Shown here: one piece after another, positions 1-64,000 of the stretch
Position numbering within the stretch: the stretch's first letter is position 1
How the letters are laid out: each line of letters starts with the position of its first letter
Assembly (NCBI GenBank): GCA_030386875.1
Contig: CM059567.1
Location: 79,477,130-79,541,129, forward strand
Direction: 5' to 3'
DNA length: 64,000 nucleotides
DNA from: Morinoia aosen
Taxonomy: Eukaryota > Arthropoda > Malacostraca > Amphipoda > Talitridae
Program-made: the position numbers and the translations under genes
The notes under the pieces: generated by a model
Databases searched by the model: none
What the model was told of the DNA's origin: nothing
The model's input: the letters and a program-made list of their open reading frames with translations, nothing else

Positions 1-2214
1 CTATATTCCCATGTTGTTGTCCATTCTTGTATGAATCTCTAGATGGAATTCCTTGCGCATGTTGGTCTTGAATGTCATTATCTCTCGCTAGCGGCGGGAA
101 CGAGCCTTCAGCTGAAATGAAATGATCACTCGAGGTTGAGGAATCAAAACTCGCCCTGTCAGTCGAATCATCTGTGCTAACCGGGACAGGTTGAGCAACG
201 TGTTCAATCACGGGCAAGCCGCCTAAAAGTCCAGCTTGATCATACGAATTGTAAGACGAAGGTAAATCAGTCCTTCGTGAGTGAACATCATAGTCAAGCA
301 CGAGATCTGGATTTGGATACCGGTCCGTTTGTTGACTAGTGGGGACATTTACATCTGGTGGCTGAAAAAAGTAGGATTGCAAGCTATCGTCGATTATCAT
401 CATACCATTACCGTTTACATTATTTGGAATTCGGTTACTTGACGTAATATCAATGTTTTCGTCTGTAATTTGAGGAGATTCCTCTCGATTTCCGACGTTG
501 TATCCTATTTGATTATCTTGACCATTAGGTCCAGCCTGGTCAAACGAGTGGCCATTAGTGCGAGTGTACGGAATACTACTACTGCTCTCGTCAACATGAC
601 TTCGATCGTAATTGCCATCCTGAACTTCGTTTGCGTCAGGTAAAACTTCATTTGGGTTATACAGGTCTCCAGTTTCGTGATAGGAAATTATATCTTGACC
701 ATATGGTATTCCTTCTTCATAACGAAAATTGCTTTGCGTCTCATCTCTGCCATTTGGTTCGCGCTCTTCATATGCGTATGAACTAACATCTTCGGGAGTG
801 TTTTGATGATCGGGACTTGGGACGCTATCAGGTTGATATTGGTTTTCAGACCAAAAATGGCCGGAACCGTCGACGTTACGAAAATGTGAATCGTCAATGG
901 AAGACGGGTCATCAAAAGAGCTGTAGTCTTCAGGAAAATATAAAGGTGGATTATGGTTATATCGCTCAAAGTCATAGTATTCATCAGAATAATCGTTTTC
1001 CGGTGAGTAACCTGGAACTCCTTGAGTATAAGTGGCTAAACCAACTGACCCACCATTGAGATCGCTTTCAAGACCACCTTCAGGTATTTCTGCTTGGTTA
1101 ATTTGCTGAAACTCACTCTCATGGTGATAATCTCCAGCCCCACCTACCAGTCCCCCTTGGTCAATAATCACACTATCATGCTCATTAAGATCAGCATCAT
1201 TGACGCCATTGACTTGATCGTGTGGGATAGCGTCATCTGAATACCCAGGTACCGACAAACCTAAGCTTGTTAGAGGCTTGACTTTATTTCGACCTCTCTC
1301 TTTTTTTCTAGACGATACTGTTGCCATTGCAAAGCCAGTGAATCCATTTCTTCTCATCATATCTTCTATTTCAGAAGCAGAAACAGCGGCAGGTGATCCA
1401 TTTAGAGACTCCTCTGAATGTTCTTGTGGTTGGGACTGTCCTGAGGATGAGGGAGAAACTTGGACATGAGCGAGAGCCTGTTGGTCAAACCGAACCGCTG
1501 ATGACGAAGCTGACGCTCCGTGTTGTCCACCATCGACGGCACTGCGTGTCTCCTCCCCGGCCTGCCCAACGCTCTGTGATTCTGCTTGAAATGATCCATG
1601 AGGCCCAGCGCTGCCATGAGCTTGTGAAAATACTAGAGAGTTCTCAGGTGCGCCGCTGCCGCTCTCATAGGTCTCTGTCTCTCGCTGATCGACGAACTCA
1701 TTATCTTCATTGTATTCCTGACTTCTACTGGCTATCAAGTTTTGTGGAACTGATGCAAAATTAGATTCACTGTTGTCGGTGGTGGAAGCGTGATATTCTG
1801 TTTCTGAAAACTCATAGTTCTCGTCATTAGCATTTCGTTTATCATTTGTCGATAATTGATTTCTTCCTGAGTTCTCATGTGAGTATTGCCTAGACCTGAA
1901 TCTATTCCTAGGAATGCGGCGCCGCAAGGGTTGTCCATCTCTACTTTTGAGTCGTACGTTGGAGGACGGTTGATTCCTTATTCTTAATGAGTAACTTTGA
2001 ATTGAGTTTCTTTGAGGAGAAGCGTTCTCGCTAGCAGCACCGCTAGAATGAGCATTTGCGTTTACTTGACGCGCGATTTCGTCGTAAAAAGCCTTGTAAT
2101 GTTTGAAGCGCTTGCCATTGGGCTGCCGAGAAAATAGGGGGGACGGGTATGGGTCATCTGTGAGCTGAACGCGCCCGCGTCTCTCCACGACTCCTGTTGT
2201 CTTCCAATCTGCTC
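1..2214 (-). CDS. Large internal or terminal exon of an unidentified host gene, open off the left edge
   Basis: On the minus strand one frame (codons at plus positions 2-4, 5-7 and so on) has no stop from position 2230 to the window edge, 743 codons, which is far beyond chance in AT-rich DNA. I place the exon start at 2214, after the acceptor ending ctcgttccag; the frame is entered with two bases of a split codon. The first 130 residues are basic and Arg-rich (for example QPNGKRFKHYKAFYDEIARQ, then GQPLRRRIPRNRFRSRQ). The rest is rich in Ser, Asn, Asp, Gln, Gly and Tyr, with recurring DQ(A/G)G(L/P) pieces and acidic Asp/Glu/Ser runs, and has almost no Cys and no membrane segment. It therefore looks disordered. 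No family was recognised. The stop codon lies beyond position 1. Plus-strand ORFs here are frame shadows. Confidence 0.82.
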
Positions 2215-2799
2215 CTGGAACGAGTTCAGTTTACTTATTATCGTTTGTCTACTTGACATAATTTTTCGTTTTACTAGTTATCGTTTTCTTGTTACACATT
2301 CATTGGTTGAAACGATGAATGAACTAACAGTCATCGATCTGTTATTTTCGTACAGCGAGTTGCTTTCGCACTTCAAAAATTGACATATTATAGTGTGCGT
2401 AATATAATATGTTTAAAAGCAATACAAACAATTCAAACTGTAATTATTATCACAGTACAAATTTGGGATTGAAATCTATGAAAAATTTTCATTAGAAGTG
2501 TTAAGTAACGTAACTTACGATCGTTAAGTTACGATGGAGTAAAGCTGCTTGCATTCACTCCAAACCGAGTTTTTCCTTTCGTTTACTATATATTGTTTAC
2601 TAATGTACTAGCCCACTTACAGTGATACTGACCGCTATCTATTGTGCGAACTATCACCTGCAATGGTAAATTACTACTTCTTTCTTTTACTGATGATTGC
2701 TGCCTTCATCACTTATTTTCAGAACAATCCTCCTTTCACACTCTTAAATCTTTCGCAAACGTCAATCTATCCCCTTCATTTAAGGATGGCGGTACCCAC
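2215..2799 (-). other. Predicted intron
   Basis: AT-rich sequence between the donor CCAG|GTGGGT (exon end at 2800) and the acceptor at 2214. Both flanking exons are read in phase 1, so the join keeps the frame. No repeat or second gene seen. Confidence 0.5.
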
Positions 2800-2902
2800 C
2801 TGGTGCTAGCCTCTGGGTCAGCTCGTGCAGACGTTGTCGAAGTCTGGTGGAAGGGTTCGTGCCACTCCTCGAACTGCGGCGGACCCGGGGCACTTTTCTC
2901 TC
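2800..2902 (-). CDS. Predicted short exon, Arg-rich segment of the same host gene
   Basis: A GC-rich island with a near-consensus donor (ACCAG|GTGGGT). In the frame that joins the 743-codon exon it encodes a basic segment including STRLRQRLHELTQRLAPG, which continues directly into ADWKTTGVVERRG of the next exon. It is 103 bp long, entering in phase 0 and leaving in phase 1. The 5' edge is uncertain: an acceptor at 2902/2903 (ttcaaag) fits the upstream exon's phase, and one eight bases further upstream (gtctaag) would need phase 1. Another frame is also open and gives a Pro-rich peptide (APGPPQFEEWHEPF), but it does not join the next exon at a good acceptor. Confidence 0.5.
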
Positions 2903-3342
2903 CTTTGAACCTTAGACAAGCAATTCATGTTTCAGCAGTGGGGAACATTAGCGGCAGGCCGAGCTGTCACACCCGCTGAAAGACAACCATAAGTCGAGCA
3001 GCAGCACCGCAGTCAGAGAATGATAGTGATGCGTAATTGTTTCCGTATCAAACAATGGCACCTTTGAGGGTAATACTTGTTATACTCGTTTATTAAATGA
3101 AGACTGTTATCGAAACTTATCAAACGAAATATAAAATTTATTTTCATCATTAGTTTTAATGACAATTTGATTGGTACTGGAATGCATAATATATACACAC
3201 GTGAGACTTTATATTCGACCACGATGGGCAAAAATTAAAAATGTGCGTTAGCAGAGATATTTCTTTCCCTAAACGAAAATGAATGGTCAGTGACGTTTGA
3301 CTTTTCGTCACTTATAAAAATAGAAAAACTGCATCTCCTTGG

Positions 3343-3450
3343 CAGTCTAACTTTTTCGCCGCCTAAGCATGTTTTTCGCCGCCTAAGCGATTTAAGCTAT
3401 TAAATCGCTTTAGGAAAAACATGCATGCATGCAGCGAAAAAGTTAGACTG
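3343..3450. mobile_element. 108 bp hairpin MITE
   Basis: The sequence starts CAGTCTAACTTTTTCGC and ends with its reverse complement. The two arms pair almost throughout around a short loop (agctat) near 3396. The left arm carries a partly duplicated stretch (cgcctaagc twice) and the right arm a short atgc run. This is the form of a small non-autonomous DNA transposon. No clear target duplication is visible in the flanks, so the superfamily is open. It lies in the predicted intron between the exons at 2800 and 3768. Confidence 0.65.
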
Positions 3451-3767
3451 GGTTTCGTCGTGATAATCTCTGTATTTCAGATCATCCCTTCATTTATCAT
3501 AAATATTAGTATATTCTAAAATAAAAATGATGATTCATATATAATTTTTACGTGATTTTGTTTGTAAAGAAATCAGAAGTTATTATTTTACGTGCAAACG
3601 GAAAATTCATTCATAATGAAGAGAATTGTGTTTAATGGCAGGGTTGGGTGCTTTACTCGCATTGATACTGAAAACTCAATGGCTCACTTAGGTGAGTTAA
3701 CAGTCATCCTCCAATAAACTTACTCTGTTTTTTCCTGCTGACGATTAATTCGTTAACTTTCATACAC

Positions 3768-3901
3768 CTGCTCTGCCCCTACCACCGCTGGGACGCGTGC
3801 ACTCGCACCACAGTCGTTCTCCTGAGTCCCGGAGCACCCAGCACTGTTCTCGCACAGCGGTATCTTCCAATTCTGGTCTACCTCCTGTCTCATTCTCGCC
3901 A
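3768..3901 (-). CDS. Predicted exon with Cys residues, same host gene
   Basis: A 134 bp GC-rich island read on the minus strand between the acceptor tttgttatcag and the donor GAGCAG|GTGTAT. It enters with two bases of a split codon, matching the single base left by the exon at 4812, and leaves in phase 0, matching the exon at 2902. It encodes 44 codons including RQEVDQNWKIPLCEN and AGCSGTQENDCGASARVP. Three Cys residues in a short span suit an extracellular protein. A second frame is open over part of the island, so the frame choice rests on phase and on the better acceptor. Confidence 0.5.
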
Positions 3902-4811
3902 CTGATAACAAATCGCATCAAATTTTAGCGCCTTCTAAAACTCAGTTTCTCGAACTTTATACCAAACATTTAATGGCATCACCATATTCTCGTTTACTCA
4001 AAAACTGAGACCATCATTCACAAATCCATAAATGTCTTCTCTTGCATGAACTCTTACTCTTACTGACATTGTCTACTACATTCCTACTACTCACTAGCAC
4101 GCGTACTAAAATAATACTCCCTCTTTCATTCATCTCTGTTTGCTTCATTTCCACCCCAACTATGGTAAATGTCGTCTATTCTTTCTCCCAAATCTTTTTA
4201 TCGGGCAGCTCGATCTTGGACACACTTTTTCCACCCAGTAAAGAATTGAAAAATCGTTTCTTATACGGTACGGGGAAAAACTTTTTACCTTATATGAAAA
4301 ATATGGATGGACCAGCGTTTCTATCTATGACTTTTATCATGTTTCACTATTCTCACATAACGCTTCGGAAGTCAAGTCGTTTGCAATCTTCAAGGAAGAA
4401 TAAATATAATTCCTTTTTATTGCATTTCTCACTGCACTAACCTAGCAGTATCGAATAGAACTACCTTTCATCCCATAAGAAATTATTTTTGGCATTTCGC
4501 CGATGTACCAGAGAAAAAACCACTTATCTATACGTAGTTAGCTCTGCCTCAGCTGAGGGGACAAAGATATCTTTAATGTGACAGCTGAATGTGAATTTCC
4601 AAACATTTTTGAACAGATAATATAATTTTGTAGAAACAAAAAAAGGGAGACATTTAATTTATTTTCACTCATAAATTATTTTCCATTTCTATGAGACTTA
4701 ATTGGGAAATTCTTAAACATTTTGAAAGAAATGAAACAGATAAACAACTATTGATACTACATAACATCAGTAAGCGAAGGTAAACTTTCATGAATTAAAG
4801 AATTGCTCTAC
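3902..4811 (-). other. Predicted intron
   Basis: AT-rich spacer between two phase-matched exon candidates. A plus-strand ORF of 132 codons (4042-4440) lies here with an apolar N-terminus, but it has no supporting context and I take it as chance. Nothing else seen. Confidence 0.4.
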
Positions 4812-4947
4812 CTGAGAATTTGGTTTTGTTGACAGCGTACTGCAGCAGGTAGTCGGCCAGGGTCGGCAGCTGAGGAGGCGTGGTTGTCAACCACCAGCTC
4901 GTATTGGTCTTGCAGCCGGTACCCAGCTCGCTGTTCAGCTGCTCCAC
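4812..4947 (-). CDS. Predicted exon, same host gene
   Basis: A strongly GC3-biased 136 bp island on the minus strand, phase 0 in and phase 1 out. Donor TCTCAG|GTAGAG; acceptor ending gccgaggaag. It encodes 45 codons including VEQLNSELGTGCKTNTSWWL and then LPTLADYLLQYAVNKTKFS. The second half looks like an amphipathic helix. Codons end mostly in G or C, unlike the surrounding AT-rich DNA, which is the main support for coding. No family recognised. Confidence 0.65.
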
Positions 4948-5355
4948 CTTCCTCGGCATAGGTGACGGATAGAATAAGTTTGTGCTTACATGTCTCTGAT
5001 GGCTATAGCCTCATCCACCTGCTTTTCTTATCGTTCCCTGAGCAAGATAGCGATCTAAGATTTGACATGGTATTGCTGTAGACCAGACTTGATGAGACAT
5101 TGACTGACACAACTTTTCATCATGTCATCTGATTAGATACTACTTGAAAGAGAACTGCTTAACAAGCTACAGCTCTACATGCCACTACTTGGTAGCATGA
5201 GCTACGATGGAATATTGCCTCTAGAGAAATGATCGCACCTGGCACGGTACAAAAATAACAAATTCGGGAAAGAGGAGCAGCGATGCTTAGCACAGCAGGG
5301 TACACAAGAGCGTACCTCGCAGGGGAGAAGCGGTTCAGGGTACGCAAGCACGCAC
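4948..5355 (-). other. Predicted intron with duplicated donor region
   Basis: This is the spacer between the exons at 5356 and 4947. Its 5' part (5301-5339) is a diverged tandem copy of the end of the upstream exon and its splice donor (5341-5382). It therefore carries a second plausible donor, GCGAG|GTACGC, at 5316. In-frame use of that donor would read through a TGA. Confidence 0.55.
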
Positions 5356-5472
5356 CTCGTGTGGGAGAAGAAGCTGTTCAGGATACAGCTTGAGGGGATC
5401 TCCAGCCTCAGAAGCGCCCTGGGTGGTGGAGCCCACGTAGCAGGCATCAGGCGATGTGTACACCACGGCGCC
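5356..5472 (-). CDS. Predicted exon, same host gene
   Basis: A 117 bp GC-rich island on the minus strand between the acceptor gagggcgacag and the donor CACGAG|GTGCGT. It is exactly 39 codons, phase 0 at both ends. It encodes GAVVYTSPDACYVGSTTQG followed by ASEAGDPLKLYPEQLLLPHE. Third positions are mostly G/C. The other two frames either contain stops or break the chain with the neighbouring exons. The single Cys and the Tyr/Ser/Thr-rich start suit an extracellular domain, but I do not recognise it. Confidence 0.68.
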
Positions 5473-8400
5473 CTGTCGCCCTCAAATGGAAATGCGAAAA
5501 ATATTCACAGTTAAACAATTTTCTTGTGGTTAGAACTTAGTTCCTTATAACTCAAGAATTATTCAAGATTAAAGTAAAAATGTATACTCTCGCGGCTTCA
5601 TTCGCAGCTCCTATCATAAGTAGATTGCAACAGTTACTCGGTTACACTTGAGCGCCCGCACTGGGCCCAGCGATCATAAACCAATTAAGAATGGTGAATT
5701 AGGGGTGTGGACCAATGTTCCTCGAAAAGTTTGTTAAAACTAAACTTTATAGCTGGATTTCAAAGCTAACATAAATCATTGCAATGTAAGAAAATGAATT
5801 TCTCTAGAGCGAGACAGCTCACACATGTTAGAGCTCACAGTTCGTTTTGCTCCTTTGTCTATTGAGGAGCATCGGATTAAAATGAATTTGCCTAATCCAG
5901 AGTAACAGACGGATCGTTTTTATAAGCTAATTTGAAGAGACCTTGATTCAACGTTCCGTCATTTAGGGTTTGGTCTAAGCGGTTATAAAAGGTACAGTAG
6001 TCGATAGAGTTATGACCTGCTTTTGACGTTCTAACGACTGATATCTTGGCGGTATAATGCCGAGATGGTAGTATACTAAACCTATCATGCAAAATATTAT
6101 TTCGTATAATTTGTATCTCCATAGCACAATAGCTTCCAAAAATCTAATACGCCGTTATTTTTTAAGATTACTGCATATTGCTTAAGGAGTGCTAGTAGGC
6201 ATTTTATTCGTGCTGACGAAAAAATTTACTTGTTGTCCAAGTTTAACTGGACGTCAGACTAAACTAAACACTTCTAATTTAATATTCTTTTAATTCCATC
6301 TCGGTTATGAAATTATTCAGCATCCACTGAAATCAGCTAGAGGAATCGTACAGAGGGACGACACTTTCGCATTTTCTAAAACTCTACGGACTTATGAACT
6401 AATATTTAAATACCTTTAAGTGAACTTTAACCAATAGCGCACTATCAATCAAACGATAATTATTCGGAAATTTGTAATTATTAATCAATATATTTTGGTT
6501 GCCAAAGAGCCATAGACCAGATGTAAGAAAATGGTTATTTGACTGCGACCGCAGCAAAATTTGTCCCTGTATTTGACTAGAATCATCAAATTTATTCAGT
6601 CGACTAAATGATTTAGAAAAATTTCTTAGAAAAGCAATAACTCGGCAGTGATATCTAATTTATAAAAACCATAAAAATTTACTCGCAAAATATTATTGGA
6701 AAAAATTTCAGGTCAGACGATAAATCTCTGACCGAAACATTTCCTTTTTAACAGATCTGGAGATCCTCATCTATCAGTCTCTTTATTTTGTCACTGTGAA
6801 TCGCCATCAGATGGAAGACATGCAGACAACCTAGTCATGTGGTGGAGGAAATTAACAGATGGAACGTCATTTTTTATTTCCTAACAATCAACGTGCCCTG
6901 GAAAAGATCAAATTTCCAACTGCAACACGAAGATTTAATTTAATTAACCAACTTGCATGACATGGAACTACGTAATAACAAGAATGATCATGCAAAGAAA
7001 GTTTTAGTTGTAATGTTAGGGTGCATTTGATTCATGGATAAAAGTGTTTTTTTACGATTTTGGAGCAGCCATCGCGACCCATCTTTCTTATTGTATGTAC
7101 ATACGTTTACAGGACCACATTTAATAATTGTTTCTACTTTTTAATGAGGAGATGCTGATGACAAATTAGAATAGCACTTCAAGAAACTGTTTTTAAGCAT
7201 TGTGTATTTACAATTTTTTCTTCTTCTTAAACTCAGTTGCGAATGACGTAATTGAATTCTTCAATTGTATATAAGCAGAGTACTTCGCAAAAGTGTCAAA
7301 ATTTTCAAATGCTAATAGTTCCATAAGTAAGCACATAAAAGTGAAAAGTATATTTTCCTCATTGTGCAAAGTATTCCTTCTTTTTTGATGCTAAATTTAA
7401 GCATTTTCAATTTTTATTGTTTAAATTTCGAATTAATGGTGAAGAGCTAAAATAAGATTGGCTTCCCTACTTTTTACAAATATCTCTCAACAAATTTGTT
7501 ACATCTACGTATTTTTCTTTTCATCAGACCTGTTATATTAACATATACGGATGATGTTGGTGCTGATACTATTAATGATTAAATGCAACTGAGATATGGT
7601 CTCTGGGATGAATACTTAAGTAAAAGTATATATTTAAATATCTTGAGTTGTTTTAAGGCTCACCCAGAACAGTATTACAAAATTTAGAACTGGATATTCT
7701 TTCTCGTGGAGCTCAAAACTTTAACTGAACCTCAAAACGCCCAGGAATTTTAGATTTAAGTTCTAGTGGTCTCATATGAAACGTAAAATATACAAAGATT
7801 TCTACGTGATTAGCTGGATTGTAATTCTGTTGTCTGCCTGCAGGCACACAAACAGCTTCTGAAATCCGGTGACATTATGGGCTATTGAAGTACTCAGTTC
7901 CATAACGTATTAACAATACATAGCCCGTGTGTTAATGAGAGTGGACAGTTTTGTGATGCTGGATAAATTTCTGCAAGATAAGACGACGGTAATGATCAAC
8001 AATTAGCTGCTGACAATCATGATGATGGAGACAACGAAGCAGTCTTTCCTCTTTTAGCTAAAGAAGTAACATAGATATTGTGCAAGCAGGCAACTGTACG
8101 TCGTGAACTTTGCACCTGTCGCACCAGCAGCGCTGAACCCAACGCATTCCACACACACCAGCATACGTGATAGAATCGATGCTTTATACTTTATTCCAAC
8201 CACACTGCCTTCAGTGCTGCATTAAGAATTTACCTATACTTATCTATCTACTCTGTTAGCAAGTTCAGTCTGAAGTGATCATTCAAAATAAATCATGGAT
8301 TTTCAACCGTATTATTGAAAATTTATTTTCAAATTTCAGGTTTAACTCATTACATTTTATGCATTAATGAACTAAATTGACTGACATTCATTGTTAATGT

Positions 8401-8689
8401 CGTATTTAAATATTTTTATCAAGCAAAAATTAAAGCTATTGACATTCAGGTAGTGTACATTGAATTTAAAAACTCTATTAAACTCAATTAATTTTGAGTG
8501 GAAACATGAGCACGAGCGTTCGAGGTCTTGTAAAGAAAGACCTGTGAGACTTTCTTTAAACTCTAGAGCCAACATATATGCAGTTGAATAAACGTAATCT
8601 TGGAATTTGAGCTTTGTTTGATTTAGAATGCGTTTATCATGCGAGCAACAAGTTCTGCTCCCCTTACAGGATGTGAAGACTTCACTCAC
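5473..8689 (-). other. Predicted intron, AT-rich
   Basis: About 3.2 kb of AT-rich sequence with no credible exon, RNA gene or transposon. Short ORFs (for example 5892-6122) lack codon bias or splice context. Confidence 0.45.
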
Positions 8690-8743
8690 CGTCCTCCACT
8701 GAACGAAGGTGTGCGAGCCGTCACCGCCCTCTCGCGCCACCAC
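8690..8743 (-). CDS. Predicted 54 bp exon, same host gene
   Basis: A small GC-rich exon on the minus strand between a good polypyrimidine acceptor (ctctcgctcccgtgcag) and a perfect GTGAGT donor. It is exactly 18 codons, phase 0 at both ends, encoding VVAREGGDGSHTFVQWRT, and it chains in phase to the exon at 5472. The frame stays open upstream of the acceptor, so the exon could be longer. An overlapping frame (8686-8895) also looks peptide-like but would leave the donor in phase 2 and hit a stop in the next exon. Confidence 0.6.
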
Positions 8744-9310
8744 CTGCACGGGAGCGAGAGCCACTTCACTACCGCACACTGTACGGCCTCCTCTCTGGCG
8801 TGGGTGTATGCCGTGTTGTCTAAACAGGTGCTAGTGAACTTTCCGTTCCGTGTACCCATCGTAAACTTATAAATGAGGCCAGCTGAGCCAATCAAGAGAT
8901 CTCGGACGATTCAGGGAGACTCTGGTAAGCCAAGATTTCTAAGTCATCTACGCAACAATATTACTGTCAGAAAATCTTTCTGCTGACTAAAATCGAGTTC
9001 TTTAAAGCCCAGATTCATCTAGAAAATTGGCGAGAACACACGTTTACTTTGAATCTTCAACTGCATTGACAAAATTTCATAATTTTTCTTGCATGACTTA
9101 TGCCTGCCAACTCTCTATTAAGCAGAAAGTATAGCCATTTAAATACTCAAAACCTCCGTTAACTGGGTAAACCTTTTGAAGTTTTTTGAAAGCCAAATGA
9201 AAGTGGGTGTATGTTGTATGTTTTTGTTCTCATGACACTATACATATTCGAGTATACAAACTTAAATCTTACTCTTGTCTTCGTCACTGATGAACTCCTG
9301 AAGCTTTTCG

Positions 9311-9353
9311 GGTTCAGGTTGGGTTAGGTTAGATTAGGTGAGGTTAAGTTAGG
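9311..9353 (+). repeat. Degenerate TTAGG-like tract
   Basis: Runs of ggttaggtt, agattagg and gttaagttagg are imperfect copies of TTAGG, the insect telomere unit. It is too short and diverged to be a telomere; such interstitial low-complexity tracts are common in insect genomes. Confidence 0.5.
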
Positions 9354-12300
9354 CTTTGTTGTATTGGTTTGATCAGGCAAGTTAAGGCTTGGTTCTTTTT
9401 TCATTTCTTGTCAGTATCAAAAAATTGAAAGCAATGTAATTTCAGGACCCCAATTTCTAAAAGAGGGCCTTTATTTAGTACAATTCCTCTAGTGTGCAGG
9501 TTCCAAAAATTAATGTAAATAACAACATACATATAATGAAGTATATCTACATGACGCACGTATGTGTACTTCACCGGATATATATTTTAACTTGATTACG
9601 TATTTTTACCTGAATTATAATTTGTGCCATATTTAAAAAACAAGCATTCATGTTTCTTAGTTGGATCTCAATTGTACCATTAGACTCCATTATTATTATT
9701 ACAATCCATTTCCGTAATTATCACAACGCTACCTTTTTCGAATTCAACTCTGAAACAAGAGACACAAAGTATATCTTCTGACATGTACGCAGTTGCGCAA
9801 CCTCGACGATTTGCTGTAGAACAAAAACTCAAAAGAATTCAGTCTCGCAATACAGAGAGCATCTCGCGTGCTAGAACATGCCTTTGCTGCTGTGGAAGAC
9901 GATTACAAGAAACTGCAGTGAGAAATTAAAGAGAACAATTAACGAGAGAACCAAATTGATGCCTGAAAAGAAGTTCTGTGTAGACGAAACAGAACACCAA
10001 GATTATGAGAACAAGAATAGTTAGGAGTTCTTTCTTAACTTCAGAAATAAATTATTGAACAGCGACGAAGACAGTAGAAGCGATAAATGAAAGAGCGGCT
10101 CGAATTAGTATAACTAATTAAATTATGGCTCTAATCAAAAAGTGTTTTGATCAATTTTTAATTTGACAGTACACTGGTAAAATATTGACTTGGAGTACAA
10201 CTTGCCATGCAGTCAAAAATAATATATATACAGTAGACATAGGTATTTAAAAAGTGTCAGTGTTAATCAAAAACTAACAACCTCTGTATGAAGACCCTGC
10301 TGAGTAGTTGGTTATTTATGCGATTCCAGTGTCTATTTTCTTTAGGTGTCAGTTTGCCTGTTACTGTTTAGAGCTGGGTCATCGCATCAGCTCTGCTTAC
10401 CCTTGGTTACCGCCTTAAAAAGGTCATCATCTTCCCGAAAACGATATCACAAAACGTGGCACTACCCTAATAATGATGAAATGCATTTGAAAATTACTGA
10501 CTGCGGCAATAATGAAATTGGCTCTTAATAATGGCATTTAAAAAACAGAATAATGTGGTATAAATAATTTATACATCAGTGAAGCAGAATTTTACGAGGA
10601 AACAGCAAACAACAATTATTTGAATTATCATTTGTAAACTTAGCATAATTTACTAACCCATTCTTTATATCCTCAATTTATAGCTTTTCATTCCAAGCCA
10701 CGTGCTCGTTTTCAGGGTTGTGACACGTTCTTCCATTTCGGTTTATGAAAAAAACTAGGACACAGTGTTTTTTATTTTCTTAAAGCCTTCAAAGCATCAT
10801 GATTGAGAAGCTTTCTATGTGAACTTTTATTCTAAGCCATACGCCTTGAAACTGGCTCATAATGAACAACGTAAAACGCGCATTCCTATAAAACAAAGAA
10901 CTGTTCAATTCCGTAATAAAGAAAAATATATTTTGTTCACGTGTAACACTGTGGTTATTTTCTGGTTGCCGATTTCCATTTCCGTTCACTAATTTGAATA
11001 AGCCGTATGGTTTTCATTTGAACGAATAGAAATTAATGATTAAATAAGGGAAATTGATGTACATGATCTATCATTTAATTCCTACGGATATCTGCTGACG
11101 TCACCACAAAGAAATTTAAATTCGTTCTGAATGTGAGCCCGACGTCCTGTCAGCAATTTGACAGGACCCACTGTGATAAAAGCAACTGTAACTGCATGTT
11201 CAATTGCAGTGTAATTATTTGCCTGGTGGTATGGATATTGAAGAATCTTGAAAATCTAGCGTGCTATCGACGTGTGTGTTAAGGCTTTGGAGATTTATTC
11301 CGAAGAGAAAAAAGCCATCAATCCTCGAGCTCACCATTTTATGCAATGACAAGCCAGCAGGACCGAGAGAATTGAGTCGTCACGGTTTGAACTCAACCGG
11401 CCAGGCTGTGCTTCAGTAGCAGTGTACGTGAGTTCCAGGCATGACCGCAGATCACATCAGCGGTGACACGCAAAGAGTCGTACTTTTGAGTCCTCTCATC
11501 TTAGTGATAGCATTCATTAAACGCACTCTATAGTTAACTGCCGTCGCTGACAGCAAGCTTGGCTTCAGTGCACACTTAGTGTTACTAAGTTCTTACTTCC
11601 ACGGGTAACAAGAAAAAGTTCAGCGGTGTGTAATTTTTGTATGCTATCGCAAGAAGCTGAAGGAAAAGTAGCACGACATGAAGTTTATAAGGCTACCTGA
11701 GAGTTATATGATAATCTTAAATTGAATTAATTCAACGACTGCAGGCAGCATTTTGCGGAATCATTGTCTCGGGTTATAAGAAGCGAGTCTGTAAATGTAC
11801 TGGCTGCTTGCGATGTTTCCAATTCAAGTGTTAAATTATACTTCTTAGTCGCGTCTGCTCCTGTCTGGAATTTCTGATTTTACATAACACCCGATTCCAT
11901 AACGTTCCCACTTGGGCGTGTTTCCCTCAGAAAGCAAGCACAACGCTTAGTTAGATTGGGACCTGTCATCAAGCAATGAGGTCACCCGGCACACGCTACC
12001 TTAAGCGGGAGGTCGTGAGGCCAAACCCCATTTCCCAGTTAGATTTGTGCAGACAACCCTAACAAGTGCTGTCAAGTAGCCCCTTCTCTGAATAGTTGTC
12101 CTTCGTTTCGTAGTAATAAATAATAAAAACTGCTATGGCTTTCCCTTCCTGCGAGAGGAGCATCTGAAGTCGTAGAACCTTGCCGGGTGTCACTTAAAAA
12201 ATCTGGAACTGAATAGAGGATTATTATGGAACCCGGGGCAACAAGACATTGAAAAAAATAATAATGCTTTACTAATGTTAGGGGCCAGGAAATAATGAAG

Positions 12301-13484
12301 GAACTCTATTTATGGAAGCCAGCACTGAAAAAAAAACTCATCAAAATCTGAACAAACACAAAACGTATGACTGGCTCTCAAATACGGACACACGACGCGA
12401 GCTGCAGCATGGTTATCTGACCCCATCAGCCGCAGGCGGAAGAGGGGGAGGGGCAGATTACTGGAGCTCCCTCCACCTGGACTGTCCTTCACTCCGTCCT
12501 CGCATTGGCTTAGAGGCGCATACCGAGTGTTGCCGTGGCAGATACTTCTTTTGCGCGTGTTGCGTCAAGAGTGAAAATTGCAGCGCTATTGCGGCATAGA
12601 AGTAGCGAATGGAAAACATAAGTGTAAAACTCATAAACAATGTAATAGCTTGCAATGAAAGAAAAATTAAAAGTTCGGACTATGATCATTGTAATTGAAA
12701 TTGATAAATCAAATACATATTGGAATACATCCCATGCAGTCATTTTTGAGTCTTCGTTCAGTGGGTTTCACCTGCTGAATATGGAAAAGCTCCAATGTGC
12801 GGATAATAGTGAATCATACAGTGTCGAGAATATCGAGAACGAGTGGGTTGTTTCCGTTCGTAGGTTGTGGTAAAAGTGTCTTGTATGTCACCACCGTAAT
12901 TAAAAATGAACGCAGATGTTAGTTTAAGAAAGGTGAATGCTCGGTATTTCTTTTGAAATACCTAACTCGCTGAGATAAAGAGACTGGACACAAATTGCCC
13001 TAATAGCTTTTTATTCCCGAGGCAGTGCCAGCACGTCATCACAATTAGTATTTGTGTCTTGTTCTGGTTTCCTTCATTATGATACCTCTCTAAAAAAGAA
13101 TTTTTGACTTGTGATTACGGCGGTTTTTGATCGTGTGTTTAACTCTTTCTGATTTCTGGCATTGAAAATCTTGTCGAAGTATTACGGAAATTACTCGTAA
13201 ATTCAAGATTTAGAGTTACTGACAAGAATCCGCTAACTGGATTACATTATATAAGTAACTAAGACTATTTTACAGTAAAAGGCGGAGTAACAACTACAGA
13301 GCGATAAATCAAAACAGGTTGTTCATCGCGAATTGAGATTGAGCAATTCCCCGCATTGATTTCGAGAAAAATTATCAGCCTCCAATGGACGAGCCAACAA
13401 CACTTAAGGAATGATTCTCAAGGCAAGTTCATTGAATTGCTTTATTATACTCTTGCGCGAAACGTTTAAAAAGTATGTGGATTC

Positions 13485-13650
13485 TGACCTCATTTGATTA
13501 TTCTGATATCATAAGATCATCTCCAAGTTTATCGAATTTTTCTAAGTCAAATGAATTATTCTGACCTTATTAGATCATTCTGATCAAATTAGATCATTCT
13601 GATCAAATTAGTTCATTCTAATTTCATTGTCATTCTGACTAGGTTAGATC
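13485..13650 (+). repeat. Degenerate tandem repeat, about 19 bp unit
   Basis: Repeated units of the form ttagatcattctgatcaaa occur between about 13560 and 13620, with weaker copies on each side (gatcatt and attctga motifs). Many units contain the palindrome tgatca. Confidence 0.5.
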
Positions 13651-15599
13651 ATTCCTTGACCGTGAAAAAAAATTCGCTCTTAGAGAATAGTTCATATTTG
13701 CAAGGTAATTTAGAAGGGTGGGCAATAGAAAGCATTGATGAGTTCTTATGATCACGAGTATGCCAACCATGAATATCACCAACTTTGATACCTTATATTG
13801 AAGCACTCCAACACATCATAGAATTGTGATTCATTGCCCATGGGTGGGGTAACAAAATTTAATCCAATGTAGTGTTCATGCATGGACTGCGTTACAGTAG
13901 ATGCAGCAAGTAAAGGAGCCTTTTAATGTTGGAAAAATACTTTTAATTTTACTCCCCACGCAGTCAACTCTCAGTCGCTGTGTCTTGTAATGATGTAGTC
14001 GCTGCTGAAATGGGTCAACAAAAAGATATTTAAACTTGGCCTCTTACGCATAATAAAGCCCCTTATATCCTAGTGTTGCTCGATGTTAAATTTGAGTAAT
14101 TTAATGGTACATGAGGGGCAAAATATTCTCCAAATATTACACTTTATAATATTTTGGCACCGTATTTTGTGTATCTATCAAGTCAGAAATTGCAACGAGC
14201 TCATGAGCTGTGTTTCTGATACTACCTTTCGTTTGTAATTTTTTTTTAACGTTAAATAATGTAACCAATTTAACGCAAAGACATTGCAATATGTGTTCCA
14301 CGCCAAACAATCACGAAACATTCTCAGCAAATCCTCTGTTATGTAGGGTCTGCAGGAACAGTTGCCAGCGAGTCTAAGGAATGTTGATATCTCACTGATG
14401 AGGCAACTTCACACCTTTCATTTGAACTTTTCGCATTGTGCACTGTTCTGAAATTTACCATTTTTTGTTTCAAAATCTATTTCCTGGATTGAAAGTAAAC
14501 ATTTGTGCGATCGAAGAAAACCGAAATGTTTTTACATCTTCTAAGGATTGACCGAAGTACAGAGGTTTCACGTCCCTATGTTAATTAATGAACTTTTTTC
14601 TTCTTGCGATTGTTGAGAAACGTGAGTCATTAAGTTTTTAGTTTAAAGTACATGTATTTTCAATTTTAGATGACGAATTGGCATTATTTTATGTAAACTC
14701 AGGCCACTATATGAAGGAGAGCCAATTTTTCTAAGCACATATGAGTTCACAGATTTTTGGAAAAAAAGATGTTGTAACAGCTCCGTGAAAAGCATCACAC
14801 CTTAGTAACTTTTCGTGAGTGATCAGCAAATGAAGGCATAGCACACGAAACACGGTAAGATATTTGCTTAAATAATAAATTAAAATAAAAGCCCGGAGCT
14901 CAGTGGCACAAGGCAAGACACATCGAAACTCACTGCAACTAAAGTCCCTACAATCAGAGCTGCTTTCCTACAAGCTGGTAACAGATCACTCGCTGAAGGA
15001 CTGTGAGCTTCATAAACTCTAATGCTTTGGAAATGGTGACTAAAGCTAAGCCAACAACTCTGTAAAGCTATGAGTCGATAAAGTTATGACAAGAAATGAT
15101 ATGCATTCTCAGTCTAGCTAAACTTTTTCATTGCATGTAAGTATTTAGAGGTAATCAATCAGCCCAAAATGTTCTTCCTACAGTAAGACAAAAAGAACAG
15201 TCATGGTATTTCCAATAGAGCGTTGCATACCTGTAGTTCACTAGACTCTACTGCAGTTGTAGAATCAATTAATTATTGTGAGATCAGTGGTTTTCGATGG
15301 TGAATTACCTTTCCAAAAGGCTAATGCACCGATGCACTAATATGATGATAGAAAAACCATGTTGAGAAACACACGAACCTAGAGTAAGAAAACTAACCTC
15401 CATCCTCCCCAGGCCTCTACATAATATCATGGTATATTTTTATGCGCGCGGATGAAATAAGTTCAGACTCAATGCTTCCCATGGTTCACCGTAGAAGACG
15501 AAAAAACAAAAACAAACAAACATCGGCACCTTTGGGATGCTTTATTTCCAATCAAGCCTGATACATATGATCTTCAGCATTGATATTTCAAATGCTATA

Positions 15600-15791
15600 T
15601 AATTAACACAATATATAGGACACAATGACGGTTCCCCCGTAAAGCCTGTACCCATTTCCGACACCTGGGTTGAGTGGGGTATTGTGCTTGAGCTTTCCCT
15701 TATACCCAACGGGGAAAATCGCCGCGCCAGCGCCTGGATACGAACCCTCGTCTCCAACATACAAGGCAGATCCCTTAACCACTGTGCCACG
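15600..15791 (-). mobile_element. tRNA-derived SINE (interrupted at its 5' end)
   Basis: On the minus strand the sequence begins cgtggcacagtggttaaggg and continues to gagggttcgtatccaggcg. These are an A box (TGGCACAGTGG type) and a B box (GGTTCGTATCC) at normal tRNA spacing, so the head derives from a tRNA. A non-tRNA body with ccccgttgggtataaggg follows, then an AT-rich tail near 15600. The 5' edge meets the left LTR of the gypsy element at its CACG target duplication, and the few remaining head bases (gctcgccgtg on the minus strand) lie beyond 26220. The LTR element therefore jumped into this SINE. The 3' boundary is approximate. Confidence 0.7.
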
Positions 15792-15931
15792 TGTTATATT
15801 CTTCTTTTCTTTAGAATCCAAATTCTAGGGTTTTCAAATTTCTACGTCTTTTCAAGTCTAATCTTCAAATCAAAGGAGTTTTTTTCCGAAAGAAAACACG
15901 TCTCTTTCAATGTGGCCACATCGTTTTACTT

Positions 15932-17365
15932 GCTGACATTGTAGCCCCACTGATATCAAATATTATTAACCAGTCTCTCTTACTAGGCACTTTCCCGAAC
16001 TCCCTCAAAGTTGCTAGAGTAACCCCTATCTTTAAAAGTGGTGAAAAAACCTGTGTAAACAATTATCGACCTATCTCCATTCTACCAATTATTAGCAAAG
16101 TATTCGAAAAGATTGTGTATAAAAAAGTGTACTCTTATTTTGAACAAAAATCATTTTTTTACGATAAACAATACGGTTTTCGCTCTAAAAAATCAACAAC
16201 ACAGGCTATATTAAATCATTTACAATTCCTCTATTCTAATATAGATGAAGGAAAGCCTGTCTTCTCTGTATTTCTTGACTTCCGAAAAGCATTTGATTGT
16301 GTGGACCATAAAATACTATTATCGAAACTACACTGTTATGGCATTCGAGGGATTGCCCATGATTGGTTCAGATCATACCTAACAAATCGGAAGCAATACG
16401 TTGTCATTGACGACGCAAAATCAGACCCACAGACAATTAGCCATGGAGTTCCACAAGGATCTGTTCTCGGGCCTCTCTTGTTTCTGATTTTTATCAATGA
16501 TATTGTAAAATCTACATCATTCTTCAAATTCATACTTTTTGCCGATGACAGTACGCTTTCTGCGGTCCTTCCGAACCAAAATCCTGCTATGATTGTGGAG
16601 AGTATAAATACTGAACTTCACAAGGTTTCATCGTGGCTCAAAGCTAATAAAATAAGCCTAAATATCGATAAAACAAATTATATTACTTTCTCATACAAGA
16701 AAGATGTATCTCTCCCATGCATTAAAATTGGCGAAGGAGAAATCGAAGAAACCAACTCATGTAAGTTTCTGGGCATCATAATAGATAAACATCTGACCTT
16801 CAAAGAGCACATCACTCATATTAGTTCTAAATTATCAAAATCCATCGGAATCCTAAATAAAGTTAAAAATTTTCTGCCTGAAACAGCTTTACAAATGCTC
16901 TACCGTACGCTCATTTCCCCATACTTGCAATACGGAATAGAAGCATGGCACGGAACTGATAAAAATAAAACCAACAAAATTTTTACTCTGCAGAAAAGGG
17001 CTGTCAGAGCGGTAAAGAACCTAGAATATAATGCTCACACAAATGATTCTTTCAAAAATTTACAAATACTTAAACTTTCGGATCTCTACAAAATCTCCAT
17101 CTGTAATTTCATTTACAAAACATTAAGAAATGATGGCGACAATAGCCTAAGACAATTATTGACTGCGCAAACTGGTCATCACGACCATTTAACCCGAAAT
17201 AGAAGTAAATTCATGCTTCCTTATTATTCAAAGGCCAGGTCGCAACACAGTATTCTCTTCGTTGGAACCAAAACTTGGAACTCTATACCTGCAGAGATCC
17301 GTGAATGTAATTCGTACAAAGTATTCAAAAAACATCTTGAGTCTCACTTCCTATCAGAATACTAG
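15932..17365 (+). CDS. LINE ORF2 fragment, reverse transcriptase and C-terminal domain
   Basis: The frame is open from the insertion point; the first Met is at 16115, but homology starts at the junction (ADIVAPLISNIINQS). RT motifs appear in order: NNYRPISILPIISKVFEKIV, FLDFRKAFDCVDHKILLSKL (motif A with catalytic Asp), GVPQGSVLGPLLFL (motif B) and LFADD (motif C with the catalytic Asp pair). The thumb follows (CKFLGIIIDKHLTFKEHI), then the conserved C-terminal KTWNSIPAEI. The reading frame shows no stop until 17365, so the copy is young even though it is 5'-truncated. Without an endonuclease it cannot move by itself. Confidence 0.92.
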   Translation, partial: ADIVAPLISNIINQSLLLGTFPNSLKVARVTPIFKSGEKTCVNNYRPISILPIISKVFEKIVYKKVYSYFEQKSFFYDKQYGFRSKKSTTQAILNHLQFLYSNIDEGKPVFSVFLDFRKAFDCVDHKILLSKLHCYGIRGIAHDWFRSYLTNRKQYVVIDDAKSDPQTISHGVPQGSVLGPLLFLIFINDIVKSTSFFKFILFADDSTLSAVLPNQNPAMIVESINTELHKVSSWLKANKISLNIDKTNYITFSYKKDVSLPCIKIGEGEIEETNSCKFLGIIIDKHLTFKEHITHISSKLSKSIGILNKVKNFLPETALQMLYRTLISPYLQYGIEAWHGTDKNKTNKIFTLQKRAVRAVKNLEYNAHTNDSFKNLQILKLSDLYKISICNFIYKTLRNDGDNSLRQLLTAQTGHHDHLTRNRSKFMLPYYSKARSQHSILFVGTKTWNSIPAEIRECNSYKVFKKHLESHFLSEY

Positions 17366-17750
17366 TAGTGTAAGATCACCGTGTCGAAATCTTGCCTCCT
17401 ACATGTAACTAATGATAATGTCATAATGTAACTTGCCTTGTGTACCATAACCAATCTTCTCTCTGCTCTTGAATCGTTTTATCGAACATACTGTTAAATA
17501 TAGCCGACTTGTAAAATATCGAGTTAATTATCTCAATGATCAGTCTAATGCGAAACTAGGTTAAGTGAACTAGGTTAAACTTTTGTACACCCTAGAATAG
17601 CGTGATGGTAGGATGCCCTAGAAGTCGCTGAACTTATTCGGGCCCACAGGTAGCTATATTCAAACTTGTCCATTGTACTAGACTTAAGAAACATTCTACC
17701 TCTGTATCTCCTGTGGTAAATAAATTGTTTAAATTGTTTAAATTGTTTAA
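15933..17750 (+). mobile_element. 5'-truncated LINE of the CR1/Jockey group inserted in the LTR
   Basis: The right LTR reads acttgttataatgaaag where the left LTR reads acttg, then this insert, then ataatgaaag, so the limits are exact to a base or two. The insert begins inside the reverse transcriptase domain and ends in a 9 bp microsatellite-like tail (TAAATTGTT about three times). Such short-repeat tails and the lack of a clear target duplication are typical of CR1/L2-like LINEs. The 5' half with the endonuclease is missing. Confidence 0.9.
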
Positions 17751-18446
17751 ATAATGAAAGATGTACACAAAACATGACAATGGGGTAGATGAGACTAGCA
17801 AATATTAGAACAATTGCTACGAGGGTCTTACGCAACTTTTGGGTACGCAGCGACGTCGGGGTATGATGATAAGATCTCGAATTGTACGTTAAAGTCTTTT
17901 ACGTGAAGATTAACAAGATTAACACAGAGTCAGGGACTAATACGGTGTGCCTACCGTATTCAAGTTAACAAATTAAAGAAAGCGGCACCGAGAGATCTTT
18001 AAGCGACGGAGTTTCGCTCTATAGTGATGATGCCCTAGCCCTCGTCGTACCCTTTAAGTAGACTCGCGCCGTGACCGTTACTTCTGAGGCATGCAGCAGA
18101 TGCCGCAGCTGAATACCCCTGTCGTCGCTTAGGCCCAGCCGCACTCTCGGGTAGTGCCCGCCGTTGCCATCTGCTGTTGCCGTCCGCTGCTACGCTGGTG
18201 CCATGCTGGTGCCATGCTGGTGCCATGCTGTTGCCACGCTGCCACGCTGGCCCTGGGAGCGCAGGCGTTGCCTCTTTTTTTTGTAACGGTCGAGCCCTCG
18301 CTGGGTAAGCATCGACATCTGGCGCGTTGTATAATGCTGAGCTTTGAGATTTCCTGATAGCAGAGTTCGGTGTAAGCTCTCACGTCCAACCGCCTTTTAC
18401 TCTTTTTTGTGGTGAAAACTTAACGGTTCGTACACGGGACACAACA

Positions 18447-20024
18447 GAATCCCCCCAACCTATATTAATCAGCATCTTCCTGGATGTAAAATGGAAGTTT
18501 CCGTCTACTGAAGTCACGCATCTGAGATTCGTACTTCATTGCAGGGGCGAAATTAGACAAGCCTCGAGATTTGTGCTTCTGACGCACTTCTGAATCGAAG
18601 ATCCTGAACAAGCGATAGCTTACTGTAGTCGTCGGGACGTCCTATTCCAGTTCACCATCGAAGACCTTCTCTCTTGGCTAATGACGTTCTATCAGAGGCC
18701 TTCTGAAGACGTTCAAAGGGGTAAAAACCATCCTAATGAAATGTCGAATATGCATTCGATCAGTCTATACTCGACCTCCTGCGTGTAGTTACTACGGACA
18801 TATTGCTGTCCAACGGTATCTTCTTTATTTTTTCTTCGCCGTTGTTGAATCCGTGTCTGGCGAAAATATAGATGTTCAGGGGAAAGTCCAGTCCTTTGTA
18901 CGAGTGGGTGTACTGTTGCTGCAGATGGGAAACTGGGTCCACCTATTGCGCCACGCACAGCTGTAGAAGGCCCTTTAACCGCAGGGTCGTCGTAGACGGT
19001 GCGTAGCTGAAGTATGTTGTGACGGCCGGCCAGACAGTGGTGTTGCCATAACGTTGGTAGTGTACTGTGCGCCTGCACACTGCCCCTGGGTCGCTGCACT
19101 GCTGCGCTGTCGAGCGGTGTGTGTGAGTGCTGTGCGCCTGCACACAACTTCCCAGCCGCGGCGCAGCTGCGGTGGAGAGAGGAGGGTGTGTGCTGCCGCT
19201 GCTCAGACCCCAGTCGGCGCAGCATTGCTGTAATCAATCGTTCCACGTTAATCTCAGGCTTTGACAAAATTTTTCTCTCGGATTTCTTTGACTTATCGTA
19301 ATCAATTGTGTCCATCTACTCATCACATCTCCCCCATGCCATTCACATCCCGGTGTACCATCCTTCGATAGCATTTTAACTAGAATCAAAGTAACCTAAC
19401 GCAATAAGCTCAAAGAAATCCGTTAGAGAACACAAAATGCATGGTAAATGAAGTTAATGAGAAATACATAATATGACATTCAATATCTCGGATAATTAGT
19501 GGGCTGTAAAGGAAAGTTCCTACGTATTAGCACGCATTCCTGGGGAAGAGCTATGAAAAGACATACGAACGGGTTACAAATTTGACATCAAGTAAAATTT
19601 TTATCTGATTAGTGAGCATCATCAAGGTAAATACATAAATTGATTTATAAATCGACATTAATCATGTAATACATCCTATCTGCATTTCGCTGGAGAAATC
19701 ATTTAAATTTAAGTCGAAGCACTTATCCTAAAATTGGAATATGAAAGAAACGTTAAACACAAGGGAAATGATTAGAAAACATCCTTAATATTAAATATAG
19801 AACATTTGGGAGTGAAATGAGATAATCATCATTGAAGTTTTGGGACGTGGAAAATCAGTTAATTCTAAGTCAAAGCACGTATCCTAAATTTGCAATACGA
19901 AAGAAATGTTAAACACAAGGGAAATGGTTAGAAACATTCTTAATATTAAACATAGTACATCTTTAGAATGAAAAGGAGCAATCATCATCGAAGTTTTTGG
20001 GACGTCCTTGCGAGACACAAATAA
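18447..20024 (-). other. Gypsy element 3' non-coding region
   Basis: This lies between the pol stop and the left LTR. It contains two tandem copies of a roughly 156 bp unit (about 19700-19855 and 19856-20010) sharing aagtc(g/a)aagcac, ttaaacacaagggaaatg and atcatcat(t/c)gaagttt. It ends in a purine-rich tract next to the LTR. A 200-codon minus-strand ORF (18713-19315) with low-complexity, His/Arg/Thr-rich content lies here and matches no capsid, protease or envelope features I know. Confidence 0.6.
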
Positions 20025-23000
20025 TCATACATAGTTTGGGCGTCTCGTCCGATTCCTCAGAGAATATCTAGGAATCATTCCTTCATTTCCCTGGCTTGTG
20101 CTCGGCACTGTAGGAATGTCGTTCGTCTCTGCCCCTTGCAGTTCGTCCTTTTCTTCGTCGTTGTTGAAAGGGAAGGCCATGGCGTCGTCAAGATAAGCAC
20201 GTTTCACACGGTTCAGGTGCACCTTCTGCTCTTTTCTGTCTGAGTAGAGGCCTTTGATAGTGATGTTATTTCCATGTCTAGAAGTGACTCTATACGGGCC
20301 TCTGAACCTCGATGGGAAGGCTCTGTCCTCGACACGCCCTCCTTCATTCCTCAACATAATAAGGTCCCCAGCTTGGACATCACATTCTTTGGCCGTTCGA
20401 TTGTAGATCTTCGCCGCAGCTTGCCTGGCCGCCTCAGAGTTCTTTCTAACAGCAGCAAATGCTTTGGACAGTCGGAGCGAAACTTCTGTTGAATACTCTT
20501 GGTCACATGCGTAATTGATGGGCTGCTCCTTGAAGATGTCGTGGTAAGGAAGGTTAGCATCTCTACCGTAGAACAAGAAGAACGGCGTGCCTTTAATCGC
20601 AGTTTGATATGAAGTATTTACCGCGAGAGTCGCAAAGGCGACGCTCTCGTCCCAGCTAAATTTATCTTCCGCGGCCAGGTGAGAAATTGCAGTTTTCAAG
20701 ATGCCATTGAGTCTCTCACAGCATCCATTTGCCATCGGGTGGTAAGCAGTAGTCGTTTGTGATCTCGCTTTAAGATTCTTGCAGACGTCCTGGAATAACC
20801 TATTGGTAAATTCGCTGCCTCTGTCACTGACGATCGTATTTGGAGCTGAGAACTTTCCGACGTATTGGACAAAAGCTCTGGTGACAGTATCAGCAGACTT
20901 ATTTGTAAGGGGGTAAGCATCGACATATCTTGTGAAATGATCCACGATTGTCAGGAGATATTTATTGCCAGCGTAACTAACAGGAAGTTCAACAAGGTCA
21001 ACTGCAACTCTTTCAAGGGGATATGAAATTTCAGGGAATTTACCTAAGGGAACTTTAAATTGACCTTGCCATCTTGTTCGTTGGCAAGCTAGACATTTCT
21101 TTACATAGTCTTTGACGTCACGAATCTGATTAATCCAGAAGAATTTATCTCTGGCACGTTCAAGAGTTCTCAGGAAACCCATATGAGCGGACAAATCGTT
21201 GTCATGGCTCAGCTTTAAAGCTACCTTAACTAAAGACTTAGGAATGACTATTTGTACATTACTTCTACCGTTTCTGCGTTTCTTTCTCGACAATCTACAC
21301 AGGACATTGTTCTCATCAATAAAATATTCGTCAATGTTTGAAATCTTAGTATCACCCAAGTCATTGCCAGTTAACAAGTTTCTTACACCAGACCAAAGTG
21401 AGTCCTTTTCTTGCTCTGAAACAACATCATCCAGGCTCAATTGCTTTGCCTCGACGGCAACACTCTTATCACGTTCACTGTACACGGGTGGAGGGCACAC
21501 GTCGTCGACGGGAACATCTGTCGCATTATTATTAGAACAAGGCTTAATTCTAGAAGGAACATCAGCATTAATTTTAGGATCATTCTTATTACTACAGTTG
21601 GACTCAGCAGTGTCAACGATAGCGTTGACGATTCTTTCGGATCTAGACAAATAGTCGGGCAAATGGTGTTGTGCTCCCGGCTTGTACCGAACAGAGAAAT
21701 TATATTCCTGGAGAAGCAGAGCCCATCTTGAAATACGGTGGTTACCTGTTTTATTAGCAAAAATGAACGTTAAGGGACGGTGATCTGTTACTACGACAAA
21801 TTCATTTAAGTACAGGTACGCATCATAATGTTTGATTGAATCATGGATAGCAAGAGCTTCGAGTTCTGTTGCAGAGTACTTAAGTTCGTTTCCTTTTAAT
21901 TTACGACTATAGTATGCTACTGGCAGCTCAATGCCGTCATGCATCTGAAGTAATGCTCCACCAATTGCAATGCCCGAGGCATCAGTGTGCAACACAAATT
22001 CTCTCTGAAAGTCAGGAAATTTAAGTATAGGCGCAGACACAAGTTTATCTTTCAAGTCATCGAAAGCTCGCTGATGGACGTCAGTCCACTTAAATACATT
22101 CGCCTTTTTTGTAAGCTCGGTTAGAGGTGCCGCGATATGAGCATAATTTTTAATGAACTTTCTAAAGAATCCGGTAGAGCCTAAGAATCTCTTCACCTCT
22201 TTAACACTCCTAGGTCTCAAAGCATCCGCTAAAGCTCGCACTTTGTCAGGTCTGGGAGTTAGTCCCTCTGAACTGACTTTGATTCCAAGAAAGGTCACGC
22301 TACTCGCAGCAAATTGGCATTTTTTGAGACTTAGTTTGAAGCCTGAAGCAGCCGTTTGAAGCAGCGCCTTATCCAAATGTTCGACATGAGTCTCGAAATT
22401 TTTAGAGTAAATAATGATGTCGTCAACATAACAGAACAGAAATTTTGAAATGAATGGAGAAAAAGCCATATTAACTGCTCTTTGAAGTGCAGCCGCAGAT
22501 GTGATAAGACCTTGGGGTGAACGGCAATACCTATAACTACCTGTCGGTGTTTTGAAAGCGGTAATATCTCTGCTCTCTGGGGACAGTTCAATCTGATGGT
22601 AGGAACTTCTCATATCTAAAGTGGTGAACAAGTTTGAGCCCTTTAGAGATTCCAAGGTGTCTGTCATATTCGGAATAGGGAAAGAGTCTTTCCTACAAAT
22701 CTTATTGATAAGTCGGAAGTCAACTACGATCCGATGTGAACCATCACTTTTACGTACAGCTAAGATTGGGGAAGACCAAGGCGAAAAACTTGGTTCAATA
22801 ACTTTTTGCCTGAGCATCTCCTGGACATGCTCTTCAACCAATTGTTTTGTAGCGTGGGGAACTCGATACTGCGGGGTATTTATGGGGGAGTGTCCCTGAA
22901 CATCTAATCTATGCACAGCATTTCGCGCATGACCAATCTCGTCTCCAACCGCGAACGCATTCCTGTGTTTGTTAATCAAATTTACAAGGGTCGTTTTCTG

Positions 23001-23375
23001 ATCTAAATTCAAATGGGACAGGTCGACATTGTCAATCATTTCATTGAAATCGGGCTCCCGACGTCTCTCTGTGTCACATATGAGCCTGCTATTCCTAGCC
23101 TCGGTCTGTCTATCCTGGTCAGTCTGGCACTGAGCTGACTCGCTCGCTTGCCCACCGTCCCTGTGCACTACTGCTGCCACCGCATCATAGGCCTTGCGTT
23201 GCGGCTGTGCTCGAGCATCACTTTCGCTTTCGTCTGAGCCATGCTCCGGCTCTTCAATAGCAACATCCAAGGTAGCACAAATTTTATTTCTAGACACAAG
23301 AACATTCTTATCATTATAATTTACAAAAACTACATGCACGGCACCATCACGGACCGTGGCTAACGTGCGAGGCAC
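20025..23375 (-). CDS. pol: Gypsy pol: reverse transcriptase, RNase H, integrase
   Basis: The 1116-residue frame has an N-terminal low-complexity part, then RT from about residue 140 (VVDFRLINK, FTTLDMRSSYHQIEL and the catalytic FCYVDDIIIYS). RNase H (FVLHTDASGIAIGGALLQ) follows, and then integrase with an HHCC zinc region (about residues 730-770, ending CLACQRTRWQG), a DDE core (VDHFTRYVDAYPL, DRGSEFTN, CCERLNG) and a C-terminal domain with LRNEGGRVEDRAFPSRFRGP. The order RT-RNaseH-integrase is that of Ty3/gypsy, not copia. It would copy element RNA to DNA and insert it into the genome. The frame is open over the usual length. Confidence 0.95.
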   Translation of the reverse strand: MPRTLATVRDGAVHVVFVNYNDKNVLVSRNKICATLDVAIEEPEHGSDESESDARAQPQRKAYDAVAAVVHRDGGQASESAQCQTDQDRQTEARNSRLICDTERRREPDFNEMIDNVDLSHLNLDQKTTLVNLINKHRNAFAVGDEIGHARNAVHRLDVQGHSPINTPQYRVPHATKQLVEEHVQEMLRQKVIEPSFSPWSSPILAVRKSDGSHRIVVDFRLINKICRKDSFPIPNMTDTLESLKGSNLFTTLDMRSSYHQIELSPESRDITAFKTPTGSYRYCRSPQGLITSAAALQRAVNMAFSPFISKFLFCYVDDIIIYSKNFETHVEHLDKALLQTAASGFKLSLKKCQFAASSVTFLGIKVSSEGLTPRPDKVRALADALRPRSVKEVKRFLGSTGFFRKFIKNYAHIAAPLTELTKKANVFKWTDVHQRAFDDLKDKLVSAPILKFPDFQREFVLHTDASGIAIGGALLQMHDGIELPVAYYSRKLKGNELKYSATELEALAIHDSIKHYDAYLYLNEFVVVTDHRPLTFIFANKTGNHRISRWALLLQEYNFSVRYKPGAQHHLPDYLSRSERIVNAIVDTAESNCSNKNDPKINADVPSRIKPCSNNNATDVPVDDVCPPPVYSERDKSVAVEAKQLSLDDVVSEQEKDSLWSGVRNLLTGNDLGDTKISNIDEYFIDENNVLCRLSRKKRRNGRSNVQIVIPKSLVKVALKLSHDNDLSAHMGFLRTLERARDKFFWINQIRDVKDYVKKCLACQRTRWQGQFKVPLGKFPEISYPLERVAVDLVELPVSYAGNKYLLTIVDHFTRYVDAYPLTNKSADTVTRAFVQYVGKFSAPNTIVSDRGSEFTNRLFQDVCKNLKARSQTTTAYHPMANGCCERLNGILKTAISHLAAEDKFSWDESVAFATLAVNTSYQTAIKGTPFFLFYGRDANLPYHDIFKEQPINYACDQEYSTEVSLRLSKAFAAVRKNSEAARQAAAKIYNRTAKECDVQAGDLIMLRNEGGRVEDRAFPSRFRGPYRVTSRHGNNITIKGLYSDRKEQKVHLNRVKRAYLDDAMAFPFNNDEEKDELQGAETNDIPTVPSTSQGNEGMIPRYSLRNRTRRPNYV

Positions 23376-23402
23376 TGCTATTCCTTTGCACGTAACGCTC
23401 TG

Positions 23403-23867
23403 TTATAGAACGACTGTTTTTCCATTCATGTGCTTGGGAACTCTCAAATAGGAGTGACACAACGTGCCTCCCTCAATAGTCAGATCATGTGACATTCTCG
23501 CGACACTGAATGATGCATCCTCAGATTGTTTCACAAAATTTACTGAATTAGAAGCAGCAACTGATTGAAATGGGTAAATTTTATCATTAATTCTCACGTG
23601 ACCTTTCTCATGCTGACTGTATTTTATTTCAATACCGAATCTCTTAAGGAAATCTCGGCCTATCAAGACAGCTCCGGGGAAGCAAGAATCTTCCACGATA
23701 ATAGCGGAATGGCGATACTCAACATCACCTAGCTTAAATTTCAAGTCAATCGTACCTCGAGTGTGGAGATTATCTCCATTAACAGAACAAAGAACTTTAG
23801 TGCATCGTTTAATTCGGGGTGGAGTTTGGAATAATTTGCTAATTACACAAGATTTCACAAGAGTCAC
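23403..23867 (-). CDS. Gypsy retropepsin-like protease region
   Basis: A short frame between gag and pol. It contains a retropepsin-type flap and second-half pattern (AIIVEDSCFPGAVLIGRDFL, where ILIGxDFL is a common gypsy protease signature) and a Cys/Lys-rich start. It belongs to the same element, and expression would rely on the frame-change or read-through that Ty3/gypsy elements use between gag and pol. Confidence 0.75.
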   Translation of the reverse strand: MTLVKSCVISKLFQTPPRIKRCTKVLCSVNGDNLHTRGTIDLKFKLGDVEYRHSAIIVEDSCFPGAVLIGRDFLKRFGIEIKYSQHEKGHVRINDKIYPFQSVAASNSVNFVKQSEDASFSVARMSHDLTIEGGTLCHSYLRVPKHMNGKTVVL

Positions 23868-23923
23868 GGAAGAGCCCGAATCAACGAAAGTGGATCATTT
23901 TTTCTGTTCAATATTTAGCAAAA

Positions 23924-24757
23924 TCACGGGGGAAAAGCTTTTCGGTTGCCGTGGAAGTTTTTTGACTTTACTGCTGCGATGTCACCATTCTGACTCGGAT
24001 GGCCATTGAATTTGCGTTGATAATTATTAAACGGGCGAGCATTTTTGTGTGAAGCACTTTGCCATTTGAATGGATTTTTGGGCTGGTACGCTCGCTTTTG
24101 CGGTGAATTGTATTGGTACTTCTCAACCACCACATCACTTTCGTGAATTCGCCTCTTCCGGCTCAACATAGTTCTTTCTTCGATCAAAGACTCCTCAATT
24201 GACCTCGCTTTGTCTAGGAGTTTTGTCACACTCTCAGGATCAAAATCATGAGATAATTTTTCACTGATCTTGGGATTCATATTTTTAATGATAGTAGGAA
24301 TGAGTACCTTTTGTGCTTTGCTATCCTCGTAGTGCCATTCTGGACCGAACACGTCCTTCCAGCTAGCAAGAACGCGAGTTGCGAAGGCATTCACTGTCTC
24401 ATCATTCTCTTGATGCAAATTAAATAGAATTTTGTGGACTGTCTTTCGGTAATTCATGGCTCCCTTGTAAACAGAAACAAGCCAAGTCTTGACATCTTCC
24501 AGTGTGATCAATTGGTCGGACTTGAGAACATAAGAATCCCAAGCCTTCCCAGTAAGAGCATTTTTCAAATAACGACATTGCAAGTCTTTATCATTAGTGT
24601 AGATGTCAACTCTGGTCTGAAAGTGTTTTAAAAATGAAGTTACACAGCCTTCACCATTAAATTTAGGCAGTTCAATTGCGTGATTTAAAGTGACAAAGCT
24701 ACTTTGATTGTTCTCACCATTGTTACTTTGATTATTTTCATTATCGTCCCCAGCCAT
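23924..24757 (-). CDS. gag: Gypsy gag, capsid-type protein
   Basis: The 277-residue frame starts MAGDDNENNQSNNGENNQSS, followed by LPKFNGEGCVTSFLKHFQTRV and a conserved retrotransposon gag helix region (YLKNALTGKAWDSYVLKSDQ). The pattern FNG...F...F plus L.G.A...W is the gypsy gag capsid type. The C-terminal part is basic and Asn/Gln-rich (YQRKFNGHPSQNG); no CCHC zinc knuckle is visible. It lies about 640 bp inside the right LTR, as expected for the 5' side of the element. Confidence 0.88.
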   Translation of the reverse strand: MAGDDNENNQSNNGENNQSSFVTLNHAIELPKFNGEGCVTSFLKHFQTRVDIYTNDKDLQCRYLKNALTGKAWDSYVLKSDQLITLEDVKTWLVSVYKGAMNYRKTVHKILFNLHQENDETVNAFATRVLASWKDVFGPEWHYEDSKAQKVLIPTIIKNMNPKISEKLSHDFDPESVTKLLDKARSIEESLIEERTMLSRKRRIHESDVVVEKYQYNSPQKRAYQPKNPFKWQSASHKNARPFNNYQRKFNGHPSQNGDIAAVKSKNFHGNRKAFPP

Positions 24758-25392
24758 GGTTTCAACTGATAATTAGGGCAAAATTGGCGAAGCAAAATAG
24801 ATTCACAATGAACACTGATAGCAATTTTAGAGTTTCAAATTAGAAGTTTAAATGCAATATTTCGTACAATATGTTTCCAAATACACAGACATAATTGAGT
24901 TTTTTTCGCACAATAAGTTTCCAAATGCACAGAAATAAATGAATCGTCAATAACATCAACAACAGTAATAGAAAATAGGGTCATAATGGGGGTAAAATGG
25001 GGTTTTGAATAGGCACAATAATCATATTAGAAAGGTAAATGGGTTAAATTACGCAATGGGAATGAGACAATAAATGGGTAAAGTATCAAAATAGTAAATA
25101 TGGTACAAGTTCACACGAAAATTTTCAGAAATAAATCGATACACTGACACAAAGTGCAAATAATGATAATAAATCACATGGGAAATACACAAGTAAATTA
25201 ATACAATGACATAAAATATGTGAATAGAATGGGTACAATGATGAATAAACTTCCTAATGAACAATTATTTGGCCAGTTACGTTAAACATCTAATAATTTT
25301 TTTTTTTTGAATAGGTAGCGTGGCAACAGCGGTCTCTTGCGGAGATGTTAAGTTTTAATGGGTTATGATCCCACACTCGCTGCCCACCATTT
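24758..25392 (-). other. Gypsy 5' leader with primer-binding site
   Basis: Non-coding leader between the 5' LTR (right side) and gag. On the minus strand it begins AAATGGTGGGCAGCGAG three bases inside the LTR; the TGG matches the CCA end of a tRNA, as in a primer-binding site. The middle is AT-rich with short repeats (ttccaaat(a/g)cacag at about 24870 and 24920). Confidence 0.6.
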
Positions 25393-26220
25393 TGTTATAT
25401 TCTTCTTTTCTTTAGAATCCAAATTCTAGGGTTTTCAAATTTTTACGTCTTTTCAAGTCTAATCTTCAAATCAAAGGAGTTTTTTTCCGAAAGAAAACAC
25501 GTCTCTTTCAATGTGGCCACATCGTTTTACTTGTTATAATGAAAGATGTACACAAAACATGACAATGGGGTAGATGAGACTAGCAAATATTAGAACAATT
25601 GCTACGAGGGTCTTACGCAACTTTTGGGTACGCAGCGACGTCGGGGTATGATGATAAGATCTCGAATTGTACGTTAAAGTCTTTTACGTGAAGATTAACA
25701 AGATTAACACAGAGTCAGGGACTAATACGGTGTGCCTACCGTATTCAAGTTAACAAATTAAAGAAAGCGGCACCGAGAGATCTTTAAGCGACGGAGTTTC
25801 GCTCTATAGTGATGATGCCCTAGCCCTCGTCGTACCCTTTAAGTAGACTCGCGCCGTGACCGTTACTTCTGAGGCATGCAGCAGATGCCGCAGCTGAATA
25901 CCCCTGTCGTCGCTTAGGCCCAGCCGCACTCTCGGGTAGTGCCCGCCGTTGCCATCTGCTGTTGCCGTCCGCTGCTACGCTGGTGCCATGCTGGTGCCAT
26001 GCTGTTGCCACGCTGCCACGCTGGCCCTGGGAGCGCAGGCGTTGCCTCTTTTTTTTGTAACGGTCGAGCCCTCGCTGGGTAAGCATCGACATCTGGCGCG
26101 TTGTATAATGCTGAGCTTTGAGATATCCTGATAGCAGAGTTTGGTGTAAGCTCTCACGTCCAACCGCCTTTTACTCTTTTTTGTGGTGAAAACTTAACGG
26201 TTCGTACACGGGACACAACA
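25393..26220 (-). repeat. Right (5') LTR of the gypsy element
   Basis: An 828 bp uninterrupted LTR, TG...CA bounded. It matches the split left LTR except for a handful of single-base differences and one fewer 11 bp unit. The target duplication CACG follows at 26221. Confidence 0.92.
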
Positions 26221-29200
26221 CACGGCGAGCACGAAAAAGAATATTATCTTCAAAAAATAATCTAAAATTACGAATTCGAATTGATACATGAGTGCTATAC
26301 CATTTCATACCAATCCAATTTTTTAGAAGCCTGTTAATTGAATTAACTTTTCTCAGGAGCATAATTTTTATTTAGCGTACGTAATCCAACATTTCCATTT
26401 TCCACCCTATGGTTCAGTTTTTTTGCAAGTCTTGCTTACCTGAATTCGTAATGTAAAAACAAATGAAAGAAAAGAGAAATGTGATTTAATAGGATGGTAG
26501 TTGTGCGTTACTGAAAGTAGTGCACATGCAGAGTTAAGTTATAGGAGAGAAGTCTCATTTACAGAGTGATCAAAAAATATTGAATGAGCAGGTCAGGAAC
26601 GCTCCATGAAAAATAAATGGAATGGTCAAGAATGCTCCATTCAGTCACTCGAAATCTGCATTTACTAGGCAGATAACTGGCGAGCTTTGCCACTCGGGCA
26701 ATTGAGTTCGGTCGATGCGTGTGTGTGAGGAACGCCAGCCAAATGAGCTCAGGGGAAGACGGTATTTTTACCCATGTTCATAGCTGGCAATCTTTGATTT
26801 AGCGCCTTGATACCGAAGCATACAAGTAGTTTCTAGGCAAAGATGAATCGCCAATTTATTCACTGGGTAGTCGATCGCGCACGTGTAAATCACAAAAATG
26901 GTTAGAAATAAGAGTCTCAGCCACTGGTGTTTAAAATGACCAAACGGATATGAGCAGCAAGTATGCCCAGAAGAGAACTAGTCGAAAGCAAGCTACCTTT
27001 TGCGTGTCTACTGCTTTCTTTGTTGAGATCGTATCATAGACGAAGAAAATGGTTAATCAGCTCAGCGTAAGGAGATCGATACATGAACATTTGCTCTTAA
27101 TTATAGCAATCCAACTTGACACCGTTGACGCGCACTTCATGCTCAAATATTTTCATTTTTGTGAACAAAACTTATTTCACGGTTAGCACGAACGCCTTTG
27201 TTTGAACATTTATTTTATGCAATGGGAAAGCTCCCTTACACTGCATCAGCTTAATAACGATGTCGTGCGTCCAGCCCTCGCGTGCTCGAGGTGTGTTCTA
27301 TTCCGTTTACATCAAACAGACGAAGAACAGAGGTGGTCTCAGGGGGTATTGTCTCAAACCGAGATGCTTGACTCAACATGGTTTTATTTCGTATTACGTA
27401 TGGGAATACAATAGCGATGGACATTTGCGTGCGTAAAGAAATCTCTTCCAGAATATACTTCCCTGCTTTAAAATGCCCGAGCTAGCTCCATACGTGGTTT
27501 ATCATTCCTTCCCGAAGATAGCAATGCACTTACTATTTCAAATTCACTGAAATTTTACGTTTACAGTATACTTGACACAGCGACACCATCCTTTCTGCCT
27601 CATTTCCTACCCGGAAAGCAGTAATGGACGGCAAGACGTCAGTAAAGGGAAGTAGAGCGAGGCTTGGGTCGCTCCGAAGCATACGGCGCTGTTTACACCG
27701 AGAGATCAACGACGGTTCCACGAACCACAACGACGATTGTCGTACGTCTGCAAAAATATTGTATGACGTATCAATCCGATTACTTGTTTGTTTTAAATAT
27801 ACTCTATGGTCTCAGTAACTGTCAATTGAGTAAAATTATCAAACATTTTTCCCATGTATTCCCATGTTAAAGAATAACGCCAGTATTGCAAGTTTTAGTC
27901 CTAGTTAAATACCTGTTCTTGTAAAAAGTTCTAAATGGTTCAAATCTAAAGGTTATTTGGTTACAGTACTTAAAAGTCTATTTGGTTACACTTCAAGGAC
28001 TGCATTTGGATCCATTTCTGAGCAAATTTACGAAAGACTAAACAAAGAAATGTTGTTAATTTTAGTGCTCATCTACTGAGGTTGTTTGAACTTTCTTTCT
28101 CTATTTTGCACAAGCGGACGGCAGCAGCCAGCGAGCGCTGTTCACTTAGCGAGTTGTTGAAGTAGACCATTTTTTTGGGAATATGGCTGTATATTATTTT
28201 GAAATTTTTCAATTCAGTAGGATCATAAGATTCATCTTTTTAACGCAATAATAAAAAACACCTGCGTTGATGCTCTTTTGACAAATATTCGAATAGGTTC
28301 ACAAAATATCATTTACTAGCAGCTGCGAGACAAGCCAGGTATTATTCGTAAAAATCTAAAATTCGAGAAAAGCTCACTCGGTTGCCGTTTTATAGATGAG
28401 AATTCACAACATTTGCCATTCAAAACCTGTAGTCTTCGGATAAATTCGGAGCTCAGACACGCTTAGGTTGATGTACGGGGTCTCAACCGACTAAATTTTA
28501 AAACAAACCTTGGGCTCACAGTGTTGCCATTAATAACCTCATCATATTCCAGTCTTAATCCTTTCTTTTCAAAGTTAGCTCATGGAAGAATTAAACTAAG
28601 AATAGGAAGATGATGCTAAACTCAAAACAACGAATTTAACATAAACTTGCAGTTCAATGAGCCTTTTTCACATGAGTTCCACATTCATAACTTTGCGTTA
28701 TTAATGGTGGGCATTGAATGGAAGCGATTATTGAGAAATCTTTCTTGTAAATTTTGTGTCAGTAAAAACATCGAATAAATTAGGAGAGTTAAGGATGTCA
28801 CCTGACCTCGAGAAGAGCGCTCACGTGCACTCTATATCATATGTTTTGATTGCTATCTGGCACATCTTATAGATGAGATTATTTGAGGATTACATCACAG
28901 TAGGCCCAGTCTCAGATATCAAGTCGTTACTCTGTAGTACGTATACCATGTATTGGGCAGTATACGGCTTATCTACAGTACGCTTCGTCTCAAATGGCAG
29001 GCAAAGTCACGTATGCCTTGAGCACGTCAAGAAGCCACAGTATCACATTTGCTTTCGTGTTTGATTTGCAGATTCTTGCTTCACTTAGCAGCGCGTACAC
29101 TTTATATTAAGTATGGCGGACCTGCACTAACGGAACGTCTTCATGGTATGCTTTAAATTTTTTAAAAGTTCACTTGAAACTGTTTCTCATAAATTTTAAA

Positions 29201-32200
29201 TTGATATCGTTAATACACGAAGCCTTCCAACGAAATCATTTGGACAATAACCTCGAAGAATTTTCTCTTTGCAAGTGTGCCATTCACTTCATCAGCGGTA
29301 TTGTGCACCCTAACATTCATTTACTTTACAATTACAAAAATGATTAAGCTCATTCGCATGTATGAAAGAAATGAGTGTGCAGTAAATTATGAGGCATTAC
29401 AGTGCTTGCATGGTGAGTGGAACTGACGCCCCGCAGTGTGAGGCGGTATGGTGCTTGCAGTCGTTACTTTAATTCGAGCTCATAAGCTCGAGAATGAGGT
29501 CACGGCTGGCGCGGTGTGTGCGGTGCACATGTAGGGACGGGGCCCAACAGAGCCCCTCTGTTCCTCACTCGCTGATATCCCTCTTAGCTCTGCCGCCGTC
29601 TGCACTGCGCTGTACTTCATTTCTAGTCCCCATGTCGCTTCAATTTTTGCAGTGCACTAAATCTGATGATAATAAAAATAAAATTGCTGGCAGTCAATCC
29701 TAAGATTTTCTTCTTTCACTTGAATATTCTGATGAGCTGAAGTGGGCTTACAATTTTAAGTAAAATTAACGTTACAACCTCAAGGATCACTCAGTACATG
29801 AAAAACCTGAAAAAACGGGCATGACAATCTCAGAAAAAAGAAAACTTTTGTGGCTCTCATTACACTATTTATGACGGGAAGCAGGCCTTTATTTTCTTTA
29901 AAACTGGTTTGTATTTGATGATAGAAGGAGATTCTAAAATACCGATAGTTGTCTTACTAGAAGCGGTTGTCTTTGTTTGTTTGTTTGTTTAAATAATTTC
30001 TCAATGTTGGTAGCTTTCAATTCAAACAGATCTGAGTAATTATAGAACCCTTTTTAGAACAACAAAGACAGAGCAGTGCTAATAAAACACAGTCCTATTT
30101 CTCGTTGAAAATAGTGTAATCAGAACTATTAAAGTTGCTTCCTCGCTATCAGATCGTTATGTATATTTGTTTGCGTTTTATTCCAGATAATATCGAAAGG
30201 ATCCTTTTTTTCGTTTTATTCTTACTTTGTTAAATTGAAACATTTAAAATAAATAAGATTTGGGAACAATAAATATTTTGGATTATTTATTAAAATAATT
30301 CCAATAACATACTTTTATCCAATTGTTTTTAGATATAATGTATATTGGTATTAGTTTCAAAGAATAAGCATAAAAATCCGTATCGTAGCAATGAAAATTT
30401 ATGAAAAGCAAGCCACAGGCTGCATTCAAGAGATTCTTTCTACAAATATAATTTCTTCAACTTTGGGAACACTACGCTCAGTACAAACTCTTGTCATATG
30501 CACGGTTGAAATGACAGTGAAGCAAAAGGTTAATTAAGTAATTCCTCGTTTATCAACTATCGGGTTAATGTGTTGATGTGATTAAGTTCCCAGGTGCCAG
30601 ACCACCTTGTGGATATTAAACTACAATTTTTGTCAGTGCTGCTCATATTTCTTGTACTCAGGATTTGAATTTCACAAGATTTAATTGTAGTAATAGCCTA
30701 CACACCACAACCGTAGGCTCCAGCTCTCACTAGCCTTGCAGGTCTTTGCCATCTCACTTTCTATCTTTGCTCATGGTGACTGCAAACCCAATTTTAGACG
30801 CTACTAGACGAAGCATCCGTCTTAAATTTTTCAACCGCTGTTCTAAATATAACTGAACAATAAAGAACTTTCATGAAAGTGGTTCTTTTCTGCTTAAAAA
30901 TCGAACCAAAGTTTGTTGAGGGTATTTCAACAATGTTTCGTCACACGTAAATTTTGAGATTTTTTACGTGCCATGTATTTGCAGGAAGTGTAATTTCTTA
31001 CATGAACCTACAACATCGAAACCATATCAGAATCAATCAACTAAAGAAGTATACGGATAACGAAATTAAAGAAAATTAAGACTCTGCACTCCTTGGCATG
31101 TTTTCAATATGCTGATGTCAGCACGAGTATCTTAAGTCACATATTTAGTGGATTATTAACTTTGATTTTTTCGATAGAAGCTATGCTGAGTGGTGAACCT
31201 GAGAAGTTTCTCCTCAGAAACTGCTATAACCAGTTAACATGAATTAGTTTTTCACGGCTTCTCCCTCTACAGAGTTCACAGCAACCATGAACAAGTCCAT
31301 ATGAAGCTAGGTGCCAACATCATCCATAGTGACGTTTTTAACAGCGCTCAAAGCAGCCTCGGTAACATCGCACGACGATATCAAACCCTTCCCGCTACGG
31401 AAGCCTGTCATTCAGTTCGTTTGCAGATCTGACAACCACTTAACGTTCACATTTTAAGCAGCGCTCGCAGTTTCTTTCATCCCACAGTTCCGCTACCTTC
31501 TGAAAATTCATTCCATTGGTTCTGTTCCAAGTTTGTTCAAATTTCGTGATGCCTTTAAGCATTAGAATCGAACAATTATTTGAGCAGTAGAAAATGCATA
31601 TATTGTTCAAACAACTTTAAGTTACTGTCATGCATAGAGATGCACTGCATACGACTTTTGAACGACCAAAACGATGGACCAGCGAATTATTTATGCATTA
31701 CCATTTTGGAAGAAAAACTTTCAACTCAAATCACAAAGGCTTCGGATGAAAATTTAAAGTTGTTTCTGCCTGATACCACAAAGTTGGACTCGGGAAATTT
31801 TCTGAAAACCCAAACACCTTACGAGGAACAATGTGAAACGTCCCTCTTTTTGTAATTTTAAATTGCTGTAGTATAGTGTTTATGGCTGCACAAGAGATGA
31901 AAAAGTTTCATATTTTTAGAACAAATGCACATGACATGTTGAAGGTGAAGTAAAAAAACTTCAGGAAGTGAAAGCCGGCAGCAACTCACAGCACCGCCTC
32001 GTGAAGTGGGTCTAGGTCACCACAGCTCGCTCACGCTGTCGCCACACAGTTTGCGCAGTTGGTTTAGAGAAACTTTGATTTTTAATTTTATTTCTACACC
32101 ATAGTAGAATTAGGTTCTTCCAAATGTCATTTACTGTGTGATTATTCCGATATCTGCTTAAAAATTATGTTCCAGTAGATCGTAGCTAGCGGAATTCAAG

Positions 32201-33816
32201 AATAAAAAGGTGGTTAAATTTGGTGTGATAAGCTTTTGTGATGATGTGCAATTGTATGTCATTAATTAAGTCACGAGTATTACATCCCACGGGTCAGACC
32301 GGGCTGAATCCCAAAATTTGAGCAAGCTCTTTCGCTAAATGGGAAAAGTATGAAGTTCCGAAATACTGATCAGGTCTAACTCTACCGTAGCGAGATACAT
32401 TACACTTTTATCAATATTTGTAGCATCCAACTGCGTGTCGACACTGCCGTTTTATTTTGTCGAATGTAATCAACAATAGCCTTTCGTTACTGTGTGTCCG
32501 TAATACAAATGTAACACTGCAGATGACCTCATGGCGCCTTTGGCTATCTTTCAAAAATATCAAATGTTGAAATAGGCCGGCCTCGATTTAAGTGCACCAA
32601 ATCCGTATCACAAGTCTTTTATAAACTCATGCAATGCCTAAGTGTTTTTTTGAATAAATTTCCTGTCTTTTCCACTGAATTAAGTTTTAAGAATAACGCG
32701 AATTCAAAACTTTCAATCGGGCGTCTCTTTTGAACCAATGGCTGGGAGATTTGTGTTGAGACCGGACCGTTCAGTACGTGCGTAAATGACAAGGCCCAAT
32801 AAGCACCTCTTTTGAAAATAACTTAGGATATTCTAAAATTTTGTGTAAGAGGTAACAACGATCGTATTCCTCATCAATTGAAATTTAATTGCTGCTAATG
32901 GAGCTGCGATATCAATGAACGGAACCCAGCCAGCTAGTTAGGTATTGATGCAGCAGGCAACAATGTTTCATGATTGTTTGCGCAGGACTTCCCATGAATG
33001 TTCTTATAATTAGAAAACGTTAAAATATTTCAGCTTCGATTGAATTTGAACTAATTACACCCCTCGAAATTTCATGCTATTCGTCATTATTTTATAACAG
33101 CTATCTGATGTGTTTTTTTTCTTAGTTATCCGGGCACACAGCATTGCATTCGCTATGCAAGATTTAATTCTACGATTTCTGTATTCTACGTCACCCATTT
33201 CGAAAATTGAGTAGAATAAATTAATCGTTATGTTGATACTCATGAGGTACTCGCATAGAGCCTGAAGAAAATATCCTGAAAATGTTATTGAGCGTACAAA
33301 TAATGCCAGCGTAGAGACGCCGGTATAATGTGAGAGTCATGCTAGGCTAAGAGTCTGGCAATGTGCTGATCGCAACACACTGGTGTAGAGCTAAAGATAC
33401 CATTTAAAATTTCTACACCCTTTTTTGACGATCATCCAACCTAAATGACAGGAATATTAGTTAGAAATAAATATGAAAGAAAATCAAAATTAGAACGTAG
33501 TCTCACACTTCACAATTTTGTTCGGGAGCTCTGATTTATGATCTTGCAATTCGACGCAAAAATTAACTAAATACCAAACATTTTTCAATGTATTATATTT
33601 TGCAGTAATTTTTGGTAAACTTTCTTATTTCATCTACGAGCACTACTTAATGAAGTAGATAATAACTGAGCGCGTCACAAAAAGTGTGTATTGTGATTTT
33701 CAATGACCATTGAGGCCATTGAGCAAGAGTTTGCGTGATACCTCGACAGGGGAATTATGACGAGAAGAAAACGATTTTGAAGGTAAATTTTGCTTTGTTA
33801 GCAGGCTTAAAAAGGC
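26221..33816. other. AT-rich non-coding DNA
   Basis: About 7.6 kb with no supported gene, RNA or intact transposon. The first ten bases are the displaced end of the SINE head. A short (ttgt)n microsatellite lies near 29970 and a GC-rich patch at 29490-29640 shows no consistent exon. Confidence 0.4.
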
Positions 33817-35173
33817 GTTAAGGGCAAAAACCAAAGAAGTCCACAATGTATAGAACTGTATGTAGTCAATACTAAAACTAAGGTATTAGTATTAACCCAT
33901 CATCAACCGAAAATCTGCAATTAAAAACAGCGAATTTAATATTGTGACTAAGTAATTGCACATATTGTACATAACTAGAGATGTTAAACATTGGTGATTA
34001 CGGACAGACTGCATACCCTACAAACTGCGCACAAGTAAAGGAGAAAATGAATGCATTGCACAATGAGTCGCAATTGAACTGTAAATACCAGAGCGTTCCT
34101 TTAACCTATAGCTGCCCTATCAAAAGCAACTGATGCGCACTCTGCATATCATTATGATTTTTTTTGTTCTTTTGTATATAAAGAGATCCAAGATTTTTTG
34201 AGTTTTGTTACATAAAGAACAGGCGCTAAAATAGAGAAATCGGAATTGGAAATTTTAACATCGCACTGTTCCTCTACATGAGATCTTATGGCAGAGTGTG
34301 AAGGGTGACAAAGACGAACCCCAGTTCTTGAACTTATCCTGACTTGCTACGCCGGTCTGACACGTAATGTACGTACTGTTGAGCCGGCATACGTAGACGC
34401 ATACTGTGCACAACTGTATTTATAGACAAGACTAGAACAGAGGCGCGAAGGAATTTTGTCCTCAAACCGCAAAAATGAAGCAATGGTGAATGTGTTGACT
34501 AGCACGATTTGAAAATACACATGAGGGAGAAAGGACGACATCAATGACAACAATTCACACTTCAATTGCTCTGACTGGTCACCAAAATACGGAGTACGAA
34601 TACAAATACGAATACGAATCTTAAGTTTATCAACTGTTTTGGTAGGTAGAGCACATTATTATTTCTCGATCAAAAAATTGCAAATTTTGGCATTGATAGC
34701 AGTGAGAGGGAAACCATTATTAATTATCTTCGAAAAAATTACGTAAAAATTCAAATTCGAAATTGAGTGATTTAAAAAAAGCGCAAATGTTGTATGATCG
34801 AAACAAAAGAGTTTTAATACCTGTATCTTTCAACTAAGAAGAACAAAAACTGAAAAACTGGATTCCAAGCCAGAAAACCATGTCTTACGGTAAACCGATG
34901 TTTCCACTTTGCCGTTTTGCTTTGTTGCAAGAGCGTCTAAAATTGAAAGTTTTCCATCACTTTCACACATTCAATATTATATTTGATGGATGGATGTCGA
35001 GAGTTCAAACGTTGTAAAAACCGAGAAGCATGTAAGGGATTTCGAAAAAGAACAAATGAATCGTCAATGTACCTCTGATGAAAAAAAACTGGCCGATACT
35101 CAGATGGACATTCATCTAACCACTTTTTCTCAATATTGTACATAAATATATTGGTACGTGTGGGTACTCCCAT
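33817..35173 (-). pseudogene. Penelope-like element, RT and GIY-YIG pieces (broken)
   Basis: Minus-strand pieces in the order of a Penelope-like element. At 34937-35173 lie the RT pieces FFHQRYIDDSFVLF (catalytic Asp pair) and FLQRLNSRHPSIKY. At 34347-34565 lies the start of the GIY-YIG endonuclease, SSLVYKYSCAQYASTYAGST. At about 34180-34300 lies the C-terminal stretch with HPSHSAIRSH and SDFSILAP. The 3' untranslated part reaches about 33817. The copy is truncated at its 5' side and broken by several changes, so it cannot be active. Family assignment rests on the RT-plus-GIY-YIG combination, which is specific to Penelope-like elements. Confidence 0.85.
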
Positions 35174-35177
35174 TCCG

Positions 35178-35678
35178 AGTCTTTGTCACCCTCCACACTC
35201 TGTCATAAGATTTCGTGCAGGAACAGAGTAACGTTAAAATTTCTGATTCCAATTTCTCCATTTTAGCGTCTGTTCGTAATTTGACAAAGCTGCGAATTCT
35301 TGAATCTTTTTATATACATATGAGCAAACCCAATCTTAATGATATGCAGTGTGCGCATCCCTGGCTTTTGGTCGGGCAGCTATAGCTTGAGGGTGCGCTC
35401 TGGTATTTACTTTTCCATTACGTCCCATTATGCAATGCATTCATTTTCTCCTTTACTTGTGTGCAGTTTATATGGTATGCAGTCTGTCCATCATCATCAA
35501 TGTTTAACATCTCTAGTTATGTACAATATGTGCATCGTGTGCAATTACCTAGCCAGGATAGTAAATTCTCTCTTTTTAAATGCAGTTTATGATGATGCGT
35601 CAAGGCACGAAAAGTTCGGTTTAGTATTGACCACATGCAATTTTAACAATGAGGACTTCTTTGATTTTTGCCCTTAAC
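35178..35678 (+). pseudogene. Second Penelope-like 3' end in opposite orientation
   Basis: This segment is a diverged inverted copy of 33817-34320. On the plus strand it keeps the Penelope-like C-terminal coding piece SDSNFSILASVRNLTKLRI followed by LESFYIHMSKPNLND and the same 3' untranslated sequence (ending cccttaac). The two 3' ends therefore point away from each other around the RT fragment. Inverted or tandem partial copies are a known trait of Penelope elements. Broken. Confidence 0.82.
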
Positions 35679-35984
35679 TTTCTAGAGGACGATTTAGTTC
35701 AATGGTTTATTTGAGTACGAAGGTGTAATTTGAGCTGCAGTCAAGCTAAGCGATTGTGATTCACCGATTTTTCTGAGAAACGAAAACCTTGAGGTAACGT
35801 CCGCCATAGTCTATCCCCAGTGTTAAAAAACAGCTGCGCGGCCTCTGTGGTGGTATGGGGTGAGATCTCGATCAATGATCGGGATCTCGAAGGCGAGCGT
35901 TGGCTGCAGAGTGCGTTAACGAGAGTGTGCTGAGGCGCTCATAATGTAACAAGCAGAGTGCCTATCGTGGCGACGTAATAGATC

Positions 35985-36312
35985 GGAGAGCGCTGTCGTG
36001 GACTGCCTGCTACATCTACATGGGGTAAAGCGGAGTAGAGCTTCTGAAGAGGCGCTTGTGAACGACAGTTAGCGAAGAACGAAGGAGCGCTTGTGTAGAA
36101 GGAGCACTTTGTGAATTTGTGAAAGAGCGCTTAGCAAAAGAGCGCTGGCGAAGGAGCCCTTACGTGGTTGCGCTTATGTTGAAGCTTTTGCCCATCGAAG
36201 GAAAGCTTGTTTATAAACGCTTGTGAAGGAGCACGTACCCAGTGAAGGAATGGTCTTTTAGAAGTAATTACAGAAAGAGCGCTTACGTAGGCACTTTTGT
36301 AAGAGCGCTTAC
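35985..36312 (+). repeat. Degenerate GAGCGCTT-rich tract
   Basis: About ten copies of (a/g)gagcgctt(g/a) or close variants, spaced irregularly by 10-60 bp and often preceded by gaag and followed by gtgaa or acgtag. Each holds the palindrome AGCGCT. The spacing is too irregular for a normal minisatellite. Confidence 0.6.
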
Positions 36313-39300
36313 CTCGCTTTCCAGAGCAGGGGCAAGTTGTAGGTGTCGTCAGGGAGCAAATAAGTCGAAGGGTGTTGTTGATGACAAGTAAAATCTACGT
36401 GTTCGTTCGATCCCCTCGTCATACTCCTATAAGCTATTCTCAAGAATCTAATAACAGCTTTTCTAGGCACTCCAACCTCACTTTCCTTCATTCATCGTGT
36501 TTAAAGTTTGCATGTTTAGTAAGATATTCCGGCTATAAATCCATCATAGGATTATTGATTCTTTTAAACCCAATTTTGAGTATCTTAGGACGATTTTAAT
36601 CTTTTCCTGAAATACCAAAGAAACACGAGCGTCACAGCGTAGGTGATTCTCTCAAAGCCGCGACGTGCTTGCCACCACGCTGCTTGCGCAGTAAATCTCC
36701 GCAACTCCGTGATGTCCGGAGGCAATAACCGTAGACACTTCGCCCTTGAGAGTATAAATCGTCATTCTCAAAAATTCTGTTGATATCAATTCATTCATTC
36801 AAGTCACGAGTTTTTCATTTCAGAATTTTATTTCATCTCTTAAAATATGTACAGTAATCATTCTCAGACCAGCTCCAAACTTCCTCTTGCCCAACAAGGC
36901 GTCCTGTTATGACATTTACGGCAGCGTCCATCTTCAGAATCTGTGTCTACAGACAAGTTCTCAATTTATTTAATTCACTATCATGCCTTTAATTGCATTC
37001 TCCCTGGTCGTAGTTAGGAAACAGCCTGAGGGTAAAGGGCACGTGCAGTTAAATCTGCAAAGGAGCGGATGTATTTTTTAAATCATTGTACGAGATCAGT
37101 AGCTGTTTAGTTATATAACACAAATATTTGTTACGAGCGTATTTTTAACAGATTGCTTTGAAGATAAATGAAAATGACGAATAATTTTTTTTAAATACTT
37201 TTGATACACAAATAGTAACCGATGTACACGATGTATTAAGAACACGGTTACCATTTCCAATTCTCAATCTACGTCAGTGCTCGATGAGCTTATTATCATT
37301 GAAGGTAATAATTCATAGGTCCATGAGATGGTGTCTGACTCTTCTGTTTGATTTTAAGGGAGAGAATGATAAAATAATGCTAAGAAAAAACAATAAATTT
37401 ATGTTCGGAAAAAATGCTAAAATGCTAAATTTTACAACGAAAATAGAAAATCAAACGATGCAGTTTCATTACAAACCGACTAAGGGCTACAAGAGGAAAT
37501 AAAAAGTTCTTGAATGATGAGAAACGTTAAAAAAGCTTCACCCAGAAGCGCCGGGATGCATGGTCAGGCCTTCTCGTCGTAAGCGCGCTATTGGTCAGCT
37601 TGTGGTGCCAGCTCGGTGTGTGGTATTCGAACTCGTAGCGCGCACTCAAGTCGTAATACAGGATAAATGGGGAATAGCGAGCTGGAGTCTATGCTCTACG
37701 CTATTAGGCCGCTCTAGGGGAGAGGTAAATTTAAAATTTCTGCGAAATACCACGCTGTTAAGCTTAAATCAACTATTGTGATCAGCTGTAAACACACGAG
37801 TGCCATTCTGAGTGCCAGCTAAATCTTATTAGAGTGCTAGTGGCGAGTGACCGAGTCACTACGCGTGCATACTCCAGTGTTCAAACAGGAAGTGATCGTT
37901 TAGTTGACCTCCAAGATGGCATTCATGCTGCGTTTATTGAAGTTAAGATTCTTTGCTCTTTTTGATAACAATTGATTAAATTTATGAATTAAGAAACTTA
38001 ATAGTGCTTAAATAATTTAACTTCAACAACTTACTTCATAAACGATGTTGGTAAATCATTTCCCACGAAGCGAGTATGAAAACCAAGCATCTCTTTAGCA
38101 TATTGGGCAATGATTAAATAGGCATGATGAAAAACAATTTTTATTACTACAAGAATTATCTTCGGCAGTAATTGGAACGAATCAAGCTTGAAAGAATTTG
38201 TCAAAAAAATTTCATTTAATTCCTTCGTGCCCTCTAATTTCTGCCAAAAATCAACTATAATTAAATTATTGTCTCAAACTGCAGGTTAAATTTTACCGGT
38301 ATGAAAAGATAATTTCAAAACTGTTTAATGAAGTTAATTCTGAGTGTAAATAATTTGAATGTGATTTAAAAAGTAAAGCTGCACTGTAATTACGTAAAAT
38401 CTAAGAAAACAGAACATATTTTGCACCCGAATAGAATTTTTCAAATAAACTGTGAAATATGCTGTAATTGGTTCGCCTTAGAGGGTGGATGACATTACAA
38501 GAAGCGGAACGCGACACCTGCTATGAAAACAGCTAGTTCAGTTTAATACTTTATGCGTGTGCATGCGTTTAATTTAATTTTCATGCGTGTGCATGCAGCA
38601 TACAATTCCTGCTGGTGCATTCATCTTTAATTGAGGCGTGTAGTACTGTATTTTTTATAGGTGCTTCAACCTTATTTTGATTTAAAAAATGAAGCAAATA
38701 CCATGCAAGCAATTATTTCAGTGAGTCCCTTGAGTGATGCACTAGCGCATTTATCGGACTAATAATTTTTTATCTCTACATAAACGCTTGATCTAAATTT
38801 TAGTTTTTGGGTATGATGTTCACATACTTTGTAATTCACTTCAAAATTTTAGCAAGAAAGAAACATCCTGTTGAGAGTAAATAAGTGCGTAAAACTGAGG
38901 CTCTTTGTCTAAGCTATATTCAGACATCTTTATATTTCCTTTATCCAGGACGATCGCCTCTTTGCAGCAAGGGCGAGTCTTCGATTAAACGTGGAATCAA
39001 GGCAAGACTGGGTGCAGTCACGGCAGCGTCTGGTATTAATGTCATCGATTCCAGACTGCACTGCGGACTCACTTTTATTTTACTTAGTTGCAACCTGTCT
39101 CACATGAAGCAATCGCAGGCTAGGCTCAAAGCTTAATCTTATTTTGAACAATTGCAGTCAGCCGCTCACGAAACAACCCGAGGCTTATACTGAGGTCCTA
39201 CTTGCCTTACTGCCTGCCTCATGCGAACAATACGTGTAGTTGGAATGAGGAAACAATTTACGTTGACGGGTGCTTATTTTTATGGGCATCTAACAACACA

Positions 39301-40601
39301 TCTTCAAACATCAGGAGAACTACTCATATTCATGAAACTTAGATACCTACTCGGCTTAGAGCATATTTATAGGAATTATCTATAATTGCAGATCGTTGTA
39401 ACAAACATATGAAACCATAAAAAAGGCGAGGAATCTAACTCGATACTGAAATAGGTGACCTCGACATCCCTAGACCTGATGATACGTGACAGAATGCCAG
39501 TTTTGAGCTTGTCTTTTGACATTCCATTTGAGGTAAATTGTAAAATATTTGATTTAAGAACTCATGGAAAAATGATGTTTCACACTGGATTTAAAAAGAG
39601 GAACAGGTTTTAAGGTAAATAATTAAATCCTATTTTGCACGCCAGTTGCACAAATTAGATCCTTCAACTGTTCGATCAGAGAAGCAAACACACGAAGAAA
39701 CACTTCTCAAATCTGTAGATAATTTAACCTGAGTGTACCGTTTTACTTGGGATTGTTCTGTAATTTTTGCAGTGTGTGTTCTGTTCAGTCAGTTCAGTTT
39801 ATTGGAAAACGGTATAAAAAATTGTTAACTCATCGATTTCCAAATATATCCCCAAACATAGGAACCAATCCTCATAAAAATTATCATCTTCGTAAACTTG
39901 ATAAATTGCAGGTGAGGATTGATGTTCACGAGAGCTCGCGCTCTCATGGTCGATGCTGTGCGAAGATTGTTTATAAATCCTTCGAAAAAAATATAGAGAA
40001 AAAATAGTGGAATTTATTACACACTTATGTGTTTAAATCCGACCCGCAGATGAATGGGCCATGACTTACTACCATGAATCTTGTAATGCTATGCCGTATT
40101 CACAGTATGCCATGCATGACACACAGGATAAGCCTACGGTATGTTAAAGAAAAGTTTCACTTAGTCATTCTGGTTCTTTGTTATGCATACATTATTAGGA
40201 AGAACTAATAACAATTAGAAATTGAATTAAGAACGGAAAGTTTTTGGAAGGTTTTTGAAAGAGTATTATCAGATTTATAAATGCATATAAGAAACATGTC
40301 CATATTGTTATTTGGAAAGAATTTAACAACTAAGGAATAAACACGGGATTTGATTGACATTCCCAACTGCTTGCACATGCGTTCAAAGGTGATACACTCG
40401 ACCAATGTGTCAAGGTTTCTCTCAGTGTATTTGCATTTATTAATATGTAGAATCATGTATTAATAAAACAGCATTAACTCGTATCGGATTGCAAGAGAGT
40501 GTTCTAAACATCGATGAGCATGGTAAAAATAAACATCAGTATATAAAGGAATAATGAAATGCAGGGGGGCTATGGCCCTTGTATCTACTAGGCAAACTCA
40601 C
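36313..40601. other. AT-rich non-coding DNA, probable intron
   Basis: No supported gene. A short direct repeat (atgcgtgtgcatgc) occurs twice near 38551 and 38584. Short plus-strand ORFs (37284-37502, 37560-37781, 38885-39136) lack convincing context. Confidence 0.4.
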
Positions 40602-40649
40602 CGCCATGGCGGCTGCGATGACGAGGGAGACGGCAGCGTAGGGCTGCAT
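40602..40649 (-). CDS. Predicted first coding exon, signal peptide
   Basis: On the minus strand an ATG in good context (ctcgccATGc) opens a 16-codon exon, MQPYAAVSLVIAAAMA, that ends exactly at a GTGAGT donor in phase 0. The peptide is a short apolar segment with small residues, as in a cleavable signal peptide, and codons are GC-rich. The frame continues upstream to a second in-frame Met at about 40742, so the start is an inference. The next phase-0 exon on this strand that I can support is at 8743, which would make a 32 kb intron; linkage to that gene is not proven. Confidence 0.6.
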
Positions 40650-43272
40650 GGCGAGCCCGCTGAAGGAGGGATCGGGTCTTGGTGCTGCTGGTGCGGTGTC
40701 TTCTGCAGTGCTCGTCCCAACAAATGCTGTAGTAAATCTCAATATTTTAAGTGAATGTATACGACAACAAATCGAGTAGGTGTAATTTAACCTGGAATTG
40801 ATGTAATTTAAGTTAGTATTTTTTACCCATGTTCAAAAATTGCTGGAATAATTCATTTAGAATAGTGTTGCAGTTTTAATGCTTGAAATTTCCGCTAAGC
40901 CACCGTCATACGAAAACCAATTAATAGAGTTACTTAACTTAATTCATCATGAAGCTTGGCAGAATTATGAAGCGAAGTGCCCAACACTTACCGATTTCAT
41001 AACGATTCATGACCATTTGGTTTATTTAATTAGAAAATAACTAATTTCTCATGAAATGGAACTAATGAAAATCGTTCCTAGAATTTTCAAAATTTTCGCT
41101 GTAGATATTGAACTGTTTCCCAGCCTGATAGTAGACTAGAGTACAGCCATGTTTGGTGTGCTGGCGTAGGTCTGGATTATCTCTTGAGTGAAATAAAGTA
41201 CCCGAACACAATTTCACTTACAAATAAAATAGGGAGGGCGAAAATTTATGCAATCTGACTCTAATAAAATTCCAATTTTTTTCAAAATAAACAAAAAAAA
41301 ATGTCTCGCGCGAGCAGTGTTACTCGTGTGTGTCAGTCATCAGTACCATACAAGTCATCAAACAGTGCACCATCATTAATACGTATTTCCTACACTTCAA
41401 GAATTATTGTACACAATTTTTGACGCAATTTAACCAAAACTATCCATAACACAGTGAGAAGGATATTTCTTAAATTTATATCTGCAATGAAACCGACCGA
41501 GTTAATTACCAACAACATGAGCAAAGATAAAAATTATAAAATAAAAATTATAAAATCACATTCACTGGTATTTCTGTAATGAAATCACGAATACAGTTCC
41601 TTGCGCCATTTTAATGTGTTTGATAAAAAATCTGCCTAGTACAACTCAATGAGTAAACTTAAGTCTAGTTCTTCGCCATTTTTGTCGTAGATTCATGGCA
41701 AAACCGTACTAAAAATGTGCCGAAGCTCACGCCTTAAACCTGACCGATTCTAAGAACAGGCGTGGTTTAAGTACAGATTCTAAGTATAAACAAAATGGTA
41801 CTGGTACGCACACAATCAAGACGAAACGTTTCCATTTGGTTTGCCTATGATGGTGGCTTTACACTTTTATAAGGAGGCTTACTTCTTCAGGGAGGACTGA
41901 GTGTAAAACTTGTGAGACCCTTGATGTTATTGTTTAAAATAGGCAGATAAATAGGCATTAATCATGGAGCGACAAAAAATAATTGATATACAGTAAACAA
42001 AAAACGGAATACACATTTAAAATGCCGAATCCTTAGCGAAACCGTGATCAAGAAAACTCAACGTGGTCATATAAGTTATATATTATAAATTCAGGCAATC
42101 TTCAATAATTTCGAAATTTTTCAGAAATACGTCGGTTAGAAGAATTTAAATATAGTAAAATTGAAGAGCTTGAAATATGGTTACTACGAGAACTGAAGAA
42201 CGTGCAAGTTTCGTCGCATGAAAGAATTCAAATTCGCCGTTCATGGGCGACTGGTTGAATTCCCTTAGCGGGAAGTAATTTCACTTTTGCCAGCACCTAT
42301 ACAAGACATTTACGTCTTGTTGGGATTGATACTTTCTCTTTCCGTATCTTCTACGTCAGGTGTCAAGCACCGATTGTACAGCGTGTAAGTCACTCAAGGA
42401 TAGATGCCTTTCAAGACGCTTAAGAAGGCTCTGACGTCACCTGAATGGGCATTTACAAAAACACGCATAATTCTTATTGGTGAAATTTTCCCTCATCTAA
42501 CACTAACGTTAGTGTCTTCTCAGCCACCTACTGTCACCCAAAAATATGTTTCCAATAACCTCATGTGGTATATTCTCTTTAGAATGAAAAAAACACGAGT
42601 GATGAAAGGGATTTCAAATGATACGAGTATATTCCAGATGCGCGGGGTAAATCTCAACGGGCATCACTCCTTTAGTACAGGAAAAAGTGAAGTTTCCCAG
42701 TATCGGCGAACGATGTGATAGAGGAGAATTAACTTCGACCGTTGTTCTCATCGCAAAATGCAGAAAACGGAACGTGGGAGAGTCGGCAAATTGGAGCGTT
42801 TGGATCAGGTGGGCCCGAAATGAGTCCCCCGCATGAAATAAGAGCTGATGCAACAGACAAGCAAAATCCTTATATCACTTTCTTGGTCGTTGTCTTGCAA
42901 TAGTGAGTGTCAATCGTTCAGTGATTTGACATTTCCAACTAGAGTGTTGATGGAAATCAAAAGATATAGTAGGTGGCCAGCTTGAAAAAAATAAGTTAAA
43001 CAGCGTTAAATACAAAAGCCGATGCTCGTCTTAAAAATTTAGTGGAAATATATAAGCAGGCAAACTAAAGAGAAGACTCCAAAACAATTCGATCCCTTAA
43101 CAAATATACTGTGAAAAACAGTAACAAATAGTCATAAAACTCTTTTCCATTAAATATTGCAAATACCGTGTTTATTCCGAAAGTAATTCTCACACCTGAA
43201 CATAAAAAGCGTTTTTATTTTAAATCAGAGGCGCATTTAGTGCGTTAGTTTGATTAGCGGCCTAGCGCCCAC
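40650..43272. other. Upstream leader and AT-rich DNA
   Basis: The first 90 bp next to the signal exon are GC-rich and could be 5' untranslated. The rest is AT-rich with no supported feature. Confidence 0.35.
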
Positions 43273-43460
43273 CTTGGAAGACCGAGCACCACTGAGGGAG
43301 GATTGTCCCGCCCCAGCCGAGGCTGCCGTGCGCTGCAGAGGAGCCTCGTTCATGTCACATGATCATCAATTAACACTTGAGGCTTCGGAGCCTTGCAGAG
43401 CTGCTCAGCTCTCTGTGTACTTGCTTCTCTCGGCATCGCATCGCCGGATGACGCTCTCAG
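43273..43460 (-). promoter_or_regulatory. CpG-rich patch, possible untranslated first exon or promoter
   Basis: An isolated GC- and CpG-rich patch in AT-rich DNA. On the minus strand it ends in a donor-like CCAAG|GTGGGC at 43273, upstream of the signal exon. It has no good coding frame on the minus strand. It may be a 5' untranslated exon of the gene starting at 40.6 kb; no core promoter element is clear. Confidence 0.25.
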
Positions 43461-44903
43461 CTCTTCATGGTTACTGGTGGCTCAATGTGCATGTTATGCT
43501 TCAAAAAACATGCGGCGCGTTAAGCAGGCAGTACGTTAAATCCTACTATACATGTCGAGGTTTAACATGAACATCATGTGGGTTGGGATACCTCGAGAAT
43601 ATACTATAAATAAACTGGAACATCAGTCTTGGTGCAGAGAACGTGAAGAGATGTCATCTGCGATCAGTTTATCTCACTACAAGTGCAAATCTAAACATAA
43701 CGAACCGAAGACTAATCGTCAGTAAAATTTTATTAAACAATTTCGTGGATAAGTATGAATGAAAGAAGTTTTTTTCATTGCTGATGTGATTCAATCATTT
43801 TCTAATTGCTCAGCTGATGTTTATTGTGAAGGCTAACTCCTCAGTGCAACAGAATGCAGAGTCAACTCGGTATAGCGACCAGTTTGATGACGCTAAACTG
43901 TGAAGATAAAAGTATAGTGCTGTGTTAAAAGGACCCATGGAGTATATATGTGTTGGTGCCGTGCTTGAAATACGCAATATTCATTTCTCTCCTAGAGAAG
44001 TGAAAAAGATAAAGAATATCCACGCCAACACTGGCATGAAGATTCATTATTTCTTTGGGCATCCATCTGAATATTTTCGTTCGCTAGCATGTGTCGGTGT
44101 GTGTCGGTCAAGTGAAAATCATGCGATAAGGATGTATTAAAACAAAATTTTTGATACATATGTGGGATAGCAGATTTATTACATATGCGGGATAGCAGTA
44201 AGAGCCGTATAGTTAAGAGCTAATTGTTAACTTCACTCTATCTAAGCATCCGATCGAAGCGTCGATAAAATGGGCATTTTTGTAAAGCCATTATGAAGTC
44301 AATTAACTCTAGGCATTCAAGAAAAAATAAAAGGAGTAATGAAAATTGAGCATCTAAACATACCTACGCGCAGAGTATGTGCGTGACCACCGCAGTAGAA
44401 CTTACGAGCGCTCGCCCTTCGAGTAAACTATTAGAGTATTCGAAGCCCTGCAGAACCCATTCGAATGACTAAATGACGTATCGGGTGATTCAAATATCTG
44501 AGACACAGAAAGAATTTACTCCCATGCAGTCAAGTCGAAGTCCTGCATAGGCTACAAAACGAAAGAGTTTTTAACATATTGATGCTTTATTTTACTATCT
44601 CCAGGTGGACTTCAACTGCCCTCTTTACTATGAATAAAATTTGAAGTACTCGCTTTCAGTTGGAAACGTATGGACCTTTTTTTACAAGATATTGTCACTT
44701 AAGCTCCATGATTTTATAGATATACACTTATCGCATTTGGAAACTGTTATGAAACTTTAGAATAAAAGCTGATGTAAAATAAATAAACCTACTGACGCAA
44801 ATTAAAATTGCATGTAACCAACCATTGAGTTTCGTAACAACTCACTACATGCAAACAAAAAGCCATACAAGCAACTCTTCCAGTTGATCACCTTGTACTG
44901 TAC

Positions 44904-45045
44904 CTCCAACTCTCGAGCGAGCACTTTTAATGAAGCTAGCTCGGAAGATACGGAAGAAAGTCTCTTTGGGTAAATAAGTAAGCATGACGACCTGCTGCAA
45001 ATATTGGAAGTTGGCCGCTCGGCCTGAGGTCCCCACAGAGACATT
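44904..45045 (-). CDS. Predicted exon of an unidentified gene
   Basis: A minus-strand frame between the acceptor gtgttgtgttccag and the donor GTTGGAG|GTACAG, 142 bp, phase 0 in and phase 1 out. It encodes NVSVGTSGRAANFQYLQQVV followed by MLTYLPKETFFRIFRASF and IKSARSRVG. A second donor (TACAAG|GTGATC) lies 12 bases further on. The peptide looks globular and is not low-complexity. I do not recognise it. A plus-strand alternative ends in GTAAGT at about 45091, so the strand is not certain. Confidence 0.4.
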
Positions 45046-45439
45046 CTGGAACACAACACCGGCTCACCAGGTCCAGGGATCAGCTTTGCGGTAAGTGTGT
45101 GGTTCATCTGTCCGCACTAGCGGAACGAAAACTTGCAACAGTCTTTTTCTTCAGGAAAATAGCAATGATTGCTGTGTGTTTAACGACCATGTAATCATTG
45201 AATTTCGCTATTTTTTTAATTGAGTAATTTGCTGCTTTGTGCCGTCCAAAAACTTGTTCGTCGTAGCTTTAGAGCGAGAGAAACACAATGTGAAAAAGTT
45301 TAGCGTTCATGATTTTGGGGTTGCATAACTTTATTAAAAATGGTCAGCATCTCATGTTTACGATTACTGGTTCATTTTAAGTTTTTATGAACTTTCTTGT
45401 CGATTTTGTTTTCTGTTAATAACATACAACCACACGCAG

Positions 45440-45597
45440 CCTAACCTAATCTTACCCAAGCCCTGGGCGTATAACCTTAATTTTAACTTTTATCCTAATG
45501 TTAACCTAACGACCAATGTTTTTCAAATGAAATATACTAAAACCGACGTAATATTTGTTTACCAGTCCTTTTTCCACTTAACCTAACTCAACCTCAG
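45440..45597 (-). repeat. Degenerate CCTAA-like tract
   Basis: Scattered cctaacctaa, ttaacctaacg and acttaacctaactcaacctc pieces, imperfect copies of the reverse complement of TTAGG. Same type as the tract at 9311. Confidence 0.45.
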
Positions 45598-46612
45598 TTT
45601 GTCAGCCCTGTTTTAACATGAAAATTTTAAAAACGTTACATATTTTGCTCTCGATCGTCAATCATGGATAACCTCTACAAATAAATTTGTGCAAGAATTT
45701 TAGGTAGTCCTCTGCGCGGCACGCCTAAACGGAGGCGGCCGGTGGACGTTATTCCTAGACCCGGTAATTTTGGCATACTGGATATCCTAAACAAGAGGCG
45801 ATGAAGAATAAAAGTACCATAAATTTTTGCATTAGCGCGGATTAAAAAACAATACAACTCGTAAAATATTATGGGAAACGTGTCAAAAATGAACTGGCTA
45901 CAAACCGAGGCGCACGTTCACCAATTTCCGCTGTCAAATTTCCAGGGAAAATTGCAGCAATAGGGACCTTTCCTCCAACGGCCCTATAGTGGAATAAACG
46001 CAATTGAAGGAAATGATTAATGCTTCTATATAAAGAGAAAACCCTGCATTTAAATCTTTCCCAAGAACTAAATCATTGAAACTTGTATACAAGTCCAGAC
46101 TGGCACATGACAACTCAAAAAACGAGTCTCAAATTAACTCAAAAATGCAACTACTGATAATGGAATTGATTTTATGCATACCCAAATAAGGGTTGTGTTT
46201 CATCCTCCGAATGATCATTTTTTGAACAAAATGAAACTGAACGTTGATAAAAACTCTAAATTATCAGCAGTTGAGGATTTTTTGCAAATGTGGGCAAAAA
46301 TGTCCCGTTTTGGAAAATGCTAAATGAATACAACACCAAAACATCTGGCGGTAAAACAAAATGCAATGAGCCAAACTGAATAATAAATATCTTTAAATTT
46401 CTGCTTTTGGAAGGAATTAAGTTGAATCAACCGAAAAAGCTGAGTATCAGACTCAAATAGCAAATAATTACTCAATTATGAAATTTCACCATGCGTTATC
46501 TACATTTATTTAACACCGCGAACGTAGAATGCTAAAATTCATCACTGCAAATGTTTATCAAACTACAACACTGTAATGGGACAAGTTATGTTGATCCTAA
46601 CCTAAAAACAGA

Positions 46613-46621
46613 GAATACTTT
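46613..46621 (+). other. Target site duplication, left
   Basis: GAATACTTT, identical to 54661-54669 directly outside the other end of the palindromic element. Confidence 0.9.
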
Positions 46622-46679
46622 ACCGGCTAGCCATTTTAGAGAACCCATCTAAGATCCTTTGCGAATTACCCTGACAAAA

Positions 46680-47215
46680 AGGGTAATTTCTAAACTATAA
46701 AACGTACAATCTTGAAATTAGTACCAAATTAATGGGCGTGACGAGTACAACATATTTATGTAATTAAAAATTTTTTTACGCCCCTGTGGGGGGCAGGAAG
46801 AGAGCCTCTCGGGGCCCCTCAATACACGGCCGATTTTCTCTATAACGCTCATTTTGTACGAGTCATAATTTCTAAAGAATTGCACCTAAAAACTTGAAAT
46901 TAGTCTCATTATAAAGACCGATTTATTCTCCAACTCTGAGTGTATAATAAAACTGTCATACGCTCCCTGGAGGAAGATGAAGAGCAAGTTTCTCCTAGCC
47001 TCTGAATGGTCGACCGATTTTTCAAAAGGCTCATTTTGTACGAGTCATAATTTCTAAACTATTGCACCTAAAAATTTGAAATTAGTCTCATTATAAAGAT
47101 CGATTTATTCTCCAACTCTGTGTGTGTAATAAAACTCTCATACGCTCCCTGGGGGATGACAGAGAGCAAGGTTTCTCCGCCTTCTCCTAGCCTCGTAATC
47201 CGCGCTGCCGAAGGC
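46680..47215 (+). repeat. Subterminal 182 bp repeats, left arm
   Basis: Three diverged tandem units with a 182 bp period. The shared core aatttctaaa starts at 46685, 46867 and 47049, followed by cttgaaatta or similar at matching offsets. The second and third units also share cattataaaga, tttattctccaactctg and catacgctccctgg. The right arm carries the mirror image (about 54067-54602). Confidence 0.8.
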
Positions 47216-48290
47216 CGCGCTCACCTAAGTTATGAAGTGCTGTTTGAATTCTTGTCCATAGCCTTGTCGTTCCCACATCGTGGGTCTTCGAATCCCGGAG
47301 GTGACGATATTTTTTTTCTCAGTTGTAGAATAATCATTTTCATGTGTCTTACTCATGTAGACTTTTTCTACGTAATGCCTCTCATTTGTTGTTAAATATG
47401 GTTCGTCAATAAAATACAATAGAGGTGTCCGAACTGAAATTAATGCAGTTTCAAGTTTTGAAGACTTTTATAGCGTGATAGTTTTGTGCATCTAGTGATA
47501 GTTTTCTTGTTCTCTTCTACACATAGGCCTACCTATACGTACAAAAGTGTTCAAGTGAAAATACAGCTGTGAAGTTGGTATCAATTTCCGAAACATATGC
47601 ATTCAGTGAAGTAATAATAAATTCCTCTGTTGTGCTGTGCCTGTTTATTAAAAAATGAGAAGAAACCCAACAAAGCAATCCCTCTAATTCCAGAAATCAA
47701 ACGAATTCCCAAAGTTTGCATCATTATAGTGATTTCGCTTTCTGGACTTAGATAAGGGCAATCAAATCTGCAATCGACATTTAGAGATTATATACTCATT
47801 TGAATATTCCTGCAATACTTCGTTATTCAAAACCTAATGCGAATGTTTGGTATTCTGGGATCTCCGAAATGAGAGGGATTACGTAGAGGAAAATTATGAT
47901 AATTTTTTTCTATTTTTTTTATTAATTTTCGTATTGAAATTTAGCGATATATTTCATAATATGTAGATGATTGAAGAAGTGAACAAATTTCTTATACTAT
48001 TCTAATGATTATCATTATTCAGTAGTTACACCATGCGCAAAGTACCCCAAAGTGTAAGGAATGATACTTTCATGAATGAATTCCCAGAATATGACTCTGT
48101 GGACGGAAATCTGTACAATACTTATTGCGGGAAAACTGTTCGTTTATCGTGAAACATTATAAGAGTTTACTCTGTTTTTGTCCAAATATCGGCTGAGCCT
48201 TCATCTTTATCAATAACGAAGATAATCCTTTTGGTTCAGCATAAAGTTAACTAAAATTAACCATTTTCATCTACGGTAAAATCAAAGAAA

Positions 48291-48358
48291 GCTGGTAGCT
48301 CGCTTTGACTAAGTTCCCTTCTGTCAAGGTGTCGCGGGTTCGAATCCCATCGCTGCGC
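48291..48358 (+). other. tRNA-like segment in left arm
   Basis: gctggtagctcgctttgac is followed by a ttgac/gtcaa stem and gcgggttcgaatccc, a good B box with a T-arm stem. The acceptor stem is not convincing, so this is a tRNA or SINE-head relic and not a working tRNA gene. Mirrored at 52924-52991 on the minus strand. Confidence 0.5.
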
Positions 48359-48814
48359 ATCGATTTTTGGATGGCATCAAGTGAATATTTTTTATGTTTT
48401 CTTCATTAGCAGCAAATGCATGATATTTTAAATATTGAAGACTATCGTAAAGAATCATTACTTTACGGTTCAATATTTGATATATCGCACAATATCCAAT
48501 TAACTGAAGCCCTTCATTCAGCAGTCGCATGTTGCTTGCAAATAATTGCGAGGTACTGTGCATACGACACTCCGCAATCGCATATATCTAACCTGGAGCC
48601 GCATATTTTAAGCGCTGACAATTTCACATACGCGTCCATATATGCATGTGTATATTAGCACAGCTTTAATTATAAGCATTATTAGGTTTCCTCAAAGCGT
48701 TACTGCAGAAATAGAAAGTTAGTATCAAGTTCTTAGTTGGAAAAGTTATGCCAATATGCCAGTACAAAAAATCGCCAATACAAGCGCGCCCCAACGAGAG
48801 TCTTCTCAACTATC

Positions 48815-48965
48815 CGCAGTTTTGGGCAGCTGCGCCGCAGATCGCAACTTTTTCTGTTGCGGTTGCAACCGGTTGCGCCGCAATAATTTTTGGAAAGTTG
48901 CGAACCTGTTGCGATCGCAACAATTTTCGACGTGTAGGGCCACAACTCGCAACCGCAACATCACG
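48815..48965. repeat. Cluster of GTTGCG / CGCAAC motifs, left arm
   Basis: Within 150 bp there are roughly a dozen gttgc(g) or (c)gcaac hexamers on both strands, including the palindromes ttgcaaccggttgc and ttgcgatcgcaa. Mirrored at about 52317-52470. Dense inverted hexamers could be protein-binding sites or the remains of a nested small transposon end. Confidence 0.5.
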
Positions 48966-49298
48966 ATGTCAATTAAATTTGCAAAATAACTTCAATAAAG
49001 TTCAATACGCGTTTCATTCTCGTTTGAAACTAAACCGTACAGGGTACAACCCATCTGGCAACTGTTTATTATAAGCATTAGGCGATACAGTGAAACACAT
49101 ACACTTTGCTTACAGTATATAAGTATATTTTAATGTAACTCATTATATAACATATGTTATTAGGAATGATGTAAGTTGTTAGTGTAGAATTATGTGTTAT
49201 ACGGCAAATTTACATAGCTAGATGATGCGATTTGCCAATGTACTTCAAATCGACGATTTTATCTTGGCGTCCTCTCTGCATCCACATTTTAAGCTAAA

Positions 49299-49514
49299 AT
49301 GGCTAAACGAAGTGCAAAGAGTGGAGGTAATAACAACAAACTAATCGCCCATCTTAATGACAGATCGGAAAATGGTATTTCAGCTTAGGGGAGCAGTGCC
49401 GAGGACGTAGATGACGAAGATGACTTCTTCAACGTCGTAATGAAATCGGATGAGATGGAAAAAACGAAGAGAAGTTCGTTGAAACAAGTCGATGATTGGC
49501 TGAAACATTTTTGA
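49299..49514 (+). pseudogene. Relic 72-codon ORF in left arm
   Basis: A frame starting MAKRSAKSGGNNNKLIAH and ending SSLKQVDDWLKHF, with an acidic middle (SSAEDVDDEDDFFNVV). One in-frame TAG interrupts it after about 29 codons. Codon use and the basic-acidic-amphipathic pattern suggest a real former N-terminus, perhaps of a lost transposase. It is not assignable to a family by eye. Confidence 0.4.
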
Positions 49515-49952
49515 GAAGCAACGTTGATCGTCATTACAGTGCATAGACATTGTCACATCGAGATCACGAACCAGTATTAAAATCATAGGAGTGGAATAAC
49601 AAAAAGCAGAGGAATATCATATATTACAGGAGCATATGCATGGTTTTTCTTTATGCGTCATATAGGCAATACAAATGTTCTGCACTTTTCTGTTTTCTAA
49701 TTTATTTGCTATATATACGGAACTCCTATCAAAATATAGCTACTAGCTAAGTACCTTCTCATTATTATTAGTAAAAAATGAAATTCATTTTATTTTAGGG
49801 TGTCACAAGAAAGCGAAGTGAATCGGACACACTCCAGCACTTGTTGCCCTTGTTTCCTGTCGTAAGAAATTTAGCCAGGGAAATTTTCAGCTTCATATCT
49901 CGTCTTTTACTGGTCGCGCATTTCATTCAGTTTTGTGCTGGGCGTCAGGTTG

Positions 49953-50139
49953 TGCAGCGGTCACTGGTATAGCGTGCAGCGGTCACTGGTATAGCGTGCA
50001 GCGGTCACTGGTATAGCGTGCAGCGGTCACTGGTATAGCGTGCAGCGGTCACTGGTATAGCGTGCAGCGGTCACTGGTATAGCGTGCAGCGGTCACTGGT
50101 ATAGCGTGCAGCGGTCACTGGTATAGCGTGCAGCGGTCA
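49953..50139 (+). repeat. 22 bp tandem array, left arm (8 copies)
   Basis: Eight head-to-tail copies of tgcagcggtcactggtatagcg plus a partial ninth, almost without variation. There are no spacers between units, so it is not CRISPR-like. Confidence 0.95.
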
Positions 50140-50550
50140 ATGTTGTAAGGGCATTAGGTAGGTGAGCTCTATTTTACAATAACAAATATTTTTCTTGTTT
50201 CATGAACTTCTTCCTTAGCTTAATGTTTCTATGCACCTTGTGCAATGTGCATAGATTCCGCGTTCCTTCAACTACATACTAAATGATGCCTTCATCCTTC
50301 CTCTTTTTGAACATCTTTGTTGTGGTAAAGGGAGGCTAAAACTTCCTTATATAATAATAGTAATGCTTCCATAAGATAAACCGAGCTCGCGTCTCGTAGG
50401 TACTTGTGAATCAGACTTCTATGAGGATTTTCAAATTTTCGTGTCAGCTTGTTTGCTTTTTGCATTTTCACCGGACTTATTGCGGAAATTTAGCTTTCAC
50501 TCATCTTATGGTGCCTTATGGGGTGAGTAGAGGTGTGAGTGGTGCCTTAT

Positions 50551-50620
50551 GGCGCCACTCATCCCTCTACAGCGAGGCACCACTCACCCCTCTACAGCGA
50601 GACACCACTCACCCCTCTAC
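50551..50620. repeat. Centre of the palindrome with a short tandem
   Basis: The 70 bp that are not mirrored. They consist of three imperfect units of caccactca(t/c)ccctctacagcgag, related to the cactcacacctctac just inside the arms. The loop is thus built from the same short motif as the inner arm ends. Confidence 0.75.
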
Positions 50621-51032
50621 ATAAAGGCACCACTCACACCTCTACTCACCCCATAAGGCACCATAAGATGAGTGAAAGCTAAATTTCCGCAATAAGTCCG
50701 GTGAAAATGCAAAAAGCAAACAAGCTGACACGAAAATTTGAAAATCCTCATAGAAGTCTGATTCACAAGTACCTACGAGACGCGAGCTCGGTTTATCTTA
50801 TGGAAGCATTACTATTATTATATAAGGAAGTTTTAGCCTCCCTTTACCACAACAAAGATGTTCAAAAAGAGGAAGGATGAAGGCATCATTTAGTATGTAG
50901 TTGAAGGAACGCGGAATCTATGCACATTGCACAAGGTGCATAGAAACATTAAGCTAAGGAAGAAGTTCATGAAACAAGAAAAATATTTGTTATTGTAAAA
51001 TAGAGCTCAACTACCTAATGCCCTTACAACAT

Positions 51033-51329
51033 TGACCGCTGCACGCTATTCCAGTGACCGCTGCACGCTATACCAGTGACCGCTGCACGCTATACCAGTG
51101 ACCGCTGCACGCTATACCAGTGACCGCTGCACGCTATACCAGTGACCGCTGCACGCTATACCAGTGACCGCTGCACGCTATACCAGTGACCGCTGCACGC
51201 TATACCAGTGACCGCTGCACGCTATACCAGTGACCGCTGCACGCTATACCAGTGACCGCTGCACGCTATACCAGTGACCGCTGCACGCTATACCAGTGAC
51301 CGCTGCACGCTATACCAGTGACCGCTGCA
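51033..51329 (-). repeat. 22 bp tandem array, right arm (13 copies)
   Basis: The same unit as the left array, in inverted orientation, 13 copies plus a partial. The innermost copy has one substitution (ctattcc for ctatacc). The five extra copies (110 bp) account for nearly all of the length difference between the arms. Confidence 0.95.
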
Positions 51330-51767
51330 CAACCTGACGCCCAGCATAAAACTGAATGAAATGCGCGACCAGTAAAAGACGAGATATGAAGCGGAAAATT
51401 TCCCTGGTTAAATTTCTTACGACAGGAAACAAGGGCAACAAGTGCTGGAGTGTGTCCGATTCACTTCGCTTTCTTGTGACACCCTAAAATAAAATGAATT
51501 TCATTTGTTACTAATAATAATGAGAAGGTACTTAGCCAGTAGCTATATTTTGATAGGAGTTCCGTATATATAGCAAATAAATTAGAAAACAGAAAAGTGC
51601 AGAACATTTGTATTGCCTATATGACGCATAAAGAAAAACCATGCATATGCTCCTGTAATATATGATATTCCTCTGCTTTTTGTTATTCCACTCCTATGAT
51701 TTTAATACTGGTTTGTGATCTCGATGTGACAATGTCTATGCACTGTAATGACGATCAACGTTGCTTC

Positions 51768-51983
51768 TCAAAAATGTTTCAGCCAATCATCGACTTGTTT
51801 CAACGAACTTCTCTTCGTTTTTTCCATCTCATCCGATTTCATTACGACGTTGAAGAAGTCATCTTCGTCATCTACGTCCTCGGCACTGCTCCCCTAAGCT
51901 GAAATACCATTTTCCGATCTGTCATTAAGATGGGCGATTAGTTTGTTGTTATTACCTCCACTCTTTGCACTTCGTTTAGCCAT
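51768..51983 (-). pseudogene. Relic 72-codon ORF in right arm
   Basis: Mirror copy of 49299-49514 with the same start, in-frame TAG and stop. The identical interruption on both arms shows it predates the palindrome or has been homogenised between arms. Confidence 0.4.
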
Positions 51984-52923
51984 TTTAGCTTAAAATGTGG
52001 ATGCAGAGAGGACGCCAAGATAAAATCGTCGATTTGAAGTACATTGGCAAATCGCATCATCTAGCTATGTAAATTTGCCGTATAACACATAATTCTACAC
52101 TAACAACTTACATCATTCCTAATAACATATGTTATATAATGAGTTACATTAAAATATACTTATATACTGTAAGCAAAGTGTATGTGTTTCACTGTATCGC
52201 CTAATGCTTATAATAAACAGTTGCCAGATGGGTTGTACCCTGTACGGTTTAGTTTCAAACGAGAATGAAACGCGTATTGAACTTTATTGAAGTTATTTTG
52301 CAAATTTAATTGACATCGTGATGTTGCGGTTGCGAGTTGTGGCCCTACACGTCGAAAATTGTTGCGATCGCAACAGGTTCGCAACTTTCCAAAAATTATT
52401 GCGGCGCAACCGGTTGCAACCGCAACAGAAAAAGTTGCGATCTGCGGCGCAGCTGCCCAAAACTGCGGATAGTTGAGAAGACTCTCGTTGGGGCGCGCTT
52501 GTATTGGCGATTTTTTGTACTGGCATATTGGCATAACTTTTCCAACTAAGAATTTGATACTAACTTTCTATTTCTGCAGTAACGCTTTGAGGAAACCTAA
52601 TAATGCTTATAATTAAAGCTGTGCTAATATACACATGCATATATGGACGCGTATGTGAAATTGTCAGCGCTTAAAATATGCGGCTCCAGGTTAGATATAT
52701 GCGATTGCGGAGTGTCGTATGCACAGTACCTCGCAATTATTTGCAAGCAACATGCGACTGCTGAATGAAGGGCTTCAGTTAATTGGATATTGTGCGATAT
52801 ATCAAATATTGAACCGTAAAGTAATGATTCTTTACGATAGTCTTCAATATTTAAAATATCATGCATTTGCTGCTAATGAAGAAAACATAAAAAATATTCA
52901 CTGGATGCCATCCAAAAATCGAT

Positions 52924-52991
52924 GCGCAGCGATGGGATTCGAACCCGCGACACCTTGACAGAAGGGAACTTAGTCAAAGCGAGCTACCAGC
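52924..52991 (-). other. tRNA-like segment in right arm
   Basis: Mirror of 48291-48358, with the same B box gggttcgaatccc read on the minus strand. Confidence 0.5.
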
Positions 52992-54066
52992 TTTCTTTGA
53001 TTTTACCGTAGATGAAAATGGTTAATTTTAGTTAACTTTATGCTGAACCAAAAGGATTATCTTCGTTATTGATAAAGATGAAGGCTCAGCCGATATTTGG
53101 ACAAAAACAGAGTAAACTCTTATAATGTTTCACGATAAACGAACAGTTTTCCCGCAATAAGTATTGTACAGATTTCCGTCCACAGAGTCATATTCTGGGA
53201 ATTCATTCATGAAAGTATCATTCCTTACACTTTGGGGTACTTTGCGCATGGTGTAACTACTGAATAATGATAATCATTAGAATAGTATAAGAAATTAGTT
53301 CACTTCTTCAATCATCTACATATTATGAAATATATCGCTAAATTTCAATACGAAAATTAATAAAAAAAATAGAAAAAAATTATCATAATTTTCCTCTACG
53401 TAATCCCTCTCATTTCGGAGATCCCAGAATACCAAACATTCGCATTAGGTTTTGAATAACGAAGTATTGCAGGAATATTCAAATGAGTATATAATCTCTA
53501 AATGTCGATTGCAGATTTGATTGCCCTTATCTAAGTCCAGAAAGCGAAATCACTATAATGATGCAAACTTTGGGAATTCGTTTGATTTCTGGAATTAGAG
53601 GGATTGCTTTGTTGGGTTTCTTCTCATTTTTTAATAAACAGGCACAGCACAACAGAGGAATTTATTATTAGTTCACTGAATGCAAATGTTTCGGAAATTG
53701 ATACAAACTTCACGGCTGTATTTTCACTTGAACACTTTTGTACGTATAGGTAGGCCTATGTGTAGAAGAGAACAAGAAAACTATCACTAGATGCACAAAA
53801 CTATCACGCTATAAAAGTCTTCAAAACTTGAAACTGCATTAATTTCAGTTCGGACACCTCTATTGTATTTTATTGACGAACCATATTTAACAACAAATGA
53901 GAGGCATTACGTAGAAAAAGTCTACATGAGTAAGACACATGAAAATGATTATTCTACAACTGAGAAAAAAAATATCGTCACCTCCGGGATTCGAAGACCC
54001 ACGATGTGGGAACGACAAGGCTATGGACAAGAATTCAAACAGCACTTCATAACTTAGGTGAGCGCG

Positions 54067-54602
54067 GCCTTCGGCAGCGCGGATTACGAGGCTAGGAGAA
54101 GGCGGAGAAACCTTGCTCTCTGTCATCCCCCAGGGAGCGTATGAGAGTTTTATTACACACACAGAGTTGGAGAATAAATCGATCTTTATAATGAGACTAA
54201 TTTCAAATTTTTAGGTGCAATAGTTTAGAAATTATGACTCGTACAAAATGAGCCTTTTGAAAAATCGGTCGACCATTCAGAGGCTAGGAGAAACTTGCTC
54301 TTCATCTTCCTCCAGGGAGCGTATGACAGTTTTATTATACACTCAGAGTTGGAGAATAAATCGGTCTTTATAATGAGACTAATTTCAAGTTTTTAGGTGC
54401 AATACTTTAGAAATTATGACTCGTACAAAATGAGCGTTATAGAGAAAATCGGCCGAGTATTGAGGGGCCCCGAGAGGCTCTCTTCCTGCCCCCCACAGGG
54501 GCGTAAAAAATTTTTTAATTACATAAATATGTTGTACTCGTCACGCCCATTAATTTGGTACTAATTTCAAGATTGTACGTTTTATAGTTTAGAAATTACC
54601 CT
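54067..54602 (-). repeat. Subterminal 182 bp repeats, right arm
   Basis: Mirror image of the three units at 46680-47215, with a few scattered substitutions (for example aatactcgg here against aatacacgg in the left-arm sense). Confidence 0.78.
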
Positions 54603-54660
54603 TTTTGTCAGGGTAATTCGCAAAGGATCTTAGATGGGTTCTCTAAAATGGCTAGCCGGT

Positions 54661-54669
54661 GAATACTTT
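54661..54669 (+). other. Target site duplication, right
   Basis: GAATACTTT directly after the terminal GGCTAGCCGGT, matching 46613-46621. Confidence 0.9.
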
Positions 54670-57239
54670 CTGAGATTCTTATATTTCGACGATTCGGGCA
54701 TCACTATAATGGACTCATGAGTTAAAGAAGTAGCGAAAGAACAAATGCCAAATGAGAGATATGTAATCCTGTCGTCGAAGTATTGGACCTGTCAGCACAT
54801 CTAAGCAAATTTAAATAGTAAACATGATAATCGAGATGAGTTGCCACAAACAATTTTTAATTGTGAAGTTAGATTGTAGTTACAGAATGTACCACCTCGC
54901 TTGACGCTATCAAGAAAATGATGCGTTTTTCTGTTGGAATATCTTTGATGTAGGCTATAACATTACGTGAATATAGCGCGATTTGGCTCCTCTTACAAGC
55001 CTTAAATTAAGCCGCCAGAGAGACAGTGCGAAAGCTAAACGTCCTTCGCTACATCGTACATCAGACAACTGGCACGAAGAAGGAGCGCAGCCAACTTGGC
55101 GCATCAAAGACCGCTCTTGTGCGTCATTTGTGGAAGGTCGGTGGAGGCAGCAGCAGCTATTACATCATCGCACGTAGTAACCTCACCTGAGAAAGTTAGA
55201 ATATCTCGAATAAAAAATGAGTGTGAGAGTTATATTTCTTTAAAAAAAAAATTACGCTAATGGTGAATTAACTCTAATTTGAGGATAAACTAAAACTACT
55301 GGTGACTAGATAAAATGATCAAGAAGTGAAATGAAAGTGAAATGGAACGCCATAATTGGGGGTAACAGCTTTTGCGTTAACACTGACGCATGAGCCTCAC
55401 GATTAGAGGATGACTTATGTTGTTAAGGATGACGAATAGAAGTAAATATTTGTACATGTAAATTTAAAAAGTCGATTTCGAAGAAGTTTGAAACAATTTT
55501 CGCCCACTTACATATGCGAGTATACAATTGTTAACATGCAGCAATCAGGAGAGGATTTTTTTTTTATTCCCCGACTAATTTCAGAATTAATCGCTTGCAT
55601 AAAGCGGACATTTATGAAGGATTATCGAATTTTGAGATCAACTATCGAACGTAAATAATGGATACATTCCAGAACATTCACCTTGACAGGAAATGTTAAA
55701 TAAATGAACATTTTTAAGATCTAATGTGTTGAACTTCTTAGAGAAACTTTTTGAAGAAACACGGTTTTTCCTTTCTTTCTCTTTGGTCCAAGAAAATTAT
55801 TGAACTTTTGTAAGAATTCAAATATCAACAAGAGCATCAAAATACTCAAAACATTTTTGTTGCAAACCGCAAAACCAAGGTCGTTCAACCATGGTAAAAA
55901 TATCTCAAGCGCAGTTTGCAAGGATTGGAGAAATAGATCAAGTAATCGAGCTTCATCTCAGGTGCCCATGTATGTATGTTATTATAGGGAATACCGAGAG
56001 AGTGCGAAACCTTAAATGAAAATGGAGGGAGTGCGGAACCGAGTGTGCGAAACTTAAAATGTTTCTTATTTTTAGACTGTAGCTTCATTTTTTCTGAAAT
56101 TTTTGAGAGTTTCTTAAGTCTTTATTGACAATTTTATTTTTATAATTATTTTTTTCGACTGCACGAAGTAATAGAGTCATCAGTTTTGATGTAGCAAGGT
56201 GAAATCTTTCGTTTTTTCTGAAAAAACTGAAAGTCATGTCGATTACATTTGCTAAACGCTCTGCAACCAGTTAGGACAGAACTTTTAATCGCAAATAACT
56301 CCAAATTTCAGTGAATAAAATTAGTACTCTGACTCACTGTTTCAAAAGAGATCTGTTGCTACCCCAGTGAGCGTTGTACGTTTCTATTTTGAATGTAAAT
56401 AGATAAATGAAATAAGCGCAATCTAAGCTTAAGATTCATAAACTCATCATCTCACTCATCGTATGATGAACAAGCTCTGAAATTTATTCCTACTTGTATG
56501 TTTGTTTATTTGGTTTAGATTTGCGTGTTGTGCTCTGTTTCTTCGGTAAATTACTTTTGTCTAACATTTTCTCACTACTTGAAAATCATTTAGGACGAGA
56601 TTTTACCCTGCTTCTGATGAATGTCTGACGTCTTTCCTTCTTTTGTTTTACCTTATGGCAAAGAACCTCAAAAGCATTCTCTAGTAGTAATCAAAGTATT
56701 TATAAGCTTTCAGTTATCTTGCCTTAGATAAAAAATCCAAGAGAAAATAGTTTGAGTGTTTCTCTCAATAACATAATTAACATCTGGCACGGCTATTGTA
56801 CACCTCGTAAGGTTTGTCTATCAGTTAAGGAACTTTATATTAATTTTTTTTTTAAAAACAAAATGTTGTTATACATTTCATGTAACAACTTTCTTGTAGC
56901 ATAAACGGTCTCTCTTTTTCTTTCTTTCTTTCTTTCTTTCAACACCGCACGGAACGTACGCACCTACAGCAAGTCATAGCAAGTGCCCGAAAGCAGCACT
57001 CAACCCTCATCTTCAAATTTTCAACAGCACTCGTTATGATCCATCGTCTGCGGGGTCACGTATATCGAGAAAAGTTTCATCACTTGCGGATGGTGCAATT
57101 GTGAACATTTCATCAGAAGCGGTTGAGAACAATCGAATCAACTGAACTAAGTCGAATGAACTAAGCTTAATAATCAAAAATTCGCATTCATACATAGGTA
57201 TCTCCAGCGTTCAAGATGTAAATTGCATAAATCCTAATT
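54670..57239. other. Non-coding DNA
   Basis: AT-rich, with a GC-richer patch at 54980-55190 (a 64-codon plus-strand frame of no known type) and a (ttct)n microsatellite at 56911-56941. Nothing else supported. Confidence 0.4.
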
Positions 57240-58620
57240 AGATTAATAGCAACAATGCTTTCAGCGAGTGTAGGAATAAAGGACTTCATATAAATGGCCA
57301 AACAGGCAACTTTGGTTTCTCAGCGCTGAGCAGTACAAGCAAGAATGCTATTTTTGATGAATATTTGCATCCAACGCAAATTTCAATTTCGCAAAGCAAT
57401 CACACTGTAAACAATAACTTCTCTTTCATTGCGTCCCACTTGATTGGAATATTAGAAGGCGGGTACCTCGATCCAACCCCATTTTCGATATCTTCCGCCG
57501 CTTCAAATATTGTGCTCAAAATAGAACAAATTTTCAAGCTGAATTACATATAGGTTTTTTATCTCACGCCTGAGATCAAACCTAAAACTGCTGAATATTT
57601 CAAGTCATACTATCATGAACCTCTCGATACTTTTCGTGTGGCAGATAATATTCTAATAGAAAAGACATTGATCGCTCGAGCAAAATTCCAGCCTTAACCC
57701 GAGCACTTTGATGACCTTGATAACGCCCAGGAGAGAATACTGTTGATGTTGCCTTGTTGAGGTGCTAGTAGATTTTATTGATTTTACCGAACCTCGCAGT
57801 TCAAAATTACATTATCTGCTCCCGAGGTTTTAGCCTCTCGCCCTCAGGCCGCACTAAGATCAAAGAACTTACGATGACCTAGGCTGCTTTTCTCGTTTTC
57901 TGGAGTTAATGTCAGTTACGGTCAATAATTGTTCAGGGCATCTAATTTGTGCAAAAATTTGTATAAAACTAATTCCACTTGGAACTTATAGGCTGTAATT
58001 CATGTTGCTGCTTGCTATGATGTCCGCACACGGCCTTGTAAGCGAGAAGGAATGCTCCATTTCCTTCAACGAATTTCTTTTAGTTCCATTCGACGAATCA
58101 CTTTACAACAATGATCCTATTTTATAAATTCCTGTAGCCTAAATTCATCGAACACTCTAACGATAAAAAAAATACAAAATGAACGGAATAATACTTTTGA
58201 CTTAAGAGCTCTCTCAAGTAAAATTTCTGGCAATGTGCTCATTTATCGCCCGCCTATTGATGATAAACATTTTCCTTCCTCGAACTCTGACTACTATACA
58301 GTCAATATACAAAAAATAGGTTTTCATTGCCACCCAATGCTACAAATACTGACTGTTACATACCCATCTCAATTTTAAACCACCGACATCCAAAGTTCAG
58401 CATGGGAACAGCGAAGTCAGCAGGAAGAGAAAAGTTGTCTCAAGATTCTGATCGCAATTTAATTAAAAATTAACAACCCAACCACGTTGTTTTATCGACA
58501 CCAAGAAAATAGGCACATCGAGAACATCCCTCATATCCCTGTCGACCCCTCTAAAAGAACTCGCAACAACCTGGACAATCATTGCTATGGAAAACACAAT
58601 AGCGAAAAATTTCTGTACTT
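57240..58620 (+). pseudogene. Decayed coding sequence of unknown family
   Basis: Long peptide-like stretches appear on the plus strand in shifting frames, for example NKGLHINGQTGNFGFSALSS, PKTAEYFKSYYHEPLDTF and HIPVDPSKRTRNNLDNHCYG. Their codon use and composition are unlike the surrounding AT-rich DNA. They are interrupted several times and there is no splice structure, so this looks like an old coding fossil, perhaps from a mobile or viral element or a dead host gene. I could not assign a family. Confidence 0.35.
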
Positions 58621-58676
58621 TTTTTAGATTTCTTAATACTGAACAAGCACTGAAAAAAAGGCCTCATACCCCATTT

Positions 58677-58950
58677 AAAATAATTTAAATAATTTATTTA
58701 CCACAAGCAATACATTAGTAGATTGATTCTTAAAGCTATTACAATTAATGGACACATTTGAGTATAGCTACTTATGGGCCCGCGACTTCTTAGGCATCTT
58801 GTCATCAATGCTATTTCGAGGTGTACAGATGTGCTCAACCTAATTCTTTTAACCTGGTCGCACGTTAAACTGATCAATGAATTTGTTCGTTCAAGACTCT
58901 ATGCTTAATTTTACAACAATAGTTTACATGGGCCAGATGAGGACAGTATT
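58677..58950 (-). mobile_element. 3' end fragment of the same LINE family
   Basis: Reverse-complement similarity to the LINE 3' untranslated region at 17480-17750. The tail atttaaaataatttaaataatttatttacc is followed by gagtatagctacttatgggcccg, to compare with gaatatagctacctgtgggcccg there. Several percent to tens of percent divergence make it older than the copy in the LTR. The upstream limit is approximate. Confidence 0.72.
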
Positions 58951-60599
58951 TTCTAGAAAAAACTAAAGACCTATTTCATTAATTGTGGTTAGTTACCCTA
59001 CAAGATGAATCATAATGTTAGTAGAAAAGATTTGGCTTGCTTACCCTAAGGGGAAGCTTGCTGAAGGAAATGGTGCGTTTCTTTTCGCGAGCAAGGCCAG
59101 GTACCGACGTCATTGCAAGCGTCAACACGAGTTACAACATTGGTTGCAAACGGAATAATTTTTTAACAATTGTTTGCACAAACTTCACGCCCTGTACACT
59201 TTCTGATCAATTACACAAATATGGGAAAATGCATGTTTGACCATAAGTTCTTTGATATCAGTGAGACCATAAATCAGTGAGTGGCATAAATCTTGGTAGA
59301 AGATTATATTATTTTTTAATTGAGGGATTCGGTCAACAGTGTCATAGATGTCATTGAAGTGACCGGAAGGCATGGTCTGAATGGGGTAACAATGTCTTTT
59401 TTTCGAACTGCTGCGAGAACAAAATTTCCTAAAAGAAAAGGTCAAAAGGTTCTTTCTGATTTGATTTGAAGCGTTGGGTTGTATTAGCCGGGATTTCTGA
59501 TTTAAAATCAAAAGAACCCACTTTCGAATTCAATTTGAAAAGTTGCTCTATTATGAACTCAGTTTTTGGAGTGGCAGAAGATATCGAAAATGGATTTGGA
59601 GAGACTCGATGTTTTGATATTCTTATTAAGTAAGCCGCGGTGTGAGTTGAAAAGGTTCTTTATTATTCTTCATAATATATTGTTATTATTTATATTGTGA
59701 ATGATTTGCGAACCTGAAATTTGTAGCAGATGCAAGTATTCATCAAAGGCAGTATTTTTGCTTTTCCTGCACTGCACTGAGAAGTTGAGATCGCAAATTT
59801 GGCTCGTTATCTGAAGGGCTGTAGTACCATAGTCGTTGCTAGTTAAGTTTCAGTTTATGCTAGCTTATGCATCGTTGCTAGTTTAGTAACATGGAAGTTA
59901 TTCGCACCACGAACGCTAGGGATACCTGTGGAAACGGACTTCTCAATTTTAAACTTATTATCTATTCAGCTTTTCTCATCGGCTCCAAATGAAATTTTTA
60001 CCATCCACAATGGATGACATTTTTCTTGATGTTTTCATCTCCCATCGACGACGGAACATCTTGGACGCAGTTGGAAATGAGGAGTTGAGAGTCGATTACA
60101 GACAGCTTCCTTGTACTTGCTGGGACTTGCTGAGGGTGCTTACTCCGTTTGTGTTGAAACTCGATTGCTTGAGACGTTCCTTTAATTCTTGCAAGCGGCA
60201 TTCGAGTGATTTTTACCAGGGTCGAACGACTGGTTTTGGGATCAGTATTGCTGAATGCTGATGCTTTGGGGGGCAGGTAACGCTCTCGTTTATTACAGAA
60301 CTCCTAACAGTTTGTAATGCCATTGTCCTTTTAAGCGTTTGAGTCCCTTAAAAGAGTGGTTTTATCTGTGAGGCTTTCGGTTTTCAATATTGGTATTTTA
60401 TGATTAGTGCAAGTTTATTAAGTTTTAATTGAAATCTCCATACGGAGATGTGCTGGAGGTTATTAACAGTTTAACCAATATCAACAGTGACTGAGTCTGG
60501 ATTGGGCTTGTGAAGAAGAGTGATAAATGACAACACAGACACAAAGGCAAAGTATGGCAGATAGATCTAAAATAGAAAAGTTTGGCCAAGCTTAGATAT
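58951..60599. other. Non-coding or unrecognised DNA
   Basis: Short ORFs on both strands (59185-59511 minus, 59989-60261 plus, 59998-60201 minus) have ordinary amino-acid composition but no motif I recognise and no splice context. No repeat seen. Confidence 0.35.
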
Positions 60600-61307
60600 T
60601 TGACCATCTCCTATACACTACTCTATACACTGTCGCGCTCACCGGCTATTGCGCCAACTTCCAGAATTACCTGGCATTTACCATAGTCTCTTCTGCAATA
60701 AGAATATGACAAGCAAAGACAACAAGTAAAGATTGCTCACCTGAACTTCGAAGATAGTTGTCCAGGGAACATTTCTTCATTGCTAGTCGGCTTTCCGGGC
60801 GTTAGGCTGCCCGAAAGCAGGACCGGTTTGGAAGTCGTCAAGCACAAAGGCACGTGCTGCCGACTCCGTTGATGATCTTCTTCTTCTGACGTGTCAGCCC
60901 GCGAAAGCTTCGACGTCAAGGGCGCTCCGAATCCGCTGCTGAGGCTTCAGATTCAGCTCGCAAGAATAAACGAACACATTAGGGATGTTCGATATAAGCA
61001 TTTGTCGCCAGGAAGGGGAAGCAATCCACTTATTGCTTGCTTGTCATATTTAATTGATATTCAGTCTTTTAGGTCAGTAAAGGGGTAATTATGACCTAGT
61101 CCCTGATAATGCAAGATATTGATTAACTTGCAAGGGACTTGAACGAGTAGCAAGGCTGGAGTTGCGACACAATCCCGGCAAAAGAAAAAACGGAGTTTTC
61201 ATAGAAAATTCCGTGAAATACACAAAGACATGCAATGTCCTTCCAGCTTAACTGGAAAGGACCAAGTAATAATTTTTGCGCATTACACATAAATGAAAGG
61301 GTTTACA
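60600..61307 (-). repeat. Probable 3' LTR region of the BEL/Pao element
   Basis: On the minus strand the pol frame runs into a purine-rich aagaaagggca and then TGTAAACCC, a plausible LTR start at about 61307. About 700 bp of moderately GC-rich DNA follows. The outer LTR edge and its partner are not visible (the other LTR lies off the right edge), so the left limit is a guess. Confidence 0.4.
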
Positions 61308-64000
61308 AATGCCCTTTCTTAATAAGATAAGTTAATTTACTACGTTGCTGACGCGCCGCTTGCCTTTGAGGGCGGTCAGCAGAAGTAACTACGGGTTCTT
61401 CGGACAAGGCCGAAGAATCCGTATCAGAAGAAGTTGAAGAATTAAGCTGCTGAACTCTAGGGTGTTCAGAGGTAGAACGACCCCTTTGAGTTTCAAACCG
61501 CGCGGGAGGCTTGGAACGAGGGTATGATTCCGCGTCCGAACCACTCCCGTCTGCGCTATCTTCCACCTCCTCTGGAGTAGGATCGGTCACAACTAACTCC
61601 AGTGGGTACAGCAACGAGACTTTAATGGCGCTTTCAGTGTTATCAGCCCTTATAATTCTTACAACACGGACCTTGCCGTCGCGACCAGGGAGCAAAGCAC
61701 TGATGCGAGCCAAGGCCCAAAATGGTCTGGGTTTTATAGGGTGTTTTACAAGTACCACTTGACCCACAGCTAATAATTTGTTTTGCAAAGGTAAAGATTT
61801 CAGAGGATATGGACCTCGCAAAGAAATAAGATACTGAGAATACCAAAGCTCCCGGAACTTGGCGACCATGACATCGCGTCTCTCCAAAAGAGTGAGCAAA
61901 TGCTCGCGATGCTCAACATCGTCAGTCTCCAAGTCCGGAAGCTCATCGGACAGAATAAGAGAATTAGATGTAGGGTAAAGTTGAAGAAATTGAAGGGGCA
62001 TTATAGGTAAAATCGAGTCCCCCATCTCCGTGTACGAGAGAGGACGCCGATTAAGGTTGAGAGAAATATCAGAAATGACAGTTATGAAAGAAGAATAAGA
62101 ATAAGTGCTCCGTCCAAAAAGTTTGTATATGCAATCCTTTATGGACTTGAACAGGCGTTCCCATATCGCTCCAAATTGAGGACTGTAGATAGGGATAGTT
62201 TTGAATTTAATATTAAAAGGGCGAAATCGCTCTTCATACAAAGAGGAAGTTAGCACTTCCGATAGAAGATCGGGAGCGGCGGTGAAAGTCCTAGCATTGT
62301 CAGAATAAACAGTGTTAGGAATGCCCTTTTCGTTCGTAAACCGAATGAAGGCGAAACAAAATTCCTCCAGAGACATAGAAGGAAGAACTTCAATGTGAAT
62401 AGCCCTAGTCTGAAAACACGTAAATAACAACAAATACACCTTTTGCTTGTGACCAAAAGGGTCTAATACCCAAAAGTGGGCAGAGAAATCCATGCCAGTT
62501 GTGGCAAATGGCCTCACGAAATTAGTACGAGAGTCAGGTAGAGCAGGAGGATCGGGATAGTTAAATGCTTTAGCGTTTAGCTTCTTGCATACAATGCATT
62601 TAGCCAAGACGCCGCGAACTGTACGCTTGCAGCGTGGCACGACATAACCGTCCAGCTTAAGTTTTTGAACGGTGATGTCGAGCCCCTGATGGTTAAGAAG
62701 TTTATGGGTATGTGAAATTAACAAATTGGTCAAATGTGAAGAACTAGACAGCAAGATGGGGTTGCGAGTGTTATAGTCTAATTCCTCAGCATTTGCAATA
62801 CGACTATTAGAACGAATGATACCGTGAGAATCAAGAAAAAGGTTGAAGGTTCTAACTAGCAGAGGCGGCCGAGGACTTTTATTTTTCAAGGCCTCGAGCT
62901 CGCCTGCAAAGTATTTACTTTGCATAGAAGAAATAAGAAAAATGAAAGCTCGCAATTTTACATTACCCAAATCTGCACGTCGAAAAATAGCGACTGCTTT
63001 AAATACATTCTCCATCGTGCCCAGTAATTTAGGATAGGAGGAGAAGCGTTCAATCTCCAAAATAGGAGCTTCACACGGAGGAACAATATTAACATTGATA
63101 CAGGCAGAGGAAACAAATTGATGGGGAATGCAACCCAGGTGTCCCTTGGGCCACTGATCCTTACCCTCTCGAATCCAGTCAGGACCTTCCAACCATACAG
63201 TTTTGTTCTCGAGAAATTTTGATGCTTTAATACCTCGCGTTAACATGTCTGCCATGTTGTACATGGTGGGCACGTATTCATAATGGAAAGAAGCTGCAGT
63301 TAAACCTTCCAACGTCAGGCGCATGCTGTCTATATCCTTAATTCTATTACTGACAAAGATATTCTTTCGAGGAGGCTTACCACTTAATAACCAAGCCAGG
63401 GTAACCTGGGAATCGGTAAGAAAAGTTACACTTGAGACCGTATAGGGAAAGTTGACGTCACACATCAAAGAAACAAGACACTGGTACGCAAGATACACTG
63501 CCAGAAGTTCAAGAGAAGGAAGAGTTCTTTGCCTAGGAGGCGAAACTTTAACTTTAGAGAAAAGGAGTGAGCTGCGCTCTTTTTGGACACCGTACATGCA
63601 GGTTCCAAAAGCTCTTTCACTAGCATCACAAAAAATTACTAGATCAATTTTCTCAGTTTCAACAAAATTCATCCTAGGGAACTCAAATTCATGCAATTCA
63701 GAGAATTCCTGACAAAATATACGCCATTCTTTACAGATATCATCGGGAACGTCTTGATCCCAGCCTAGTCTCAACGGTGTTAATCTACGTAAAATGAGTT
63801 TTCCTCGAACAGAGAACGGCAACAGAATTCCCAACGGATCATACAAAGAAGCAATGTCTGACAGCATACTCCTACGAGTTTTACAGGAAGGATTTAAGCT
63901 TTTTACAGAAATGGAAAGAGAGTCAGAAGTAGAATCAAAGTTGTAACCCAGCACTCTAGAGTGCACACTGGAGCTACAAAGAGAAGGGTCAATCTGAGAC
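61303..64000 (-). CDS. pol: BEL/Pao pol: RT end, RNase H, integrase (runs off right edge)
   Basis: The frame is open from the right edge to 61303, at least 887 residues. It starts in the C-terminal part of RT (SMLSDIASLYDPLGILLPF, the BEL connection region). RNase H follows (VIFCDASERAFGTCMYG and TDSQVTLAWL), then YVPTMYNMADMLTRG, the integrase zinc region (HKLLNHQGLDITVQKL with CIVCKKLN) and the core (TGMDFSAHFWVLDPFG, YSDNARTF, WERLFKSIKD). The BEL-specific C-terminal domain is VGQVVLVKHPIKPRPFWALA. The order and the final domain mark BEL/Pao rather than gypsy. It acts in reverse transcription and integration. The visible part looks whole; gag, protease and the 5' LTR lie outside the window. 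Confidence 0.93.
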   Translation of the reverse strand, partial: SQIDPSLCSSSVHSRVLGYNFDSTSDSLSISVKSLNPSCKTRRSMLSDIASLYDPLGILLPFSVRGKLILRRLTPLRLGWDQDVPDDICKEWRIFCQEFSELHEFEFPRMNFVETEKIDLVIFCDASERAFGTCMYGVQKERSSLLFSKVKVSPPRQRTLPSLELLAVYLAYQCLVSLMCDVNFPYTVSSVTFLTDSQVTLAWLLSGKPPRKNIFVSNRIKDIDSMRLTLEGLTAASFHYEYVPTMYNMADMLTRGIKASKFLENKTVWLEGPDWIREGKDQWPKGHLGCIPHQFVSSACINVNIVPPCEAPILEIERFSSYPKLLGTMENVFKAVAIFRRADLGNVKLRAFIFLISSMQSKYFAGELEALKNKSPRPPLLVRTFNLFLDSHGIIRSNSRIANAEELDYNTRNPILLSSSSHLTNLLISHTHKLLNHQGLDITVQKLKLDGYVVPRCKRTVRGVLAKCIVCKKLNAKAFNYPDPPALPDSRTNFVRPFATTGMDFSAHFWVLDPFGHKQKVYLLLFTCFQTRAIHIEVLPSMSLEEFCFAFIRFTNEKGIPNTVYSDNARTFTAAPDLLSEVLTSSLYEERFRPFNIKFKTIPIYSPQFGAIWERLFKSIKDCIYKLFGRSTYSYSSFITVISDISLNLNRRPLSYTEMGDSILPIMPLQFLQLYPTSNSLILSDELPDLETDDVEHREHLLTLLERRDVMVAKFRELWYSQYLISLRGPYPLKSLPLQNKLLAVGQVVLVKHPIKPRPFWALARISALLPGRDGKVRVVRIIRADNTESAIKVSLLYPLELVVTDPTPEEVEDSADGSGSDAESYPRSKPPARFETQRGRSTSEHPRVQQLNSSTSSDTDSSALSEEPVVTSADRPQRQAARQQRSKLTYLIKKGHL

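Follow-up and report, generated by a model that had tools for sequence, protein, structure and literature searches.

The window (the whole 64-kb stretch of DNA analysed here) contains a single 8039-bp palindromic element at positions 46622-54660, and, as the 9-bp target duplication on either side shows, an element with these termini was inserted at this site. It has the structure of a foldback-type TIR transposon: very long inverted repeats make up most of the element, tandem repeats lie inside these inverted repeats, and a 9-bp target-site duplication flanks the whole, so the foldback label given to it in the sequence-only reading holds. We consider it likely that this is a class II (TIR) DNA transposon of foldback type, non-autonomous and mobilised in trans, that acquired its palindromic form through inverted duplication; Mutator/MULE is the most likely superfamily. 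What we infer in this reading is the superfamily, the binding of a transposase to the repeats, the movement in trans and the way in which the palindrome arose.

Ends, arms and internal repeats

The features of the element are collected in Table 1. The two copies of GAATACTTT are perfect direct repeats that bracket the palindrome ends exactly, as had been claimed from the sequence alone. On the + strand of the window GAATACTTT occurs only at 46613 and 54661, with its reverse complement at three further places, and string searches of the window located one copy each of ACCGGCTAGCC and GGCTAGCCGGT, at 46622 and 54650 respectively. Pairs of 9-mers drawn at random from the window were identical in 18 of 2,000,000 draws, and the agreement at the two palindrome ends is therefore not a matter of chance. 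The hairpin listed near each end was predicted with RNA energy parameters, without a shuffle control.

Table 1. Features of the palindromic element, in window coordinates
Feature	Position	Mirror copy	Strand	Basis
Left 9-bp target-site duplication, GAATACTTT	46613-46621		+	String search
Terminal motif ACCGGCTAGCC, with 8-bp palindrome GGCTAGCC inside	46622-46632	54650-54660	+	Sequence reading
Left palindrome arm, 3927 bp	46622-50548		+	End-to-end alignment against right arm
Predicted hairpin near end, 10-bp stem and 7-nt loop	46663-46689	54593-54619	+	Arm mapping for mirror copy
Subterminal repeat of ~182 bp, about 2.7 copies	46684-47178	54104-54598	+	BLAST of outer 639 bp against itself
Relic ORF, in-frame stop at 49386	49299-49514		+	ORF list and arm alignment
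Left 22-bp tandem array, 8.5 copies	49952-50139		+	Tandem-repeat search
Local inverted repeat GAGTGGTGCC-TTAT-GGCGCCACTC	50537-50560		no strand	Sequence reading
25-bp tandem array, 3.8 copies	50551-50645		no strand	Tandem-repeat search
Right palindrome arm, 4037 bp	50624-54660		-	Self-BLAST, alignment, tandem-repeat search
Right 22-bp tandem array, 13.5 copies	51033-51330		-	Tandem-repeat search
Relic ORF, mirror copy	51768-51983		-	Arm mapping
Right 9-bp target-site duplication, GAATACTTT	54661-54669		+	String search

When the window was compared with itself by BLAST, two inverted matches covered the arms: 46609-50142 against 54672-51140, with 99.4% identity (20 mismatches and 1 gap in 3534 columns), and 49952-50551 against 51220-50620, with 99.5% identity over 601 columns. 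Aligned end to end, the arms differ at 20 positions. Three of these (50549-50551) belong to the centre junction; outside the centre 17 mismatches remain in 3927 columns (0.43%, so that the arms are 99.6% matched), comprising 6 transitions and 11 transversions. The sole gap, of 110 bp, falls within the 22-bp array and accounts for the greater length of the right arm, which carries five extra 22-bp units. The near-perfect palindrome with arms of about 4 kb that had been noticed earlier is thus borne out.

Long palindromes are a known hazard in single-molecule libraries, and a doubling of one arm by hairpin-chimeric reads during library preparation or assembly had to be weighed for this reason. 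Such an artefact predicts arms that are identical apart from read error, and a 9-bp repeat common to both ends should not then be followed by unlike flanks. There are instead 17 substitutions between the arms, which also differ by five units of the 22-bp array; the inverted match ends no more than 4 bases beyond the 9-bp duplication, and the two outer ends meet different flanks. We regard the artefact as very unlikely. Two independent head-to-head insertions were also rejected, on the reasoning that a single 9-bp duplication brackets the pair.

The differences between the arms are unevenly spaced. Eight of the 16 gaps between neighbouring mismatches measure 60 bp or less, which was attained in 0.8% of 20,000 random placements, and four mismatches share one 50-bp window (1.2% of random placements), while the remaining two of four statistics applied to the spacing fell short of significance (8.9% and 28.8%). 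The clustering weakly favours conversion between the arms, either before or after insertion. Patchy conversion of this kind also bears on the order of events, because an element with shorter TIRs might have inserted first, with the palindrome growing in place by inverted duplication or arm conversion, so that the 8-kb unit never moved. Such growth is compatible with the reading we prefer, the two accounts being alike except for which step came first, and a single copy cannot tell insertion from later growth. We nevertheless hold it to be possible rather than probable, given the two clustering statistics that were not significant and a perfect duplication that fits a recent insertion of the whole unit equally well. 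Of the earlier proposal that arms and centre moved as one unit, what stands is that an element with these termini was inserted, and movement of the whole palindrome is likely, though growth could have come later.

The ~182-bp repeats occupy element positions 63-557, the first of them beginning 62 bp inside the arm end. The inner 1.9 copies were detected by TRF too, and the similarity between the two inner copies is ~89%; in the BLAST comparison of the outer 639 bp, element positions 63-374 match 245-557 at 76.7% identity and 63-184 match 427-546 at 67.2%. The first 62 bp of the element align with this repeat solely under forced global alignment. At the centre, the 25-bp array occupies the spacer between the arms and extends into the right arm; since it is present at the inner arm end, the spacer is largely the same repeat. 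The local inverted repeat GAGTGGTGCC-TTAT-GGCGCCACTC, with 9 of 10 pairs matched and a 4-nt loop, lies where the left arm ends on its inner side, at the left edge of the array. A centre of about 70 bp, as described from the sequence, does exist between the arms, but it consists mostly of extra 25-bp tandem units and not of unrelated sequence. The internal tandem arrays mentioned in that description are likewise present, and can now be specified as a unit of ~182 bp and two arrays, one of 22-bp units close to the centre and one of 25-bp units in the centre itself.

Coding content and mobilisation

A Pfam search with six frames of the left half, stops being read as X, gave 0 families with the E limit set at 10, though the HMMER filters discard most matches above about 0.1; a MULE DDE transposase was accordingly not matched in the left half. 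The absence of Pfam families there leads us to read the element as non-autonomous. Counted from 49299, codons 30 and 72 of the short relic ORF are stops, and there are no arm differences inside 49299-49514, so it is identical in both arms. A protein search with it returned 17 candidates with shared words and none at E of 1 or better, in agreement with the earlier remark that the relic ORF was unfamiliar. Because the same decayed frame stands in both arms, the arms were copied from each other, or homogenised, after the decay. In Rfam searches nothing in the whole window reached its gathering score, and the three matches of the left half (E 1.9 to 4.4) fell far under theirs; ARAGORN found no tRNA. 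Each arm does contain TTCGAATCCC (47287, mirror 53986) and GTTCGAATCC (48338, mirror 52934), which resemble the B box, and these are perhaps old pieces of tRNA-derived SINEs acquired before the arms were duplicated.

That the perfect 9-bp duplication coincides exactly with the limits of the palindrome argues for a foldback element moved by a MULE, a superfamily in which such duplications measure 8-10 bp and mostly 9 bp. The tandem repeats of the arms differ in copy number, as reported for the TIRs of Tm1, Tetris and Galileo, which supports the foldback reading, and subterminal repeats together with a palindromic terminal motif, both reported for Muta1, support the MULE assignment. Since the left half yielded no transposase domain, as expected of a non-autonomous copy, the element is better called probably MULE-moved than a proven MULE. 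By analogy, mobilisation was most likely in trans, by a transposase made elsewhere. The ~182-bp repeats in the outer ~560 bp would serve such an enzyme as repeated binding sites; it would cleave the element at its ACCGGCTAGCC ends and integrate it through a 9-bp staggered cut. In the origin that we favour, the ancestor was an already decayed element with shorter TIRs, one half of which would have been duplicated in inverted orientation when, in the course of replication or gap repair, the strand primed on itself by folding back or switched template; slippage in the 22-bp array, and possibly conversion between the arms, would have followed. For TIR elements, Drosophila FB4 among them, one report proposes that genes are captured through template switching at stalled forks (PMC8277862), and we suggest that the same process could yield an inverted duplication. 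In a different and rather improbable view, the palindrome itself is the mobile unit of a giant foldback family, consisting of a 4-kb arm and its mirror and spreading in that form; arm-to-arm conversion would hold the arms nearly identical, and both the formation and the upkeep of the palindrome would belong to the life cycle and not to decay.

The same foldback transposon might also have been moved by a non-MULE transposase, for example one that is Merlin, hAT or P-like, which we judge unlikely. Target duplications in P and hAT elements are 8 bp long and those of Merlin 8-9 bp, so that duplication length is compatible with Merlin too. The foldback form occurs in more than one superfamily, Galileo belonging to the P superfamily (PMC3573991), and a definitive classification of Tetris was not possible (PMC4079207). 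Set against this, duplications of 9 bp are what MULEs most typically produce (8-10 bp; PMC5225508), and the duplications given for Galileo are 7 bp (PMC3573991).

Exact matches were also sought in other sequence collections. A scan of viral contigs with the 25-bp element end gave 0 matches, which says little about an autonomous partner, and a scan of genome contigs with a 20-bp piece hit a single record, which is a Chloroflexi MAG. The exact match in that record extends to 23 bp (element positions 4-26). Further matches in the same 8-kb stretch measure 12-13 bp, and the stretch has a GC content of 60.6%. By our own arithmetic, chance alone should supply about 0.5 exact 20-mers and about 0.01 exact 23-mers in 257 Gb. 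The match, though somewhat longer than is usual for chance, was set aside as a relative because it is without wider similarity.

Other repeats in the window

A second inverted-repeat pair lies at 33817-34315 and 35678-35179, with arms of ~500 bp that are 80% alike; its outer ends carry GTTAAGGGCAAAA and a near mirror, with no obvious flanking direct repeat. Six frames of 33600-36000 gave just a weak RVT_1 match against Pfam (E 0.05, below the cut-off) and nothing above the cut-off. Just to the right of the element is a diverged inverted repeat of about 1.1 kb (56937-58077 and 60159-59053), ~61% identical. Direct repeats at 17751-18446 and 25536-26220, 98% identical, are probably LTRs, as they flank a polyprotein of gypsy type (type name inferred). 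Adjoining the second of these repeats, 141 bp at 25393-25533 recur with 99.3% identity at 15792-15932, the start of a reverse-transcriptase ORF. A reverse-transcriptase ORF in the window is, judged by its domains, presumably of LINE type; homologues of a reverse-transcriptase ORF reach at most 58% identity among the best 120 of 7942. An open fragment of a Pao-type polyprotein at 61306-63999 (-) contains Peptidase_A17 and DUF5641, with integrase matches below the curated cut-offs. Together, the gypsy-, LINE- and Pao-type retroelements give the window an animal-like character. The open frame of 743 codons at 2-2230 (-), Ser/Asn/Asp-rich by eye and with no Pfam match at E 0.001, may be a host-gene exon.

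Relation to described foldback elements

All families, the named MULEs included, were compared by description; among the matches listed from the open-licence literature, the terminal letters of the element do not occur. The Drosophila FB / FB-NOF elements, compared in this way, share foldback arms, internal repeats and a 9-bp duplication with the element described here.

Nearest in form, by description and not by sequence, is Tetris of Drosophila virilis, a foldback element with TIR tandem units of ~220 bp in variable number and 8-10 bp duplications (PMC4079207). Tetris also resembles our element in having no conserved ORF and no identified transposase; its authors placed it in Mutator because of the 8-10 bp duplications, and noted that most foldbacks seem to be Mutator (PMC4079207). 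Its TIRs reach 1,735 bp, compared with ~3.9 kb here, and it has a separate middle domain (PMC4079207). Muta1 and other Aedes aegypti MULEs share 8-9 bp duplications and subterminal tandem repeats with the element, and Muta1, which its authors classed as a type 2 foldback, has a short palindromic terminal motif (imperfect in its case) and many transposase-less derivatives (PMC5225508). Compared by description, Muta1 differs in its 145-bp TIR, its 12-bp repeats and its encoded transposase (PMC5225508).

Tm1 of Meloidogyne has composite TIRs, unequal numbers of tandem repeats and most commonly 9-bp duplications, and it is represented by many MITE-like copies, with a predicted transposase similar to Phantom MULEs (PMC3169594). 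As described there, Tm1 is unlike our element in its far shorter copies, its 13-15 bp repeat and its asymmetric 7-bp end motifs (PMC3169594). Galileo of Drosophila likewise has long TIRs, with tandem units of ~210 bp in one subfamily; they lengthen by tandem expansion and recruitment of internal sequence, and are longest in copies without transposase (PMC3573991). By description it differs in belonging to the P superfamily, in its 7-bp duplications and in TIRs that extend to about 1.25 kb (PMC3573991). The suggestion in the sequence-only reading of an undescribed system is consequently not supported, since Tetris, Galileo, Tm1 and Muta1 have such features. The element is unusually long-armed relative to the described foldbacks compared here, and longer arms may exist in print beyond the open-licence literature.

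With arms of ~3.9 kb that are 99.6% matched, the element represents an extreme foldback structure. Among related elements, Galileo is reported to have caused chromosome inversions (PMC3573991), and Tetris to have given rise to satellite DNA (PMC4079207). If other copies of the present element exist at different stages, they would offer a direct view of TIRs growing into palindromes.
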